Positions 1 through 64,000 of a stretch of 64,000 bases of DNA are shown piece after piece. Positions within the stretch are counted from its first letter, which is position 1, and each line of letters opens with the position of its first letter. The notes below the pieces were generated by a model that was not told the DNA's origin, ran no database searches, and saw only the letters and a program-made list of their open reading frames with translations. This DNA is from Paraglaciecola hydrolytica (GTDB lineage Bacteria > Pseudomonadota > Gammaproteobacteria > Enterobacterales > Alteromonadaceae), in contig NZ_LSNE01000003.1 in NCBI RefSeq assembly GCF_001565895.1, forward strand, positions 850,380 to 914,379, written 5' to 3'. The translations under genes were made by a program, and so were the position numbers.

Positions 1-2297
1 TTACGAAATACCGCTAAATCTGACTTATGAAAACCAAAGGCTAAGGGATGACTCAAATCAAGTTGGGTGGCAAATACGGCACCGGCTATGCGCTGTTTGG
101 CTTTAAAGGCTTCCATATCACTGTATTGCAGCCCCTTGATTTCAAAGGCCAGCGCAATGTCTTTATCGGACTTAAACTGAGTTTTGAGCCACTTATTATC
201 GGCAAACCATTTAATGGCCGACTGCTGGCCAATTAACACACCACCTTGTTTGAGCCATTTTTCAATACTCTCTACCGTTTTGGTGGCGACACTTTTATAG
301 TTACCTTCTACCCATATTATATGACTGTAATTCTCCAGCTTTACACTCGATAAACTATCCAAATCTACAATAGTAAGTGGCATTTCTAATTCTTTATCAA
401 AATGATGCCACACTTCTCCTGCTTCATACTGCGAAGTGCCTTCACCACCCACCAACAATACTTTAGGTAGCTCAATATTCACCATTTGGTTGCTTCCCAA
501 ATCTATACCCTGACGGGTCAAGCCTGAGGTAAGTGAATGTATGGCTATAGGTAGATCGCGACTTTGCTGATGTAATATTTCGAGCAGTTTGGTCGGCTGC
601 TTAAGGGCTGTAGGTATCATCACGCTACCTGCGCCAAAGCTAGTACTACCTTGAGTTGTTTGGGCTACCAAGGCATCGCCGGCAAGCTGCACTTTTACAC
701 CAGCTCGTAACAAGCGGCTGAGTAAAGTGGGTGCTTTTGAGTCATCCCATGTAAATGCATAAGCGTAGGCATTTTCAATTAGTTGAGGTTTTACATCTGC
801 ACGACTTGTTGAGGATTGTTTTTCTGGGGCGACTTTACGCCATAACTTTTTTTCTACTGGCGCATAATCAAGATTAAAAGCCAGCGGCAGGTTCCAGTTA
901 GATACGTCGTAAAAGGTATTGTCATCAAAACTTTGACGAGTCGAAAACAAGGACTTAATTAAACGATAACGTTCTTGCTCCAAGGGTACAAAAATACTGT
1001 TGCTTGCTACAAAGTTTTTATCATCAACCTTAATATCTTTTGCTGGTGCAAAAAACTCAATTTTATGAGCCTGCAAAATTGCCTGAAAACGAGCAAACCG
1101 AGAGTCGTCCAATGCCTCTTGCACTAGGTAGCCACTTAAGTCATCTTTTTTAACTAACTGTTCGGTTTGTTGGGCAAACTCTTGTTGATAGTTAAGTAAG
1201 GCGGATTTATTGGCTAAAGCACCGGCAAAGGTTGAAAGCGAAGTAGTAACTTGATTTTGAATCGTTTGTTGAAAGCTTAACAAACCATTGGCGGTATCGC
1301 GCAAATGACCACGACTACTGGCTTGTTCAAAGAGAATACCTATGCTGCCAAAGGCGTCTGGATAGGTAGAACCTTTACCATAATAAAAGTCATCGTATCC
1401 TTCTTGAGTGAAATATAGCTGCTTAGTGTCATCTAAGGCTTTGGCATGAAAATCCCCAAGTGCCGCGGTTAATTCAACATTTTTAAGTGGCGTCCAAGGA
1501 TTTTTACGTTCAGGCACACCTGGTTGAAAAAAGAATGTTGAGTCAGAACCCATTTCATGAAAATCAGTTAATACATGGGGTCGCCATTTTTGGTATTGGG
1601 CAATACGTGCACGGGATTCTGGATGCGTTAACAATAACCAATCGCGGTTTAGATCAAACCAATAATGATTCGTACGTCCTGATGGCCACGCTTCTTGATG
1701 TTCTCTGTTCATCGGATCGGCCACTAAAGTCTGGCCTTTGTGCATGTTGGCCCATTGAGCAAAACGCGACAAACCATCGGGATTAATGCTGGGATCAAGC
1801 AATACGATATTGTCTTTTAATAAGGCGTCGATTTGTGCGTTTTGGCCTGCCGCCAAATAATAAGCAACTAATAGAGCCGCGTTGCTACCTGATGATTCGT
1901 TACCATGCACACTGTAACCCATCCACAGCACCAAGGGATCGTTGTCATTAGCAGGTTTACCAAGGTTTGCTACATGCTGTGCCTGCAACTCTGACAACTT
2001 ATTTTGATTAGCTGGCGAGGTAAAAGCTAACAATAATAAAGGGCGGTTTTCATGACTGCGGCCGGTTTCTAGCAAACTCACACGATCCGACTGTGCAGCG
2101 AGAGTACGCATATAATTTACAATTTGATCATGACGAACATGCCAATCACCCACTTCAGCCCCCAAAGATTGGGTAGGACTAGTAATAGTGGGATTATATT
2201 GGGTATTGGCAGGTAAGTAGTCGTTATCGGTCACTGCGAACAGTGTTTGGCTGGTTAAGAGCAAACTAAGGGCAAAAGTAAAAAATAATCGTGACAT
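1..2297 (-). CDS. M14-family zinc carboxypeptidase, secreted (3' end beyond window)
   Basis: The frame from the ATG at 2297 stays open for 765 codons and leaves the left edge without a stop, so only the C-terminus is missing. Residues 1-21 form a signal peptide (hydrophobic core, then LFA-VT). The M14 signature is present: HGNES at about 131-135 supplies the HxxE zinc ligands, NPDG follows at about 172, DLNRD at about 215-219 carries the substrate-binding Asn-Arg pair, and the His of DFHEMG (about 247) is the likely third zinc ligand. Glu324 in ILFEQASSRG fits the catalytic glutamate. The C-terminal half, about 400 residues, resembles the extra domain of the long Alteromonadales M14 proteins and has no recognised catalytic role. 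Role inferred: periplasmic or extracellular removal of C-terminal residues from peptides. It is divergent from nfuA across 155 bp. Confidence 0.85.
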   Translation of the reverse strand, partial: MSRLFFTFALSLLLTSQTLFAVTDNDYLPANTQYNPTITSPTQSLGAEVGDWHVRHDQIVNYMRTLAAQSDRVSLLETGRSHENRPLLLLAFTSPANQNKLSELQAQHVANLGKPANDNDPLVLWMGYSVHGNESSGSNAALLVAYYLAAGQNAQIDALLKDNIVLLDPSINPDGLSRFAQWANMHKGQTLVADPMNREHQEAWPSGRTNHYWFDLNRDWLLLTHPESRARIAQYQKWRPHVLTDFHEMGSDSTFFFQPGVPERKNPWTPLKNVELTAALGDFHAKALDDTKQLYFTQEGYDDFYYGKGSTYPDAFGSIGILFEQASSRGHLRDTANGLLSFQQTIQNQVTTSLSTFAGALANKSALLNYQQEFAQQTEQLVKKDDLSGYLVQEALDDSRFARFQAILQAHKIEFFAPAKDIKVDDKNFVASNSIFVPLEQERYRLIKSLFSTRQSFDDNTFYDVSNWNLPLAFNLDYAPVEKKLWRKVAPEKQSSTSRADVKPQLIENAYAYAFTWDDSKAPTLLSRLLRAGVKVQLAGDALVAQTTQGSTSFGAGSVMIPTALKQPTKLLEILHQQSRDLPIAIHSLTSGLTRQGIDLGSNQMVNIELPKVLLVGGEGTSQYEAGEVWHHFDKELEMPLTIVDLDSLSSVKLENYSHIIWVEGNYKSVATKTVESIEKWLKQGGVLIGQQSAIKWFADNKWLKTQFKSDKDIALAFEIKGLQYSDMEAFKAKQRIAGAVFATQLDLSHPLAFGFHKSDLAVFR

Positions 2298-2452
2298 ATC
2301 AGCGCGTCCAAAAATCAAATAAACAATGAGCTAAACGCCAAGACTCGCATGTTTTAAACCAAATTAACATAAGGAAAAACCATTACTTGAGTGTTTTAGT
2401 CAAGTAATATTTGTTATGCTATAGCCATAGAGTAAAGCTAGTAGGGTTAAAC

Positions 2453-3031
2453 ATGATTTCTATTTCTGAAGCCGCGCAAGCGCATTTTTGTAAGTTGCTC
2501 GATAAACAAGAAGATGGCACAAATATTCGGGTTTTTGTGGTCAACCCCGGTACGCCAAGTGCAGAGTGTGGCGTGTCTTATTGTCCACCCGATGCAGTTG
2601 AGGCCAGCGATACCACCCTTGAGTTTAACGGTTTTGATGCCGTAGTCGATTTAGAAAGCGCGCCCTTTTTAGAAGGCGCTGAAATTGACTTCACTACCGA
2701 TCAAATGGGTTCGCAATTGACCCTTAAAGCACCGAATGCCAAAGCTCGTAAAGTAGAAGAAGATGCGCCGCTAATTGAGCGTATTAACTATATGATTGAA
2801 TCAGAGGTTAACCCGCAGTTAGCCAGTCATGGTGGTAAAGTCTCTTTAGTTGAAATTACCCCAGACAAAATTGCCTTGTTGCAGTTTGGTGGCGGCTGTA
2901 ATGGTTGTTCAATGGTCGACGTTACCCTTAAAGACGGTATCGAAAAACAAATGTTAGCTAAGTTTTCTGGTGAATTGGTTGGTGTTAAAGATGCTACCGA
3001 ACACAAAGCGGGCGAACATTCTTATTATTAG
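2453..3031 (+). CDS. nfuA: Fe-S biogenesis protein NfuA
   Basis: 192 residues, nearly colinear with E. coli NfuA (191 residues). NfuA carries [4Fe-4S] clusters to apo-proteins, particularly under oxidative stress or iron limitation. The N-terminal degenerate A-type domain begins [11 protein letters not shown] and the C-terminal Nfu domain holds the cluster-binding CNGC motif in [14 protein letters not shown]. The C-terminus GEHSYY matches the family. I chose the ATG at 2453, giving MISISEAAQ, over an in-frame ATG at 2411 because family members begin exactly here; the 14 extra residues of the longer form are not conserved. A small membrane-protein gene follows after 15 bp, so the two are probably co-transcribed. 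Confidence 0.97.
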
Positions 3032-3046
3032 TAATGTGTAGTACAC

Positions 3047-3307
3047 ATGAAGTGGCTGCAAAATTTTGCTAATCAGACTGATAAACGCTGGGCCGAATTT
3101 AAGTTCGGCCTTGGCATTTTTGTTATTGGCGCTTTACTGATTTTAGCTGGCGCACGTTGGTGGATGTATCTGCAAATTCCCGCTGTTATATTGTTATTGA
3201 TTGGCGGCGGGTATGCAGCCAAAGGCTATTTTGGGATCTTGCTATATCGTCTAACGAGTAACTTTCAGAAAGCTAAACCACCTGCCGAGTTTGATAAAGA
3301 TAAATAA
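3047..3307 (+). CDS. small two-TM membrane protein, unknown function
   Basis: 86 residues with a short amphipathic N-terminus (KWLQNFANQTDKRWAEFKFG) and two hydrophobic segments at about 21-38 and 43-70, ending in a charged cytoplasmic-looking tail. It starts 15 bp after nfuA on the same strand, which suggests one transcript. I do not recognise a family. Its last 35 bp overlap the 3' end of the convergent MATE gene, so both stop codons lie inside the other gene. The membrane protein call is seen directly; any link to Fe-S metabolism would rest only on position. Confidence 0.7.
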   Translation: MKWLQNFANQTDKRWAEFKFGLGIFVIGALLILAGARWWMYLQIPAVILLLIGGGYAAKGYFGILLYRLTSNFQKAKPPAEFDKDK

Positions 3308-4598
3308 AATAGCCGCCTAAGCTCAGCCCTCGAGCGAATAAAAAGGCCAATAATGCAATCCACAAGCCTTGATTACCCATATCGTTAAATAGCCACCACA
3401 AAGGCAAATAGGCCAACAAGGCACTCGCTAACATGGAGTTTTGCATGGCTTTGGCGCGTGTCAGTCCAACAAATACGCCGTCTAATAAAAAACACCAATG
3501 AGCAACTAGGGGCAGCACAGCGACAATGGCTAAATAGTCAGTAGTTGCCTTTTGTAAGTTTTGGTGGCTAGTTAGCAGAGCTACTATGCCATCGCCAAAA
3601 AACCAAAACACCGCGCTATAAGTGATGGCCAGTCCTGTTGACCACACTAAACTTTGCATCACCACCGCAGCCAAAGCCACAGGATTTTTTTTGCCTTTTT
3701 GTTCACCTACTAAGGCTTCTGCGCTAAAGGCAATGCCATCCAAACCTAGAGCGATTAGACTGAAAAACTGTAGGAGTATGGCGTTTACAGCCGCGCTGGT
3801 TTGACCAAAACGCATACCCTGAAACACCAAAAACGCCAGACACAATTGCAAAGTAATATTACGTACAAAAGAGTGGCCATTAAGCCCTAATAAACCGCGC
3901 ATTTGGCTCAGAGTAAACCACGCAACTTGGATGTTAAGCGCTGGCAGCCTGCGCCCAACCGCCCATAAACTCAGACCACAAATAGTATATTCAGCAACTA
4001 CGGTAGCTAAGGCAACACCACTCACATCCAGTTTAAAATACACTACTAATATGATACTTAAAATTGCATTTAAGACATTGCCGATGATCTGGATCCACAT
4101 AACCTGTTTGGCTTGTTGCTGACCTATCAGCCAGCCGACTAATACCAGATTAGCTAAGGCGGCCGGTGCGCCCCAAATTCGGCTGGCAAAGTAGTCTTGA
4201 ATGACCTGAGCAACTTCTAACTGGGCATTGGCTAAAAACAAAACTGCCTCTAACCACCATCCTTGTGTCAGGAGTAAAAAACAACTTAATACTAGACTCA
4301 AAAGTAATCCTTGAGCTAAACATTGTGCTGCTTTGTCACTATCACCTTGACCTAAAGCTTGGGCGCTAAGGCCAGTACTGGTCATACGTAAAAAGCCGCA
4401 AAGCCAATATAACTGGGTGATAAATAAACCTGCTACTGATGCGCCCGCCAAATAATGAGCAGAATCTAAATGACCGAGCACGGCGGTATCCACTAAACCC
4501 ATGAGTGGCGTGGTGAGATTGCTGAGGATCATCGGCGCGGCGATAAAAAGAATGGGCCGATGTAAACTTGGCTTTAAAAATTTTGATAAGCTATGCAC
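3273..4598 (-). CDS. MATE family efflux transporter, DinF-like
   Basis: 441 residues with about 12 hydrophobic segments, the length and organisation of MATE multidrug/cation antiporters. The N-terminus PILFIAAPMILSNLTTPLMGLVDTAVLGHL is typical of the DinF branch (NPxxL...DxxVLGHL), including the Asp in TM1-2 used for ion coupling. The family exports cationic drugs or damaged metabolites using a proton or sodium gradient. In E. coli dinF lies directly behind lexA and is SOS-induced. Here it lies 10.6 kb from lexA, and I see no LexA box in the 34 bp separating it from the divergent deacetylase gene. The 3' end overlaps the small nfuA-linked gene by 35 bp. Confidence 0.88.
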   Translation of the reverse strand: MHSLSKFLKPSLHRPILFIAAPMILSNLTTPLMGLVDTAVLGHLDSAHYLAGASVAGLFITQLYWLCGFLRMTSTGLSAQALGQGDSDKAAQCLAQGLLLSLVLSCFLLLTQGWWLEAVLFLANAQLEVAQVIQDYFASRIWGAPAALANLVLVGWLIGQQQAKQVMWIQIIGNVLNAILSIILVVYFKLDVSGVALATVVAEYTICGLSLWAVGRRLPALNIQVAWFTLSQMRGLLGLNGHSFVRNITLQLCLAFLVFQGMRFGQTSAAVNAILLQFFSLIALGLDGIAFSAEALVGEQKGKKNPVALAAVVMQSLVWSTGLAITYSAVFWFFGDGIVALLTSHQNLQKATTDYLAIVAVLPLVAHWCFLLDGVFVGLTRAKAMQNSMLASALLAYLPLWWLFNDMGNQGLWIALLAFLFARGLSLGGYFIYLYQTRQVV

Positions 4599-4632
4599 AG
4601 ACTGAAGTACCTACAAATAAACGGACAGTTAA

Positions 4633-5688
4633 ATGCCAAGAAGCTTAGCAAAAATAGTTTTTACCCTGATTTTGGCTGGTTGTGCTCACTTAAGCTGGGC
4701 AAAAGATAACGCAGTGATCTTACTTTATCATCATGTTTCTGAGCAAACCCCTGCGGTAACCTCGGTTTCACCTAAGGTATTTCGTGAGCATTTAAGCTAT
4801 TTGGCCAAACATCATAACGTGCTACCACTGAAAACAATCGTTGAAGCTATTGTCCAACATAAGCCGTTACCAGACAAAACAGTCGCCATTACCTTTGATG
4901 ATGGTTACGATAATATCTTCGAAAACGCCCATCCTCTGCTCAAAGAATTTGGCTTTCCTTACACTGTGTTTGTTAACCCTCCTTTAATTGATTCTGTGGC
5001 TTATCAATTGACGTGGCAACAAATCAAGACCATGGCCAGCGAAGGAGCTAGTTTTGCCAATCACGGCAATTATCACGATCATTTATTGGGCAGAAAAGAG
5101 CAAGAATCAGAACAACTGTGGTTAAAGCGGGTAGTCTCAGAGGTTGAAGAGGCGGAGCATACTCTCAAACAACAGTTAGGTTACAGTTTAAAATATTTTG
5201 CTTATCCCTATGGCGAGTTTAATGTCGTATTAAAAAATGCCCTACGGGAACGAGGTTATGTAGGCTTTGCCCAAATATCCGGAGCCGTAGCGAGCTACAG
5301 TGATATGGGAGCTTTGCCGCGCTTTCCTGCCGCGGGGATTTACAGTAATTTAACTAGCCTAAGTACTAAACTTAATACCTTGGCCATGCCAGTCAGTGAA
5401 TTGTCACCACAAAATCCAATATTGAGTTTACCAACTAGGCCATTCGATTTCGAATTTAGCGTGGAGACCAGCGATATCAACTTGCGCCAACTTAGCTGTT
5501 TTGTAGCAGATAAACAGGTAACAACAACTATTCAAAATAATAGAGTCACCGTGCCTTTTACACCTGTTTCTAAAGCGGGAAGGCAGCGAATTAACTGCAC
5601 CAGTCCAAGCATTGACGACAAAGGCCGCTATTATTGGTTTTCACAGCCTTGGTTTCTTCCAACTACCGATGGGCAGTGGTTAGACTAA
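4633..5688 (+). CDS. polysaccharide deacetylase (NodB-like), exported lipoprotein
   Basis: 351 residues. The N-terminus has a lipobox, LILAGC with Cys17, so the protein is probably anchored in a membrane after export; a type I cleavage site (SWA-KD) is a weaker alternative. The NodB/CE4 domain runs from about 28 to 230: TFDDGYDN at about 86-93 contains the catalytic and metal-binding Asp pair, FANHGNYHDH at about 137-146 supplies the metal His residues, and AYPYGEFN the third family motif. This order resembles the deacetylase domain of PgaB, which removes N-acetyl groups from poly-GlcNAc, but no pga genes are nearby, so the substrate is open. The C-terminal 120 residues look like a beta-rich accessory domain. 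The 3' end overlaps the convergent GNAT gene by 9 bp. Confidence 0.85.
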   Translation: MPRSLAKIVFTLILAGCAHLSWAKDNAVILLYHHVSEQTPAVTSVSPKVFREHLSYLAKHHNVLPLKTIVEAIVQHKPLPDKTVAITFDDGYDNIFENAHPLLKEFGFPYTVFVNPPLIDSVAYQLTWQQIKTMASEGASFANHGNYHDHLLGRKEQESEQLWLKRVVSEVEEAEHTLKQQLGYSLKYFAYPYGEFNVVLKNALRERGYVGFAQISGAVASYSDMGALPRFPAAGIYSNLTSLSTKLNTLAMPVSELSPQNPILSLPTRPFDFEFSVETSDINLRQLSCFVADKQVTTTIQNNRVTVPFTPVSKAGRQRINCTSPSIDDKGRYYWFSQPWFLPTTDGQWLD

Positions 5689-6297
5689 GGATTTGCTCAT
5701 ATGCAGATGACGAGAGAAACCCAAATTCTGCATCTCAGCAGTCAGTGCTGAGGTGCTGAGAATACTAAAGCCTCGTTGTAGGTAAAACTGAATGGCGTTG
5801 TGATTGTCTTGTGAAACATCAAGGCTTAACTGTGACTTACCGTTTTGTAAGGCAAGCTCAGTCATAAAGTTAAGTAGTTGGCTAGCGACTCCCTGCTTTT
5901 GATATTCTAGATTTACACTCAGATGTCCAATACACCACTCATGAGGCTGTGGCCCAGGAATAATCTGTTGCGTGATCTGACTGCGAGCGAGCACTTCGAG
6001 ACTTAGTTCGACTCCAAAATACGCGACTACACTGTGCAATGTAGCCTGATGAAAGTGAGTTTTAAGCTCAGAGTGCCAGCCACATACCGCCGCTAAAATT
6101 TTATCATCTTCAATGGCTACATAATGATTAGCAAAGCCATATTGACCATCTTTATGTTGCAAAGCACTGAGCAGAAAGTCTCGCGGGTTATATGGCTTGG
6201 AGGTGCCAAAAACAGATTCGAGGATTTGTGGACCGGAAGCATAGATCAGCTCGGCCAATTGGGATGCATCTTGTTGGCAAGCTGGTCTGATGTTCAT
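5680..6297 (-). CDS. GNAT family N-acetyltransferase
   Basis: 205 residues in the GNAT fold. The acetyl-CoA-binding motif A is visible as LSVNLEYQKQGVASQLLNFM (Q/R-x-x-G-x-A/G core at about 152-158), followed by LSLDVSQDNHNAIQFYLQRGF, the motif B region with the usual N-A-x-x-F/L-Y-x-x-G-F pattern. The N-terminus (NIRPACQQDASQLAELIY) is the standard beta1-alpha1 opening. The acceptor substrate cannot be read from the sequence. It starts 10 bp after the sco gene on the same strand, so it may be the last gene of the surf1-ctaA-ctaB-sco transcript, although no role in oxidase assembly is implied. Confidence 0.85.
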   Translation of the reverse strand: MNIRPACQQDASQLAELIYASGPQILESVFGTSKPYNPRDFLLSALQHKDGQYGFANHYVAIEDDKILAAVCGWHSELKTHFHQATLHSVVAYFGVELSLEVLARSQITQQIIPGPQPHEWCIGHLSVNLEYQKQGVASQLLNFMTELALQNGKSQLSLDVSQDNHNAIQFYLQRGFSILSTSALTAEMQNLGFSRHLHMSKSLV

Positions 6298-6307
6298 TTA
6301 GTGTCTG

Positions 6308-6943
6308 TTAATTAGCACTCAGAATTTTTAGATCGGCGAGGATCTGCTGAGCATCACTTAAAGCGATTTTACCGGGTACCATTTGTGCTTTAAAGCGCCC
6401 AATTACTTGAGCTTGTGGATTGACCAAGATTACCGATGAACTGTGATCCACCAAATAATCCGGATTGTCGGTACTTTCACTCATGGAGTACATCATGCCC
6501 ATGGCGCGTACTAGCGGAAACAATTCTTTGTGTTCACCGGTCACACCTGCAAACTCAGGCTCAAAAAAGTTTACATATTCATTTAAGCGTTCGGGTGTAT
6601 CACGCTGGGGATCAACCGATATAAACACCACTTGTATCGGATATTTACTAGGTAAGGCTTTAAGCTGTGGATAGATGGATTTGAGCTCAGCTAAGGTGGT
6701 GGGACATACATCAGGGCAAAAGGTATAACCTACAAAAACTAAACTCCACTGCCCTAACAATTGCTCAGTGGTAAAAGCTTGTTGGTGATTATCCACCAAC
6801 TGAAAATCAGGTAGTGCTCTAGGTTGAGGATATAAACTTATATAACTTGGCTCGTCACTTTTGGGTGGAGAGAGAGTTAACGCCGCTACAATACCAATGA
6901 TTAAGGCAACTAAAGCTACGAGTCCAGCTTGGAATTTAGTCAT
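6308..6943 (-). CDS. SCO1/SenC family copper chaperone for cytochrome c oxidase
   Basis: 211 residues: one N-terminal membrane anchor (about 8-24) and a thioredoxin-like domain facing the periplasm. The copper-binding CPDVC motif lies in YTFCPDVCPTTL at about 76-81 and the distal His ligand in DHSSSVILV near 167. SCO proteins deliver copper to, or reduce, the CuA site of oxidase subunit II; the coxB gene in this locus encodes a CuA subunit, so the partner is nearby. The ATG lies 2 bp after the ctaB stop, so the genes are very probably co-translated. Confidence 0.93.
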   Translation of the reverse strand: MTKFQAGLVALVALIIGIVAALTLSPPKSDEPSYISLYPQPRALPDFQLVDNHQQAFTTEQLLGQWSLVFVGYTFCPDVCPTTLAELKSIYPQLKALPSKYPIQVVFISVDPQRDTPERLNEYVNFFEPEFAGVTGEHKELFPLVRAMGMMYSMSESTDNPDYLVDHSSSVILVNPQAQVIGRFKAQMVPGKIALSDAQQILADLKILSAN

Positions 6944-6945
6944 GT

Positions 6946-7860
6946 TTAAAATCTAAAATAATGATCAAGTAACAACACCACAAACAGCACCATTAAATGA
7001 ATAATTGAAAATTTAAATGTTTGCATGGCCGTATCTTCAGTACTGGCAAATTTTAGTTTCCAGGCGTAGTACAAAAAACCAATGTTAAGCAGCGTTGAGC
7101 CAACTAGATAAATCAAACCTGCCATACCGATTAAATACGGCAATAAACACACTACCAATAACAATATGGTGTAGAGCAAAATCGAGGTTTTAGTAAAGTC
7201 TATACCATGAGTAACGGGTAACATGGGCACTTGAGCGCGCGCATAATCTTTTTCACGGTGGATTGCCAACGCCCAAAAGTGAGGAGGTGTCCAAACAAAT
7301 ATAATCAACACTAATAACAAAGCTTGTGCGTTAATTTCGCCCGTCACGCTGGTCCAACCCAGCAATGGTGGTGCTGCGCCAGCTAAACCACCTATGACGA
7401 TATTTTGTGGTGTGGCACGTTTGAGATACATAGTATAAATCACGGCGTAACCGACTAAACTTGCCAAGGTTAGTAAGGCTGTCAGGCGATTAACCCATAG
7501 CTCTAAAATGATGTAACCCAAAACACTTAGTAGAGCTGCAAAAATTAAGGCTTTTTGTGGGGTGATTTTACCCTTCGGCACTGGGCGATTAAAGGTACGC
7601 GCCATTTGACTGTCGATGCGCCTATCAACTACATGATTAATCACGGCAGCAGCAGATGATAAAAAACCAATACCGGTTAAACCAGCCACTAGTATCTGCC
7701 AACTTATCCAAGTGTCACTAGCCAAACACATGCCCACCAAAGCCGTGAGTAACAATAACATCACTACTTTGGGTTTAGTCATTTCATAGTAGTCTTGGCA
7801 GACAGCAATGAGCTTAGCGGAATTTTTTTGTTGCCCAGTGGCTACGGCCTTATTCACCAA
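6946..7860 (-). CDS. ctaB: protoheme IX farnesyltransferase
   Basis: 304 residues, UbiA superfamily, about nine membrane segments. It converts heme B plus farnesyl diphosphate to heme O, the first step toward heme A for the aa3-type oxidase encoded in the same locus. The first Asp-rich motif is [15 protein letters not shown] (about 92-106) with the following NRPVPKG, and the second polar motif is [20 protein letters not shown] near 200-219. It sits between ctaA (6 bp gap) and sco (2 bp gap) on one strand, in the usual ctaA-ctaB-sco order. Confidence 0.96.
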
Positions 7861-7866
7861 TTTCTC

Positions 7867-8844
7867 CTAAGTTTTACGGTACAGTGTGTAACTTAAGGTT
7901 ATCAACACTAATAATAAACAAGCAGCAACAAAGTTATGCATTACCGCAACTGCAATGGGCAAACTAAATACCACATTACTCACCCCTAATATAATCTGCG
8001 CACCGAGTACCAACATCATCAGCACACACAGGCGTTTGATTAAATTAGCTGTGGCGGCTTTGTATAAACCTAAGGCTAACCAACTTAGGTAGATAAAGGT
8101 TACGAGTGCCCCGAGGCGATGCAGAATGTGCATGGTCATACGCTGGGCATAATCATGAGTACCATATTCGTAAGTTTCAGCGGCGGTAACACTAAATGCC
8201 CCTATAAAATCTAAATTTTCGTACCAAGAACCTTCACAAATGGGCAGTTCCGTGCACGCTAGCGAAGCATAGTTTGCTGATGTCCAGCCACCAAGTGCGA
8301 TCTGACAGGTCAGAATAAGCAGACCCAATAAAGCATATTTACCATAAATACGCATACGGTGATCACCACCAGGTATGCGGTAGGGTGTTAAACGTAAATA
8401 AAGTAAAAACAAACAACTCAGTACGCTAAATCCGCCAAGCAAATGCCCCATTACCACAACGGGTAACAGGTTGAGGGTAACTGTCCACATGCCCAAAGCA
8501 CCTTGAAAGCATACTAGGCAAACCAGAAAAAATGGCAGTTTAAGAGGGCGGTGATAGCTACGCTGGATAAAGCTTAATAGAAAAATAAAAACAATAACTA
8601 AACCCAAAGTACTGGCAAAGTAGCGATGGATCATCTCATTCCAAGCTTTGTGCTCTTCAAAAGGCCTATCGGGAAAATGTTGTTGCGAGGTTTCTATGTG
8701 TTTAGTGGTATCGGCAAAACTTAAATGGCCATAACAGCCAGGCCAATCAGGACAACCCAAACCAGCGTCGGTCAACCTAGTATAAGCACCTAATATGATG
8801 ACGATCATAGCCAGTAAAATACTTAACAGTACTAGCTTTTTCAT
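7867..8844 (-). CDS. ctaA: heme A synthase (COX15/CtaA family)
   Basis: 325 residues with about eight membrane segments. It oxidises the methyl group of heme O to the formyl group of heme A, acting after ctaB. The N-terminal GAYTRLTDAGLGCPDWPGCYG holds the conserved Arg-Leu-T/S, Asp and Gly-Leu elements. Two Cys pairs are visible, CPDWPGC (about 31-37) and CTELPIC (about 197-203), as in the cysteine-pair class of CtaA. His residues in IHRYFAS, GHLLGG, MHILHRLGA and MHNF are candidate heme ligands. It lies 6 bp upstream of ctaB and 11 bp downstream of the preceding accessory gene. Confidence 0.96.
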   Translation of the reverse strand: MKKLVLLSILLAMIVIILGAYTRLTDAGLGCPDWPGCYGHLSFADTTKHIETSQQHFPDRPFEEHKAWNEMIHRYFASTLGLVIVFIFLLSFIQRSYHRPLKLPFFLVCLVCFQGALGMWTVTLNLLPVVVMGHLLGGFSVLSCLFLLYLRLTPYRIPGGDHRMRIYGKYALLGLLILTCQIALGGWTSANYASLACTELPICEGSWYENLDFIGAFSVTAAETYEYGTHDYAQRMTMHILHRLGALVTFIYLSWLALGLYKAATANLIKRLCVLMMLVLGAQIILGVSNVVFSLPIAVAVMHNFVAACLLLVLITLSYTLYRKT

Positions 8845-8855
8845 GCCTGATTCCC

Positions 8856-9422
8856 CTAGCCAATACGCGATAATTTAAGCACTTTTCGCATATCAGATAA
8901 AATATCTCGACTATGGAGTACTGCTTGTTGTTGGTCATGCTGCGTTGGATAACGCAAAATGATGTTATTTAATGTATCAGCGATGAAAATACCATTTGTT
9001 GTAACTTGTTTAAACACTTGATTAACACTTTGTTGATCAGAAGCAAGTACACTGAGATGTTTGTTGCTCGCCATTGCTGTGATGGCTGTTGCATCACTGT
9101 CTGGCAAGACGATGACAAGGGCTTCGACTCTGTCTTGTTCTTTACCTAGGGCGCTGTGTAATTGCGTTAAGCTATAAATGGCATTTTCGCAGCTTGCGTC
9201 ACATTGGGCTGGCAAAACGTAAAGCATGCGCCATTTTTTTGTATGATCTTCGGCCAACAAGTTTGTCATATCTAAGGCGGGTTGTAACAATTCACCATTG
9301 TTAGTCGCGGCTTGCGTAAACCAATTATATTCTAAGGCGAATTTGGCTAAAATTACCGGCAGGGTAAACACCGCGATGAAAATCAAAATCAGGCCTTTAT
9401 TGCTTTTTTTAGTTGTGGTCAT
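8856..9422 (-). CDS. membrane-anchored thioredoxin-like protein of the cox assembly cluster
   Basis: 188 residues with one N-terminal membrane anchor (about 12-32) and a periplasmic domain. The stretch KKWRMLYVLPAQCDASCENA looks like the strand and turn of a SCO/thioredoxin fold carrying a CDASC pair where SCO proteins have CxxxC, and the C-terminal part (ILRYPTQHDQQQAVLHSRDIL) contains a His. I infer a redox or copper-related assembly role; genes of this size occur between surf1 and ctaA in other gammaproteobacterial cox loci as uncharacterised oxidase-associated proteins. The start overlaps the surf1 stop by 4 bp (ATGA), so translation is coupled. Confidence 0.75.
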   Translation of the reverse strand: MTTTKKSNKGLILIFIAVFTLPVILAKFALEYNWFTQAATNNGELLQPALDMTNLLAEDHTKKWRMLYVLPAQCDASCENAIYSLTQLHSALGKEQDRVEALVIVLPDSDATAITAMASNKHLSVLASDQQSVNQVFKQVTTNGIFIADTLNNIILRYPTQHDQQQAVLHSRDILSDMRKVLKLSRIG

Positions 9423-10135
9423 TCAAGCTCTCTCTTCAATTTTTTGCGTTGAGCAATAATAAAAATAATCAGCGCTGCAGCGCCTAATAAAAACCATTGT
9501 ATTGCATACGCCAGATGTTTTTCTGGTGGCATCACTACGGCTTGCCACTTGCGGATATAAGCAGAATCTTGCTCTTCATCCAGTAAAATAACAAAGGGTA
9601 ACAGGGGCTCGGCGTAGTGTTTTGCCATAATAGTTAAATCTGCCTGCTGTAATACTTTGGGCCATTGTTGATCAAAAACAGCGGTTTCGGTAATCAAACT
9701 ATTATGTTTTGGTAAAGCGTACATACCACGAAAATCTTGCGGCTCAGCGGGCAGATTAATAATAGGTAATTCACTGCGCAGTGCTGGTGCAGGCAACCAA
9801 CCTAGATTTATGACAAGTTTACCTTGAATGGTATCGACCAGAGCCAACACCTCATAACCAACACGGCCTTGTTGGATCCTATTATCCAATAGAAAATAAC
9901 GCTGTACGTCGATTGTGCCTTTAAAGCTCACCGACATATCAAGGGCACTTACACCTAAATTGCTGGCCTGGTCCAAGCTTAGTTCGCTTGATTGAGCAGC
10001 ATGTTGCAAACCGTCTAGACGTTGTATTTTTTCATCAGCGCGCTGTAGTTGCCAAAAGCCCAAGGCAAACATAATGACAACTGCGACAAAAGTCACTAAG
10101 GTAGCCGCAATGGGCAAACGTGACCAAAACCTCAC
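9419..10135 (-). CDS. SURF1 family cytochrome oxidase assembly protein
   Basis: 238 residues with the SURF1 layout: an N-terminal membrane segment (about 10-28) ending FALGFWQLQRADEK, matching the family's LGxWQxxR motif, a periplasmic domain, and a C-terminal membrane segment (about 210-228) preceded by HLAYAIQWFLLG, the usual NHLxYAxTWF-like motif. SURF1 assists insertion of heme a3 into subunit I. It is the first gene of the minus-strand assembly block; a plus-strand DUF2909 gene starts 56 bp upstream, so a divergent promoter lies in that gap. Confidence 0.93.
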   Translation of the reverse strand: MRFWSRLPIAATLVTFVAVVIMFALGFWQLQRADEKIQRLDGLQHAAQSSELSLDQASNLGVSALDMSVSFKGTIDVQRYFLLDNRIQQGRVGYEVLALVDTIQGKLVINLGWLPAPALRSELPIINLPAEPQDFRGMYALPKHNSLITETAVFDQQWPKVLQQADLTIMAKHYAEPLLPFVILLDEEQDSAYIRKWQAVVMPPEKHLAYAIQWFLLGAAALIIFIIAQRKKLKRELE

Positions 10136-10191
10136 GATACTAGCTCAACTCGCAAAAATAGTAGGTCGTCGAAAATCTCGGAGTAATCAAG

Positions 10192-10404
10192 ATGTTATTA
10201 GTAAAAATACTGATTGGTGGGTTAATCGTGTTCATGGTGTTTAACTTATTTAAAGCGATGATGGTAATGCTAAAAGATGATCCCAATCGTCCTCCTATGA
10301 GCCAATATATCGGTCGACGGGTAATTGTTTCAGCCATCATTATAGGCTTGATAGTACTTGCCATGGCGACTGGCCTAATTACGCCTAATCCACGACCTTA
10401 TTAA
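10192..10404 (+). CDS. DUF2909 family twin-TM protein
   Basis: 70 residues with two membrane segments (about 3-25 and 43-63) joined by a loop containing DDPNRPPMSQYIGRRV. This matches the DUF2909 family as I know it: short proteins encoded next to cox genes in many proteobacteria, function unknown. It is the only plus-strand gene inside the minus-strand oxidase locus and lies between coxC and surf1, which is its usual place. The preceding bases CTCGGAGTAATCAAG contain a GGAG ribosome-binding site at a suitable distance. The minus-strand terminator of the cox structural operon begins at its stop codon. Confidence 0.8.
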   Translation: MLLVKILIGGLIVFMVFNLFKAMMVMLKDDPNRPPMSQYIGRRVIVSAIIIGLIVLAMATGLITPNPRPY

Positions 10405-10435
10405 CAAAAAAGAGGAAAGGCTAAGCCTTTCCTCT
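10405..10435 (-). terminator. Rho-independent terminator of the coxBA-ctaG-coxC operon
   Basis: An 11 bp perfect stem, AGAGGAAAGGC / GCCTTTCCTCT (10411-10421 and 10425-10435), closes a 3-base loop. On the minus strand it is followed by TTTTTG, so it ends transcripts coming from coxC, whose stop lies 14 bp upstream. There is no T-run on the plus strand, so DUF2909 transcripts are less likely to stop here. Confidence 0.85.
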
Positions 10436-10448
10436 TGCTGTGCTGACC

Positions 10449-11330
10449 TTACAGTATGTAAACAAAGAAAAACAGGATAACCCACACTACATCAACAAAA
10501 TGCCAGTACCAACTGCCAGCTTGAAAAGCAAAATGGTTTTCTGGGGTGAAATGTCCTTTAAGTACTCTGAACAACATAATCAACAAAATAAGCGTACCCA
10601 GTGTCACGTGGAATCCATGGAAACCAGTTAACATAAAAAAGGTATTGCCATAAATGCCTGATTGTAGGGTCAGACCCATCTCGGTATAAGCATGCACATA
10701 TTCTTCAACTTGGAAAAACAAAAATACTGCACCTAGTAATACCGTTAAGGCTAACCAACCTTTTAAGGCCTTACGTTTGTTGGCTTCAAGCGCCACGTGA
10801 GCCATATGACAGGTCACCGAAGACACTAAAAGAATCACGGTATTTAATAATGGTAAACCATACCAACCCATAGCTTCAGTTTTTCCGCCTGCGGGAGTTT
10901 CAATTAAAGGCCATATTGCTTGAAAGGTAGGCCACAGGACTTCATTGGTCATTTGGTTGTTGGATGAACCACCTAACCATGGAACTGATATCACCCGAGC
11001 GTAAAATAGTGCACCAAAAAACGCCGCAAAAAACATCACTTCAGAAAAAATAAACCAAGCCATACCTTGACGATAAGAGCGCCCCAACTGAGCGCTATAC
11101 ATACCAGACATGGATTCATGGATTTGATTTCTGAACCAACCAAATAGCATAATTACCAAAGTGACAAGCCCAAGCAGCAAGATCATGCCGCCATAACCTT
11201 CTTTACCACGGGTAATTTCAACCACAAAATTGCCCGCGCCAAATGCAATTAAAAATAATGCACAGGCGCCCATAAACGGCCAGGGGCTTTGCGCGGGAAC
11301 ATAGTATTTTTCATATTCTTTTTGTGACAT
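10449..11330 (-). CDS. coxC: cytochrome c oxidase subunit III
   Basis: 293 residues with seven membrane segments, the full-length seven-TM form of the subunit. Family blocks are visible: EVMFFAAFFGALFYAR near 96-111 with the conserved membrane Glu, and the C-terminal FHGFHVTLGTLILLIMLFR ... FAFQAGSWYWHFVDVVWVILFFFVYIL. Subunit III stabilises the catalytic core and influences proton uptake. It is the last structural gene of the operon: 12 bp after ctaG and just before a strong terminator. Confidence 0.97.
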   Translation of the reverse strand: MSQKEYEKYYVPAQSPWPFMGACALFLIAFGAGNFVVEITRGKEGYGGMILLLGLVTLVIMLFGWFRNQIHESMSGMYSAQLGRSYRQGMAWFIFSEVMFFAAFFGALFYARVISVPWLGGSSNNQMTNEVLWPTFQAIWPLIETPAGGKTEAMGWYGLPLLNTVILLVSSVTCHMAHVALEANKRKALKGWLALTVLLGAVFLFFQVEEYVHAYTEMGLTLQSGIYGNTFFMLTGFHGFHVTLGTLILLIMLFRVLKGHFTPENHFAFQAGSWYWHFVDVVWVILFFFVYIL

Positions 11331-11342
11331 TTAGTTCTCCTT

Positions 11343-11900
11343 TTACCCGCGGTTGAGTGCAACTTGCTGCTCTGCAGAAGTGACATCATAGAGGGTATAT
11401 TGCACGGTAAAATACGTAATATCTTTGGGTAATTGCGGGTCAACATAAAAGCGCATTGGCATGGTGACATGTTCACCAGCTTGCAAAATTTGTTGTTCAA
11501 AACAAAAACATTCGGTTTTGTTCAGATACAAAGCCGCGGGGCCTGGTGAAACAGAAGGTACAGCCTGTCCGACTATCATTCTATTAGTGGGGTTAACCGC
11601 CGTAAAATTTATCTGACTCATTTGTCCAGGATGAACCTTCACTACTTGTGTCTCAGCAGCAAACTGCCAAGCCATACCAGTATTGGTTCTAGTAATAAAC
11701 GACACGGTTATTAAACGGCTTTCGTCGATTTCTATAGACTCATAAACAGCCGCAGTATTAGAGGTTTTGCCATTGAGACCGGTTAGGTCACAAAAAACGT
11801 CATACAAGGGCACCAACGCAAAACCAAAACCAAACATTGCCACAACAATAGCGACCAATTTGATCACCATTTTTTTGTTTTGTTGTGGCATTTGAGACAT
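11343..11900 (-). CDS. ctaG: cytochrome c oxidase assembly protein CtaG/Cox11
   Basis: 185 residues: one membrane anchor (about 13-32) and a periplasmic beta-sandwich domain. The copper-binding CFCF motif is present in LNKTECFCFEQQIL (about 128-141). Cox11/CtaG inserts copper into the CuB site of subunit I, which is encoded directly upstream (coxA, 22 bp away). The region PLYDVFCDLTGLNGK at about 29-43 is the conserved post-membrane motif of the family. Order coxB-coxA-ctaG-coxC is the usual one. Confidence 0.95.
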   Translation of the reverse strand: MSQMPQQNKKMVIKLVAIVVAMFGFGFALVPLYDVFCDLTGLNGKTSNTAAVYESIEIDESRLITVSFITRTNTGMAWQFAAETQVVKVHPGQMSQINFTAVNPTNRMIVGQAVPSVSPGPAALYLNKTECFCFEQQILQAGEHVTMPMRFYVDPQLPKDITYFTVQYTLYDVTSAEQQVALNRG

Positions 11901-11922
11901 GGCTGTTGGCTTCCGTTTCTGC

Positions 11923-13539
11923 TTATTTCACAACAGGCGGTGTTTCAAAGGTATGGTAAGGAGCAGGTGAAGGAATTTCCCACTCTAAACCTTCAGCACC
12001 TTCCCACACTTGTGCACTAACGGGCTCACCTTTTTTACGACAAGCTTTAATTAACAGGGCTAAAAAGATTAACTGAGACAAACCAAAGGCAAAACCACCC
12101 AAGCTTATCCATTTGTTAAAATCAGCAAACTGTAGGGCGTAATCAGGGATACGTCTTGGCATACCGGCTAGTCCTACAAAGTGCATAGGGAAAAACAGCA
12201 CGTTGACGGACACTAATGAACACCAGAAGTGCCATTTAGCCAAGGTGATATCAAACATTTTACCTGTCCACTTAGGCAACCAGTAATACACCGCGGCCAT
12301 AATGGAAAAGATGGCACCCGTTACTAATACATAGTGGAAATGCGCTACGACAAAATAGGTATCATGGTATTGGAAATCCACTGGCACTATGGCCAACATC
12401 AAACCTGACAAACCACCAATGGTAAACAATACGATAAAGGCTAGCGCAAACAACATCGGCACTTCATAAGAGATTGAACCGCGCCACATCGTCGCTACCC
12501 AGTTAAATACTTTTACGCCAGTGGGTACGGAAATGAGCATGGTTGCTAACATGAAAAACATTTCTGCGGCCACGGGCATACCTGTCGTAAACATATGGTG
12601 AGCCCATACGATAAACGACAACAAAGCGATAGATGTAGTGGCGTAAACCATCGACGCATAACCAAATAGTGGTTTGCGTGAAAAGGTTGGAACGATCTGC
12701 GAAATGATACCAAAGGCTGGTAAAATCATAATGTAAACTTCAGGGTGCCCAAAGAACCAGAAAATATGTTGGAACATGACAGGGTCACCGCCACCCGCAG
12801 CATCAAAAAAGCTGGTACCAAAAAACTTATCGGTTAACACCATAGTCACCGCGCCCGCTAATACCGGCATTACTGCTATTAATAAAAATGCGGTTATCAA
12901 CCAAGTCCATACAAACAATGGCATTTTCATCCATGTCATACCTGGTGCACGCATGTTAAAGATAGTGACGATAACGTTGATCGCACCCATGATGGATGAA
13001 GCACCCATAATGTGTACCGAGAAAACAAACAATGCGGTAGTGTCGTTACTGTATGTTGTAGAAAGTGGGGCGTAAAAAGTCCAACCAAAAGCTGGGCCGC
13101 CGCCTTCCATAAACAATGAAGATAACAAGATCAAAAACGCAAAAGGTAGGATCCAAAAACTCCAGTTGTTCATACGTGGTAAAGCCATATCTGGCGCACC
13201 AATCATCATAGGAACTAACCAGTTTGCTAAGCCAGTAAAGGCTGGCATAACTGCACCAAATACCATGATCAAACCATGAACCGTAGTCATCTGGTTAAAA
13301 AAGTTTGGATCAACTATTTGTAAACCGGGTTGAAATAACTCTGCGCGGATCACCATAGCCATGGCGCCGCCAATTAAAAACATAATGAAGGCAAACCAAA
13401 GGTATAAAGTACCGATATCTTTATGGTTAGTGGTGTACAACCAACGTTTTATGCCTTTAGGAATATGATGTTCATGATGTCCGTCATCATGACTATGATC
13501 GTCATGTTGATGTTCACTTGTCGTGGTAGTCATGTTCAT
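11923..13539 (-). CDS. coxA: cytochrome c oxidase subunit I, aa3-type
   Basis: 538 residues, 12 membrane segments. Haem-copper oxidase signatures are intact: HGLIMVF (low-spin heme ligand region), [17 protein letters not shown] with the CuB His and the His-Tyr crosslink pair, [10 protein letters not shown] with the two other CuB His residues, and [14 protein letters not shown] with the heme a3 and heme a ligands. An N-terminal His/Asp-rich tail ([16 protein letters not shown], residues 11-26) precedes the first membrane segment. It reduces O2 to water and pumps protons. An in-frame second ATG two codons downstream makes the exact start uncertain by two residues. It starts 6 bp after coxB. Confidence 0.98.
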
Positions 13540-13545
13540 CTCCTC

Positions 13546-14691
13546 CTATTTACCGTTTATGGCTGAATTAATGTCTTTGGCTTGTACCAGATCACCTGTG
13601 TTATTACCCCAAGCATTACGCTCATAGGTAACAACGGCAGCAATATCTGTCATAGATAATTGTTTGGCATAAGCCTGCATTGCCGTGCCCGCTACGCCAT
13701 TTAGCAGTACATCAATATGTTTAGGTTGATCTTTAGTGGCAATTTGGCTGCCCTTTAATGCAGGGAATACACCGGGTAAACCTTGACCATTGGGCATATG
13801 ACAGGCCGCACAGTTGGCTAAGTAAACTTTTTCACCTGTCGCCATTGCTTCATCCATTGTCATATTCATGGCTAACAATCGTTGTTCTTCTTCTTTGGCT
13901 TTAGCAAGAATGTCTTTTTGCTCAGTTATCCACTTATCGTAATCAGCTTGCTCTTTGGCAATAACCACAATCGGCATGAAGCCATGATCTTTACCGCATA
14001 ATTCGGCGCATTGTCCACGGTATATACCTGGCTCTTTAGCATTCGCCCATGCGTCATTGATAAAACCTGGGTTAGCATCTTGTTTAACCGCAAAATCAGG
14101 TACCCACCAAGCATGGATAACATCATCAGAGGTAATCAAAAAACGTACTTTTTTATTAATTGGAATAACGAGTGGACGGTCAACTTCAAGTAGGTAGTTT
14201 TCACCTTTTTCAAGCTTGCCATGAATTTCGTCTTGCTGAGTTGCCATTTTGGAATAGTACTCAACACCGTCATCCATGTATTTGTAATGCCATTTCCATT
14301 GAGAACCCGTCACGATAATAGTGAGATCAGGCTCGCTGGCATCTTCCATAGCAATTAGCGTTTTAGCAGCAGGAATGGCCATAAAAATAAGGATGATAAA
14401 AGGGATGACGGTCCAAGCTATTTCTACTTTAACACTTTCATGAAAGTGGGCTGGTTTGGCTCCCTTTGACTTGCGATGAAACCACATAGCCCAAAACATC
14501 ACACCAAATACCACAACAGCGATAGCCACACAGATCTTAAACATCAACATATGCAGATCATAAACATCTGCGCTGATATCTGTGACCCCTTTGGTCATAT
14601 TCAATTGGTATTGTGAAGCTTTAGCGCTCGATTCTGCAAAGACGGGACTCGCTACTAAACCAGCTAGGACTAACCCAAATTTGGATAACAT
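13546..14691 (-). CDS. coxB: cytochrome c oxidase subunit II fused to cytochrome c domain
   Basis: 381 residues from the chosen start. The signal peptide is MLSKFGLVLAGLVASPVFA; two membrane segments follow at about 55-75 and 95-115. The CuA domain carries GQCAELCGKDHGFM with both bridging Cys, plus the distant His in DDVIHAWWVPDF. A C-terminal cytochrome c domain has the heme motif CAACH and a downstream AMQAYAKQLS that can supply the axial Met. This fusion makes the enzyme a caa3-like oxidase. I preferred the ATG at 14691 because a normal signal peptide starts there; an in-frame ATG at 14763 would add 24 residues without such a pattern. It is first in the coxBA-ctaG-coxC operon. Confidence 0.95.
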   Translation of the reverse strand: MLSKFGLVLAGLVASPVFAESSAKASQYQLNMTKGVTDISADVYDLHMLMFKICVAIAVVVFGVMFWAMWFHRKSKGAKPAHFHESVKVEIAWTVIPFIILIFMAIPAAKTLIAMEDASEPDLTIIVTGSQWKWHYKYMDDGVEYYSKMATQQDEIHGKLEKGENYLLEVDRPLVIPINKKVRFLITSDDVIHAWWVPDFAVKQDANPGFINDAWANAKEPGIYRGQCAELCGKDHGFMPIVVIAKEQADYDKWITEQKDILAKAKEEEQRLLAMNMTMDEAMATGEKVYLANCAACHMPNGQGLPGVFPALKGSQIATKDQPKHIDVLLNGVAGTAMQAYAKQLSMTDIAAVVTYERNAWGNNTGDLVQAKDINSAINGK

Positions 14692-15244
14692 TCTTTTCAC
14701 TCGACACCCCTCGCTGTCAAACCCATTGTTTTTATTCCATTTATTGAATAACCCAAAAATCAATTCATACTAACATCTTTAGGTAAGAATAAGACAAGCC
14801 GTTGTTATGCACTTGTTAAATGAATGATAAGAATTACTTATTTTATAGGCGATAGTCTAGCTTTTTTGTTTATTACTTGCGCGATTGGGCGATTTTTAAG
14901 CAGAAAGTTGTTAATAAATCAAGTTTGCCAATTCTAAGACAAATTAACCTTGATAATTTGAGTTGAATATTTAAGGTCCTAACGTACGGAATAATCGAAA
15001 TATCAGTTACCTACCGTTTTAATTTGGCACACAAAAAACAATATTTATGTGTTCCAACTGAAAAAAAGCAGGATTCTTTTAATAAGCAATACAGGGTTTA
15101 TTGGCTGCTTAAATATAGGATAACTAAAAAACGGTTTGATAGGTAAGACGATAAAATAAACACGTCTTTGTCACTCAAGCCAATCGAGATAACTGCACAT
15201 CAAGTGAGGTGCAGTTTATCCAAAATTACATGAGCTTAAACGTA
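14692..15244. other. intergenic region upstream of coxB, AT-rich
   Basis: A 553 bp stretch without a convincing gene. It must contain the minus-strand promoter of the cox operon, but I could not fix a -35/-10 pair with confidence. At its lexA end an inverted repeat, AACTGCAC (15191-15198) with GTGCAGTT (15209-15216), forms an 8 bp stem that may end lexA transcripts, although no T-run follows on the minus strand. The rest is low-complexity AT-rich sequence. Confidence 0.5.
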
Positions 15245-15868
15245 TTACATCCAGTCAGAACTGCGGATAACGCCAACGGCAATGCCTTCTATAGCAAATG
15301 CCTGAGTAGCAAGGTCAACTTTAATGGGCGAAAAGGCATCATTTTCAGCATGCAATAACACCTGTCTGCCTTTCTTTTCAATTCTTTTTACCGTGACATC
15401 ATCTTCAACTCTGGCCACCACCACTTGACCGTTGTGCACGTCAGAGGTGCGATGCACGGCTAATAAGTCTCCATCTAGTATGCCAATATCTTTCATACTC
15501 ATGCCGCTTACTCGTAATAAAAAATCAGCGCTGGGTTTAAACAGGTTGGGGTCAACCTTATAATGCCCCTCGACATGCTCAGCGGCAAGTATGGGTTCAC
15601 CCGCTGCAACTCGCCCAATTAAGGGTAGGCCCAACTCTTCTAACTGGTCATCCATCGACACATTGACTTTAATGCCACGAGACGTGCCAGGCAGTATGTC
15701 AATGACGCCCTTACGTGCCAGCGCTTTGAGATGTTCTTCAGCAGCATTGGCTGATTTAAAACCTAACCTTAGGGCAATTTCAGCACGGGTTGGCGGCATG
15801 CCAGTCTCTTGCATGGTGTCTTTGATGAGTTGCAATACTTCTTCTTGGCGCGATGTTAGTGGACGCAT
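15245..15868 (-). CDS. lexA: SOS repressor LexA
   Basis: 207 residues, the usual length. The N-terminal winged helix (1-65) reads [19 protein letters not shown] ... [23 protein letters not shown]. The self-cleavage site is the Ala-Gly bond in GRVAAGEPI (about 84-92). The catalytic Ser lies in SGMSMKDIG and the Lys in [12 protein letters not shown]. LexA represses DNA-damage genes until RecA filaments trigger autocleavage. Two LexA boxes directly upstream indicate autoregulation as in E. coli. Its neighbours on the far side are a sugar cluster rather than plsB/dgkA. Confidence 0.98.
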
Positions 15869-15875
15869 AAACAGC

Positions 15876-15891
15876 CTGTTTTTCTATACAG
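15876..15891. promoter_or_regulatory. LexA box 1 upstream of lexA
   Basis: CTGTTTTTCTATACAG fits the gammaproteobacterial SOS box CTG-N10-CAG and lies 7 bp upstream of the lexA start codon. Its centre is 20 bp from that of box 2, so two LexA dimers could occupy the same stretch. Confidence 0.85.
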
Positions 15892-15895
15892 TGAA

Positions 15896-15911
15896 CTGTG
15901 AGTATATACAG
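15896..15911. promoter_or_regulatory. LexA box 2 upstream of lexA
   Basis: CTGTGAGTATATACAG matches CTG-N10-CAG with the alternating TATATA core of the E. coli consensus, so it is probably the stronger of the two. A tandem pair of boxes in front of lexA is also the E. coli arrangement. Confidence 0.9.
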
Positions 15912-16213
15912 TTACTTATAAATCTCAAGGGTGATTTTGTGAGATCCGGTTTAGTTTGGAAAAAATCCAGCCTGATCAAACTGCGTAAAAAACGATGTGA
16001 TTTAGTTTTCAAACTAATAAAAAATATCAGTTCCACTTGTCATAAACCCAAGCGCAAGCACTTACAGTCAGACTTACCGCTAAAAACGACGCTATCGAGC
16101 AACTGCCACCAAGGTATGTTGCTACATCTCAGATAGAATTGTCTGACGCTCACCAGCCATTTTACTTCTCCGGCTGAACTACTAGGCATTCTTTAAAACG
16201 CTAAATATTTGAA
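15912..16213. other. intergenic region between lexA and the TonB receptor promoter
   Basis: About 300 bp with no supported gene. One plus-strand frame is open to 16136 and encodes a very basic peptide in this part, but it has no start codon or ribosome-binding site of its own and is mostly antisense to lexA, so I do not call it. No repeat, attachment site or RNA fold was recognised. Confidence 0.4.
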
Positions 16214-16275
16214 TGTTGACATTCTGTAATGATATGTTAATTTAATTAAATAAACCGGTTTAGTAAATCGGTTTT
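16214..16275 (+). promoter_or_regulatory. promoter with LacI-type operator for the TonB receptor
   Basis: TTGACA at 16216-16221, a 16 bp spacer and TAATTT at 16238-16243 form a sigma70-like promoter. Seven bases later lies the 12 bp palindrome TAAACCGGTTTA (16251-16262), so the operator covers the expected start of transcription. A second, weaker copy, TAAATCGGTTTT (16264-16275), follows. The same elements with the same spacings precede the dehydratase gene at 21872-21925. The central CG and palindromic form are typical of LacI-family operators, and a LacI-family gene lies in this locus. The transcript would have a leader of about 190 nt. Confidence 0.8.
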
Positions 16276-16462
16276 GTTGCCTAGGATACGCAATCGGATT
16301 GGTAACTAAATAGAAGGCCAAAATTGGTATTTATAACGAATACACAGTGTTTATTCAGCTATAGAGACTACAAAGCGGTTGGCCCCACAGTTGAAACAAT
16401 TTATTTACAAGATCCCGAAACATAAACAATAAATCTGACACTACCAAGTGAGTGGAGACCCC

Positions 16463-19435
16463 ATGAAAACTAAACTTAATAAAGTAAGTTCTGTCCTGAA
16501 GAGTCGTAGAACAAATACTGTAATTTACAGTGCAGCCATAGTCGCGATGCTGACAGCTCCAATTATTTCGGCGCAAGAAGCTCAAGCTGATGGAGATATT
16601 GAAGTTATACAGGTAAGTGGAATACGTAGTGCGCTGACAAGTGCACTTTTAGAAAAGCGCGATTCAACTAACTTAGTAGAGATTATTCAAGCAGAAGATA
16701 TTGGTAAATTGCCTGACCAAAACCTTGCTGAGGTGTTAGAGAATGTAACAGGCGTGCAAATTACTCGTTCTGCAGGTGTGGGTACGGGCGTGCAGATCCG
16801 TGGTACTAACGCCAACCGCACGGAAATTAATGGTGTTTCTACTGTTGGGTCTGGAGCTGGTCGTAGCGGTATTAATTTTGAAGATGTTTCAGCTTCAATT
16901 ATTGCCGCTGTTGAAGTTACCAAAGCTTCTGAAGCAAAAACTATCGAAGGTTCGGTAGGTGGTACTATTAACTTACGTACTATTCGTCCTCTGCAATTAA
17001 GCGAAACCTTAGCGTCTGTCAGAGTACAGGGTGAATCCAGTAGTCTTTCAACTGACGGTGTTAAGCCTCGATTATCTGGCACCTACGGTGACAATTGGGA
17101 TACTGACAAAGGCAGATTTGGTGTTGTTTTCAGCGCTAGTTATGCAGAGCAAGACGTAACCGCTTTCCGTCCTCGTGTTGACCGCGATAACGTTGTTACC
17201 TCAGATGGCGGTACGCCCAACGCGCAAGATTTTGATTTTCTTGGAATACAATTTCTTAACCAAGATTACGATAACGATGAATATGAAACAGTGAATTTTG
17301 CTGGTTCATTAGAATGGGCGCCCAATTCCGAGTTGAAGTTTTATTTTGATGCCACTATCAATGATCAACAGCGTTATGCAGAAAGTTCATCAATCCAAGC
17401 TTCAGGCGTAAGTGATGTAATTGGTGTTGGCGTTCCTAGTGCCTTTGAAACTGTTAACTTTGGTATTTTAGATGGTTTGGATCTTGGTAGTATCCAAGCA
17501 GCAACTAAAGGCGTTATTCCTGTTGAAGTGGGTGGTGCCGATCCAAATTTGCGTGTTGCGGCCGATACCAGCTCGCGGGTAACCAAGAGCGAAATATTTA
17601 GATTGGGTGGCGAATGGCAAGGTGAAAATCTTAAAGTAGTCGTTGAAGCGTCATCGTCAAGTTCTAACTCGACTAACCCTCGAATTAACACCACGCTTAA
17701 CTTTATTAACCCCAATGCGGCAATTAATTCATCCAATGAAAACGGGACACCGTTCATTTATGATTTAACGGGTGGCTCATTAGCATTTGGCATCGCTTTT
17801 GGTGAAGCAAACGCGCCAACGGCTGCAGATATGATGGATCCAGCAAATTACATTTTACGTGACGTACAAACGGCGCGAGATCGCACTGAAAACACTGAAG
17901 AGGCCTTGCGTACTGATTTTACTTATAGCTTAGATTGGTCTGCGTTAACTAGTGTCGACTTTGGTTTGCGTTATAGTAAATCAACAAGTATGACGGATCA
18001 GATCCGTGCTAACGTTGGTTTAAGAACTTATGCAGACAGCCCTAGAGGTGACTTATTCACTGAGCTTCTTACTGCAGGCCCAGATAACTTTGGCGACGCA
18101 GATGGTCGAGAGTTATTTGTTAAAGATTTCCTGATGATAAATCCTGATATGGTTACTGCCGACCAAGATAATGTGTTACGTATTCTAAATGATGCCGTTA
18201 CTGCACATGGTGGATCAACTCCTATTACTGCACCTACGTCAGAAGTTAGCGCATTTTTTGATATCGAAGAAACGACTAGCGCTCTTTATGCGCAAGCAAA
18301 TTTTGCTACCGATTATATACGCGGTAACTTTGGTGTTCGTTATCTAAAGACCGAAGTGGCTTCAACAGGTAATTCAATCACTACAGATGTAAATGGCAAC
18401 CCTACAGTGTCACAAGTAACAACAGTGGGTGATTACGACTTTTTACTACCTAGGATCAACATTGTTGCTGATGTAACAGACGATATCGTAGTGCGTGCCG
18501 GTTGGGGCAAAGATATTCGTCGTCCTGACTTTGACGACCTTTCAACTTCAGTTACCTATAGCACTAGTCCTAACCCACCTGTTTCAGTTGGTAACCCAAA
18601 TTTAGTGCCTGAAGAAGTTACCTCATTTGACCTGACGGCTGAGTGGTATTTCACGCAAGCAAGTGTATTAAGCATTGGATATTTCCATAAAACACGTAGC
18701 GACCTATTTGCTGGGCAGCAAGTAGACCCCTATCAAGATCCAGTGACTGGCTTCCGTGATACGGTTGGGCCGGTTTGTGAGCAAGGTGGTATTTGGAACC
18801 CTATTGCTGACATAAACGTATTTGGTCCTGTTGGTGTGGGCGTTTGTGTACCTTGGTCAACGACGATCAATGACACAGGTGAAACCACACAAGAAGGGCT
18901 TGAAATGGCAGTCCAATTTGACCTATCTAGTTTTGAAGATGACTTAGGCTGGGCATCTGGTTTTGGTGTTTTAGCCAACTATACGATCCAGAAGTTTGAT
19001 GGTGGTGAAGCAGTTGATAATGCCGCAAGTCGTCCTAATGAAATATTTGCAGCCTCTACAGGTATTGAGGGGATTGAAGTTTCCGCTCTACATGGTTTGC
19101 CCGATCTTTCTGAAAATGCTTATAACTTTACCTTGTACTACGAGAAGTTCGGACTTTCAGCCAGAATGCGTTATACATGGCGTGAAGCTCACCGCTCAGA
19201 AGATTTTGGCAGTACATCTAGTTACCCCTGGGGATTCATGGTTGTACAAGAAGACAGAGGACAGCTTAATGCCAGCATTAGTTATGATGTGACTGAGCAA
19301 TTAAATATTGGACTTGAAGGCGTCAACTTAACTGAGTCTGAAGTATCACAATCATGTGTTAACGGTGGGGCTTTATTATGTTTCCAAGGTCTTACCGACC
19401 GTCGAGTTACACTTGGTGCTAGCTATCGCTGGTAA
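16463..19435 (+). CDS. TonB-dependent receptor, probable oligosaccharide transporter
   Basis: 990 residues. A signal peptide spans about 1-38 (MLTAPIISAQ-EAQA). The plug domain contains IEVIQVSGIRSAL, the TonB box region, then DIGKLPDQNLAEVLENVTGVQITR (about 74-97) and VEVTKASEAKTIEGSVGGTINLRTIRP, both typical of the long carbohydrate-type receptors of Alteromonadales and Xanthomonadales. The barrel ends in the aromatic LGASYRW needed for outer-membrane insertion. I chose ATG 16463 because a GTGGAGA ribosome-binding site lies just upstream. The operator upstream, shared with the catabolic operon, links its ligand to the sugar-acid pathway rather than to iron. Substrate unknown. Confidence 0.93.
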   Translation: MKTKLNKVSSVLKSRRTNTVIYSAAIVAMLTAPIISAQEAQADGDIEVIQVSGIRSALTSALLEKRDSTNLVEIIQAEDIGKLPDQNLAEVLENVTGVQITRSAGVGTGVQIRGTNANRTEINGVSTVGSGAGRSGINFEDVSASIIAAVEVTKASEAKTIEGSVGGTINLRTIRPLQLSETLASVRVQGESSSLSTDGVKPRLSGTYGDNWDTDKGRFGVVFSASYAEQDVTAFRPRVDRDNVVTSDGGTPNAQDFDFLGIQFLNQDYDNDEYETVNFAGSLEWAPNSELKFYFDATINDQQRYAESSSIQASGVSDVIGVGVPSAFETVNFGILDGLDLGSIQAATKGVIPVEVGGADPNLRVAADTSSRVTKSEIFRLGGEWQGENLKVVVEASSSSSNSTNPRINTTLNFINPNAAINSSNENGTPFIYDLTGGSLAFGIAFGEANAPTAADMMDPANYILRDVQTARDRTENTEEALRTDFTYSLDWSALTSVDFGLRYSKSTSMTDQIRANVGLRTYADSPRGDLFTELLTAGPDNFGDADGRELFVKDFLMINPDMVTADQDNVLRILNDAVTAHGGSTPITAPTSEVSAFFDIEETTSALYAQANFATDYIRGNFGVRYLKTEVASTGNSITTDVNGNPTVSQVTTVGDYDFLLPRINIVADVTDDIVVRAGWGKDIRRPDFDDLSTSVTYSTSPNPPVSVGNPNLVPEEVTSFDLTAEWYFTQASVLSIGYFHKTRSDLFAGQQVDPYQDPVTGFRDTVGPVCEQGGIWNPIADINVFGPVGVGVCVPWSTTINDTGETTQEGLEMAVQFDLSSFEDDLGWASGFGVLANYTIQKFDGGEAVDNAASRPNEIFAASTGIEGIEVSALHGLPDLSENAYNFTLYYEKFGLSARMRYTWREAHRSEDFGSTSSYPWGFMVVQEDRGQLNASISYDVTEQLNIGLEGVNLTESEVSQSCVNGGALLCFQGLTDRRVTLGASYRW

Positions 19436-19480
19436 AATGTTAACTGAATATATCTAACCAATTGATATACCGATAAAAAT

Positions 19481-19508
19481 GTCGGGTCATATGAAAATAT
19501 GCCCCGAC
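19481..19508 (+). terminator. hairpin downstream of the TonB receptor
   Basis: GTCGGGTCATAT (19481-19492) pairs with ATATGCCCCGAC (19497-19508), a 12 bp stem with one mismatch and a GAAA tetraloop, 45 bp after the receptor stop. It lacks a clear T-run, so it may stabilise the 3' end or only partly terminate, leaving some read-through into the leucine-rich-repeat gene. Confidence 0.5.
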
Positions 19509-19627
19509 TCATATTGGACATATTGTGGTGTTTAAATTCAACATGATGCCGTCAAATAAATTGATATGTGACTAAGCGCGTTACATTCCATACACCTCGA
19601 ATACCGCATACCCAGAGAGCATAGAAT

Positions 19628-20608
19628 ATGAAGATCAGTCGAATTATATTGAATACAATCGCTTTGTTTGCATTCACGTTTTCAGTCCAGTCGAAAACAC
19701 CTTATACCCTTACTGCTAATGATGTAAAGGTAGTCAATGGGATAATTACTTCCTCGACTCTTACCAACGTTAGTGGGGATAATTATCAAGCCGATATTGT
19801 TATCCCCGAGATGCTTGACGGCCAAGTAATAAAAGCGATTGGGCAGCATGCTTTTCAAAATAAGGGCCTAAGCAGTGTGGATTTGCCCGCTAGGCTTACG
19901 TCTATTGGAGATAAGGCTTTTCAGAATAACCGCCTAACTAGAGTCGATTTACCTGCTGGGCTGACATCTATTGGCGATGCTGCTTTTGAGTTCAATACCT
20001 TAAGTAGAGTAGATTTGCCTACTGGCCTTACGACTATCAGTAATAGTGCTTTTGCAACTAACAGCATAAGCCATGTGACTTGGCCTGCAGGACTTACGTC
20101 AGTTCAAAGTAGCGCATTTCGAGATAACAGCCTAATCGTTGTGGATTTGCCGGCTGGGGTTAAGTCAATTGGGGATTTTGCGTTTCAGAATAACCGCATA
20201 ACCACTTTGACCTTGCCTGCAGGGATCACGACCATTGAGGATAGTGCTTTTAATGTTAACTTCTTAATCAGTGTGGATTTGCCTGCTGGGCTTACGACCA
20301 TTGAGGATAGTGCGTTTCGAGACAACCGCCTCACCAGTGTGGACTTACCTGCTGGGCTTAAGTCCATTGGCCATAAAGCGTTTCTTGCTAACCGCTTAAG
20401 CTATGTTGATTTGCCTGATGGACTTACCTTTATTGGGGAAGATACATTTAAAATTAATAGCGATTTTAAAAGCTTTGTTTTACCAAAGGGCTCTACTGTT
20501 GGCAAGTCGCTAAAATGGCAAGCAAGCGATGGAGCTGTTTTAGATGCTCAACATGTTGTTTTACCTGCAAATTTTGCTCTTAGTTATAAAGCTATTATTA
20601 AAGATTAG
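19628..20608 (+). CDS. secreted BspA-like leucine-rich-repeat protein
   Basis: 326 residues with a signal peptide (about 1-22, ending VQS-KT). Residues about 70-290 are ten tandem repeats of 22 residues with the pattern SIGDxAFxxNxLxxVDLPAGLT, the BspA/Treponema-type LRR (LRR_5). The last 35 residues are not repetitive. Such domains make curved surfaces for binding proteins or glycans, and BspA proteins are surface adhesins in oral and intestinal bacteria. No anchor, sorting signal or enzyme domain is seen. It lies 192 bp after the TonB receptor on the same strand and may share its transcript. Whether it binds the receptor's substrate is inference. Confidence 0.85.
   Translation: MKISRIILNTIALFAFTFSVQSKTPYTLTANDVKVVNGIITSSTLTNVSGDNYQADIVIPEMLDGQVIKAIGQHAFQNKGLSSVDLPARLTSIGDKAFQNNRLTRVDLPAGLTSIGDAAFEFNTLSRVDLPTGLTTISNSAFATNSISHVTWPAGLTSVQSSAFRDNSLIVVDLPAGVKSIGDFAFQNNRITTLTLPAGITTIEDSAFNVNFLISVDLPAGLTTIEDSAFRDNRLTSVDLPAGLKSIGHKAFLANRLSYVDLPDGLTFIGEDTFKINSDFKSFVLPKGSTVGKSLKWQASDGAVLDAQHVVLPANFALSYKAIIKD
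19835..20498 (+). repeat. ten in-frame 66 bp repeats in the LRR gene
   Basis: The leucine-rich repeats are also similar at DNA level: GTGGATTTGCCTGCTGGG-like blocks recur every 66 bp, and segments such as ACCATTGAGGATAGTGC occur twice almost identically. This suggests growth by internal duplication, and copy number may vary between strains. Confidence 0.8.
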
Positions 20609-20648
20609 GGCAAACTAAAAATTACTTAAAAGCCAGTTGATCTCAAAA

Positions 20649-20675
20649 TTTTTGCCGACCTAAAGTCGGCAAAAA
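20649..20675. terminator. hairpin between convergent LRR and lacI genes
   Basis: TTTTTGCCGAC (20649-20659) pairs perfectly with GTCGGCAAAAA (20665-20675) around a 5-base loop. An 11 bp stem between convergent genes is a likely bidirectional terminator or transcript end, though the U-tract is inside the stem on both strands. Confidence 0.6.
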
Positions 20676-20770
20676 AACTGCTGTACTTATTACTTTGTTT
20701 GTTGGCTCACAATAGCGACATAGAAAAACGTGTTTAATCGTTTTAACTTAATCAGCCTAGTTATATTTTA

Positions 20771-20782
20771 TAAACCGATTTA
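20771..20782. promoter_or_regulatory. operator-like site near the 3' end of the lacI-family gene
   Basis: TAAACCGATTTA differs in one base from the TAAACCGGTTTA operators at 16251 and 21909. It lies 48 bp beyond the repressor's stop codon and 1.1 kb from the dehydratase operator. It could be an auxiliary operator for looping or for the LRR side; no promoter pair is evident next to it. Confidence 0.45.
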
Positions 20783-20829
20783 GTTCCCTGCTAAATTTAT
20801 AATGTATATAACTCGCTTTGTTGCTGAGA

Positions 20830-21834
20830 CTATATTTTTTTACATGATTGCCTTGTCACCAAAGAGCATGAAATCATTATTTTTTGCGCAGGTTTATTAA
20901 CATCATTAATGCTACCGAGTAATATTTTAGCGGCTTCTAGGCCAATGATATAAGGCTCTTGTTTAATGACTGTGATAGGGACTTTAAAAAACTCTGCCAT
21001 AGGCAGATCATCAAAACCTATTAACGAAACATCATCAGGTATTGATATGTGCTCTTGGTTTAAGGCCGTTAAAAGATCGGTCGTTATTGCTAAATGCTGG
21101 GTGAAAAAGGCGCTGGGAGCCGCAGACTGCATGATGTGTTGAATGGATTGTTGGAATCCTGTTTCACGTTGCCAATATTGAATTAAGGTTGGCTCAAGTG
21201 GAATGTCATATTTACTTAAGGCGTCGGCATAACCTTGATAACGTTCGTTTCTGGATTTCACTTTTTTAAAGTCTTGTGACATAAAACAGATGCGTTTATG
21301 GCCAAGTTTAATGAGGTATTCAGTGGCATCAAAAGCCGCCTGTTTATAGTCTGACAAGATGATATTTTTTTCACTACCATCGTGTTCCAACTGAAACTGC
21401 ACTATGGGCATGCCTTTTTTCACGTACTCGGCGATGAGCTTAGTATTTTTACCTGAAGATGCGATGATGATGCCGTCGACCCGCAGTTGATATAAGGCCT
21501 CCAGCGACTTTGCTTCAATGGCAGAGTCAAAATCGGTATTGTAGATTAAGGCGTTATAATCATTTTGTTTACACCAATCATCAACCCCACGAATAGCCTT
21601 ACTGGTATAAAAACCTGTGATATCCCTAACGATGACACCTATGGTTTTAGTTTTAGTCGCCTTTAGGTTTCTGGCAATGGGATTAGGCACATAATCCAAT
21701 TCACTCACTGCCGCTCTAATACGCTCTTGAGTATCCTTCGACATAAACTCAAAACGACCATTAAGGTATTGGGATGCGGTGCTTTTAGAGACGCCAGCAA
21801 GTAGAGCAACATCAATTAATTTTACTTTGGCCAT
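20830..21834 (-). CDS. LacI family transcriptional repressor
   Basis: 334 residues. The N-terminal helix-turn-helix and hinge helix are clear: KLIDVALLAGVSKSTASQYL (about 4-23) and YVPNPIARNLKATKTKTIGVI. The rest is a periplasmic-binding-protein-like effector domain of normal length. The gene is divergent from the dehydratase operon with 122 bp between the start codons, and that gap contains the perfect palindrome ACTAAACCGGTTTAGT. The same operator precedes the TonB receptor. I infer that this protein represses both units until a sugar or sugar-acid inducer binds. The inducer cannot be read from the sequence. Confidence 0.92.
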   Translation of the reverse strand: MAKVKLIDVALLAGVSKSTASQYLNGRFEFMSKDTQERIRAAVSELDYVPNPIARNLKATKTKTIGVIVRDITGFYTSKAIRGVDDWCKQNDYNALIYNTDFDSAIEAKSLEALYQLRVDGIIIASSGKNTKLIAEYVKKGMPIVQFQLEHDGSEKNIILSDYKQAAFDATEYLIKLGHKRICFMSQDFKKVKSRNERYQGYADALSKYDIPLEPTLIQYWQRETGFQQSIQHIMQSAAPSAFFTQHLAITTDLLTALNQEHISIPDDVSLIGFDDLPMAEFFKVPITVIKQEPYIIGLEAAKILLGSINDVNKPAQKIMISCSLVTRQSCKKI

Positions 21835-21871
21835 GGGTATTTATTATCTGTGGACTAATTTTTTGGTGAGA

Positions 21872-21925
21872 TGTTGACATATTGCAATATTATGATAATT
21901 TGTTCAACTAAACCGGTTTAGTAAC
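21872..21925 (+). promoter_or_regulatory. promoter with LacI-type operator for the dehydratase operon
   Basis: TTGACA at 21874-21879, 16 bp, TAATTT at 21896-21901, 7 bp, then TAAACCGGTTTA at 21909-21920, embedded in the 16 bp perfect palindrome ACTAAACCGGTTTAGT (21907-21922). Both hexamers, the spacings and the operator core are identical to those upstream of the TonB receptor, exactly 5658 bp away, while the spacer bases differ. Confidence 0.85.
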
Positions 21926-21956
21926 TTTTAAAACAACTACAAAGAGAGGCTATAAG

Positions 21957-23174
21957 TTGAAAATTACCGAAGTTAAAGTATTTGTTTGTAGCCCTGGCAG
22001 AAACTTTGTCACCGTAAAAATTTTTACTGATGCAGGGCTGTATGGCGTAGGTGATGCCACCCTTAATGGTCGAGAAATGGCCGTTGTAGCTTATTTGCAA
22101 GAGCATGTAGCTCCCTGCTTGATTGGGCGAAATGCCCATGACATTGAAGATATCTGGCAGTATTTATACAAAGGCGTTTATTGGCGTAAAGGGCCGGTCA
22201 ATATGGCAGCCATCGCAGCGATAGACATGGCACTTTGGGATATCAAAGGTAAAGCCGCGGGTTTACCGGTTTACCAATTACTGGGTGGAAAAAGCAGAAA
22301 AGGCGTGACCTTGTATGCCCACGCGAGTGGCGAAACCATAGAAGACACTTTGGATAAAGCTGAACAGCATATCAAACAAGGCTTTAAAGCCGTACGTTTG
22401 CAGTGTGCTGTGCCAGGTTTGAATGTCACTTACGGCGTGCTTGGCGATAAAGCGGACTATTTTGAGTTGCAAGGCAGTCGACCTTTACCTCCAGAAGAAG
22501 AATGGTGCACGCAAAAGTATTTCAATATGATTGTTGAGCTATTTCAGCAAGCGCGAGCTCGCTTAGGTAACAACGTTCATTTACTACACGATGTGCATAG
22601 CCGTTTGACGCCTATCGAGTCAGCTAGATTGGGCAAATTATTAGAGCCCTTTGGTTTATTCTTTTTAGAAGACGCCTCCATGGCTGAAAATCAAGATAAT
22701 TATAAGGTGATTAGACAACACACCACTGTCCCTCTGGCGATAGGTGAAACCTATAATACGATTTGGGATTGTAAAGATCTGATCCAAAATCAGTTAATTG
22801 ATTATATCCGCGTTGCAGCTACCCATGCTGGTGGCATTACCGCATTAAGACGCATTGCTGATTTTGCCAGTATTTATAACGTAAAAATCGCCCCCCACGG
22901 TGCGCCTGACCTTTCACCCATTTGTTTTGCTGCCCATATGCATTTGAATATTTGGGCGCCTAACTTTGGTATTCAAGAATTTGTTGGTTTTGGGAATGCC
23001 CACTCAGCTCGGATTTTTAAACACGGTTTCGAAGTTAAAGATGGCATGGCCTATCTTAACGATGCTCCGGGTTTAGGCATTGAGTTTGATGAAGAAGCGG
23101 CTCAAGAATACCCCTATAAACGTTCTTACCTTCCGGTCAGCCGTTTGGAAGACGGAACGGTATGGAACTGGTAA
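21957..23174 (+). CDS. enolase-superfamily sugar-acid dehydratase, ManD/RspA group
   Basis: 405 residues, colinear with Novosphingobium ManD and E. coli RspA from PGRNFVTVKI to the C-terminal RLEDGTVWNW. ManD dehydrates D-mannonate to 2-keto-3-deoxygluconate. Catalytic positions are conserved: Arg147 and Tyr159, metal ligands Asp212, Glu238 and Glu264, His214 in HDVHSR, and His314. Near the last strand it reads PHGAPDLSP where ManD has HGPTDLSP, a region that, as I recall, separates efficient mannonate dehydratases from gluconate-acting or weak members. The exact substrate is therefore open. The start is TTG at 21957, with AGAGAGG eight bases upstream. First gene of the operator-controlled operon. 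Confidence 0.85.
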   Translation: MKITEVKVFVCSPGRNFVTVKIFTDAGLYGVGDATLNGREMAVVAYLQEHVAPCLIGRNAHDIEDIWQYLYKGVYWRKGPVNMAAIAAIDMALWDIKGKAAGLPVYQLLGGKSRKGVTLYAHASGETIEDTLDKAEQHIKQGFKAVRLQCAVPGLNVTYGVLGDKADYFELQGSRPLPPEEEWCTQKYFNMIVELFQQARARLGNNVHLLHDVHSRLTPIESARLGKLLEPFGLFFLEDASMAENQDNYKVIRQHTTVPLAIGETYNTIWDCKDLIQNQLIDYIRVAATHAGGITALRRIADFASIYNVKIAPHGAPDLSPICFAAHMHLNIWAPNFGIQEFVGFGNAHSARIFKHGFEVKDGMAYLNDAPGLGIEFDEEAAQEYPYKRSYLPVSRLEDGTVWNW

Positions 23175-23245
23175 TTCATCTATTGTGAATTTAATCGTTC
23201 TTAGCTTGAAATGATAATTTGAGATTATAAGTCGAGATAAATAAC

Positions 23246-24388
23246 ATGAGTAAAAATATACGAGTATTGATACAGGGAACCGGCTTTGCCGGACAAGGAC
23301 ATGCACAAGCTTTTAGGTTCGCAGGTGCTGAAGTTGTCGGCATAGTTGGCCGTACACCAAAAGTAGTACAACAAGTTGCCTCAGACATGAATATTCCTTA
23401 TGCAGGCACCGACTGGCAACAAGCCCTTATTGACTGTAAACCTGATGTGGTTTCGATTGCCACTCCGGGCGGCGCCCATGAAGAAGCGATTCAGCAAGCC
23501 ATAGAATTTGGTTGCCATGTATTCAGTGACAAACCCCTTACCACCTGTGGTGAATCAGCCAAAAAACTACATGACTTAGCCCAAGCAAAAAAAGTGAAAA
23601 CTGCCTTTGCTGCTAGTTTCAGATACATGCCCGATGTTATTCATGCTAAACGTTTAGTCGAAGCAGGTGTTATTGGCGAGCCCTTAGAAGTTGAGTGTAT
23701 TTCGCACTTTAACTTAGAGCGCAGTATTCCCTTTGGCTGGTCACATCGCAAAGAAGATGGTGGTGGTCGTCTGAGCAATAATTTCACTCATAAGTTATCC
23801 ATTGTTACGTCAATCATAGGTGAAAAAATCCTATCTATTATGGGCGAAGTACGTGATGACTTAGGCAAGGCACCTATTGTTGAAGGTGTGCATAACTTCA
23901 AAAACCGTCGCGACTATATTCCTGATGACTTAAATGATCCCTCGCTTAAGTGGGGCGAATCTAATGTGGAGTGGTCGTATACCGTATTAGCCCAGTTAGA
24001 AAGCAAACTGGCGACTAAACCGGTGTCTGTGTTGTTTAAACACGGTGGTTTACACCCTCGTTTTAATGAAGACCATATCGTGATTTATGGCAGTAAAGGC
24101 GCGATCTACATCAAAGGGCACTATGCCAGTGGCCCCTTGTATGTATATGACGACAATAAGCAGTGGGTTGAAGTGGCCTTACCTGAGGATATTGTTAAAA
24201 ACATACCGGATGTTGAAGGTGATACGGAAAGAAATTGGCGCTACCTGATTAGAGAATTAGTCAAAGATATTAAAGGTGAGTCGGTGGCTCCTTATCAAAC
24301 CTTTAAAGAGGGAGCTCAATATCAACAACTTATTGATCTTATTCGCAAAAATGATAATTGGGTTGACGTTAGTCACCTGCAATATTAG
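23246..24388 (+). CDS. Gfo/Idh/MocA family oxidoreductase
   Basis: 380 residues. The Rossmann domain has GTGFAGQGHA (11-20) for NAD(P), the usual EKP motif appears as SDKPLTT with Lys96, and the C-terminal domain contains GGGRLSNNFTHKLSI, where the family has its catalytic His region. These enzymes oxidise or reduce hydroxyl groups of sugars, inositols or sugar acids. It lies 71 bp after the dehydratase and 8 bp before the symporter, so it probably acts on the same sugar, for example converting an incoming sugar or uronate to the aldonate that the dehydratase uses. No KDG kinase or aldolase gene is present here. Confidence 0.88.
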   Translation: MSKNIRVLIQGTGFAGQGHAQAFRFAGAEVVGIVGRTPKVVQQVASDMNIPYAGTDWQQALIDCKPDVVSIATPGGAHEEAIQQAIEFGCHVFSDKPLTTCGESAKKLHDLAQAKKVKTAFAASFRYMPDVIHAKRLVEAGVIGEPLEVECISHFNLERSIPFGWSHRKEDGGGRLSNNFTHKLSIVTSIIGEKILSIMGEVRDDLGKAPIVEGVHNFKNRRDYIPDDLNDPSLKWGESNVEWSYTVLAQLESKLATKPVSVLFKHGGLHPRFNEDHIVIYGSKGAIYIKGHYASGPLYVYDDNKQWVEVALPEDIVKNIPDVEGDTERNWRYLIRELVKDIKGESVAPYQTFKEGAQYQQLIDLIRKNDNWVDVSHLQY

Positions 24389-24396
24389 GTAAGCCC

Positions 24397-26160
24397 ATGT
24401 TATATGAATATTTAGTCATTGCAGGTTACTTTTTACTGATAGTTGGTATTGGTTTTGCGTTTAAAAATATGGCCAAAAACTCTACCAGTGATTACTTTCG
24501 TGGCGGCGGTCGAATGTTATGGTGGATGGTCGGATCGACTGCCTTTATGGCGCAGTTTTCGGCCTGGACCTTTACCGGTGCGGCAGGTAAAGCTTTCACC
24601 GATGGTTTTGCTATTAGCCTCGTCTTTTTTGCCAATACCTTTGCCTATTTTTGTGGTTGGGCTTATTTTTCCGCCCGTTTTCGCCAGATGCGGGTGGATA
24701 CACCCACCGAGGGTATTAAACGGCGTTTTGGTCATCAAAATGAGCAGTTTTTCTCTTGGGCCTTGATCGTATTTAGTTTTATTAATGCTGGTGTGTGGCT
24801 TAACGCCTTAGGTGTCTTTACCAGCGCCGTGTTTGATGCTGATATTACCCTAACCATCATTGCTACGGGTTTAACCGTGGTCTTTGTTTCTGTGCTTTCT
24901 GGTGCATGGGGTGTGGTTGCCTCTGACTTTGTCCAAACCTTAGTGGTCGCGGTTATCTCCATTGCCTGTGCCATAGTTGCCTTGTTTATGGTGGGCGGTC
25001 CGCTTGAGTTGGTGAACAATTTCCCAGTGGATTTTGTTATGGGTCCAGACATGAACTACGGAGTCATTTTAGTTGGCACTTTTGTATTCTTTTTAGCCAA
25101 GCAAATGATCACCATCATGAATTTACATGATTCATTTCGTTTTCTAAATGCGAAAGATTCTGTCAATGCACGTAAAGCATCTTTATTAGCTATGGGCTTG
25201 ATGGGCGTGGGCAGTATTGTGTGGTTTATTCCCCCTTGGGCTGCAGCCATATTATATCCAGACGCAGCTGCTGCTTACCCCGAATTAGGCAATAAAGCCG
25301 CTGACGCTGTGTATTTGGTATTTACCCGTAATGCCATGCCAGTGGGTACGGTTGGTTTACTCTTGGCAGGTTTGTTTGCCGCGACTATGTCTTCTATGGA
25401 TTCAGCGCTGAATAAAAATGCCGGTATCTTTGTTAGGAGTATCTATCAGCCCTTCCTTCTCAAGAAAAAATCCGAGGTCGATGATAAACATCTACTGAAG
25501 GTTAGTCGTTTCATCAGTTTTGTTAGTGGGATCTTAGTTATTGCCGTTGCCTTGTTTTTTAAGTCGCTGACCGAGCTCAGCCTATTTGAATTAATGATGA
25601 ATGTTTCAACCATGATCCAAGTGCCCTTACTTATCCCTCTTATCTTTGGTTTGTTTATCAAGCGTATCCCCCAGTGGGCCCCTTGGGTCACAGTGGGAGT
25701 CGGCCTCTTTGTTTCTTGGTTTTCGGTGAATATTTTGACGCCAGAACTGTTAGCTAATTGGCTAGGTCTAGCGCAGGAATTCACTCGTCGTGAAGCGGTA
25801 GACATCAACTTAATGATCACCATAGGTGCCCACTTAGTTTTCACCGCTGGATTTTTCTGTGCCACTACGTTTTTCTATAAAGAACAAGATGATCAACATA
25901 AACAAGAAACCGAGCGCTTTTTTGCCGATTTTGAAACGCCCTTTATCGCTGACGCCGAGCAAGATGATTACGACAGACAGCAGCGTGATAAATTAGGCTC
26001 TATGGTGATGTATATGGGTTATGGCGTACTGGCCATGATGTTAATTCCTAATCCAATGTGGGGAAGAATGGTGTTTGTACTCTGTGCGTTGACCATATTA
26101 CTGATGGGCTTTTTACTCAAAAGAAGTGCCAATACTAAAGATCTTAAAGCAAAACAATAA
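24397..26160 (+). CDS. sodium/solute symporter (SSS/SLC5 family)
   Basis: 587 residues with about 14 membrane segments. It shows the SSS layout: YFRGGGRMLWWMVGSTAFMAQFSAWTF in TM1-2, an AWGVVASDFVQTLVV segment, and LFAATMSSMDSALNKNAGIFVRS, the SSMDS element that binds sodium in this family. Members import sugars, amino acids or carboxylates with sodium. As the only inner-membrane transporter of this operon it should bring in the substrate that the TonB receptor delivers to the periplasm. The bases just after its stop (GGGC-TTAACC-GCCC) form a short hairpin before the lipoprotein gene. Confidence 0.9.
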   Translation: MLYEYLVIAGYFLLIVGIGFAFKNMAKNSTSDYFRGGGRMLWWMVGSTAFMAQFSAWTFTGAAGKAFTDGFAISLVFFANTFAYFCGWAYFSARFRQMRVDTPTEGIKRRFGHQNEQFFSWALIVFSFINAGVWLNALGVFTSAVFDADITLTIIATGLTVVFVSVLSGAWGVVASDFVQTLVVAVISIACAIVALFMVGGPLELVNNFPVDFVMGPDMNYGVILVGTFVFFLAKQMITIMNLHDSFRFLNAKDSVNARKASLLAMGLMGVGSIVWFIPPWAAAILYPDAAAAYPELGNKAADAVYLVFTRNAMPVGTVGLLLAGLFAATMSSMDSALNKNAGIFVRSIYQPFLLKKKSEVDDKHLLKVSRFISFVSGILVIAVALFFKSLTELSLFELMMNVSTMIQVPLLIPLIFGLFIKRIPQWAPWVTVGVGLFVSWFSVNILTPELLANWLGLAQEFTRREAVDINLMITIGAHLVFTAGFFCATTFFYKEQDDQHKQETERFFADFETPFIADAEQDDYDRQQRDKLGSMVMYMGYGVLAMMLIPNPMWGRMVFVLCALTILLMGFLLKRSANTKDLKAKQ

Positions 26161-26206
26161 GGGCTTAACCGCCCTGTTTGTTTAAGTTTTAACAGGAGAC
26201 GAACAC

Positions 26207-27040
26207 ATGTTTACCAACATAAAACGCCCCTTGGTGGTACTAAGCCTTGTGCTGTGGATAGTGGGTTGTAATGCCCTAGATAACGACAAAAAAGTGAGCT
26301 TACGCCATGGTATTGATGAGTCAGCAGGTGGACTGCCTGCTTACATCGTAAGTATTGCCAACGCCACTTTTTATCTTGAAAAAGACGGTGGCGGTTTATC
26401 CAGTATGTTGGATGCAGATGGCATAGATTGGCTGGGTTTTAATGACAGCAAAGGCTCTGGCCATCAAGGTGAGTATCGTGGATTCCCTAATGCCATTCAT
26501 AAACAAGATGGTGACTACTTTCATGCCCTGAATGCTAGCACAGATAAATCAAGCTCAAAGGTTGAAATTGACTCACCCCAGCACGTGCGCATTGTTTTTA
26601 CCTCAGGCAATGGCAAATGGCAGGGGCAGTGGGACTTTTACCCACAGCGCTTAGATTTTACTATGTTACAAGTCAGCGAAGGCTATCAATACTGGGTGCA
26701 ATATGAAGGTGTACCCGGTGGGGAAATGGATGACAGTGACTTTTGGTATGCCTCGGCTGACAGCAAGTTACATGTTATCAATGAACCCTTCGAGGGCGAT
26801 TTACCTGCGCCTGAATGGTTTGCCTTTGGCGATATAAAAAGCTCGCGCATGTTATATCTGCTGCATCATGAAGATGATGAACATCCAGATGATTATGTTA
26901 GTCGCCCTCACATGACAGTGTTAGGTTTTGGTCGTAGCGAAAAAAACAAATTTCTGAGCACGCCTCAGACGTTCTCAATTGGATTTGTTGAGTCTTCTGA
27001 CTATCAAGAGGTAGAGCAGTTTATTAAAAAACTACTTTAA
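26207..27040 (+). CDS. uncharacterised lipoprotein, beta-rich, sugar-locus associated
   Basis: 277 residues. LWIVGC gives a lipobox with Cys22, preceded by a K/R-rich start. The mature part is rich in Trp, Gly and Asp: GGGLSSMLDADGIDWLGFND, GEYRGFPNAIHKQDGDYFH, WVQYEGVPGGEMDDSDFWYASAD, LPAPEWFAFGD and LYLLHHEDDEHPDDYVSRPHMTVLGFGR. I recall similar uncharacterised secreted proteins in Planctomycetes and Bacteroidetes, always near sugar catabolism genes, but know no function. The conserved acidic and His residues (HHEDDEHPDDY) could bind metal or be catalytic. It follows the symporter by 46 bp and ends the operon. A role as periplasmic glycan-modifying or sugar-binding protein is inference. Confidence 0.75.
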   Translation: MFTNIKRPLVVLSLVLWIVGCNALDNDKKVSLRHGIDESAGGLPAYIVSIANATFYLEKDGGGLSSMLDADGIDWLGFNDSKGSGHQGEYRGFPNAIHKQDGDYFHALNASTDKSSSKVEIDSPQHVRIVFTSGNGKWQGQWDFYPQRLDFTMLQVSEGYQYWVQYEGVPGGEMDDSDFWYASADSKLHVINEPFEGDLPAPEWFAFGDIKSSRMLYLLHHEDDEHPDDYVSRPHMTVLGFGRSEKNKFLSTPQTFSIGFVESSDYQEVEQFIKKLL

Positions 27041-27186
27041 GCTACAAAATCCGCCGTACAGTGATTTCTCGTTTAAGGGGGCTTGGCAATTTACGATTTT
27101 TGCCAATCCACTAATCATTATTAAGACTTTAGTCGGACCATTCGCCTATGGTGCTAGACTGGCAAAAATCACAAAATAAGACAGCC

Positions 27187-29112
27187 ATGTTTAAATACCT
27201 CTACTTACTCTTGCTACTTTGCAGCCAAAACGTATTGGCTGAACTTCGACTACCTAAACTCATCAACGACCACATGGTATTGCAGCGCGATATTGAAGTG
27301 CCTATTTGGGGTTATGCCGATACGGGCGAAGCCGTTACCGTTAAGTTAGACGGTAAAATTGTCGGTAAGACTATTAGCAATAATGGCAAGTGGCGACTCA
27401 AACTAGCGCCACAATCTGCCAGCGGCCCTCATCAAATCAGCATAAGCGCGAGCAAGACTATAGTCGTAAAGGATGTCTATTTTGGTGATGTATGGCTTGC
27501 CTCAGGCCAATCCAACATGGAACTACAAATGTACCGAGTGGCAGAAGACTTTCCTGCCGATCTAAAGGACGCTGATTACCCCTTAATTCGTTATTTTATG
27601 GTGCCACAAAAATACAATTTCCAAGCACCGCAAGACGATCTGGTCAGTGGACATTGGGAGTCTGTATCCTCACAAAATATTAGCCGTACACCTGCTGTTT
27701 CGTTTTATTTTGCTAAACAATTGTTTAAACATAATGGTGTGGCCATAGGCATTATCAACAATGCGTTAGGCGGTTCGCCCATTGAGTCTTGGTTAAGTGC
27801 AGAGGTCTTACAGACTTTTCCTGAAGCCTTAGCTGAAGCCAAACAATTCAGTAATGAAGAGTATGTAGAATCGGTGATTGCGGCCGACAAGGCGAAAAAC
27901 GCCAAGTGGTACGGCGATATAAATAACAATGACTTGGGTTTAAATGCCGATATGCCATGGTATTCAACTAACCTTGATGACAGTGGTTGGGATAGTTTTA
28001 CTCTTCCAGGTAAACGCCCTGTGGCTGAGGGTGAAAGCTTTAACGGTGTGTGGTGGTTGCGTAAAACGGTCAAGCTCAGTGCTGAACAAGCGGCACAGGC
28101 GCGTATTATTCGTCTGGGAAACATCGTTGATGCCGACGAAGTGTATATAAACGGCACAAAAGTGGGCAATACCACTTATCAATATCCACCAAGACGTTAT
28201 ACCTTGCCGGAGGGCTTGCTTAAACAAGGCGACAACCAGATCACCGTGCGTGTCACAGCCAACAATGGACGCAGTAGTTTTGTCGCAGAAAAACCCTATT
28301 GGTTAGGCACTGATGAACACCATGTTTCACTGGCTGGAGAGTGGAAGGCCAAAACCGGTACTTTAGCTCCTCCATTAGCGGGAGATACCTTTGTTCGATG
28401 GAAAGCCGGTGGTTTATATAACGGCCTAACCGCACCATTAACCACTTATCCCATTAAGGGGGTGATTTGGTATCAAGGTGAATCTAATGCCGGCAGATGG
28501 CAGGATTACCATGCTAAATTCAGTGCCATGATCCAAGATTGGCGAGCAAAGTGGGGGCAAGGCGACTTCCCCTTTATCTTCGCCCAGCTAACTAACTTTA
28601 TGGAGGCTAAACCTCAGCCAAGTGATAGTGATTGGGCAAAGTTAAGGCAAGCACAAACTCAAACACTGACCGAGCCCAATACCGCTATGGCGGTGGCAAT
28701 AGATATTGGCGAGTGGAATGATATTCATCCCACTAATAAAAAAACCTTAGGCCAACGTATGGCTCTGGCTGCACGGGCTCTCGCTTTAAAAGAAAATGTC
28801 GTTTTTCAAGGCCCGCAAATTGATGGGGTCACAGTCGAAAAAAACCAACTTCTCTTAAGTTTCAAACATATCGCCGATGGCTTGGTATTAAAAAACCTTA
28901 ATGATCATAGTTTTGCCATAGCTGGTGCAGATGGCACATTTCAATGGGCTGAAGTCAAACTAGTAGATAACCAAATCATGCTGTCACATCCAGATATTAA
29001 GCTACCAACTAAGGTGCGTTACGCTTGGGCCGACAACCCCGATGCGGCTTTGTATAACAGTGCAGGTTTGCCGGCCGTGCCATTTTCAGTCAGTTTGGAT
29101 CCCAAACCTTAA
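27187..29112 (+). CDS. sialate O-acetylesterase-like SGNH carbohydrate esterase
   Basis: 641 residues, exported (signal peptide about 1-18, ending VLA-EL). The esterase motifs are intact: FGDVWLASGQSNMELQM with the nucleophilic Ser, NNALGGSPIESWL for the oxyanion hole, GVIWYQGESNAGRW, and the D-x-H block NDIHPTNKKTLG. Between the first and third blocks, about residues 255-375 form a jelly-roll resembling a beta-galactosidase sugar-binding domain (WWLRKTVKLSAEQ, DEVYINGTKVGNT). This two-part layout occurs in sialate/xylan acetylesterases of polysaccharide loci. It probably removes acetyl groups from glycan fragments in the periplasm. ATG 27187 was preferred over GTG/ATG 27148 because of the signal peptide. 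It has its own 146 bp upstream gap, so may be transcribed separately. Confidence 0.85.
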   Translation: MFKYLYLLLLLCSQNVLAELRLPKLINDHMVLQRDIEVPIWGYADTGEAVTVKLDGKIVGKTISNNGKWRLKLAPQSASGPHQISISASKTIVVKDVYFGDVWLASGQSNMELQMYRVAEDFPADLKDADYPLIRYFMVPQKYNFQAPQDDLVSGHWESVSSQNISRTPAVSFYFAKQLFKHNGVAIGIINNALGGSPIESWLSAEVLQTFPEALAEAKQFSNEEYVESVIAADKAKNAKWYGDINNNDLGLNADMPWYSTNLDDSGWDSFTLPGKRPVAEGESFNGVWWLRKTVKLSAEQAAQARIIRLGNIVDADEVYINGTKVGNTTYQYPPRRYTLPEGLLKQGDNQITVRVTANNGRSSFVAEKPYWLGTDEHHVSLAGEWKAKTGTLAPPLAGDTFVRWKAGGLYNGLTAPLTTYPIKGVIWYQGESNAGRWQDYHAKFSAMIQDWRAKWGQGDFPFIFAQLTNFMEAKPQPSDSDWAKLRQAQTQTLTEPNTAMAVAIDIGEWNDIHPTNKKTLGQRMALAARALALKENVVFQGPQIDGVTVEKNQLLLSFKHIADGLVLKNLNDHSFAIAGADGTFQWAEVKLVDNQIMLSHPDIKLPTKVRYAWADNPDAALYNSAGLPAVPFSVSLDPKP

Positions 29113-29139
29113 TTACGAAAAATATTTTGGCTGTCTTAA

Positions 29140-29200
29140 TTGCCCTAATTTGCTTAGTGTTTGAACGTTCGATCTTTAAACACTGAGCGAAGCAGGGCAA
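29140..29200. repeat. long imperfect inverted repeat upstream of plsB
   Basis: Arms of 23 nt (29140-29162 and 29178-29200) pair at 19 positions, two more as G-U, around a 15-base loop. The ends TTGCCCT/AGGGCAA and the inner AGTGTTT/AAACACT are perfect. It lies 28 bp after the esterase stop and 73 bp before plsB, so it may end the esterase transcript or act in the plsB leader. Confidence 0.65.
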
Positions 29201-29273
29201 AAACCAATCTGCCGTGGTAATATTCGCTTTTTGACAAAGCGTCTTTTCAGCGCAAAAGCGAGGCTTGGTTTAC

Positions 29274-31709
29274 ATGGCATGGCTACATAATCTGTTGCTA
29301 GCTCTGATTTCATTTCCAGTAAAATGGTTGGTCAAAGCCAACAATATTCCAACAGACATCAATAAAGAATTAGGCATAGATACCACTAAGCCTATTTTGT
29401 ATTTGTTGCGTACCCATTCTGTTACCGATCAAATAGCCCTTAATATGTCGGCAGAGGCCTTAGGTTTACCCAACTCCAGCAGCCGCATTACCATTGCAGG
29501 AGAGTCACACCGAGCTTGTTTGTTTTTACAAGAACCAAAATCGGTACTTACCCGCAAAGTCAAGGTAACCAATGTTGCTGAAAAGTTTACCCATATGTTT
29601 GAACTGCATAGACGTGATCCCAGTTTAGATATTCAGATAGTGCCGGTATCCATCTTTTGGGGCAGGGCACCAGGTAAAAAGATTTCAGGTTGGTCTGACG
29701 TACTGGCAAACCAAGTCTCGCCTAGTTGGTTACGTAAATTTTTTATCGTATTGTTTTTAGGCCGCGATAATTTTGTCTGTTACAGCAAAGCAGTTTCATC
29801 GCGGATGATGGCCGATCTGTCTGGCAGCGACGAAGAACTCGCCCATAAACTTATTCGTTTGGCGGGCACCCATTTTCATCGCCGCCGTCAGGGCATTGTT
29901 GGCCCTAATTTGTTGGAACGTTACGAATTATATAATGTGGTATTGGGTTCGCAGTCGGTGCGCAAAGCCATTGCTGACGAAGCAAGCAGTACCAATATTT
30001 CTCATCAACAAGCTAAGCTTAAAGCACAAAAATACATTAACGAAATTGCTGCTGACTACCGTGAAGGCCTTATTAGGCTTGGTACCCGCATACTCACGCG
30101 CATCTGGCATAAAGTATATAACGGCATTGAAATCAACCACGCCGAGAAAGTACGCACATTGGCACAAAATGGTCATGAAATCATTTATGTACCTTGCCAT
30201 CGTAGTCACATGGATTATTTGCTGCTGACCTATGTGATCTACCATCAAGGGCTAGTTACCCCGCATATCGCCGCCGGTATTAACCTTAACTTCTGGCCGA
30301 TAGGTGGCATATTACGTAAGGGTGGGGCGTTTTTTCTGCGCCGCAGTTTTGCCGGTAACAAGCTTTATACTGCGGTGTTTCGTGAATATTTAGAGCTGCT
30401 GTTTAATAAAGGTTACTCAGTTAAATATTACCCTGAGGGTGGGCGCAGCCGCACAGGGCGTTTATTACCACCTAAAACCGGTATGTTAGCCATGACCTTG
30501 CAAGGACTGATTAAAGGTATCAATCGCCCCGTTAGCATAGTGCCTGTGTATATTGGCTACGAACACGTGATGGAAGTATCCAGTTATTTGCAAGAGCTCA
30601 CTGGCTCAGCTAAAAAGAAAGAATCTATATTTCATATCTTCTCTGCTATTCGGCGTTTAAAAAACTATGGTTATGGTTTTTTAAACTTTGGTGAGCCAAT
30701 CAATCTCGCCAATTATTTGGATAAAAGTGTGCCTGACTGGCGCGAATTGCAACAGGCCGAACCGGATAAAAAACCTCAATGGCTCAATCCGGTAGTGAAT
30801 GACTTAGCTACTAATGTAATGGAAAGGATCAATCAGGCCGCGGCTGTCAGTGGCATGTCTTTGTGTGCCATTTGTTTATTGTCAGCCAAAAAACACGCGA
30901 TGACAGAAGATGAATTAATCTTAGCCATCGAGCATTTTTTGGCACTGTTAGCTCAATCTCCCTATAGCGACGTGGCAACCTACCCGACTATTAGTGCCAG
31001 AAAACTACTGACCAATACCCTCAAATTAAATAAGTTTGAAGTACGTGAAGATAGCTTTGGCCGCATCATCAGTCTCAAAGACAAAAATGCAGTGCCATTG
31101 ACCTACTACCGCAACAATATTCTGCATTTGTTTGCCTTGCCGGGTTTGATCGCGGCAATTGTATTTGCCCGTGGTGGCATTGAACGTAGCAAAATCAAGC
31201 AAATGCTCATCAAACTATATCCCTTATTACAAAGGGAGTTATTTATTTATATGAGTCTTGAAAAGGCTTTAGATTACAGTGAGTCATTACTAACTAATAT
31301 GTTGGACATGACTTTGCTAAGAGCTGAGGGGGAACGTATTTTGCCACCCGATCCTAGTTCGAGTACCTATTATTCTGCGTGGTTGCTTAATCGCAGTATT
31401 CAAGAAACCTTACACCGTTATGCTGTGGTACTTACCTTGTTATACCGCGAAAATAGCATGAGCCGCGATGCTCTTGAGCAAAAAAGCCGCCAGTTTGCCC
31501 AGCGTTTATCCTCGTTACATGGCATCAGTTCACCTGAGTTTTTTGATAAAAATGTATTGGGTACCTTTATTAGCGCCTTAAAAGAAAATCAATTGGTGGA
31601 AAGCGATAGTGAAGGCCAGTTACAGTACTGTGACCTTAGCGAAGCATTAAGATTAGAAGTCATTGCCTTAATTTCGCCCGACATCGCCCAGCGCATTCAA
31701 CAAATTTAA
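29274..31709 (+). CDS. plsB: glycerol-3-phosphate 1-O-acyltransferase PlsB
   Basis: 811 residues from ATG 29274 (E. coli 807). PlsB acylates glycerol-3-phosphate at position 1, the first step of phospholipid synthesis, at the inner membrane. Acyltransferase motif I is VPCHRSHMDYLLL with the H(x)4D pair, followed by GGAFFLRRSFAGNKLY (motif II), YPEGGRSRTGRL (motif III) and VPVYIGYEHVME (motif IV). The C-terminal HGISSPEFFDKNVL also matches E. coli. A TTG three codons upstream is in frame but less likely. In E. coli and, as I recall, Shewanella this gene neighbours lexA; here 13 kb of sugar genes separate them. Confidence 0.97.
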   Translation: MAWLHNLLLALISFPVKWLVKANNIPTDINKELGIDTTKPILYLLRTHSVTDQIALNMSAEALGLPNSSSRITIAGESHRACLFLQEPKSVLTRKVKVTNVAEKFTHMFELHRRDPSLDIQIVPVSIFWGRAPGKKISGWSDVLANQVSPSWLRKFFIVLFLGRDNFVCYSKAVSSRMMADLSGSDEELAHKLIRLAGTHFHRRRQGIVGPNLLERYELYNVVLGSQSVRKAIADEASSTNISHQQAKLKAQKYINEIAADYREGLIRLGTRILTRIWHKVYNGIEINHAEKVRTLAQNGHEIIYVPCHRSHMDYLLLTYVIYHQGLVTPHIAAGINLNFWPIGGILRKGGAFFLRRSFAGNKLYTAVFREYLELLFNKGYSVKYYPEGGRSRTGRLLPPKTGMLAMTLQGLIKGINRPVSIVPVYIGYEHVMEVSSYLQELTGSAKKKESIFHIFSAIRRLKNYGYGFLNFGEPINLANYLDKSVPDWRELQQAEPDKKPQWLNPVVNDLATNVMERINQAAAVSGMSLCAICLLSAKKHAMTEDELILAIEHFLALLAQSPYSDVATYPTISARKLLTNTLKLNKFEVREDSFGRIISLKDKNAVPLTYYRNNILHLFALPGLIAAIVFARGGIERSKIKQMLIKLYPLLQRELFIYMSLEKALDYSESLLTNMLDMTLLRAEGERILPPDPSSSTYYSAWLLNRSIQETLHRYAVVLTLLYRENSMSRDALEQKSRQFAQRLSSLHGISSPEFFDKNVLGTFISALKENQLVESDSEGQLQYCDLSEALRLEVIALISPDIAQRIQQI

Positions 31710-31719
31710 GTAGATTTTT

Positions 31720-33165
31720 ATGTCTTTAGTGGTACTACAAGATTGTCGTGGTTTGTTGGGTGAGCACTTTCACCTGACCATTGACAAACTAAACATCTCT
31801 GCATTGCAACACACGGTTATTTTAGGCCCCAATGGTAGTGGTAAATCAGCCTTAGCAGCCTATATAGCAGGCGCTGGTGAACACATAAACGGCCTGCGTC
31901 ACGTCACTGAGCAACTTGCTTGGGTGTCAGTGGAGCAACAACAAGCCTTGATCGAAGCTGAAAAACAAAAAGACTGTGCCGACATACTCGACATTATTCC
32001 CGTACCCACCACAGTGCGTGAAATCCTCTTTGCTGACCTGCCAGAGCAAGACCTTGACCAAGACCTACTTCAGCGACTGCTGAGGATTTTTAGTTTATCA
32101 CCTTTGTTAGACAAGCCATTTCAAGGCCTGTCTACCGGTGAAACCCGCAAGTTACTCTTAAGCAGAGCTATTTTAAGTCAGCCGCAATTGTTGATCCTAG
32201 ACGAACCTTGGGATGGCCTAGATCAACACTCCTGTCAGGAATTAAATCTCCTGTTAGAGGCGTTAGCCAAGCAGTTTACTCTGCTGTTGGTGGTCAATCG
32301 TTTAAGCGAAGTGCCCACTTATTGTCGTCAGTTAGTCTTGCTGCAAACGGGGGCTATTCAATGGCAGAGCCCAGTGACAAACAATCTAGCAGACTTGCTC
32401 AGTCACATCGCCCAACTCCAACATATGCAACAACAAGAGTTGGTGCTACCACTTAAAGATGACGACAGATTTGCGCCCCATCCCTTAGATAAAAATGCCC
32501 CCTTGGTTAAGCTTACTCAGGCTAAAGTAAGTTATGGTGAGCAAGTGGTATTTAGTGGCCTTGATTGGACTATTATGCCCAACCAACATTGGCAGGTAAG
32601 TGGCCCCAATGGTTCAGGCAAAACCTGTTTGCTCAACCTGATTAATGGCGACCATCCCCAGTGTTATGTGAATGATATTCAGGTTTTTGGCTTTCAGCGC
32701 GGCAGCGGCGAAAGCATCTGGCAAATCAAACAATACATAGGTTATATGTCTAACGGCTTGCATCTTGACTATCGGGTGAACTGCTCAGTTTTACATGTGA
32801 TCTTGTCAGGTTTTTACGACAGTATTGGTTTGTATCAAAATCCCACTAACAAACAAAAACAGCTAGCCCAGCAGTGGCTGGCGCTAATGGCCTTGGACAA
32901 ACAGCACAATACTCCCTTTCAACAACTGTCGTTTGGTGATCAACGATTGGTGCTGATTGCCCGTGCTATGGTGAAACATCCGGCCTTGTTAGTATTGGAT
33001 GAGCCTTGTAATGGTCTTGATGATATTAATCGTTTAAAAGTGCTAGCCTTAATTGAGTTATTGGCTCGTGAAGGCAATACCACCTTGTTGTATGTTAATC
33101 ACCACCAAGAAGATGTGATCCCCAGTATTACCCAGTACTTGTCGATGACAGATTATCGAGTCTAA
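31720..33165 (+). CDS. modF: ModF-like protein with two ABC ATPase domains
   Basis: 481 residues containing two complete ABC cassettes and no membrane segment. Cassette 1: GPNGSGKSAL (about 35-44), signature LSTGETRKLLLSRAIL and Walker B LLILDEPWDGLD. Cassette 2: GPNGSGKTCLL, signature LSFGDQRLVLIARAM and LLVLDEPCNGLD. Layout, size (E. coli ModF 490) and the FGxQRLVLIARA signature fit ModF, the former PhrA. ModF was found in molybdate loci, but its role is not settled, and no modABC genes are here. It starts 10 bp after plsB and its stop codon abuts the next gene's GTG, so all three may share a transcript. Confidence 0.85.
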   Translation: MSLVVLQDCRGLLGEHFHLTIDKLNISALQHTVILGPNGSGKSALAAYIAGAGEHINGLRHVTEQLAWVSVEQQQALIEAEKQKDCADILDIIPVPTTVREILFADLPEQDLDQDLLQRLLRIFSLSPLLDKPFQGLSTGETRKLLLSRAILSQPQLLILDEPWDGLDQHSCQELNLLLEALAKQFTLLLVVNRLSEVPTYCRQLVLLQTGAIQWQSPVTNNLADLLSHIAQLQHMQQQELVLPLKDDDRFAPHPLDKNAPLVKLTQAKVSYGEQVVFSGLDWTIMPNQHWQVSGPNGSGKTCLLNLINGDHPQCYVNDIQVFGFQRGSGESIWQIKQYIGYMSNGLHLDYRVNCSVLHVILSGFYDSIGLYQNPTNKQKQLAQQWLALMALDKQHNTPFQQLSFGDQRLVLIARAMVKHPALLVLDEPCNGLDDINRLKVLALIELLAREGNTTLLYVNHHQEDVIPSITQYLSMTDYRV

Positions 33166-34872
33166 GTGAATGAGCCTAGATTGATGCCACAAACACCCCC
33201 TTGTTTCACCGCTTTTAGTCAGGCTATCGATGGATATAGCCTGCCCGAGTCTTTTACTTTTCCGTTTTATTATCAGCCCCATGCCTTGTGTATATTAGCG
33301 GCTGAAGAACTACAACAAACTTTACTCAAACCTCAACAATGGCAGCATAACTTTGGTTTAGGTGACGATCCTCACCTGATCATTGGCAAGATGTTTGGTG
33401 TGCTTTTGGTGCAAAAGGTCAGTGGTGAAGTGGGTTATCTCGCGGCGTTTTCCGGTAAATTGGCTGAGCAAAACCATCTGGCAGGTTTTGTACCGCCAGT
33501 ATTTGATTTATTGGCTGAAGAGTGTTTTTTCTTAGCAGACCAAGCCGAGATTGTTGAACTGACGGATAAAATCGTCGAACTAGAGCAATGCCCGCAATTT
33601 GTGATGTTGCAAACCCAGTTAAATGCCGACATACAGCAACGAGGCAGTGAAATCGCTGACTACCGTGCAGTGATGATTGAACAGCGTAAGGCACGTAAAA
33701 CCCAGCGTATCGCAGGGCAAAGTCAGCTCGACAGCGCCAAACAAGCCTTGTTAGAGGCTCAACTTGATCAACAAAGTATTGCCGATAAATTGCACTTAAA
33801 AGCCTTGACTGAGCACTGGCAAGGCAAGGTTGAGCAAGCGCAAAGCGCTTTTAATTTGCTTAACGATAAAATCATCAGCTTAAAAACTCAGCGGAAAAAC
33901 TTGTCGGCAGCGTTACAGCAAAAAATATTTGAACAATATCGTTTTTTAAATAGCCAAGGTGCAGAGCAAAGTTTGCAGGCTATTTTTAGCCAAACGTCCC
34001 TGCGTACTCCACCTGCCGGTGCCGGAGAATGTGCCGCGCCTAAGTTATTGCAATATGCCTTTAAACATCAGCTCAAACCTTTAGCCATGGCGGAGTTTTG
34101 GTGGGGGGCTTCGCCTAAGTCTGAAGTACGCCAGCATCAGCATTATTATCCAGCGTGTATGGGTAAGTGCCAGCCCATCCTGGCCCATATGTTAACTGGC
34201 ATGCAAGTCGATGCTAATCCTTTATTGGTGAATCAAGCTGCAGGCAAAACCCTTGAGATCATTTACCAAGACCAAGATATGTTAGTGGTAAACAAGCCCG
34301 CAGAGTTTTTGTCTGTGCCAGGTAAGGATATTCAAGACTCGGTGTATCAGCGGATTAAAACTCAATTTCCTCAGGCCACAGGCTCACTCATTGTGCATCG
34401 TTTGGATATGTCGACCTCGGGCTTGATGGTGATTGCTTTAAATCCAGCAGCCCATAAAAATCTGCAAGGCCAGTTTGTGCAACGTGTGGTGAAAAAATCC
34501 TATGTCGCGATAGTGGCAGGATTAGTGTCAGAAGACTCAGGCACTATTGAACTACCCTTACGCGGTAATTTGTACGATCGCCCCCGTCAGGTGGTATGTC
34601 ATGAACATGGCAAACCTGCCACCACTCATTGGCAGGTAGTGGCACGGGATGAGGCCAAACAACAAACCAAACTGATGTTGCAACCTTATACCGGACGTAC
34701 CCACCAATTACGGGTGCACTGCGCCCATTATTCAGGTTTAAACATGGCCATAGTAGGTGATGATCTTTATGGCACAACTGATAAACGTTTGCATTTGCAC
34801 GCCCAGTGTTTGGCTCTATTTCATCCTGTTAGTCAGCAGTGGCTGGAGTTTGAGGCAAAAGCGGAATTTTAG
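33166..34872 (+). CDS. RluA-family pseudouridine synthase with long N-terminal extension
   Basis: 568 residues, far longer than E. coli RluA (219). The catalytic domain is C-terminal (about 355-565): MLVVNKPAEFLSVPG, then HRLDMSTSGLMVIAL with the catalytic Asp, and PYTGRTHQLRVHC. It isomerises uridine to pseudouridine in 23S rRNA and/or tRNA(32); the exact target is not visible. Residues about 165-265 are Gln/Lys-rich helices that look like a coiled coil, and the first 160 residues have no recognised fold. The GTG start lies immediately after the modF stop; an in-frame ATG at 33184 is an alternative. Confidence 0.87.
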   Translation: MNEPRLMPQTPPCFTAFSQAIDGYSLPESFTFPFYYQPHALCILAAEELQQTLLKPQQWQHNFGLGDDPHLIIGKMFGVLLVQKVSGEVGYLAAFSGKLAEQNHLAGFVPPVFDLLAEECFFLADQAEIVELTDKIVELEQCPQFVMLQTQLNADIQQRGSEIADYRAVMIEQRKARKTQRIAGQSQLDSAKQALLEAQLDQQSIADKLHLKALTEHWQGKVEQAQSAFNLLNDKIISLKTQRKNLSAALQQKIFEQYRFLNSQGAEQSLQAIFSQTSLRTPPAGAGECAAPKLLQYAFKHQLKPLAMAEFWWGASPKSEVRQHQHYYPACMGKCQPILAHMLTGMQVDANPLLVNQAAGKTLEIIYQDQDMLVVNKPAEFLSVPGKDIQDSVYQRIKTQFPQATGSLIVHRLDMSTSGLMVIALNPAAHKNLQGQFVQRVVKKSYVAIVAGLVSEDSGTIELPLRGNLYDRPRQVVCHEHGKPATTHWQVVARDEAKQQTKLMLQPYTGRTHQLRVHCAHYSGLNMAIVGDDLYGTTDKRLHLHAQCLALFHPVSQQWLEFEAKAEF

Positions 34873-34901
34873 AATTTTGCGCAAAAGCTAATGACTTAAC
34901 A

Positions 34902-34943
34902 CCAACCAACACAGAGGCCACCTCAATGGGGGGCCTTGGTTGG
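34902..34943. terminator. nested hairpin between convergent genes
   Basis: CCAACCAA (34902-34909) pairs with TTGGTTGG (34936-34943), and AGGCC/GGCCT pair inside. It lies between the pseudouridine synthase and the convergent hydrolase and is the likely 3' boundary for one or both, without a clear T-run on either strand. Confidence 0.5.
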
Positions 34944-34960
34944 AAATCAAAACAACTTTG

Positions 34961-36424
34961 TTACTGGCTTAATTCAGCAATAATTTTTTTGTTTGTCACC
35001 GGTTTATTGGCAAGAAATTGCTGCATAACCTTAAGCACCTCTGGAGACGACATAAAAAGATTATGCCCAGCATTGACCACCATAACTTGAGTTAATTGAC
35101 TTAAATGTTGAGTGGCTGCTTGCTGCTCTTCAATATAGGTTCTGCCGTCTAAGGTCCCGGTTAATAAGAGTGTTGGTACTGAGTTAACAACAGGCTGGCG
35201 AAATCTTTCACCTAAATCTAATCCATCCACCACATTATTGAGTTGTGGCATAGGAAAATTAAGAAACTCACCCAGTAAAGACGTACTTGCCTGAGTTGTT
35301 ACTAATGTCAGTCGTTTATCACTAATGCCGGATGCCACGTCCATGGCAAAGGGCATTAAGTCAAAACTAATAGCCTCATTATTGAACATGCCACGTTTTA
35401 AGAGTTCGATAGCCACATCGGTATTATCACTATCGAGACTGCTATAGAGATCAAGCAAAACAAATAGATTCTGATTAGGATCAGCAATCATCATGGATGC
35501 CAGCATTTGCAAATGGGTTTTTTGTAATAAAAAATCGATTACCTGCCCATCTCGCTGAGGGATTGCCAATTTTATAGGCTTGACATCCAATTTGCTGTGC
35601 ACACGTTTAATAAGCGCAATGATATCGGGGTATTGAGTGTGCATCTCAGGATTATGATCGATCACGGCCTGCACGCGGCTAAAATAGCTGTCTGTTTGTG
35701 CTGGCAGTTTAACTGTTTGATCAAGCCCTTCTGCACTGGCGATAATCACTTTATCAATCCGTTCAGGTATCAGGTCAATGGCGGCCAAGGCTAAATGGCT
35801 ACCATAGGAAATACCCCACAATGTCATTTTTTGCGCTTTAAGATGTAAACGTAAGGCGTCAAGGTCTAAGGCGTTTTGCACTGTTGTATAGCCTAAAACA
35901 TCTATGTTTTTGCCCTGCCAGAACACAACACACTCTTTAGCGGCTAAGCGATAACGCCTAGTCATTTCTTGGTTAGTGAGTGCTTCATCCACAGGAAGAT
36001 ACTGTGCTGAGCTGCATTTGGATTGTATTTCAGAGATACCAGTGCCACGTTGATCTAGCGCAATCACATCGCCAAACTGCCTGAGTGCCATAAATAATGG
36101 AAAACGTCGCCACTTTGCTGTGCCTATGCCCGAGCCTCCTGGTCCCCCTGCGAGGTAAATAATGGGCGAACCAACTACACCAGCGGCGGCAGGAAAGCGA
36201 ACATAGCCTAGTTTGATAGTTCGACTGTTGGTTTTATTACGATTTTCTGGCACCTCAAAAAAACCTTGATATGCCTCTGTCGTTTGACCATCATTGGCGA
36301 CAAATTCGATGGCTGTTTCGTTGGCGTAACTTTCATCATGGCCTTGCTTAAATTCACTTTGAGCATAAAGCCAAGAAGTTTGTAGCAGAAACAAGATGGA
36401 GCAGATTGAAATAATTTTTTGCAT
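34961..36424 (-). CDS. exported alpha/beta hydrolase, S33 peptidase-like (TAP/prolyl aminopeptidase group)
   Basis: 487 residues with a signal peptide (MQKIISICSILFLLQTSWLYAQ region). The fold's elements are present: GGPGGSGI for the oxyanion hole, the nucleophile elbow GISYGSH, Asp in LLTGTLDGRTY and His in VNAGHNLFM, i.e. a Ser-Asp-His triad. Length and the GGPGGSG motif fit the tripeptidyl-aminopeptidase/proline iminopeptidase-like secreted hydrolases; the substrate is not determined. I chose ATG 36424 because GGAG lies nine bases upstream and the signal peptide starts there, rather than ATG 36448. Divergent from the LytTR regulator. Confidence 0.83.
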   Translation of the reverse strand: MQKIISICSILFLLQTSWLYAQSEFKQGHDESYANETAIEFVANDGQTTEAYQGFFEVPENRNKTNSRTIKLGYVRFPAAAGVVGSPIIYLAGGPGGSGIGTAKWRRFPLFMALRQFGDVIALDQRGTGISEIQSKCSSAQYLPVDEALTNQEMTRRYRLAAKECVVFWQGKNIDVLGYTTVQNALDLDALRLHLKAQKMTLWGISYGSHLALAAIDLIPERIDKVIIASAEGLDQTVKLPAQTDSYFSRVQAVIDHNPEMHTQYPDIIALIKRVHSKLDVKPIKLAIPQRDGQVIDFLLQKTHLQMLASMMIADPNQNLFVLLDLYSSLDSDNTDVAIELLKRGMFNNEAISFDLMPFAMDVASGISDKRLTLVTTQASTSLLGEFLNFPMPQLNNVVDGLDLGERFRQPVVNSVPTLLLTGTLDGRTYIEEQQAATQHLSQLTQVMVVNAGHNLFMSSPEVLKVMQQFLANKPVTNKKIIAELSQ

Positions 36425-36497
36425 AGTTGATATCTCCGAATTAAACACAGCCTATTACATCCCTAATTACATCAACGCGGGGAGTGACTTTCGTTGT

Positions 36498-38108
36498 ATG
36501 GGAGGTAATTTTCCTAACAAATCCATAAGCGGTTGTATAAATCAGGTGAACGGTATCTTGTTGTCAGTAGCAAAAAACAAAGTGCAAACTATCCTTAGCC
36601 AGTTTTGTTTAACTGTCTTTATGTTAGTGATAATCACTGTGCTTAGTTATGCCAAGGCAGAAACGATACGCTCGCTGACTTCTATGCCCATGCAAGTTTG
36701 TAACGCAGCCCATGTTGCTAGTGAGGACAGGGTGAACTTAACCCACTGTCAGCCAATTCACTTTTATGACATTGATCCCCAAGGTAAAGAGCTATGGATA
36801 CAAGTCGCTCTTAGCCTTGAGCCCGAATTTTTACAGAACAATCAACCATTAGGTTTATATCTTTCTGCTAAAACAGCGAGTCGTGTGTATTTCAATGGTG
36901 TGTTGGTCGGTGAAAACGGCAAGCCAGCTGCAACAGCTCGTGACGAAATAGCAGGCAAAATGGATAGCGTGTTTTATTTGCCTACCTCCTTATTCCAAGC
37001 AACAGATAATCAACTTAGTATTCATATGTCTTCCCACCATGGTTACTTATCACTCAAGCACCCATTACACTTTATAGGTCTGGCACCTTACGGTGCTGCT
37101 AATCGATTTTTCCAGCAATACAGCCAGTTTAGCTTAATGTTGCTGGGTATGTTTATCCTCAGTGTTATTTATTATTTAGCCTTATGTGTTAACCCTCAGC
37201 TTCGCAAAAATGCCTTTATCTTTTTATTAATGTCGCTCTTTGCTGGATGCCAGCTGTTGGCTGAGATAAGCCGAAAACTAACCCTCTATAGCTATCCGGA
37301 TCAAGACCTCAGATTATTAGCTATTAGCGGATTTTCCCTTGGTTTTGGTTTGTGTTTATTAATTTTTATCTGCCGTAAATTTGCCAGCCAACAAGCCTTG
37401 CATTGGGTTTATAGCGGCATCTTACTCACCCTTATCGCCCTTTTTATGGTGCCTGGCTTTGATGCAAAAACGGCAGTGGCTACCCTTGTACCTGTGTTGG
37501 TTTGTATTATTTTGCTTGGCCTACGTTTAAAGCAGCAATACGAGTCTAGGATTGCAGGTTATCTTGTGGTTTTTATTTTATTTTTATTAACCATTGTCGC
37601 AACGTTCAGTTATTTCCATGAGCTACCTTTTTATTGTCTGGTGGCTGGATTATTAAGTTACTTGTTTGTGCAGCAAGCTCGTGAATATTCAAGGGAGCAA
37701 CAAAACAATCAGCGAGAGCAGCTATTGCGCACAAAATTAGAATACAAAATAGCGCAAAGTCAGCAACAAACTTCGCCCAGCACTCTCTCTATTAGTAATG
37801 CAGGTGCAATTGAGCGGATATCTACGGCAGATATTTTGTATTGTCAGGCTGCCGGAGATTATGTTGAGTTACATTGTGCTAACCGCCGTATGATTCTTTT
37901 CACCGGCAGTCTTAAAATACTGGAAGAACAGTTACCTGCGACCTTCATTCGGGTGCACCGTTCTTACTTGGTTAATCTAGATCAGGTTAAATCCCTTAAA
38001 AATGATGCAGGGAAAGGCAAACTTATTTTGCAAAATGGTGGTGATGTACCTGTCAGTCGACGTATGCTGCCTTCCGTCAGAGAGTCATTGACTCAGGACT
38101 CACAATAA
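36498..38108 (+). CDS. membrane-bound LytTR transcriptional regulator
   Basis: 536 residues from ATG 36498. A hydrophobic signal-like segment ends SYAKA near residue 55, then a periplasmic domain of about 160 residues (beta-rich, ASRVYFNGVLVGENG), then seven hydrophobic segments, a short coiled linker (REQLLRTKLEYKIAQSQQQ) and a C-terminal LytTR DNA-binding domain: DILYCQAAGDYVELHC ... FIRVHRSYLVNL ... VPVSRRML. This resembles 7TM-DISM sensors fused directly to a DNA-binding output, so it may convert an extracellular signal to transcription in one protein. The start is uncertain: ATG 36396 overlaps the divergent hydrolase start, and GTG 36546 is also possible. The hydrolase is a plausible target. 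Confidence 0.8.
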   Translation: MGGNFPNKSISGCINQVNGILLSVAKNKVQTILSQFCLTVFMLVIITVLSYAKAETIRSLTSMPMQVCNAAHVASEDRVNLTHCQPIHFYDIDPQGKELWIQVALSLEPEFLQNNQPLGLYLSAKTASRVYFNGVLVGENGKPAATARDEIAGKMDSVFYLPTSLFQATDNQLSIHMSSHHGYLSLKHPLHFIGLAPYGAANRFFQQYSQFSLMLLGMFILSVIYYLALCVNPQLRKNAFIFLLMSLFAGCQLLAEISRKLTLYSYPDQDLRLLAISGFSLGFGLCLLIFICRKFASQQALHWVYSGILLTLIALFMVPGFDAKTAVATLVPVLVCIILLGLRLKQQYESRIAGYLVVFILFLLTIVATFSYFHELPFYCLVAGLLSYLFVQQAREYSREQQNNQREQLLRTKLEYKIAQSQQQTSPSTLSISNAGAIERISTADILYCQAAGDYVELHCANRRMILFTGSLKILEEQLPATFIRVHRSYLVNLDQVKSLKNDAGKGKLILQNGGDVPVSRRMLPSVRESLTQDSQ

Positions 38109-38175
38109 AACGGCTGTTTTGCGTGAAAAAGCGTTGTAGTATTGGTGCAGATTAGGCAGCGTAAAAGGAAGCATT

Positions 38176-40044
38176 ATGGCTTACGATTTTGGCTCACAGA
38201 CGCTAGGAATTAAAAATCCCTTTAAGTTCGACGGTACCATTAAAACCCTAGCCGGGATTTTAATTTGTTTATTAGCTCTGATTCCTTTATTGCATGTGTC
38301 AGGTGCTTTGCAAACCAGCAAGATCCTCGGTTGGGGTAATGCCATCGTTGGTTTAATTTTGTTGGTTAGTGGGGTGCGGCATACTGCTCAAGGTTTGTTT
38401 CAGCTCTTCCGCTTTTTTGTCGGCCGCTCGGTACCTACGTCTTTAGCCTTTAATCTGTCGAGTAGTGAAAACGAAAACGCCAGACTAGAACAGCAAAACA
38501 ATGCGCTAATGTATGACTCCGCCGGTTTGCACTCCATGTTAATGGGTCGCAAAAACACCACCTTTTTAGAGCCCAAAGGCTGGTTGGCACGTCTGATCCA
38601 TTCGGTATTTCCAAAACTCACTTTTTTACCTTATCCCTTTCGTCACCTAGCGCAAGAATTGGCATCAATGGTAGTTAATGTGCTGGCAGCTTTAGTGGCC
38701 TATATCATTGCTTATTTTGTCGTGGCAACGGGCTTAGCAGGTAAAATGGCGCAAGAGCTGGCTATGCCGGTGCTGTCTGTTTGTTTGTTATTTTATTTGT
38801 TGTTGGCGTGGCGCAGTGCTACTGCCGCAATGCGAAGCAATACCAGTTCGTTACAAAGTGAAAAAGGCATTTCGTTTGCGGTATTAATTGGTGCGGCGAT
38901 TATAATACCTGTGATTGCCGGTTTGTATCTGGATGAATGGTTAGATTTGTCTGCTTCACAATTAGAATCTGTGTCTAAGATTATCGACGTTTTTGGCGCA
39001 TGGACTAACTTGGCTATTTTGTTGCTAACTATCTTGGTTATTGTGTTTGCCACAGTGCCTTTGTTAATCAAACGCATGCAAAAAGTCACTCCGCAGACTG
39101 AGGTCAGCGAATTTCGTGAAAACCTGCAAGAGTCAGTACATCCGGATGAGTTGTTTATCAATATCGAAAATATCGTCTTGGCTAATCGCCGCGTACGTGA
39201 AGTGCCCAATCGTATTTATCGCGCTTTAGAGCCTAAACTCAAAGAGCAGGTGGATGGAAAGGGCAGTTTTAACGGAGAGTTTATTATTGAAACTCAACCT
39301 GAATTAGCCGACGAGAGTTTTGCCACCCCCCTGCCCCTTAAAAAAACCTTAAGTTTATTAAGCCAAGCCGCGTTTGTTGTTGGCGCCGTATTGTTTTACT
39401 TTTTTGCTAGCCAAGTGGTGGATTTTATTATTCATTATTCAGCCTTGCCTGAGGGCTTTTCAATGGCCTCTTTTGAAGGGGTAACGGATAAATTGAGCAC
39501 GGTACTCACCCTGTTTTTTGCTTGGGTGACAGTGGCCATTGGCGCCAATGTAATGCAAGTTGCTGCCCGTTATTTTTGGGGTGAAATCCACTTTTCATCT
39601 TTATTAATGTTTATGAAAGCCGAAGGTACATTTACCGAATCCAAATTTTCTACCGGCATGTCAATTCACGACAGCACGCGATCTGAAAACGTCTTGGTGC
39701 GCAGCAGTATCACTCCTTGGATCATTACCACTCGCTTGAATACCTCTATTTTTGCAGACAGCGGTATGAATAATCTTGAGTCGCCACGGTTTATTATGGG
39801 CATGAACAAAAATGACAGTGAACTTGCTGGCATTGTTGGTGAGATCAAAGCTTTCTTAAAAGGTCGCGAATCCATTGCCTCACTCACCAATGAAAAAGAC
39901 TTAGAAAATGCTGCGCAGATTTATCAGGTTAACGAACAAACTCGCTCGCAGCCAAAACCCGTTGACAGCGAAGAGCAGAAAAAATTGAGTCAGGATGACC
40001 AAGCTGCGGGTTTTTTAAGGCAAAATCCACCTGAACCAGACTAG
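38176..40044 (+). CDS. large multi-TM membrane protein, unknown function
   Basis: 622 residues. Hydrophobic segments lie at about 25-45, 52-70, 160-182, 190-212, 230-250, 272-293, 395-415 and 448-470, with a polar, probably cytoplasmic stretch at 300-385 (VLANRRVREVPNRIYRALEPKLKEQ) and a C-terminal soluble region of about 150 residues that ends in a charged QPKPVDSEEQKKLSQDDQAAG tail. I do not recognise the family and see no catalytic motif. It starts 67 bp after the LytTR gene on the same strand and could be regulated with it. It may be a scaffold or transport-associated protein; that is speculation. Confidence 0.75.
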   Translation: MAYDFGSQTLGIKNPFKFDGTIKTLAGILICLLALIPLLHVSGALQTSKILGWGNAIVGLILLVSGVRHTAQGLFQLFRFFVGRSVPTSLAFNLSSSENENARLEQQNNALMYDSAGLHSMLMGRKNTTFLEPKGWLARLIHSVFPKLTFLPYPFRHLAQELASMVVNVLAALVAYIIAYFVVATGLAGKMAQELAMPVLSVCLLFYLLLAWRSATAAMRSNTSSLQSEKGISFAVLIGAAIIIPVIAGLYLDEWLDLSASQLESVSKIIDVFGAWTNLAILLLTILVIVFATVPLLIKRMQKVTPQTEVSEFRENLQESVHPDELFINIENIVLANRRVREVPNRIYRALEPKLKEQVDGKGSFNGEFIIETQPELADESFATPLPLKKTLSLLSQAAFVVGAVLFYFFASQVVDFIIHYSALPEGFSMASFEGVTDKLSTVLTLFFAWVTVAIGANVMQVAARYFWGEIHFSSLLMFMKAEGTFTESKFSTGMSIHDSTRSENVLVRSSITPWIITTRLNTSIFADSGMNNLESPRFIMGMNKNDSELAGIVGEIKAFLKGRESIASLTNEKDLENAAQIYQVNEQTRSQPKPVDSEEQKKLSQDDQAAGFLRQNPPEPD

Positions 40045-40090
40045 GTCTGTTGTACACTTCTTATCGATGGATTATTAAATTGATCTACAC

Positions 40091-42013
40091 ATGAGACATG
40101 GAGAAATTGACATTAATTTAATTGGCGAACAACAACCACTTGAACGAAATACTAGTTATTTTCGTGCAAAAAGGTTAATTCAAATCTTTTTTGCTGTTGA
40201 GATTGTGCTGATTATTGCCTCAATTCAGCGATTTTTTGTGGGCAGTGCCACTTTAAGTTTAATTTTACTAACCGTTGCCCTATTTCTGTCACCCATTTAT
40301 TTTTTAGCCAAAAAGAACCACGCGGTATTGGGCGGCAATTTACTCGCTACAACCTTAACCATCACCTGCCTCTTTTTTATGTGGGTATCAGAAGGTCCGC
40401 GGGATGAAGTTGTTTTAGCTCTGCCATTAATACTGACTTTTTCAATTCTACTCGGTAGTTTAAGGGTTTTTGTAACGCTGTTAGTTTTCATCATTATCAA
40501 CCTACTAACATTGAGTTATCTAAATGAAGTTGGTTATATAACCAATATTGTACGTAGCAATACGGTTAATTCAGCGCTGTTAATCGTCATTTTACTGCTA
40601 CTAACCTCTTTTACCGTTTGGTTAATTTCCAAAGACTTGTTACAAACCTTATTGAGCTTAGATAAGGAGAATAAACGTGTTCTTCAATCACAACGCGAAA
40701 TCGAAAAATTAGTACATTATGACTCACTGACGGGTTTACCCAATCGAGTGCTGGCCAAACTACGTTTTGAGTACGCTATTAAATTAATGCAACGCAACAA
40801 CAAAAAGATCTGCTTGATGTTTGTCGATTTAGATGATTTTAAAAACATCAATGACACCTTAGGCCATCAAATCGGTGATAAATATCTTGTTGAATTAGCT
40901 AAAAATATGACTAAAACAGGCCGCCAATCCGATGTGGTTTGTCGATTGGGGGGAGATGAGTTTTTATTAATATTACCTGAAGTCGAAGATCATCCTAGTG
41001 CCGTCAGTGTCGCGCAAAAAATACTGAGCTGTGTAAACCAAACACTTAATATTAACGGTGATGATATTTCGAGTACTTGTTCAATTGGTTTAGCCTTCGC
41101 TCCAGAACATGGCGTGACCTTTGACGAATTATGTCAAAAAGCCGATATGGCCATGTACCAAAGTAAACGCAAAGGTAAAAATGAATTTAGTGTTTTTAAT
41201 GAAGAACTCAAAGCATCTCATACAGAGTCTCTAGCCCTGATTGCCGATATGCGCCAAGCCATCACTTTAGGCCAATTAGAGATCTATTATCAGCCACAAA
41301 TAAACATACAAACTAACACCCTAGTTGCTGCTGAAGCGCTATTAAGATGGAATCACCCCACACTCGGCCAAGTCTCGCCCGTCACCTTTATTCCCTTGGC
41401 AGAAAGTAGTGGGCAGATTATTAATATTGGCGAATGGGTTATTAACAATGTGGTGAAACAAATAGCAAGCTGGCGCCATTCTTTAGCGCAAGATTTTCGA
41501 GTGGCGATTAATATTTCTCCCTTGCAAGTAAGGCGCGGAACCCTATGTTCTTTTTTGACTCGTGCTCTGGCTGAATCAAATTTAACGGGTGACTGCCTTG
41601 AACTTGAGTTTACTGAGTCCTTGTTGATTGATAATCCTAAAGCGGTAATGGAGGAACTAACAACTATCAAAGCCGCGGGCACTTCTTTATCTATTGATGA
41701 TTTTGGCACAGGTTATTCGAGTCTGAGTTATTTGCAAAATTTGGATATTGAGTCCTTAAAGATCGATCGCTCTTTTGTAAGTCACATGACAACTAACGAT
41801 AAAAACCTCGGGATCGTGAAGGCTATCATTCAAATGTCGAAGGAACTCAAGCTGGTTACTGTCGCCGAAGGGGTAGAAGATTTGGCCACACTACAATTGT
41901 TAGCTCAACTCGGTTGTGATTTTGGCCAAGGATACTTTTGGTCTAAACCTTTACCCGCCAATGACTTTGAAGTTTATGTCTTGGACTACGCCAAAAATGC
42001 CAAGCTCAATTAA
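40091..42013 (+). CDS. membrane GGDEF-EAL protein (c-di-GMP turnover)
   Basis: 640 residues. About six membrane segments (35-190) form an N-terminal sensor without periplasmic insert. The GGDEF domain (about 215-380) has YDSLTGLPNR and an intact RLGGDEFLL near 286-294. The EAL domain (about 395-635) keeps AAEALLRW, the substrate-binding N-I-S-P, ELEFTESLL, DDFGTGYSSLSYL and EGVED, so both synthesis and breakdown of c-di-GMP are possible. Which activity dominates cannot be decided from sequence. A palindromic repeat element starts 6 bp after the stop. Confidence 0.93.
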   Translation: MRHGEIDINLIGEQQPLERNTSYFRAKRLIQIFFAVEIVLIIASIQRFFVGSATLSLILLTVALFLSPIYFLAKKNHAVLGGNLLATTLTITCLFFMWVSEGPRDEVVLALPLILTFSILLGSLRVFVTLLVFIIINLLTLSYLNEVGYITNIVRSNTVNSALLIVILLLLTSFTVWLISKDLLQTLLSLDKENKRVLQSQREIEKLVHYDSLTGLPNRVLAKLRFEYAIKLMQRNNKKICLMFVDLDDFKNINDTLGHQIGDKYLVELAKNMTKTGRQSDVVCRLGGDEFLLILPEVEDHPSAVSVAQKILSCVNQTLNINGDDISSTCSIGLAFAPEHGVTFDELCQKADMAMYQSKRKGKNEFSVFNEELKASHTESLALIADMRQAITLGQLEIYYQPQINIQTNTLVAAEALLRWNHPTLGQVSPVTFIPLAESSGQIINIGEWVINNVVKQIASWRHSLAQDFRVAINISPLQVRRGTLCSFLTRALAESNLTGDCLELEFTESLLIDNPKAVMEELTTIKAAGTSLSIDDFGTGYSSLSYLQNLDIESLKIDRSFVSHMTTNDKNLGIVKAIIQMSKELKLVTVAEGVEDLATLQLLAQLGCDFGQGYFWSKPLPANDFEVYVLDYAKNAKLN

Positions 42014-42018
42014 CAAGA

Positions 42019-42069
42019 TATATACCCAAGCAACCTGAAGATGCAGGATTCAGTGGGTTTGGGTATATA
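42019..42069. repeat. palindromic intergenic element, copy 1
   Basis: TATATACCCAA (42019-42029) and TTGGGTATATA (42059-42069) are perfect inverted ends. Between them CAACCTGAAGATGC and GATTCAGTGGG match copy 2 at 48913-48952 in reverse orientation. It lies between the convergent ends of the GGDEF-EAL gene and the GH43 pseudogene. Confidence 0.85.
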
Positions 42070-42076
42070 CCCATCC

Positions 42077-42959
42077 TTAGATCGCGCGGTAGCTAAAATT
42101 ACTGAGTATTACCTTACCTTTGCCTGCGCAGTAAATAGCAATCTTAAGACTCAAAAAGCCACCAAATACATTGTGATTCATGCCCGACACTTCCATTCGA
42201 GTTGGGTGGCGTTGCCAGCTTTTGCCCTTATCCACTGAATATTCATAAGTAACTACGTGATTATCATTGATAAGACGCAAACGGATGTCACGTACCGGCA
42301 TGCCCATACGCGCCCATTGTTGTTCTTCGGCATATTGAAAAGATTTAAGTACCTTGCCATCAGCCCCAAAACCCACAAAGGCTTTGTGATTATAAAAAAG
42401 CAATAAACCGGCTTCGGCCTCAGCGCTTAAACTCAGACTGATTTCAACTTGATAAGATCTATCGACAGCCACACAAGTGATGGGTGAGGAATCTGCCGGA
42501 GATTGACCGCTTGCCTCTAAGATTAATTGTGTGTTTGCGAAGCTGACCCGCGCCATGTCAATGGGGCCGGGATTATGAAAACACCACTGATTGCCAAAGC
42601 GGTTGTGGGAAAAATCGTCTGACAAGGCCATGCCAGACTGATTTCCCACAGATGACGTAGGTTTAGCTATAGGAGTCGATAATTTGCCACCCATGGCTTT
42701 AAACCAACCGTCTTGTGTCCATTCTATCGGTTCGAGCAGGGTTTGCCGACCGAGTGTGCGAAAGCCATTTTCATAGGCATGATAGATCATCCACCAATCC
42801 CCTTGTGGCCCCTCAACTAATGTTGCATGACCTCTTGACCACCAAGGTTCATCTGCCGATTGTGTTCTTACTAAGGGGTGGTGCAGCGAGTAGCGACAGT
42901 GGAGAGATCGCCACACCTGCCATGCAAGCCTTAAATATAGAACGTCTGGTGGTGTTCAT
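42077..42959 (-). pseudogene. GH43 glycoside hydrolase, internally deleted and frameshifted
   Basis: The minus strand starts with ATG 42959, encoding a twin-arginine-type signal (TRRSIFKACMAG, then SPLSLLAAPP) that meets a stop at 42849-42851. In another frame the sequence continues as the C-terminal half of a GH43 beta-xylosidase-like enzyme: VRTQSADEPWWSRGHATLVE, WWMIYHAYENGFRTLGRQTL, then a GH43_C2-type beta-sandwich domain ending ILSNFSYRAI. The two parts meet around 42880-42890. The first four blades of the propeller, with all three catalytic acids, are missing, an estimated 250 residues or more. The residual gene cannot be a functional glycosidase. It starts 4 bp after the upstream hotdog gene without a visible ribosome-binding site. 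Confidence 0.8.
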
Positions 42960-42963
42960 GTGT

Positions 42964-43398
42964 TTAACTAACTTTGTCTAGCCCAAGTAAAAATCCGTTT
43001 TTTGGACAGGTTATGAGGGTGCCGTGTGAGCTTGCTAGCAGTTCTTGTGTATGATTTTGTGTCGCATATACCTGACAATTAAACAGGGCATGGCCGTGGC
43101 GAGCGAGTTCAATGTTGGCGATGACTTTAAGTTGTTTAGGCCAAATATCGCCATGTACCAACAGTTCCAGTTCAACGGGCATGCATTCCCCTAAAGATTT
43201 TTTCCCTACTAACGTAGCAATATGATCAACAATTAATCCCAACATGCTGATTGGTCTACTCTGACACGCTGTTAATTTTGGTAAAAAAGTAAGTTCTAGC
43301 ATGACTTTTTCAGGTGTATCAATACTTGTACGCACACTAAAAAAGCTTGCAATGGGATGAGAATCAGTACTTTTTGTAATAGATTTAACGGGGTTCAT
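42964..43398 (-). CDS. hotdog-fold thioesterase-like protein
   Basis: 144 residues. The middle GLIVDHIATLVGKKS, followed by MPVELELLVHGDIWPKQLKVIANIELARHGHALFNCQVYA, has the helix-then-strands pattern of PaaI/4HBT hotdog thioesterases, where the long helix packs against the beta-sheet and the alternation of D/E-L-x-V-x-Y follows. The usual catalytic Asp/Glu near the helix start could be Asp in IVDHIAT. The substrate, if an acyl-CoA, is unknown. AGGA lies eight bases before the ATG. It is 68 bp after the GH5 gene and 4 bp before the GH43 remnant; a role with these glycosidases is not obvious. Confidence 0.5.
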   Translation of the reverse strand: MNPVKSITKSTDSHPIASFFSVRTSIDTPEKVMLELTFLPKLTACQSRPISMLGLIVDHIATLVGKKSLGECMPVELELLVHGDIWPKQLKVIANIELARHGHALFNCQVYATQNHTQELLASSHGTLITCPKNGFLLGLDKVS

Positions 43399-43466
43399 TA
43401 TCGTATTCCTAGTCGGTTAAGATATTGCCAGACGCCACAACTAAGCTAACTAAAGTCACAGTCAGC

Positions 43467-44744
43467 TTAGTTTCCGCTACCATCAAGCAGTGCTTGTAAG
43501 TTTTGTTGATCAAAAACGGTATTTTGCTGGCGGTCGAAAATGCCAGAGCTCAAATTGTCGAGTGCGCCATTATCCCAATAAAAAGGGAGCAGACCGCGAG
43601 CGAGCGCCTGCTGCACCACATATTGGTGGTAATAAGCGCGTGATTTTAAATGCAGTGTTAAAGCATCGCCTGTCAAATGAGTGCGGCGTGTGGCTGAAAA
43701 CTCGCCTAATACTACTGGGATCCCTACATCCACAAATTGCACTTTCATTAAGTCGAAGAGGTCATTGATAGTGTCTTCCTCGCCCCACGTTGGGTTGCGC
43801 TCGGGATCTGTAGCAGAATGATTCCCTTGGCCCCAGTAATAGAATTGCTTACCCCAGCTTTGGTCTTCTGTCATTAATGCAAAGTTGTAAGGTGTATAAA
43901 AATGCACTTCTGCCATTAGTTTGTCAGGTACGCTATCAACTGGCATTTGCCCCCAAAGTTGATAGGTTTTTTCAATATCAGTGGCTGGGCCTTGCACTAC
44001 TAATACGCGATTAGCATTTTTACCGCCAGTAGCACGCACTGCATCAACAAAGGTTTGATGATAGGAATGCAATACAGCCATTTGCTCAGCATTTTCTACA
44101 TTGGGTTCGTTGGCGCTGGCAAACAATAGATGTTGGTCAAACTCACGCAGATGGCTGGCGATTTGCTGCCAAAATGCTTTTTGTTTGGCGTTATTGGCCT
44201 CTTGTTTGTCTGGTGTGACATTGTTTTCTAACCAACCGCCGTCCCAGTGAATATTGATCAGTACATACAAGTTATTATCGATACAAAGTTGCACCACATC
44301 TTTGACTCGATTTAACCATTCATCACTGATTTTGGCGGTGCTTTGATCAGCGTACTGATCCCACGCTATGGGCAGCCTCACCGCATCAAATCCGCTGCTT
44401 TTAACTAATTGCAGCAGTTCATTAGAAACCTGTGGATTGCCCCAAGCAGTTTCGCCGCCAATGGCTTCCATGGTATTACCGATATTCCAGCCTAATTTAA
44501 TCTTTTGCGCAATTTCACTCGCAGTACTTGCCATTCCAGTGTTGTCGGGTGCCAGGGGATCGCTGTTGTAATCTGGATAAGGACTATCTGGTGCTGGCAC
44601 TTCTGGAGCAGGATCGACAGGTACAGGCACAACGGGCGGAGGTGTAACTGGTTTGGCAGTGGGCTCAGAGCCACCGCCGCCACACGCACTGAGTTGACAA
44701 AGCAACAGAGTGCAGACCGTTAATATCATCATTATATGTTTCAT
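43467..44744 (-). CDS. GH5 family endoglucanase-like lipoprotein
   Basis: 425 residues. The lipobox LSAC precedes a Gly run and a Pro/Val-rich linker (about 25-65), so the enzyme is tethered to a membrane. The GH5 catalytic domain begins KLGWNIGNTMEAIGGE; VRLPIAWD, NIHWDGGW and SANEPN (acid/base Glu) follow, then EVHFYTPYNF and VVLGEFSA with the nucleophilic Glu, and FYWDNG at the end. Both catalytic Glu are present. It fits the beta-1,4-glucanase/xyloglucanase-type subfamilies. I prefer ATG 44744, with GAG seven bases upstream, to ATG 44759. The AraC regulator lies directly upstream. Confidence 0.9.
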   Translation of the reverse strand: MKHIMMILTVCTLLLCQLSACGGGGSEPTAKPVTPPPVVPVPVDPAPEVPAPDSPYPDYNSDPLAPDNTGMASTASEIAQKIKLGWNIGNTMEAIGGETAWGNPQVSNELLQLVKSSGFDAVRLPIAWDQYADQSTAKISDEWLNRVKDVVQLCIDNNLYVLINIHWDGGWLENNVTPDKQEANNAKQKAFWQQIASHLREFDQHLLFASANEPNVENAEQMAVLHSYHQTFVDAVRATGGKNANRVLVVQGPATDIEKTYQLWGQMPVDSVPDKLMAEVHFYTPYNFALMTEDQSWGKQFYYWGQGNHSATDPERNPTWGEEDTINDLFDLMKVQFVDVGIPVVLGEFSATRRTHLTGDALTLHLKSRAYYHQYVVQQALARGLLPFYWDNGALDNLSSGIFDRQQNTVFDQQNLQALLDGSGN

Positions 44745-44864
44745 AATATTCTCAGACATCTTAGCAAGTTAGTGACCCCGTAACATTTTAAGAACGGGAG
44801 ACAGGTTTCTGAGCAAAAGATTATATAAATCAGGGTAATAAGGGTAATTGGCGAATAAAAATTA

Positions 44865-44879
44865 TTAACATAATGTTAA
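44865..44879. promoter_or_regulatory. 15 bp palindrome upstream of the GH5 gene
   Basis: TTAACATAATGTTAA is a perfect inverted repeat about 120 bp before the GH5 start, in the gap between it and the AraC regulator gene. It could be a regulator site for the GH5 gene; in such AT-rich DNA chance is also possible. Confidence 0.35.
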
Positions 44880-44955
44880 AAGTTGTAGTTTTTTTAACAA
44901 TAGTTGAAGTGAGTCAGCACAAATAGGCTTGAAAAATGGTGAGATTTTTTGTCTT

Positions 44956-46101
44956 TCACAAATAGGATTTAAAGGTTTTAGGTGTGCAACCATATTCTTC
45001 TTTAAACAACTTGTTGAAGTAAGAAACATTTTTGTAGCCCACCGAATAAGCGATTTCGGCAATATTGGCTTCGTCTACATCCGCTAACAATCGCGCGGCC
45101 TCAGTCAAACGTAACTTGTTTAAATAGCCAGTAAAGGTAAAACCCAGTTCAGCTTTAAGAATATCGTTGATTTTGGTGCGGCTTACCCCTGTTTCTGCCA
45201 TTGCTATATCGAGGCTAAGTTCAGGGTTGGCGTAGTTCGTAGCCATAAACTGCAACAAGGCTTTTTGACTTTTATCGCGCTGAGGTTCCATGCTCAGTTG
45301 TCGATAAGCGACCAAGGGACGTTCCCGTAAAAATTTGTCTTTTAGCTCAGCCGTTAATGCCTGTGCATGTTGTTTAAAGCACCACACCAGATAGGCCGCC
45401 CAAAATACAAACAAAGTGGCTGCTAATAAATATATGTACAACCAGTCGTTACCTTTTAAGTTCATTTCGCTGATTTGCACCCGGGTTGCTATTTCTTTAG
45501 GGCTTTGGCGAGTTGAGCCAATTTGAAATTTAGCCACCTTATCCAGTTGGTAATCATTCATTGAAAATTTAAGGTGGAACATTTCCAGCCACCATTGGGG
45601 CAGTTCAAGACGGGTAAGATCCAGCTCCACCTGACTCCAGTTGTCATTACAAGAAAAAAACGCGATGGGCGTACGATAGGTTAAAAAGTCCTGCTCTTGA
45701 GTGATTTGTTCGTCTAAGGTAAAAACCATAAACGTTAACTCATTGGGCACTGAGCATTTAATCATAAAACTTAAGCGGTTAAAGTTGGAAAAATCTTTAA
45801 ATTCAGGCTGCCCAAGATGGTCTTCAAATACCAGAGCAATGGAAGCAGAAGGATAGTTAATAATATTGTGAATAGTAAATTCATAATCGAGGCTGTAATG
45901 AGCATCGTTAAGCTTAGAGATTGAGGTACCACCGTCATGCACATCCGTAAGACTCTCAGGATGCCAGCGAATTTCGCTTTTTTCACTAGGTAACAGTGCT
46001 ACATTCAAAAAGGTGTGTTGAACACACAGATAAGTCACCACAGCGCTAAACAGCAGCGTAACAACTAATCCTGTCAGTGCCTTTTTGTAAAAATCCAACA
46101 T
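44956..46101 (-). CDS. membrane-anchored AraC-family regulator
   Basis: 381 residues. One membrane segment at about 10-28, a periplasmic domain of about 180 residues (beta-rich, resembling a carbohydrate-binding jelly-roll), a second membrane segment at about 222-242, then a cytoplasmic AraC domain (about 280-381): LSLDIAMAETGVSRTKINDI and IAEIAYSVGYKNVSYFNKLF are the two helix-turn-helix motifs. This topology lets the protein sense a periplasmic ligand and bind DNA directly. It lies 212 bp upstream of the GH5 gene on the same strand, so that gene is the likely target and the sensed molecule may be a beta-glucan fragment (inference). Confidence 0.85.
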   Translation of the reverse strand: MLDFYKKALTGLVVTLLFSAVVTYLCVQHTFLNVALLPSEKSEIRWHPESLTDVHDGGTSISKLNDAHYSLDYEFTIHNIINYPSASIALVFEDHLGQPEFKDFSNFNRLSFMIKCSVPNELTFMVFTLDEQITQEQDFLTYRTPIAFFSCNDNWSQVELDLTRLELPQWWLEMFHLKFSMNDYQLDKVAKFQIGSTRQSPKEIATRVQISEMNLKGNDWLYIYLLAATLFVFWAAYLVWCFKQHAQALTAELKDKFLRERPLVAYRQLSMEPQRDKSQKALLQFMATNYANPELSLDIAMAETGVSRTKINDILKAELGFTFTGYLNKLRLTEAARLLADVDEANIAEIAYSVGYKNVSYFNKLFKEEYGCTPKTFKSYL

Positions 46102-46220
46102 GGTTTAGTTTGTTTTCCAATTAAGTTGTTGGTGGGCCAGTTATCACCACCTAAATGACCTGTTTGAAGTTTGAGAATATCACTATTCACCCAGAGTAAA
46201 AATGCCTAAGAAGCAAGAGG

Positions 46221-46892
46221 CTACCTTTGTTGTAATCGTAAAAATAACCAAGGTAAAACCAAACAAAATAAAGCAATGCTCGGGGGAGTATGAACAAAAT
46301 TGACTGTTATGCTACTCACTACCGGTTTAGCAATAGAATCAGACTTAACTAAAAAGGAGCTATACAGCCTATCACCGACGGAACTAAAAACATTGTAGTT
46401 AGAGTTAAATTCTGAGCCGTAACGGTTTGCACTACCCGAACCGTTAACAAAGGCTCCGCCCATGCGAATGATATTGTTCGCGTCTGAATATAAACCATAG
46501 GAATAGTGCTGATAATATTGAGCGCCTGTAACTGCACCAAACAACGCCTGCCACTGTATTGCACTTTGATAACACAAGCTGGTATTGGCACAATTTTGTT
46601 CAAATTGATAAACAGTGCCTAATGCACCAGTAAAATTTATATTGGAAAAAATGCCATCCAATAAAGATTCAACCATGGTCGATGTTGCATATTCCCAACC
46701 TTCAAAACTAGCAGCCGCTTGTTGATAAACTAAGCCAGCTGATAAATCTAAATCTAACCATACTAAACCTGTATTTTCGTCTTTCACTGCCTTACCGTCA
46801 CCGGCTAAAAAAGCATCCCATTGTTGTAAGTTGGCTTGAGCTAATGGGCTTAACAACATTAAACATAAAAACACTAATCTCTGTAAATTCAC
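46221..46892 (-). CDS. secreted protein with degenerate PEP-CTERM-like tail
   Basis: 223 residues with a signal peptide (about 1-20, AQA-NL). The opening DENTGLVWLDLDLSAGLVYQQAAASFEGWEYA is the TGLxWLDL...GWRYAT pattern found at the front of many PEP-CTERM proteins. The C-terminus VHTPPSIALFCLVLPWLFLRLQQR has the layout of a PEP-CTERM signal (short motif, hydrophobic stretch, basic end), but TPP replaces PEP. Exosortase systems process such tails in exopolysaccharide-making marine bacteria. Function unknown. Whether this variant tail is still recognised is open. Confidence 0.75.
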   Translation of the reverse strand: MNLQRLVFLCLMLLSPLAQANLQQWDAFLAGDGKAVKDENTGLVWLDLDLSAGLVYQQAAASFEGWEYATSTMVESLLDGIFSNINFTGALGTVYQFEQNCANTSLCYQSAIQWQALFGAVTGAQYYQHYSYGLYSDANNIIRMGGAFVNGSGSANRYGSEFNSNYNVFSSVGDRLYSSFLVKSDSIAKPVVSSITVNFVHTPPSIALFCLVLPWLFLRLQQR

Positions 46893-47232
46893 TGCGGCAC
46901 TTCCGTATAGACCATAATTTACGCAGGATGATAAAGTAAATGAAAGTCAGTTTAAATGATTAAATGTCTCAATCTGAAATATAACGTATTGTTTTTATTA
47001 AATTTTATCTAAAATTGCAGAAATAAATTAAACAAACAGCTAAGTTATCAGAAGTACAGCTTGATGCTTAGCCTCCTGTAAGCCGATTAAAATTCTATAA
47101 CTAAGATGCAACGTTACAACGGCACGTTATATTTTTTGCAAAAACTAGGCAAAACCAACAGATAATAGCTTGCACAGTAATCAACTTATCTTTTAGCATC
47201 GGGCACCTCTTTGGTGCACTTCGCTGACGTAA
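46893..47232. other. intergenic region before the HPP gene
   Basis: A 340 bp divergent, AT-rich gap. Near the HPP end a small hairpin, GCACC-TCTTT-GGTGC (47203-47217), lies just before the start codon, which has no clear ribosome-binding site. Nothing else was recognised. Confidence 0.4.
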
Positions 47233-48213
47233 ATGAAATTAAAGCATTTTTTCAATGAGTTAAGACTGATGATTGGCTATACAGTCAACTCTACCAGCCA
47301 TGCAGAAAAGTTAATCTCTGCTTTGGGTGGTTTTCTCGGCATAGCCTGTGTTTTTTGGCTCACTTCATTAGTGGTTAACGCGGGTATTTTGGATCAACCA
47401 AGTAGTATTTTGGTCATTGCTTCTATGGGAGCCAGTGCAGTATTGCTGTTTGCTGTGCCACATGGGGCTTTATCGCAGCCCTGGGCGCTAGTGGGTGGTC
47501 ATCTTATTTCTGGCTTGATTGGCATCAGCTGTTTTAAGTTGTTTGGCGATACCTTTGTGATCGCTGGTTTAGCCGTTGGTTTGGCCATTGCCGCCATGTA
47601 TTATTTACATTGCATTCATCCACCGGGAGGAGCGACAGCACTAACTGTGGTGATGGGTGGTGCAACGATTAACGAGTTGGGATATCACTACTTATTGATC
47701 CCTGTGGCAATTAATGTAGCCGTTATTTTATTGTTCAGTGTGCTATTTAATGCATTTTTCGCCTGGCGCCGTTATCCCGCGCATTTTGCCCATAAATTCA
47801 AAAAATCTGTCTCCGTTAAACCTAGCGACAGACAATTTGAATTAACCCATGAAGACTTTGCCGCAGCGATGCAAGAGCTTGATTCTTACGTCGATATTAC
47901 CCCTGAAGGGTTAAGTGATTTATTGGAGTTAGCCAAACAACACGCTGAAAAAAACATTACTCACCCCAGCGAAATTATTGCAGGGCACATGTACAGCAAC
48001 GGCAAACTGGGTAGTTTGTGGAGTATTCGTCAAATCGTTGATGCCTCTCCTACCGACAGTCAGCCACATAGAGATAAGGTCATCTACAAAGTGTTAGCGG
48101 GTGACGGCGGTTATCAAACCGGTATATGTTTACGTAGCGAGTTTCATCAATGGGCTAGATTTGAAGTGATCAAACACAATCAACAGTGGATTAAAGTCGA
48201 AGCGGATGAATAA
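47233..48213 (+). CDS. HPP family membrane protein with C-terminal soluble domain
   Basis: 326 residues. The N-terminal part (about 20-185) has four to five membrane segments and the family's HPP signature in YLHCIHPPGGATALTVVMGG, preceded by SMGASAVLLFAVPHG. HPP proteins of cyanobacteria and plastids have been linked to nitrite transport; the bacterial role is not settled. The C-terminal 130 residues (FELTHEDFAAAMQELDSYVDITPEGL ... RFEVIKHNQQWIKVE) form a soluble domain I do not recognise; it lacks the CBS-domain pattern of some HPP proteins. No clear Shine-Dalgarno sequence precedes the ATG. Confidence 0.83.
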   Translation: MKLKHFFNELRLMIGYTVNSTSHAEKLISALGGFLGIACVFWLTSLVVNAGILDQPSSILVIASMGASAVLLFAVPHGALSQPWALVGGHLISGLIGISCFKLFGDTFVIAGLAVGLAIAAMYYLHCIHPPGGATALTVVMGGATINELGYHYLLIPVAINVAVILLFSVLFNAFFAWRRYPAHFAHKFKKSVSVKPSDRQFELTHEDFAAAMQELDSYVDITPEGLSDLLELAKQHAEKNITHPSEIIAGHMYSNGKLGSLWSIRQIVDASPTDSQPHRDKVIYKVLAGDGGYQTGICLRSEFHQWARFEVIKHNQQWIKVEADE

Positions 48214-48252
48214 TACGTTTGTCACTATGTACCGCACTAAGCATAAAATATT

Positions 48253-48900
48253 GTGCATGGCAAAGTGAGAGATCAATCTATCGTGAGTTCTACAAGTTAC
48301 CCTGTTCCTGCCCTCTCGCGGCAAATTGAGCTTGAGGTCAAACGCAGCAAGTTTATTACCTTTGTGGCTAACACTGCAAACCGTGATGAAGCTGAAGCCT
48401 TCATTCGTTCATTACGTATCTTACACCCGCAAGCGAGTCACGTATGTTGGGCTTATATCGCTGGAGGGCCTGATACTACAGTGCGCTCGATGAGTGATGA
48501 TGGCGAGCCTAGTGGTACGGCGGGCATGCCCATGCTTAAAGTCTTACAACACAGTGGCTTAGGCGATATAGTGGTAGCAGTAGTACGTTATTTTGGAGGT
48601 ACTAAGCTTGGCACGGGCGGATTACAGCGCGCTTATTCTGATGCGGTTGCTGCGGTATTAAAAGATTTACCACTGAGCGTAAAAGTCAGTCGAACTAAGC
48701 TCAACATGGTATATGACTACCCATACGAAGGTACTGTAGCACGTATATTGGCCCGTTTTGATGTGGCAGAAACGCACTCAGATTACGGACAACAAATAGC
48801 AACTCAAGTGGCGGTAGCCAGTGCAGAGTTGCAGGTTTTACGAACGGAATTAGTCAATAACACAGCCGGTCAAATTGATATTCAAGTGGCTAACGACTGA
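48253..48900 (+). CDS. yigZ: YigZ/IMPACT family protein
   Basis: 215 residues, similar to E. coli YigZ. The family core is clear: KRSKFITFVANT, HPQASHVCWAYI, MSDDGEPSGTAGMPML and VVRYFGGTKLGTGGLQRAY. The fold is that of a two-domain ribosomal S5-like protein. YigZ relates to eukaryotic IMPACT, a regulator of translation stress signalling, but its bacterial function is not established. The start is unsure: ATG 48253 is listed, while GTG 48283 has GAGAGAT upstream and gives a length closer to E. coli. Confidence 0.9.
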   Translation: MHGKVRDQSIVSSTSYPVPALSRQIELEVKRSKFITFVANTANRDEAEAFIRSLRILHPQASHVCWAYIAGGPDTTVRSMSDDGEPSGTAGMPMLKVLQHSGLGDIVVAVVRYFGGTKLGTGGLQRAYSDAVAAVLKDLPLSVKVSRTKLNMVYDYPYEGTVARILARFDVAETHSDYGQQIATQVAVASAELQVLRTELVNNTAGQIDIQVAND

Positions 48901-48912
48901 TACTAATATTTA

Positions 48913-48952
48913 ATTCCCACTGAATTCGGCATCTTCAGGTTGTTTGGGTATA
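48913..48952. repeat. palindromic intergenic element, copy 2 (partial)
   Basis: Read on the minus strand, TATACCCAAACAACCTGAAG continues into ATGCCGAATTCAGTGGGAAT, matching copy 1 in the same order. Only one of the two TATACCCAA ends is kept. It sits between yigZ and the VIT1-like gene, 13 bp after the stop. Confidence 0.8.
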
Positions 48953-48981
48953 AAGCCCATGTGTTACTACTAGGATTTCAA

Positions 48982-49671
48982 TTGACTTTTAATCACGAAC
49001 ATAAAGCCCAGAGCATTGGTTGGATAAGAGCCGCAGTTTTAGGTGCTAACGATGGCATAGTATCTACTGCAAGTTTAATTGTGGGCATTGCGGCATCTGG
49101 AGTGGCAGCTGATCATTTGTTTTTGGTGGGATTGGCTGCTTTAGTTGCAGGAGCCATGTCTATGGCTGCTGGTGAATATGTCTCTGTCAGTTCACAAAGC
49201 GATATTGAGCAGGCTGAATTGGCCCTTGAACAACAACATATTGACGAGAATTGGACAGCAGAAGTCCATGAGCTGGCCGCTATTTATCGCCAACGAGGTT
49301 TAGATGCGGAGTTAGCCTTAACGGTGGCAAAAAAATTAATGGCTGTTGATCCTCTAGGTAGTCATGCAAGAGATGAACTTGGCATTACTGAGCTAACTCA
49401 AAGTAAGCCCTTACAAGCGGCATTTTCGTCTGCAACATCCTTTGCGGTGGGGGCATTTTTCCCACTATTAACGGTGCTACTATTTGATGATTCACTGCTC
49501 ATTCCCATGGTTATTGTTATCTCGCTGTTCTCTTTGTGTATGTTAGGTTGTGTGTCGGCGCAAGTAGGTGGCGCACCAAAAAGGAAAGCTGCTTTACGCG
49601 TAATATTTTGGGGCGCATTAGCGATGTTGGTGTCGGTGGGTGTTGGTCAATGGTTTGAAGTGCCAGTGTAG
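48982..49671 (+). CDS. VIT1/CCC1 family metal transporter
   Basis: 229 residues from TTG 48982. It has five hydrophobic segments and the family signature GWIRAAVLGANDGIVSTASLIVG, followed by LAALVAGAMSMAAGEYVSVSSQSDIEQAE, matching the VIT1 (vacuolar iron transporter) family, which moves iron or manganese out of the cytosol. The middle cytoplasmic helices (ELALEQQHIDENWTAEVHEL) are the metal-binding region in plant VIT1. I chose the TTG because TAGGAT lies six bases upstream and family members begin just before GWLRAA; the frame could extend upstream to 48940, which falls inside repeat copy 2. Confidence 0.88.
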   Translation: MTFNHEHKAQSIGWIRAAVLGANDGIVSTASLIVGIAASGVAADHLFLVGLAALVAGAMSMAAGEYVSVSSQSDIEQAELALEQQHIDENWTAEVHELAAIYRQRGLDAELALTVAKKLMAVDPLGSHARDELGITELTQSKPLQAAFSSATSFAVGAFFPLLTVLLFDDSLLIPMVIVISLFSLCMLGCVSAQVGGAPKRKAALRVIFWGALAMLVSVGVGQWFEVPV

Positions 49672-49695
49672 CTGTTGTTAAAAAAGACCAAGGTA

Positions 49696-49750
49696 TATAC
49701 CCAAACAACTTGAAGATACGAATTCTGCATCTTCAAGTGGCTTGGGTATA
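49696..49750. repeat. palindromic intergenic element, copy 3 (most complete)
   Basis: A 55 bp imperfect palindrome centred at 49723: TATACCCAA at one end, TTGGGTATA at the other, with ACTTGAAGAT / ATCTTCAAGT inside and GAATTC near the centre. Twenty-two of 27 base pairs match. It lies between the convergent VIT1-like and PAS-GGDEF genes. Confidence 0.88.
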
Positions 49751-49799
49751 GACTTTCGCCTATCCTTGGCCAAGATGTTGATTGGTACTGTGTCGGATT

Positions 49800-50783
49800 T
49801 TACAAACTCACGTTAATTCTGTTTCTACCTTCTGCTTTAGCGCGATAAAGTGCGGTATCTGCTGCACAAATCAGCGCTTCGGGCGTGCGATATTGACCAC
49901 CTTGTTCGCAGGCTATGCCTTGACTAACACTCACTCTAAAGGTCGAGGGTAAGCCTAGTTCGCTAAAGTTAATGATGTTGATTTGCTGCTGAATAAGTCT
50001 AGCTACTGCCGTAGCACTTGTGGCATGACTACGAGGTAAAATGACTGCAAATTCTTCACCGCCATAACGGGCAGCTAGGCTGTCGCTAGAGGGCAAACAG
50101 GCCTCAATAGTCCTGGCGATTTTTTGCAAACATTTATCGCCATTTACATGGCCAAATTGGTCGTTGAAGTGTTTAAAATAATCCACATCGATTAAAATCA
50201 AACTAATGGGCTGCGCGTTGACTATGCTGTCATTCCAGCTTTTATTCAGGGTTTTTTCTAAATTAAATCGATTAGCTAGGCCTGTTAGATGATCGGTGCT
50301 GGCCTGCCGACGTAATTCACTGTATTCCGCTTTATGTTGAGTTAAATTGTGCAATACCCCAACAAACAAAACACTCCCTTCTGTCAGTGACTCGGGTAGG
50401 CACGAAATAGACAGGTCTGCTTCCAACCACGAGTTATCTGCTCTAGTTAACAAGACTTCTTTGGGGCCATGATTGAGGGGGAGTTTTTTATTATCCTTCC
50501 AATTCAAAAAGATATATTCGTAGTGCTCACGATGTCTGTCATGTAAAAAATTAAACCAGCGTTGCCCCACTAAAGCATCTTGCGAACTGCCAAAAAACTT
50601 GGCGGCAATTGGGTTTATGACTTCAATCACACCATCAGCATTGACGACAAAAATACCTTCAGCAATCACATTGATCATATTAATAAAGGAACTCATTTTT
50701 TGGTTAGCAAGTGAAGTGCAAAATTTCTCAATCACTGAGCTGTCTTCGCTATTAATTCGGCTGATTTTATTGGTCTGAGTCAT
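49800..50783 (-). CDS. PAS-GGDEF diguanylate cyclase
   Basis: 327 residues, soluble. A PAS domain spans about 35-150 (GIFVVNADGVIEVINPIAAKFFG ... GVLHNLTQHKAEY) and the GGDEF domain about 160-325: ASTDHLTGLANRFNLEK, LILIDVDYFKHFNDQFGH and the active-site RYGGEEFAVILP at 239-250. GGEEF is a functional variant, so c-di-GMP synthesis is expected. The PAS ligand is not evident. A small membrane-protein gene lies 32 bp upstream on the same strand. Confidence 0.92.
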   Translation of the reverse strand: MTQTNKISRINSEDSSVIEKFCTSLANQKMSSFINMINVIAEGIFVVNADGVIEVINPIAAKFFGSSQDALVGQRWFNFLHDRHREHYEYIFLNWKDNKKLPLNHGPKEVLLTRADNSWLEADLSISCLPESLTEGSVLFVGVLHNLTQHKAEYSELRRQASTDHLTGLANRFNLEKTLNKSWNDSIVNAQPISLILIDVDYFKHFNDQFGHVNGDKCLQKIARTIEACLPSSDSLAARYGGEEFAVILPRSHATSATAVARLIQQQINIINFSELGLPSTFRVSVSQGIACEQGGQYRTPEALICAADTALYRAKAEGRNRINVSL

Positions 50784-50815
50784 TCATCATTCCTTGGCGA
50801 ATATAGGGCAGCAAG

Positions 50816-50998
50816 TTACTTGGCTCGAACAGAAAAATTAAAATATAACTTGAGTAAAAACGCCATGATGACGGGAACGCATACAACATTGAGTACGATG
50901 AATGCGATGGTCAGGGTTGAAGTGGAAAAGCCCATTTGGGTGACATAACCCAATAAAGTAAGTAAGCCAATATAGATAATTAGTATGAGTTTCATCAT
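50816..50998 (-). CDS. small two-TM membrane protein upstream of the diguanylate cyclase
   Basis: 60 residues, almost entirely hydrophobic, with two membrane segments (about 3-21 and 27-50) and a short basic end (FNFSVRAK). GGAG stands seven bases before the ATG, which supports translation. No family is recognised. It lies 32 bp upstream of the PAS-GGDEF gene in the same direction, so it may be co-expressed and could tether or modulate that protein; the link rests on position only. Confidence 0.6.
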   Translation of the reverse strand: MMKLILIIYIGLLTLLGYVTQMGFSTSTLTIAFIVLNVVCVPVIMAFLLKLYFNFSVRAK

Positions 50999-51327
50999 TA
51001 TTCTCCAACACTTCTTTCAAATAAATCTAACGATTAAGGTGAAAAGTTGCCTTAAGTGTTAGTGCTAATCTAAGCCACTACGTTGTAGTGCTCAGTTCGA
51101 TGATGAGAAGTCTAGAGAAATAATGTGTTTATAACCTTCCGGTAATCTTCTGATTTTATGTCTTTGTTTTTATTGATTTAATTTCTATTTTAATGTGTTC
51201 GGAAGGTTAGGTAATTGGAGATGTAGCAACAAAAAAGCTGGCTTTACGGCCAGCGTTTTAGTGTTTGACGTGTCTATTTGGTCAGGCTTAATGGTGGTTA
51301 GTATTGGAAACCGTTTAAAACTAAGAT
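50999..51327. other. intergenic region between the DP-EP-like gene and the small membrane gene
   Basis: A 329 bp AT-rich gap containing a terminator (51231-51254, listed separately), a short stem CACTAC-GTT-GTAGTG at 51076-51090 and presumably the promoter of the small membrane-protein/diguanylate cyclase unit. I see no further gene. Confidence 0.5.
51231..51254 (-). terminator. Rho-independent terminator of the STAND-regulator operon
   Basis: GCTGGC (51237-51242) and GCCAGC (51249-51254) form a GC-rich 6 bp stem with a 6-base loop. On the minus strand TTTTTT follows directly, so it terminates transcripts from the 113-residue protein gene, 73 bp downstream of its stop. Confidence 0.82.
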
Positions 51328-51669
51328 CTATTTTGGGCCTTTGTTAATAATTTTGGGATCAGGGCTAGCATAGGTATTGCCGTATGTGTCTTGCACAACA
51401 AGCTGCACACCGATGGTTTCACTATCTGCATCGGTATCACTTAGAGTAAGAGTTTGGTTTCCATGAGAAAGAACGGGAGTTATGTCTCTAGATGCATCTA
51501 CCGGTACATAAGAGATCAATGGATCTTTAAACGTTAAATCTGGAACACATCCACTTAATGTAAAAACTAAATCAGTCGTTTCTGTGACGTTATAAGGGCC
51601 ATCTGGGGCATAACTAAACGACGCTTCGCCATTGCTTATATTGACTGTCACACTGACATTGATACTCAT
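51328..51669 (-). CDS. small beta-rich protein, resembles DP-EP family
   Basis: 113 residues, no signal peptide or membrane segment. Alternating strands of a beta-sandwich are suggested (VSVTVNISNGEASFSY, TETTDLVFTLSG, TIGVQLVVQDTYGNTYASPD), ending ASPDPKIINKGPK. The NTYASPDPKIIN tail and overall pattern recall the uncharacterised DP-EP proteins of Alteromonadales (recollection, moderate confidence). AAAAGGAAAA before the ATG is a strong ribosome-binding site. It begins 13 bp after the 1096-residue regulator's stop, so it is expressed with it. A function as effector, ligand or structural partner of that regulator is inference. Confidence 0.7.
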   Translation of the reverse strand: MSINVSVTVNISNGEASFSYAPDGPYNVTETTDLVFTLSGCVPDLTFKDPLISYVPVDASRDITPVLSHGNQTLTLSDTDADSETIGVQLVVQDTYGNTYASPDPKIINKGPK

Positions 51670-51682
51670 TTTTATTTTCCTT

Positions 51683-54600
51683 TTAGTGGGTAAAATTGAA
51701 ATTGGTCACCTGCATTGATAATAAAGCTGCAATTTCTTCGGGTATGAATTCTAGTTTATTTAGGCAACTATGCGCTCTTGCATAAGGAAGCAAATATTCT
51801 ACATTTCGGCTGACTTTAACTAAGGGGCTAAGGAGCTTAATTGCCTCTTCGCAGACTTGGCTGCTTTGTTCAACTTGATTATTTTTAGCAAACTGTTTGG
51901 CTTTTAAAAGTGTTAATTCAGCTAAACCTAGTTGGTATTCCGCATCCATTTTGTTTATTGAGGAGTAGTTAGATAAATAACGTGATGTTTTATCAATCAG
52001 TTCGCTACTTTTATTCCATGCATTATTACTTTGGTAATATTCGATTAAATACGCAAAATTCATAAGCCCAATGCTCGTTTCATTGAAAATCTCAGTAGTA
52101 TATTGTTCAACTAAAGTAGGGCTGACACCATTGTCTACACTGTCTTTTCCAATCAATATTTTAATTTTGAATATTTCGATCTTTAAAAGAGCGTTTTTCC
52201 AATCCTGATTTTCTGAATCTTGCTGCAAAATGGTTTTTAGAGTTTCTGTGGACAGTACGGCCTTATTGTAGGCATTATCGTATTTCCCTAGGTAATTAAG
52301 TAACCTTGCCTGATGCCAATGAGAATAAGCCAATATTTCAAGAGAAGCGGCGTTATCAGGATCATATTGCAGCCCTAACTCGATTTCCTGCTGAGCTTCT
52401 TGGTGTAATTTCAACGCCAGTGAAAGATGCCCTAAAGCTTGTTCGGTGGTCGCTAGCCAAGATAAAGTATCTGATTTATCCAAACGTAAAACAGGATCTT
52501 GCGGTTGTTTAGCTATGGTTCGTTCGATAATAGTGAGCGAAGAGGTAAAAGCATCATAGGATTCAGTGTATTTCAACTGTTTCAAAAATAAAGAGCCTAA
52601 AGTGCTATAGGCATAATAGAGCTCAGTCCAAGTCTCGATGTTGTCTGGGGCAATCTGATTCATCTTTTCACTGTATTGTTGATACAACTCAAATAAAGGC
52701 TGTGCAGTTGAATAATCATTTCGGTCATAGGCCAGTTGACCTAACCAAAAGGCATTCGCGCCTAGTGTTTTTAATAGTTCTAGTTTATCTGGCTGTTGTG
52801 CATACAATTTATCGAGAATGATTTTAGTCGCGACAAAAGCTTGCTGTGCTTCATCATTTTTACCCCGTGAATAAGCCACTTCGCCCATAGCACTCAAAGT
52901 TTGTGCATGTTGATAACGGGCTTTGAAGTTTTGCTCCGTATTGGCAAAAGGTAGCAGTGAGGCGTCTTCAGTGATTTCATCTTGCTGGCTAAAATACTCC
53001 AAGGCTTTATTGCTAATGCCATCCAGTAAGTCCATGCGTTTTACGCTACGTAGTTTGTCGGCAAACTCACCTACCATAAAACCCAGTAAGCTTTCTGCCT
53101 CTAGCCTTTTTTGTTGAGCCACACTTTGGGATTCTTGGCTTTTGATGCTCATTAAAACCGAGGTAAAAGACAAAATACACAGTAATACGATGGCTGCGCC
53201 CGTTGACCAGCGTTTAGTTTTCGCGCGTTTCACTGAGCTTTTAATTAGCGTCTGCTCGTGGTTATCAAGGATAAAGGTACCGCTGTGTTGTAGGCTTAAG
53301 GCCTCTTGTAAGGGTTTACCTTCGGCCAATAAAAACGCTGTGCTTTTGCCTTCATTTAACCAGCGTTGGGTCAGTATATGTAAGCGGCTTTTAATCGCCA
53401 GACTGTCTTGATGTTCTACGATCCATTCGCTCGCTCGTGACCAGCGGCGTAACAGGGCTTCGTGGGCCAAACTAAAACAGGCTTCATCGTTTTGTAGGTG
53501 AGAGACAAATAAACGACTGTCGACCATGGCTTGTACAAATGCGCTTTGGTTTACTTGTTTGAGCTGCGACCAGCGCGCGGCACGGCTGGTAATGGTTTCG
53601 CCGTCTGGGTTTAAGGTGACTAATAATGATAAGACATAGGCGAGTTGTAGTTGCTGCTCTTGCGGAAGCTGTTGATAAATCTCTTCAGCTTTTTTACCTA
53701 TGGCGCCTTCAATACCACCTAAATCTTGATAAACACTAAACAACAATTCATCTTGTTCACTACGTTGCAAATACAGTTCTTGCAAGGTGTATTGCAACAT
53801 GGGTAGCGAATCAGGATGTTGCGCCGCTTCAGCACATAAAATTTCATCAAGTGGTGTGGCGCTGCTGGGGTCTTGCGACCAACTTAAGTTAGCTGCGATG
53901 GCGGGCAAGCGGATCATCTGCATGAGATCGGTGCGCTTAGGCGGCATTAAATCAAAATGCGCACCGTTATCTTTACCTGCCATTAAACTCGGATGGCTCA
54001 CCACTAAGGGGTAAAAGTCATTGCGACAGGCACTAAACACCAAAATACAACCTGAGGTGGCGAGTGTTTCAATAAGCTTTAAAAATAGGTTTCTTTCATT
54101 TTCGCTAAATAAAGGTGAGGAAAGCAGCACTTCAAGACGGTCGATAAACAAAAAAAAGTGTGGTTTAGCAAACTGCTTAGGCGCACGACTTAGCGCCTGT
54201 TTGCATTGCTTGAGCACGCTATCACAGTCATGTTGCAGTAGCTCTGCAAGGCTATCGGCACTGAGGCCGTCAAATACCGGCTGGTCGGCAATATCCCAAT
54301 CAAGTAGGGCAGAGGCCAAATCAATAAATAACCGTTGTTGGTTAATGTCAGCAAAATCTAAACCGCTATAGGACACTGCGCCAATACCATCGTAACCATT
54401 ACGATGCAGTAATTTGGGTAACAGACCAGCGTTAATTAACGAGGATTTACCTGTACCACTGGGGCCTAAGATCAAACAAAAGCCCCGGCCAAAGTTAATC
54501 TGTTTAGACACCCGCTCTAATAAGGTGCTGATTTGCTCATTACGACCAAAAAATACCTGAGCTTCTTTTGGCTCAAAGGCACTTAATCCCGGAAAAGGCG

Positions 54601-54973
54601 ACTCTCCTTGCCAATTACTTTGTTGGGCTTTTAATTCGTCATTTAAAGGAAAGTTGAGCTGCGCAATAATACGATAACCACGTTTACGAATGGTTTCGAT
54701 GTAAGTGGGCTCAGAGGGTTTGTCGTCAAAAGCTTTACGCAGTTGGTTGATGGCTTTGTGTACAGGGTTATCGCCCATTGCAACATCACCCCAACATTGG
54801 TTGGCAATCTCGTCTGCACTGAGTACTTCGCCTTGTTGTTGGCAAAGTACTAACAGCACATCCATTGCCTTGGGCTCAAGCTGCTTAACAACATCACCGC
54901 AGCGTACGCTGTTGGTACTAGGCGATACCTGCCACTCACCTAAAAAGAAATGTCGATGGGTTTTTAACACCAC
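51683..54973 (-). CDS. transmembrane regulator: winged helix, STAND-type NTPase, TPR repeats
   Basis: 1096 residues. Residues about 8-105 are an OmpR/CadC-type winged helix (LEPKAMDVLLVLCQQQGEV ... HKAINQLRKAF ... YIETIRKRGYRI). Residues about 125-570 are a STAND-type NTPase: FFGRNEQISTLLERV, Walker A GPSGTGKSS at 170-178 and Walker B HFFLFIDRLEVLL. A single membrane segment at about 590-610 follows the basic SVKRAKTKRW, placing the remaining 480 residues, with TPR-like helices (AMGEVAYSRGKNDEAQQAF), in the periplasm. It thus joins a periplasmic sensor to a cytoplasmic switch and DNA binding. The start is GTG, one of two in tandem, with AGG upstream. A perfect 19 bp palindrome lies 18 bp before it. 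Confidence 0.88.
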   Translation of the reverse strand: MVLKTHRHFFLGEWQVSPSTNSVRCGDVVKQLEPKAMDVLLVLCQQQGEVLSADEIANQCWGDVAMGDNPVHKAINQLRKAFDDKPSEPTYIETIRKRGYRIIAQLNFPLNDELKAQQSNWQGESPFPGLSAFEPKEAQVFFGRNEQISTLLERVSKQINFGRGFCLILGPSGTGKSSLINAGLLPKLLHRNGYDGIGAVSYSGLDFADINQQRLFIDLASALLDWDIADQPVFDGLSADSLAELLQHDCDSVLKQCKQALSRAPKQFAKPHFFLFIDRLEVLLSSPLFSENERNLFLKLIETLATSGCILVFSACRNDFYPLVVSHPSLMAGKDNGAHFDLMPPKRTDLMQMIRLPAIAANLSWSQDPSSATPLDEILCAEAAQHPDSLPMLQYTLQELYLQRSEQDELLFSVYQDLGGIEGAIGKKAEEIYQQLPQEQQLQLAYVLSLLVTLNPDGETITSRAARWSQLKQVNQSAFVQAMVDSRLFVSHLQNDEACFSLAHEALLRRWSRASEWIVEHQDSLAIKSRLHILTQRWLNEGKSTAFLLAEGKPLQEALSLQHSGTFILDNHEQTLIKSSVKRAKTKRWSTGAAIVLLCILSFTSVLMSIKSQESQSVAQQKRLEAESLLGFMVGEFADKLRSVKRMDLLDGISNKALEYFSQQDEITEDASLLPFANTEQNFKARYQHAQTLSAMGEVAYSRGKNDEAQQAFVATKIILDKLYAQQPDKLELLKTLGANAFWLGQLAYDRNDYSTAQPLFELYQQYSEKMNQIAPDNIETWTELYYAYSTLGSLFLKQLKYTESYDAFTSSLTIIERTIAKQPQDPVLRLDKSDTLSWLATTEQALGHLSLALKLHQEAQQEIELGLQYDPDNAASLEILAYSHWHQARLLNYLGKYDNAYNKAVLSTETLKTILQQDSENQDWKNALLKIEIFKIKILIGKDSVDNGVSPTLVEQYTTEIFNETSIGLMNFAYLIEYYQSNNAWNKSSELIDKTSRYLSNYSSINKMDAEYQLGLAELTLLKAKQFAKNNQVEQSSQVCEEAIKLLSPLVKVSRNVEYLLPYARAHSCLNKLEFIPEEIAALLSMQVTNFNFTH

Positions 54974-54991
54974 TTGTTTAACCTGGGCTCA

Positions 54992-55010
54992 TCAAGGTTA
55001 ATAACCTTGA
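54992..55010. promoter_or_regulatory. 19 bp perfect palindrome upstream of the STAND regulator
   Basis: TCAAGGTTAATAACCTTGA has 9 bp arms around one base. It lies 18 bp upstream of the GTG start of the regulator, in its leader or promoter, and could be an autoregulatory operator or an RNA hairpin near the ribosome-binding site. Confidence 0.55.
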
Positions 55011-55181
55011 TACATATTACGTAAACAAAAGTGAGTAGGGACATGGCGCATCATATTCTTCTTTTTATTAGGCTGCGTGTGCCAAGCGGGCACAGGGTAA
55101 ATGCCAATATACGTGATAATAATCTATAGATCACCTAGGTTTTATAGGCTTAATTTGTAAAATTCAGCAATCAACAGGCAC

Positions 55182-55209
55182 AAAAAAAGGCGCTAAACAG
55201 CGCCTTTTT
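55182..55209. terminator. bidirectional terminator downstream of the PEP-CTERM gene
   Basis: AAAAAAA-GGCGCT-AAAC-AGCGCC-TTTTT: a 6 bp GC stem flanked by A-run and T-run, so it can work on both strands. It lies 15 bp after the stop of the minus-strand PEP-CTERM gene. Confidence 0.88.
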
Positions 55210-55224
55210 GTTATCTAAACTGAA

Positions 55225-55845
55225 TTAGTTTTTACGACGTTTACCCAAAGCTAAAGCAATAAGACTTAAGCTTAATAATGCCAAAGGCGCAGGCTCAGGA
55301 ACTTCTGCAAGTGTTCCGAATACATCCAATTTTGCATCAGCTAATCTAAAATTTTGGTTACCCAAGCCTAAATGAGCGAACCATAAGTAAAAATTTTGGT
55401 TATCTACAATTTTATCAAAAACATTGTTGTTCACTACGTTGAACGTAAAGCTTTGGGTAAGTGATCCATATGCAGGGATAAGTGTCTGCAAATCTAACAG
55501 TTGAGTGGCATCGGTACTAGAGGTAGAGGCCGCAGGGCGAACAGTCCACCATTCAGCAATGCCAAGTGTTCTTGAAAAAGATAAAGTCAGTTCAAAATAA
55601 TCGATTGTGTCATAATTGATCGAAGATAAATCAAACAAATCATAAAAACGCTGACAGTTGGATGAGTTTCTAATCGTAACCGAATCGCTATTCATAGTAT
55701 CGCAAGAGTTAGCCGAGTTCAGACTACTAGCTGTGTATTGAGAACCATAGTCATGGGTAATTGAACCAATGAGCGAGGCTTGAGAAAAAGTGGCGATTAA
55801 ACTTAAGCTGGTGATTGCGGCTATCTTAACAAAAATATTTTTCAT
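55225..55845 (-). CDS. PEP-CTERM sorting domain protein
   Basis: 206 residues with a signal peptide (about 1-23, SQA-SL) and a canonical C-terminal PEP-CTERM tail: VPEPAPLALLSLSLIALALGKRRKN, with the VPEP motif, a hydrophobic helix and a basic end. Exosortase removes the tail and the protein goes to the cell surface or biofilm matrix. The mature part is beta-rich (YFELTLSFSRTLGIAEWWTV, LTQSFTFNVVNNNVFDKIV) with a Cys pair (NSCDTM ... NCQRF); no enzyme motif is seen. No exosortase gene is in this window. It has its own terminator. Confidence 0.85.
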   Translation of the reverse strand: MKNIFVKIAAITSLSLIATFSQASLIGSITHDYGSQYTASSLNSANSCDTMNSDSVTIRNSSNCQRFYDLFDLSSINYDTIDYFELTLSFSRTLGIAEWWTVRPAASTSSTDATQLLDLQTLIPAYGSLTQSFTFNVVNNNVFDKIVDNQNFYLWFAHLGLGNQNFRLADAKLDVFGTLAEVPEPAPLALLSLSLIALALGKRRKN

Positions 55846-56064
55846 ACTACTTCCTTAAAAAATGACAACATTTGTTTGGAATAAACTAAAAATCAACAAG
55901 GTAAAACTGTCTTAGCAATTAATTGGCCATGTTTGTTATTTTAGATAAAAATTATTTATCATGCTGTTTTTTATATATTTATTTTTTCTATTCAAAATAT
56001 TTTTTGGCAGATTCAAAAGTGCTGTGTAAAATATTTTGACATTCCTGGCGTAAAATTTAGGCAC

Positions 56065-56092
56065 AAAAAAAGGCGCTTATTAGCGCCTTTTT
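56065..56092. terminator. bidirectional terminator downstream of rpmE
   Basis: AAAAAAA-GGCGCT-TATT-AGCGCC-TTTTT. The stem is identical to that at 55182-55209. It stands 16 bp after the rpmE stop and works on the minus strand. Confidence 0.88.
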
Positions 56093-56108
56093 CCGTTCGA
56101 ACTAACGA

Positions 56109-56333
56109 TTATTCAGCAGTTGTCTTTTTAGACAAAGCAGTAAAACGTTTGTTGAACTTCTCGATACGACCACCGGTATCTACGTTACGTTGTTTACCAG
56201 TATAAAACGGGTGACAAGCAGAACATACGTCAAGGTTAAGTGGTTTCTTAACAGTAGAACGAACTTTGATTACGTTTCCGCAAGCACAAGTTGCAGTCAT
56301 AACTTGATAATCGGGATGAATACCTTCTTTCAT
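56109..56333 (-). CDS. rpmE: 50S ribosomal protein L31
   Basis: 74 residues, the zinc-binding form of L31. [28 protein letters not shown] provides the first Cys pair (CAC) and [31 protein letters not shown] the second (CSAC). L31 bridges the ribosomal subunits at the large-subunit side. Zinc-type L31 usually alternates with a zinc-free paralog (YkgM type) under zinc starvation; the paralog is not in this window. Monocistronic: terminator downstream, priA divergent upstream. Confidence 0.97.
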
Positions 56334-56553
56334 GGGGTTACCTCTTAGTTAAGGCCGTATCGCCATCCAACCCGAAGTTGAACACCATACGAAAATTAAA
56401 TTCAATTTGATAAGCTTTACGGGCTTGCCGCAAAGTGGCGCGCATATTAATGTACCTGCCTTATGTGATCAAGGCTTTTGCTGTTTTTATCAACAATAGT
56501 GCGGCTTTGATTTGCTGATCTGTGATTTTTTAAGCGAGTTGTTAAAAAGCTAG

Positions 56554-58734
56554 ATGACCATTCTGCGTATTGCTTTACCCATTCCCAAACGCCAGTTGTT
56601 TGATTATAGCTATCAAGGCCAAACTCCTGAGCTGGGTTGTCGTGTACAAGTTCCTTTTGGCAGTAGAACTTTAGTCGGGGTGGTATGGGAAATTGCCGAG
56701 CAATCTCAATGGCCAGAAAACAAACTTAAGGCAGTGATCAAACTGCTCGACACTCAAGCAGTGTTTAATTCTACTCAGCTTAAATTATGTCAGTGGTTAG
56801 CCAGTTATTATAAACATCCTATTGGGGATGTAGTGCAAACCGCCCTACCTGTGGCCCTGCGTAAAGGCGTGGCAAATCAGCAAAAACTACAGCAATACTG
56901 GTGTTTGACTGAGCAAGCTACAAAGCTTGAACTGAGCGAGCTAAAACGCGCACCCAAACAACAGGCTTTAATCGAGACTTTGCGTCACGCGACCATGGAA
57001 AAATCCCAAGTTAATCAGGATTTTGGTTCTGCAACGAGTAAGGCGCTATTAAACAAAGGATTAATCGAATTAGTTGAACAATCCTACGAGGATGGTGAGC
57101 CTTGGTCGGCGCAAATCAAAATAAGCGAAAAACCTCAAGCCAATGTGCAACAAGCTTTAGCGATTAGTAGCATTGAAGCAAAACTGGGCGAATTCGGCTG
57201 CTTTTTATTAGAAGGCGTTACCGGTAGCGGTAAAACCGAAGTGTATTTACAAGCCATCGAATCGGTATTGTTACGCGGCCAACAAGTCTTGATCTTAGTG
57301 CCAGAAATAGGCCTTACGCCCCAAACGGTTTATCGTTTTAAACATCGATTTGGTATACAGGTGGGAGTATTACATTCTGCCTTGACCGATAACGAACGTT
57401 TAGAGGTATGGCAACAAAGCGCCCTTGGCCAGCTCGGTTTAATTATTGGTACTCGCTCTGCAATTTTTACCCCCATGCTTAAACCCGGTTTGCTTATCGT
57501 CGATGAAGAGCACGATTCATCTTATAAACAGCAAGACGGTCTGCGTTACCACGCCCGCGATCTGGCGGTGATGCGCGCCCATACTGAAAATATCCCTTTG
57601 GTGCTTGGTACCGCCACACCAGCACTCGAAACCCTAAACAATGCCTTAAGTGGCAAATACCAACATTTACAATTACCGGTCAGAGCCGGTGATGCTGCCA
57701 TGGCACGTCAGCAAGTGTTTGATATTCGCCAGCAACCTCTGGAATTTGGTTTAGCCAAAGGCATGTTAGAGCGAGTGGCCCTGCATCTTAAGCAAGGCTC
57801 TCAGGTGATGTTGTTTATTAACCGCCGTGGTTATGCGCCAGCCTTGGTATGTCATAGCTGTGGCCACGTTGAACAATGTCATAGCTGTAACAAGCCTTTC
57901 ACTCTGCATAAGAGTTTATACAAGTTGCAATGCCACCATTGTGCGGCGGCTAAGCCAATACCTAAACGTTGCGAAAATTGTCATTCTGGCGAGCTAACAT
58001 CACAAGGTGTGGGGACTGAACAACTTGAACAAGGTTTGGCAGACTATTTCCCCGCTTACAAAAGTGTGCGCATCGACAGCGATACTACCCGCGGCAAAAA
58101 CAAACTCGACGATATGCTGAATAAGATTAACAACAACGAATTTCAGTTGTTAATCGGCACTCAGATCTTATCCAAAGGTCATCATTTTCCTAATGTCACT
58201 TTGGTGATCATCCTCGATGTAGATGGTGCCTTGTTTAGCGCCGACTACCGCGCCGCTGAGCATCTGGCGCAGCTCATTACCCAATTAGCAGGACGAGCAG
58301 GCCGAGCCGAAAAACCCGGTGAAATGTGGTTGCAAACTCACGACCCAGCCCACCCTTTATTGCAAGATTTAATCAATAACGGTTATGGCCACTTTGCTCG
58401 TTATGCCCTGCTTGAGCGCCAGCAAGCCAACTTGCCACCCTATAGTTTTCAAGCCTTGTTCAAAGCCCAAGCTCTGAGCGCCCGTGATGCTCATGAGTTT
58501 TTACAACAAGTCGCTGACTTTTTTAGTGGTGCAGAAGGTGTGATGTGTTTAGGGCCCATCCCCGCCTTGATGGAAAAGCGCCAAGGTCAGTACCGCATGC
58601 AACTGTTATTACAAAGCAATCAGCGCGGTTTATTGCAACAAGCGCTTAATCAACATGTTGGCTCGGTTGAGGCCTTGCCGTTGGCGACTAAGGTGCGTTG
58701 GTCGCTGGATGTGGATCCGCAGGATTTTAGCTAG
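56554..58734 (+). CDS. priA: primosomal replication protein N' (PriA helicase)
   Basis: 726 residues (E. coli 732). PriA restarts stalled replication forks by unwinding and loading the primosome. The N-terminal DNA-binding domain begins RIALPIPKRQLFDYSY. Walker A is GVTGSGKTEVYLQ, the DEAH-type box DEEHDSSYKQ, and the zinc-binding cysteines are in CHSCGHVEQCHSCNKPF and CHHCAAAKPIPKRCENCHSG. The C-terminal helicase motifs (GTQILSKGHHFPNVTLV, QLAGRAGRAEKPG) are intact. Divergent from rpmE, as in E. coli. Confidence 0.98.
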   Translation: MTILRIALPIPKRQLFDYSYQGQTPELGCRVQVPFGSRTLVGVVWEIAEQSQWPENKLKAVIKLLDTQAVFNSTQLKLCQWLASYYKHPIGDVVQTALPVALRKGVANQQKLQQYWCLTEQATKLELSELKRAPKQQALIETLRHATMEKSQVNQDFGSATSKALLNKGLIELVEQSYEDGEPWSAQIKISEKPQANVQQALAISSIEAKLGEFGCFLLEGVTGSGKTEVYLQAIESVLLRGQQVLILVPEIGLTPQTVYRFKHRFGIQVGVLHSALTDNERLEVWQQSALGQLGLIIGTRSAIFTPMLKPGLLIVDEEHDSSYKQQDGLRYHARDLAVMRAHTENIPLVLGTATPALETLNNALSGKYQHLQLPVRAGDAAMARQQVFDIRQQPLEFGLAKGMLERVALHLKQGSQVMLFINRRGYAPALVCHSCGHVEQCHSCNKPFTLHKSLYKLQCHHCAAAKPIPKRCENCHSGELTSQGVGTEQLEQGLADYFPAYKSVRIDSDTTRGKNKLDDMLNKINNNEFQLLIGTQILSKGHHFPNVTLVIILDVDGALFSADYRAAEHLAQLITQLAGRAGRAEKPGEMWLQTHDPAHPLLQDLINNGYGHFARYALLERQQANLPPYSFQALFKAQALSARDAHEFLQQVADFFSGAEGVMCLGPIPALMEKRQGQYRMQLLLQSNQRGLLQQALNQHVGSVEALPLATKVRWSLDVDPQDFS

Positions 58735-59259
58735 CGCAGCGGTAGAAGATGCGCTTTGCTTATAAAGCTATGGCCTGCGGCCACAAGGCATCGCTGCGCG
58801 ACATAGCATTCGCTTCGCTCACCGCAATCCATTGCGTTTTTCAACCGCCATCCCTAGCTGTCGAGCATACTTTTTTGCAACAGCTCCAAAAAGTAGCCAA
58901 AAAACGCCGCTCTCCAACCAACTTTCTAAACCAGAAATGGCTCCTGATTTGAATTCAGAGTAAACACGTCCGTGATGATCGGCACCCAGTCTCGCCTTCC
59001 ATGGCGAGCCGTTCAACTGGGCGCAACTTCTTTGCTAAAAATACCAGTTTCACCCTGTTTGGACATTTGACAAGCCGAAACTTCTATCGGGAACGTTGGA
59101 GTCGAGAGAAAATCAAAAGCATCGGCTTCGCCGACAAAATTAGTGTGTGTGCCTGTTTGTGGTGCGCATGTATATTGTTGTAGAGCTTGGAACTCAGAAA
59201 CCTTCGGTTAAGAGTTTAAGCTACCTCACACAAATCCATCTCTAGATATGACGTGCTGA
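58735..59259. other. non-coding stretch with GC-rich hairpins, possible repeat element
   Basis: No convincing gene. The sequence is richer in GC and in short inverted repeats than its surroundings: AGCGCA/TGCGCT (58733-58755), CTCGCC/GGCGAG (58991-59008) and TCGGC-TTC-GCCGA (59122-59134). A minus-strand frame (59016-58819) encodes an unusual Trp/Gly-rich peptide without family or ribosome-binding site, resembling translations of dispersed repeats I have seen in Alteromonadales. I treat it as a probable repeat or non-coding element. Confidence 0.4.
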
Positions 59260-59481
59260 GTTGAAAGAAATTATGCTGCCATATCCGCTCAGCCGACGAC
59301 GTATCGTTTCAATAGTACTTTGCTCGACTATGGGATTAAATTTCAGGAACGTTTAGATCACTCATATCGTTGTCTTTATGAAGTGAGTGGCGATAAGGCT
59401 TACATCATGTTGATATTACATTCCAGACAAGATCTTGTGAGTGCCTTATATCGCCATCTAATTATCCGCAATGTGAACTAA
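59260..59481 (+). pseudogene. remnant of a RelE/ParE-like toxin gene (C-terminal part)
   Basis: An open frame lacking a start codon in its first half (the preceding codon is TGA, 59257-59259) encodes YGIKFQERLDHSYRCLYEV, then SGDKAYIMLILHSRQDLVS and ALYRHLIIRNVN before TAA. The pattern R-x-L-Y-x-V...D-x-x-Y-I-x-x-I-L-H-S-R-Q-D is that of the C-terminal strands of RelE/ParE-fold toxins. The N-terminal half of the toxin and any antitoxin gene are missing, so this is a decayed fragment. The family assignment rests on a short stretch. Confidence 0.4.
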
Positions 59482-59569
59482 TTCCAGACATAAAACATCA
59501 CGCCTTTTATGTTTACCAACTTTTGACAAAGCTTGTTACTATACTGTTTTTTCATCCAGTTACTTTTTT

Positions 59570-59607
59570 ATGATCGTTTATATCGCCCTATGATTGTTTA
59601 TATTGCC
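59570..59607 (+). repeat. tandem duplication of the topB start region
   Basis: ATGATCGTTTATATCGCC (59570-59587) is repeated as ATGATTGTTTATATTGCC (59590-59607), 20 bp apart, with only two differences. Both begin with ATG and would encode MIVYIA, but the first is out of frame with topB. Confidence 0.75.
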
Positions 59608-61488
59608 GAAAAACCCAGTTTAGGTCGTGCTATTGCGCAGGCCTTTGGTGGTCAGCAACAAAAACGTGATGGTTATATTGAGCTGGCCAACGGCGATTGT
59701 GTTACCTGGTGTATTGGTCATTTATTGGAGCAGGCCGAACCGGATAAATATGATCCAGCCTTTGCTAAATGGGCCTTACAGCATTTGCCCATCGTACCCA
59801 CAAAATGGCAATTGGTACCAAAAAAGAATACCCAAAAACAACTCACTGTAGTCAAACGCCTGTTAAAAACCGCGAGCCATATCGTCAACGCTGGTGATCC
59901 TGATCGAGAGGGTCAACTGCTGGTGGATGAAGTTATTACCTATTGCGGCGTCAAAGCCGCCTTGATTGAAAGCGCGGGGCGACTCTTGATCAACGATTTA
60001 AACACCTCTGCGGTGCAAAAAGCGCTGCAAAATATGCGTTCTAATAAAGAGTTTGTTGGTTTGTCTACCTCAGCGCTGGCGCGTTCTCGAGCCGATTGGT
60101 TATACGGCTTAAACCTAACGCGTGCTTATACTTTGTTAGGCCAGCGTGGTGGTTATAGCGGTGTATTGTCGGTAGGGCGAGTGCAAACACCGGTATTAGG
60201 TTTGGTGGTTAGGCGCGACCAAGAGATCGCCAATTTTGTGTCTAAACCCTTTTTTGAGGTGATCGCCACCTTAGAAACACAACAGAAAGTGAGCTTTAGC
60301 GCTAAGTGGCAACCTAGTGAAGCTTGCGAGCCTTATCAAGATGAAGAGGGCCGCGTGCTGTCGCGTAAACTCGCGCAAACCGTGGTAGATAAAACCCGTG
60401 GTCAACCTGCCTTAGTAAAAGACTATAAAGCCCAGAGCAAACAAAGCCCCCCGCCTTTGCCCTATAGTTTGTCGGCCTTGCAAATTGACGGCTCTAAACG
60501 TTTTAACTTATCGCCCAAGGCGGTATTAGATATCTGTCAATCTTTGTACGAAAATCATCAACTCATTACCTATCCTCGCTCGGATTCACGTTATTTGCCC
60601 AAAGAACATTTTTCCCAAGCTCGCTCGGTATTAAATGCTATTAAAAATAATGTACCCAGTTATGCAGGCGCGGTGGAAAAAGCTAATCCGGCACTAAAAT
60701 CTAAAGCGTGGGACGACAGTAAAGTGGATGCTCACCACGCGATTATCCCCACCACTCGTACTCGGGCAGTTGCCAGTTTACGTGGTGATGAAGCTAAAAT
60801 TTATCAGCTCATTGCTAACCAATATTTGATGCAGTTTTATGGCCCACATCAATATCAAGAACAAATCGCCAAGATTGATATTGCAGGGGGTGTGTTTATC
60901 GCTAAGGGCAAAACGACCCTAGAACTCGGCTGGTTAGCCTTGACTATCAGAGACAACAACAAAGTTGAAATGGTATTGCCAACACTAACCAAGGGCGAGC
61001 CTTTGCAGTGTATTGACTCGCAACTTGTTGAAAAACAAACCTCAGCCCCTAAACATTTTACTGATGCGACCTTATTGGCGGCCATGACTGGTATTGCCCG
61101 TTATGTGCAAGACAGTGAGATTAAAAAAATCCTTAAAGATACGGATGGCCTTGGTACCGAAGCCACTCGCGCGTCGATTATCGATTTGTTATTTAAACGT
61201 CAGTTTATGCAAAAAGTGGGTAAAGAAATCCATGCTACAGACACAGGTAAGGCACTGATCAATGCTTTACCCAGCGAAACGACTCATCCGGATATGACAG
61301 CGATTTGGGAGTCGAATTTAGACAAAATATCCCAACGGCAAATGCGCTACGAAGCCTTTATGCAGCCCTTAACCGAATCGATAACGCAGTTGATTAAGGG
61401 CAGTCAGCAATTGGATACCAGTCAGTTTGCAGGCTTGGCAAGGGCCAAACCTGCAGGTAAGAAGCGTTTTTATAAGAAGAAATCTTAA
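59590..61488 (+). CDS. topB: DNA topoisomerase III
   Basis: 632 residues from ATG 59590 (E. coli 653). A type IA enzyme that passes single strands and unlinks replication or recombination intermediates. The TOPRIM domain starts MIVYIAEKPSLGRAI with the conserved Glu and contains HIVNAGDPDREGQLLVDE (DxD motif). The catalytic Tyr is in HQLITYPRSDSRYLP. WDDSKVDAHHAIIPT and DGLGTEATRASII are further family blocks. The C-terminal tail is short and Lys-rich without zinc fingers. I chose 59590 over upstream TTG/ATG codons because family members start at this residue. Confidence 0.97.
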   Translation: MIVYIAEKPSLGRAIAQAFGGQQQKRDGYIELANGDCVTWCIGHLLEQAEPDKYDPAFAKWALQHLPIVPTKWQLVPKKNTQKQLTVVKRLLKTASHIVNAGDPDREGQLLVDEVITYCGVKAALIESAGRLLINDLNTSAVQKALQNMRSNKEFVGLSTSALARSRADWLYGLNLTRAYTLLGQRGGYSGVLSVGRVQTPVLGLVVRRDQEIANFVSKPFFEVIATLETQQKVSFSAKWQPSEACEPYQDEEGRVLSRKLAQTVVDKTRGQPALVKDYKAQSKQSPPPLPYSLSALQIDGSKRFNLSPKAVLDICQSLYENHQLITYPRSDSRYLPKEHFSQARSVLNAIKNNVPSYAGAVEKANPALKSKAWDDSKVDAHHAIIPTTRTRAVASLRGDEAKIYQLIANQYLMQFYGPHQYQEQIAKIDIAGGVFIAKGKTTLELGWLALTIRDNNKVEMVLPTLTKGEPLQCIDSQLVEKQTSAPKHFTDATLLAAMTGIARYVQDSEIKKILKDTDGLGTEATRASIIDLLFKRQFMQKVGKEIHATDTGKALINALPSETTHPDMTAIWESNLDKISQRQMRYEAFMQPLTESITQLIKGSQQLDTSQFAGLARAKPAGKKRFYKKKS

Positions 61489-61564
61489 AATATGTGTTGC
61501 GTCAATCTTGTCGCTTCGTAACGTTAAAATGGATAACTACACAAACGCAGTTGATCACCCCCCT

Positions 61565-61747
61565 TTATTCTGCTGACTTATTTTTAGCTTGCCACCAGCG
61601 ATAGCCTTTGACTGCGACAACCACAGCTAACAGCCAAAACAATACATGAAATACGTAATGCCAGTTATTGTCTGCCATGCCGTGTCCGGGATGTGCCATC
61701 ACTAATGAGGTAAATAATAGTTGGCTTAGGGCGATTAATTTTTTCAT
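61565..61747 (-). CDS. small HPGHG membrane protein of the urease operon
   Basis: 60 residues. A cleavable signal-like start ([13 protein letters not shown]) is followed by [16 protein letters not shown] and one membrane segment (about 33-48). The beginning resembles that of HupE/UreJ nickel permeases, which also start with a signal peptide and HPGHG, but the protein stops after one membrane helix. The start codon overlaps the ureG stop (ATGA), so translation is coupled to ureG. A role in nickel handling for urease is inferred from this. It may be a truncated HupE/UreJ or a separate small family. Confidence 0.7.
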
Positions 61748-62412
61748 GCAGATACTCCTTGCACTAGATGGGTTTGAGTGGTCGGTGAGGGTACTAACAT
61801 GCCCTCTACTTCAATAAATTTAATAATTTCTGCTAAACCATGGCCGCTTTTTAAGTTGCTGAAGACAAAAGGTTTTCCCTTACGCATACGGGTTGAATCT
61901 TCGTCCATTACTTTTAAAGACGCGCCTACCAAGGGGGCTAAATCAATTTTATTAATGATCAATAAATCGGATTTAGTAATGCCCGGCCCACCTTTACGGG
62001 GGATTTTGTCGCCTGCGGAAACATCGATTACATAGAGGGTTAAGTCGGATAATTCAGGGCTAAAAGTGGCACTAAGGTTATCGCCACCACTTTCGACCAA
62101 TACAAAATCTAAGTCGGCATGACGTTGTTGTAACTCGTCAATGGCCGCTAAATTCATTGAAGCATCTTCACGAATGGCGGTATGGGGGCAGCCACCGGTT
62201 TCAACACCGATAATGCGATCAGCATCCAAGGCACCATGACGAGTAAGAAACTGAGCGTCTTCGTGGGTATAAATGTCGTTGGTGACCACGGCCATATTGT
62301 ATTTATCCCTAAGGGCTAAACACAGTTCACGCAGTAGCGCGGTTTTACCTGAACCTACCGGACCACCGACGCCAATTCTTAAAGTTTGTTTTTTTGTGAT
62401 CTGTTTTTCCAT
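61744..62412 (-). CDS. ureG: urease accessory GTPase UreG
   Basis: 222 residues. SIMIBI-class GTPase: [17 protein letters not shown] is the P-loop, [13 protein letters not shown] carries the metal/nucleotide-coupling Asp, [17 protein letters not shown] contains the conserved Cys-Pro-His nickel-binding motif, and NKIDLAP is the guanine-specificity motif. UreG uses GTP to deliver nickel to the urease active site in a complex with UreF and UreD/H. It lies 11 bp after ureF and is followed by the overlapping HPGHG protein gene. Confidence 0.97.
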
Positions 62413-62423
62413 AATCAGCTCTC

Positions 62424-63110
62424 CTATGAGCGAAATAATCGTGAATATTGTTGTTCATGCCAACTGCTGGCCATGCTTAAACCCACCAAAGATTGGCCCA
62501 ATTGTGAGGCTGGGCCACGTTGATAATTGTCTACGCAGTGGGGGATGACAGCGGCTAGTTTAAACAGTAAATTTTGACTTTGAGTTTGCCCTAAAGGCAC
62601 CAATTTAGTGGCTGCAGCAATTTGGTTGTCGATGTAGGTCCAAGCAAAACCGGTCAACATGTCAGCATGTTGCACATCAAATAAACACGCGGCCAAGGCA
62701 AAACTGCTGATAAAACTCAAAGACTGGTAATCTTGCATCACAGCAAAATATGGGTGAGTTTGTAACTCGTCTAAATTGCCTAATAAACGCAACATGGCCT
62801 TACCCATGGCGAGATCGGCCATTAATATTTCGCTGCTTTCGCGGGTCGCTTTGATCCAGTCTTCGTTATGGGCAAAGTCTTCAAGTTCTTGGTTTTGTAA
62901 GGCACTAAACTGCGCCGCTAACAAAGGTAAGTCGCTACGCAACATGGCTTGTTGCAGGTAGGTATGGCACCAGTCATAGGTGCTCTCGGCACTGTCTACC
63001 CAGCCTAGTTCAACGGCTTGCTCTAAACCTTGGGAAAAGGAAAACCCGCCCACAGGTAAATTGGCACTGCACAGTTGCAACAAACGGGTAAGCGCTAAGC
63101 TACTGGTCAT
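62424..63110 (-). CDS. ureF: urease accessory protein UreF
   Basis: 228 residues, all-helical family. Typical blocks: [29 protein letters not shown] at the N-terminus and the C-terminal [26 protein letters not shown], matching the conserved Arg-rich end that contacts UreG. UreF gates the UreD-UreF-UreG complex during carbamylation and nickel insertion. It lies 3 bp after ureE and 11 bp before ureG. Confidence 0.95.
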
Positions 63111-63113
63111 AAA

Positions 63114-63605
63114 CTAGTGATCATGGCCGTGGTGATCGTCGTTATGATGAGCATGACCGTGGTTATGACCGGACACACTTAAACCATTGTAAGCGCCATT
63201 TTCTGGTTCAAATATGGCGCTTTCATCACTCACACTACAACCTAATTGCTGTACCAGTTCACTTAATACATGGTCGGGTTTAAAACGTAACCAGCGCTCG
63301 CCAACTTGTAACTTAGTATGGCGATTACCCAAGTGATAACAGACCTTGGCAAAGGTCAGCCAATCATCACAACTAGCGGTGGTCACTGGCTCCAAAGCGC
63401 CGAGTACTTGCACATGCTGGCCACAATCTGACTTTAATACTTCGTTGATCAACAGGGGTTTGCCCCGTTCGATAAAAATACCGGCGTCTAAGCCTTTGTC
63501 AGTGGTGATTTTAATCCGCGCTTTTTGTCGTGTATCGTAATCCAGTGTCACACTGTCGTTAGGCACATGATGTACATGGCTCAAACGGGTACTGATCTGC
63601 AACAT
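63114..63605 (-). CDS. ureE: urease nickel metallochaperone UreE
   Basis: 163 residues. The peptide-binding N-terminal domain (LQISTRLSH ... VTLDYDTRQKARIKI) precedes a metal-binding domain with YHLGNRHTKLQVGERWLRF, the conserved HxxNRH nickel-site region. The C-terminus is a His-rich tail (HNHGHAHHNDDHHGHDH), as in Klebsiella UreE, which binds several nickel ions. I chose ATG 63605, preceded by AAGGAA, rather than TTG 63620. It lies between ureC (54 bp) and ureF (3 bp). Confidence 0.96.
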   Translation of the reverse strand: MLQISTRLSHVHHVPNDSVTLDYDTRQKARIKITTDKGLDAGIFIERGKPLLINEVLKSDCGQHVQVLGALEPVTTASCDDWLTFAKVCYHLGNRHTKLQVGERWLRFKPDHVLSELVQQLGCSVSDESAIFEPENGAYNGLSVSGHNHGHAHHNDDHHGHDH

Positions 63606-63659
63606 CGTTTTTTCCTTCAAAAAATATAAGCGGCGTGTTTTGGAATAAACATGCCTTGT

Positions 63660-64000
63660 CTAAAACAAACAATAGCGCTGAGCCAAAGGTAATACCGCCA
63701 TGGGTTCGCACGTTAATAATTCGCCATTGGCGCGCACTTCGTAAGTTTGTGCGTCAACCTCAATTTTGGGCAACCAGTCATTGAGTATCATGTCTTTTTT
63801 ACCAATGTTACGGGTATTGATACAAGCCGAAGTCAAGCGTCGCATGCCAATCTTGGCAGGTACACCAGCTTTAATCGAGGCTGCAGACATAAAGGTAATC
63901 GAAAGACTAGCGGCTGCGCCCCCCATACTGCCAAACATGGGGCGATAATAAACCGGTTGTGGCGTAGGAATAGAAGCATTGGGGTCACCCATAGGTGCAG
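63660..64000 (-). CDS. ureC: urease subunit alpha, C-terminal part (gene runs off the right edge)
   Basis: The frame is open to the window edge; 113 C-terminal residues are visible, beginning [23 protein letters not shown], a well-conserved part of UreC. It continues with the C-terminal elements [13 protein letters not shown] and [24 protein letters not shown] and ends LAQRYCLF. The nickel site and catalytic His flap lie upstream of what is visible, so they cannot be checked. Urease hydrolyses urea to ammonia and CO2. Gene order C-E-F-G follows; ureA, ureB and ureD are presumably just beyond the edge. Confidence 0.95.

Follow-up and report, generated by a model that had tools for sequence, protein, structure and literature searches.

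Which sugar acid enters the pathway of a gene pair of Paraglaciecola hydrolytica, in which a dehydratase of the ManD type is followed by an oxidoreductase of the Gfo/Idh/MocA family? The pair lies in a stretch of 64,000 nucleotides, referred to here as the window. The dehydratase reading frame (plus strand, 21957–23174) starts with TTG and encodes 405 amino acids of a ManD-like protein from a separate clade. On the same strand follow the Gfo/Idh/MocA oxidoreductase (23246–24388, 380 amino acids), an SSF sodium:solute symporter (24397–26160) and a lipoprotein (26207–27040), and the LacI-family regulator of the module is encoded on the minus strand (20830–21834). In our preferred reading, to which a probability of about one half is given, this LacI-controlled module imports a saturated uronic acid derived from alginate and routes it to KDG in two steps. 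Downstream of the module, a SASA-type esterase that carries a GH2-like sugar-binding domain (27148–29112, plus strand) has relatives in none of the 26 other module loci and is doubtful as a member; an LRR protein was dropped, as it has no counterpart in these loci either. The lipoprotein matched no Pfam or NCBIfam family and had no solved relative by sequence, with a single PDB row at chance level (E 0.25). Its structure model (pLDDT 66) predicts a galactose-mutarotase-like supersandwich fold, the top match (Z 15.2 over 219 residues at 3.3 Å) being nearly equalled by lyase domains (14.6). A scan of positions 16000–29400 yielded promoter-like sites below the level of shuffled sequences and 20 terminator-like sites versus 12.7.

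With the ManD subgroup of the enolase superfamily (NF043051; 2qjj, 3thu, 4e4f) the window dehydratase shares its length and the metal and acid-base residues. It scores 676.1 bits with the D-mannonate dehydratase model NF043051 at a cut-off of 550, is 51–61% identical to the 90 other ManDs compared, and contains Arg147, Tyr159, Asp212, His214, Glu238, Glu264 and His314, all of which a sequence-only reading of the locus had named. That reading had also contrasted the segments HDVHSR (211–216) and HGAPDLSP (314–321) with HDGHHR and HGPTDLSP. Both segments are there and do differ from these, but HDGHHR is the segment of 2qjj, which we take to be the ManD of Novosphingobium, and not the norm of the family, and HGPTDLSP was seen only in 4k1w among eight printed ManD alignments. 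The segment of 2qjj itself is HGATDLSP, 4k1w looking otherwise identical to it in the same print, and 4e4f and 4il2 both carry HGPSDLSP. The third position of HDxHxR is methionine in 43, valine in 35, isoleucine in eight, alanine in three and threonine in one of the 90 other ManDs. Residue 316 is alanine in 40 of them and proline in 50, so that Ala316 is ordinary for a ManD. Earlier work on ManD specificity concerned the Ala/Pro position and promiscuity.

A phylogeny of ManDs with genome context, which had been suggested along with the sequence-only reading, placed the window dehydratase in a distinct monophyletic clade of 26 sequences from three lineages (support 100/99). Serine 215 is found in 25 of the 26 members where all 90 other ManDs have histidine, proline 317 in 26 of 26 versus 2 of 90, and phenylalanine 236 in 90% or more of the members versus tryptophan in 90 of 90. 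Ala312-Pro313, Ala287 and several residues in an altered 162–179 loop mark the clade as well. Histidine 215 of the HHR triplet and tryptophan 236, both missing from the window enzyme, are common ManD traits and not proven requirements. The clade residues do not establish the altered specificity that had been read from them. The idea that another sugar enters here, by a route that may be undescribed, fared better, being supported by the separate clade, the frequent Gfo partner, the own regulator and the alginate context.

The clade dehydratase occurs in Gammaproteobacteria, Alphaproteobacteria and Bacteroidota, and its carriers are mostly marine. Leaving out the window, the Gfo gene accompanies it in 22 of 25 clade loci and is absent from the stretches of L053, L054 and L067. 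When locus L146 is added to these 25, the resulting tally of 26 loci contains the Gfo gene in 23, an SSF symporter of at least 50% identity in 17, a LacI regulator in 17 and the lipoprotein in 12. One locus of the Rhodobacterales (L065) lacks the SSF symporter and encodes an ABC transporter together with additional redox genes. In three relatives of the module genes for KDG kinase and/or aldolase are located within 10 kb, with Eda in L048, L049 and L053 and a KdgK that passes its curated cut-off in two of these, L049 and L053, which encode cupins as well.

A link of the module to alginate is well supported. PL7 or PL6 lyases were found in all 12 genomes of the order which have the Gfo gene versus 41 of 283 which lack it (p 4e-10, uncorrected for kinship; PF14592 covers chondroitinase B too, and G154 was counted on one weaker match to it). 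Pectate lyases, taken as a control, occurred in 2 of the 12 versus 18 of the 283 (p 0.19), and genomes with other ManDs showed no such link, with PL7 or PL6 in 5 of 39. When counted by the clade dehydratase, 11 of 13 genomes of the order have PL7 or PL6; G140 and G178 carry the clade dehydratase and neither of these lyases, but a PL17-type lyase in the stretch examined. When restricted to the family to which the window belongs, the link to lyases was 4 of 4 versus 9 of 20 (p 0.07). Of 27 module loci, counting the window and L146, seven had PL7, PL17 or PL6 genes inside the examined stretch, compared with none of 72 loci that carry other ManDs (p 6e-5). The remaining 20 module loci, the window among them, had no alginate lyase in that stretch.

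Sequence matches to an operator connect the module with an outer membrane receptor. The perfect palindrome ACTAAACCGGTTTAGT lies between lacI and the dehydratase gene (21907–21922), and palindromes of this type occurred in 16 of 18 stretches examined including the window, three of them as looser variants. Two overlapping LacI-type copies (16249–16277, with one and two mismatches to ACTAAAYCGRTTTAGT) precede a TonB-dependent receptor (TIGR01782; 16448–19435, plus strand), so that shared LacI control of receptor and module may be proposed. Among 14 genomes searched the two closest relatives of this receptor adjoin alginate lyases, one in a PL6-PL17-MFS-KdgK-like cluster (L181) and the other in a cluster with PL17 (L182). 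A third relative (G214, 69%) adjoins an enolase, with no recognised alginate genes beside it. Operator control of the alginate lyases of the own genome was dropped as an idea, since no site with up to two mismatches was present at their loci on contigs 1, 7 and 11. Outside the window this genome has four operator sites with two mismatches.

We infer the substrate, the redox direction, the cofactor and the dehydration step of the module as follows. The TonB receptor would carry an alginate-derived sugar across the outer membrane and the SSF symporter would import the uronate through the inner membrane. Next, the Gfo/Idh/MocA enzyme would act as a D-mannuronate and/or L-guluronate reductase, reducing the C1 aldehyde with NAD(P)H to D-mannonate and/or D-gluconate, from which the dehydratase would make KDG. 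Fischer bookkeeping over five common uronates leaves D-mannuronate and L-guluronate as the sole ones that lead to D-mannonate or D-gluconate and hence to KDG. With its NAD-binding and C-terminal domains the Gfo protein exceeds the Pfam cut-offs for PF01408 (76.8 bits), PF22725 (42.9) and PF02894 (35.0) and reaches no NCBIfam equivalog cut-off, the top model being levoglucosan dehydrogenase with 78 bits at a cut-off of 650. The motif GIVGRT after its second strand is invariant in 14 Gfo sequences and contains no acidic residue, a feature that would suit NADPH as the cofactor. Some ManD-type enzymes tolerate both D-mannonate and D-gluconate, and these epimers would merge into KDG because the dehydration erases the sole centre at which they differ. 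That a single Gfo reductase takes both uronates and a single clade dehydratase unites both aldonates is a more tentative proposal, considered rather less likely than not. The main objection to the uronate route is that lyases would leave just one saturated residue per original alginate chain, so that the saturated uronate should be scarce. The absence of lyases from the stretches of most module loci and the other reactions of the nearest solved Gfo relatives count against the route too.

The sequence-only reading had argued from the absence of UxuB, a fructuronate reductase, and of KDG kinase. This absence holds locally, with no KDG kinase among the eight window proteins scanned, but members of both families are encoded on other contigs, which weakens the argument. 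The window belongs to contig 3; UxaC and Mannitol_dh_C matches come from contigs 5 and 7, and contigs 1, 5 and 7 encode kinases that are KdgK-like or otherwise of the PfkB type. These genes would allow an ordinary glucuronate pathway in scattered form, in which UxaC and UxuB from elsewhere feed D-mannonate to the window dehydratase. This was the first idea and was downgraded on two grounds: a second ManD of the genome (57% identical, of the canonical group) already sits in a glucuronoxylan-type locus with GH115, GH43 and GH9, which makes such a role of the window enzyme less likely, and a search of 14 module genomes found no UxaC in 5, of which four are 99–100% complete. As the Gfo gene would in addition be left without a role, the scattered pathway is now considered very improbable. 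A non-phosphorylative oxidation of aldoses, in which C1 oxidation by the Gfo enzyme turns a neutral aldose, D-mannose or D-glucose, into its lactone while KDG is made from the aldonate by the dehydratase, would at least involve the same aldonates for the ManD. The closest solved relatives of the Gfo enzyme, about 20% identical and catalysing other reactions (levoglucosan, L-glucose/inositol), oxidise sugars, one of them L-glucose. Aldose oxidation is nevertheless unlikely, leaving the alginate association and the alginate-type TonB receptor unexplained, and the eight window proteins scanned included no member of a recognised lactonase family.

The Gfo enzyme might instead be an unrelated replacement of DEH reductase acting on the unsaturated alginate monomer, leaving the dehydratase to act on some other acid sugar as a sideline. 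At L054 a close relative of the DEH reductase A1-R' indeed occupies the place that follows the dehydratase and SSF symporter genes. The KDG formed in this way would need no dehydratase, yet the two genes are paired in 23 of 26 loci, and a 3-hydroxyisobutyrate-dehydrogenase-like protein adjoining PL17 in the own genome could be its DEH reductase; we judge this replacement to be just as unlikely as aldose oxidation. The fold neighbours of the Gfo enzyme (levoglucosan dehydrogenase, DgpA, NAD-dependent glycosidases) suggest a glycoside 3-dehydrogenase or NAD-dependent glycosidase which would act upstream of the dehydratase on a glycoside derived from alginate or algae. Such enzymes often have AP_endonuc_2 barrels as partners, and these were noted at least in L065, in L070 and, by clustering, in L071, but not among the eight window proteins scanned, and oxidation at C3 yields no aldonate for the dehydratase, so that this role too appears improbable.

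Among the polymers of brown algae alginate is a major one, and accounts of how bacteria break it down normally run via the unsaturated monomer DEH. The proposed reduction of saturated uronates shares the polymer and the end product KDG with this DEH pathway (DehR-KdgK-KdgA), which in contrast acts on the unsaturated monomer and needs no dehydratase. With the classical UxaC-UxuB-UxuA/ManD-KdgK-Eda pathway it would share the presumed step from D-mannonate to KDG and the exit via KdgK and Eda, whereas the window has no isomerase or fructuronate reductase and the uronate would be reduced directly. The reaction proposed for the Gfo enzyme equals that of mannuronate reductase, EC 1.1.1.131. Farmer and Eagon reportedly described this activity in 1969, and to our knowledge no gene has been assigned to it. 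The fungal reductive galacturonate pathway uses a reductase of a family other than Gfo/Idh/MocA. As outlined in a uronate review (PMC6353982), its enzymes GaaA and L-galactonate dehydratase likewise first reduce the uronate and then dehydrate the aldonate, with another uronate and another stereochemistry. For alginate, the section of that review on these uronates (PMC6353982, section 9) gives the DEH route only. According to PMC6011931 a DEH reductase oxidises D-gluconate and D-mannonate at C6; together with the relative of DEH reductase A1-R' in L054 this counts in favour of the uronate route. PMC13274419 places UxuA, UxuB and UxaC in the cytoplasmic uronate metabolism of a bacterium grown on alginate, so that finding a mannonate dehydratase close to alginate use is no novelty by itself, and PMC11036162 mentions an arabinogalactan locus of Maribacter in which a mannonate dehydratase occurs with a Gfo/Idh/MocA protein that is left unexplained. 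In the open-licence full-text literature no description of this module or of a mannuronate reductase gene was found, which is weak evidence.

If the uronate route is true, bacteria of three lineages would have in common a dedicated route for saturated uronates. The probable orphan activity mannuronate reductase would gain a gene and the ManD subclade a physiological substrate, and, should one clade dehydratase take both aldonates, there would be a physiological reason for the tolerance of ManD-type enzymes towards both D-mannonate and D-gluconate.

The dehydratase gene (21957–23174) and the Gfo/Idh/MocA oxidoreductase gene (Gfo gene, 23246–24388) form the pair which the sequence-only reading had described, and the seven catalytic ManD residues it had assigned to the dehydratase (Arg147, Tyr159, Asp212, His214, Glu238, Glu264, and His314) were all found under these numbers. 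The protein scores 676 bits with the ManD equivalog profile, the cut-off of which is 550. An SSF symporter gene (24397–26160) starts 8 bases past the end of the Gfo gene and is followed by genes for a lipoprotein (26207–27040), which matched no Pfam or NCBIfam family, and a SASA-type esterase (27148–29112). Upstream of the dehydratase a LacI regulator is encoded divergently (20830–21834), and a BspA-type leucine-rich repeat (LRR_5) protein (19628–20608) lies between lacI and a TonB-dependent receptor on the upstream side. A separate enolase-superfamily stretch (L005, G000:C9:55663-56871), 28% identical to the dehydratase and with two stops within the match, is perhaps a pseudogene.

Relatives were sought in 295 genomes of the order and in a named genome collection, the latter yielding at least 80 loci. 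At least 25 sequences are 66–86% identical to the window dehydratase, while the 90 other ManDs compared reach 51–61%. The phylogeny of the ManD subgroup with genome context, which had been suggested from the sequence alone, placed 26 of 59 sequences in a single separate clade (support 100/99). Among the matches listed its members come from Aliiglaciecola, Pseudoalteromonas, Colwellia, Photobacterium, Vibrio, Phaeobacter, Paracoccus, Formosa, and Maribacter, mostly marine genera, as well as from two Saprospiraceae MAGs and one Pseudomonadales MAG. The dehydratases of loci L054 (family f18) and L053 (family f21) group inside with Maribacter (100/98), a placement that points to transfer.

The clade is marked by Ser215 (25/26 members; His in 90/90 other ManDs), Phe236 (Trp in 90/90), Pro317 (26/26 versus 2/90), Ala312-Pro313, Ala287, and several residues in the 162–179 loop. 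Both Pro317 exceptions belong to a distant branch with HGAPSHSP (L146:8431-12003 and L147:9407-10633), which has a glycine aligned with Tyr159. The segment HGAPDLSP, previously considered unusual, is so with respect to Pro317 but not to Ala316, as the other ManDs have alanine (40/90) or proline (50/90) there. Alanine at 316 is typical of high-efficiency D-mannonate dehydratases and proline of low-efficiency or D-gluconate ones; 4k1w and 2qjj show both variants in apparently one protein.

The surrounding genes were compared across 26 loci, L146 and the 25 clade loci other than the window's. Among the matches listed, those with at least 50% identity cover the Gfo gene in 23 loci, LacI and SSF in 17 each, the lipoprotein in 12, and the TonB receptor in one; the esterase and the leucine-rich repeat gene had none, these absences being soft since the stretches span 9 to 21 kb. 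The Gfo gene occurs in 12 of the 295 genomes of the order, 11 of them with a clade dehydratase. In the twelfth (G011) it adjoins the distant ManD of L146, together with LacI and the operator, so two dehydratase lineages partner the same oxidoreductase. In L054 (4260-11026), a short-chain reductase, with DEH reductase A1-R' as best solved relative (E 8e-118; DEH is the unsaturated alginate monomer of the usual route), replaces the Gfo gene after dehydratase and SSF in what looks like one operon; a PL17-type lyase is close by. The Rhodobacterales modules (L065, families by profile scan; L066, mostly by eye) add an ABC transporter, a 2-hydroxyacid-dehydrogenase-like gene, a short-chain dehydrogenase, an aldo-keto reductase, and an AP_endonuc_2 barrel, which a simple two-step scheme leaves without explanation.

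Of 18 stretches examined, window included, 16 carry the palindrome ACTAAAYCGRTTTAGT or a variant of it next to the dehydratase or lacI; the variants in L046, L051, and L052 are looser, and the stretches taken at L045 and L067 have none. The sole mismatch-free copy in the P. hydrolytica genome is at 21907–21922, and tandem copies with one and two mismatches (16249–16277) precede the TonB receptor. Two-mismatch copies occur at 20769 and at four sites outside the window; at this tolerance a reversed control pattern gave 32 hits in the genome versus 8, so that only clusters and near-perfect copies count. At a tolerance of three mismatches the window holds six sites (chance mean 0.97; 0/100 shuffles reached six). 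Of the 14 module genomes, 11 carry matches to the strict pattern (none in G121, G214, and G140), 16 palindromes in all versus six for its reversed control, and as 15 of the 16 lie on the module's own contig stretch, the predicted regulon looks local, comprising the module and the TonB receptor.

Several findings connect the module with alginate. Within the fetched stretches, alginate lyases accompany 7 of 27 module loci (window and L146 counted) and 0 of 72 other-ManD loci (p 6e-5). Genome-wide, PL7 occurs in 11/12 genomes with the Gfo gene versus 37/283 others, PL6 (a profile covering chondroitinase B too) in 9/12 versus 31/283, and either in 12/12 versus 41/283 (p 4e-10), the p values for the lyase link being overstated by mutual relatedness of the genomes; within the window's family alone the counts are 4/4 versus 9/20 (p 0.07). 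Pectate lyase, taken as control, gave 2/12 versus 18/283 (p 0.19), and genomes with other ManDs are not enriched (5/39). Counted by clade dehydratase the figure is 11/13, because both PL7 and PL6 are missing from G140 and G178; each of these genomes has a PL17-type lyase in its fetched stretch. Gene orders are PL17, PL17, cupin, KdgK, Eda, LacI, dehydratase, Gfo, PL7 in L049; PL17, PL17, cupin, KdgK, Eda, SSF, LacI, dehydratase, SSF in L053; and Eda, UxuB-like gene, SSF, UxuA, LacI, dehydratase, Gfo, PL7 in L048, where Eda is about 7 kb from lacI. The KdgK matches of L049 and L053 exceed the curated cut-off. P. hydrolytica itself has two PL7 genes (contig 11), PL6 with an MFS transporter and KdgK-like kinase (contig 1), and PL17 (contig 7). 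Five relatives of the TonB receptor besides itself were found in the 14 module genomes at E 1e-150 or better: one at 72% (G121) adjoins PL6, PL17, an MFS transporter, and a KdgK-like kinase; one at 70% (contig 7 of P. hydrolytica) PL17 and a 3-hydroxyisobutyrate-dehydrogenase-like protein; one at 69% (G214) an enolase; one at 59% (contig 20 of P. hydrolytica) had no alginate gene among two neighbours scanned; the fifth shares 47% identity.

The ordinary glucuronate route was considered for the window dehydratase and judged unlikely. A second ManD of the genome, 57% identical, adjoins GH115, GH43, and GH9, a glucuronoxylan-type context, and UxaC was not found in 5 of 14 module genomes (G121, G194, G083, and G239, 99–100% complete; G139, 82%), where it therefore cannot supply the dehydratase; a different isomerase might do so there. 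Fructuronate reductase and KDG kinase, earlier called absent, have related genes elsewhere in the genome: contig 5 carries altronate dehydratase, UxaC, a PfkB kinase, and a mannitol-dehydrogenase-family gene nearest to fructuronate reductase yet under that profile's cut-off, and contig 1 the KdgK-like kinase. Mannitol-dehydrogenase-family genes occur in all 14 module genomes, and part of them may be mannitol enzymes. One such gene on contig 7 (L041:8445-12717), together with a PfkB kinase and a protein of 596 aa that matched no Pfam family, perhaps serves brown-algal mannitol use. In G239, where UxaC was not found, the alginate-lyase-bearing stretch L048 (2311-8144) encodes a protein weakly similar to mannose-6-phosphate isomerase 1qwr (E 2e-10) and without a Pfam match, adjoining the UxuB-like reductase, SSF transporter, and UxuA; it might be a D-mannuronate isomerase providing a second route to D-mannonate.

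The dehydratase requires a 2,3-dihydroxy acid, and the ManD subgroup includes enzymes for D-mannonate and for D-gluconate. By stereochemical bookkeeping, reduction of the C1 aldehyde converts D-mannuronate to D-mannonate, L-guluronate to D-gluconate, D-glucuronate to L-gulonate, D-galacturonate to L-galactonate, and L-iduronate to L-idonate; only the first two products match the C4-C5 configuration of KDG. Substrate and redox direction of the Gfo step are our inference: the enzyme would reduce D-mannuronate to D-mannonate, L-guluronate to D-gluconate, or both, and the dehydratase would turn one or both products into KDG. The structure model of the Gfo enzyme (pLDDT 83) resembles levoglucosan dehydrogenase, 1,5-anhydrofructose reductase, and L-glucose dehydrogenase (Z 33–34, 18–23% identity), neighbours which settle the predicted fold only and leave the reaction aside. 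The lipoprotein model (pLDDT 66) is closest to mutarotases (Z 15.2), rhamnogalacturonan lyase domains following at 14.6; a mutarotase here would be in keeping with a free reducing sugar, and nothing beyond. PMC6011931 shows a DEH reductase running backwards from D-gluconate to L-guluronate and from D-mannonate to its uronate in a single redox step.

The module's parts are known families. Mannuronate reductase has an EC number, 1.1.1.131, and to our knowledge no gene; a literature text search for the number gave unrelated matches only. Section 9 of one review gives the DEH route alone for alginate monomers (PMC6353982). Other papers report a test of mannuronate oxidation by uronate dehydrogenases (PMC4476818) and, for a bacterium grown on alginate, list UxuA and UxuB with the uronate genes (PMC13274419). 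A further paper describes a Maribacter arabinogalactan locus that encodes a mannonate dehydratase as well as a Gfo/Idh/MocA protein for which no explanation is given (PMC11036162). The combination of dehydratase, Gfo gene, and module partners, in which both reactions are putative, was not found in the open-licence literature searched and may be new. Among the 53 genomes of the order that bear lyases, 12 have the Gfo gene, which is consistent with, if not proof of, a minor substrate: by their chemistry, lyases would give a single saturated unit per chain, from its original non-reducing end, and the proposed substrate would then be minor, unless hydrolysis or other organisms provide more.
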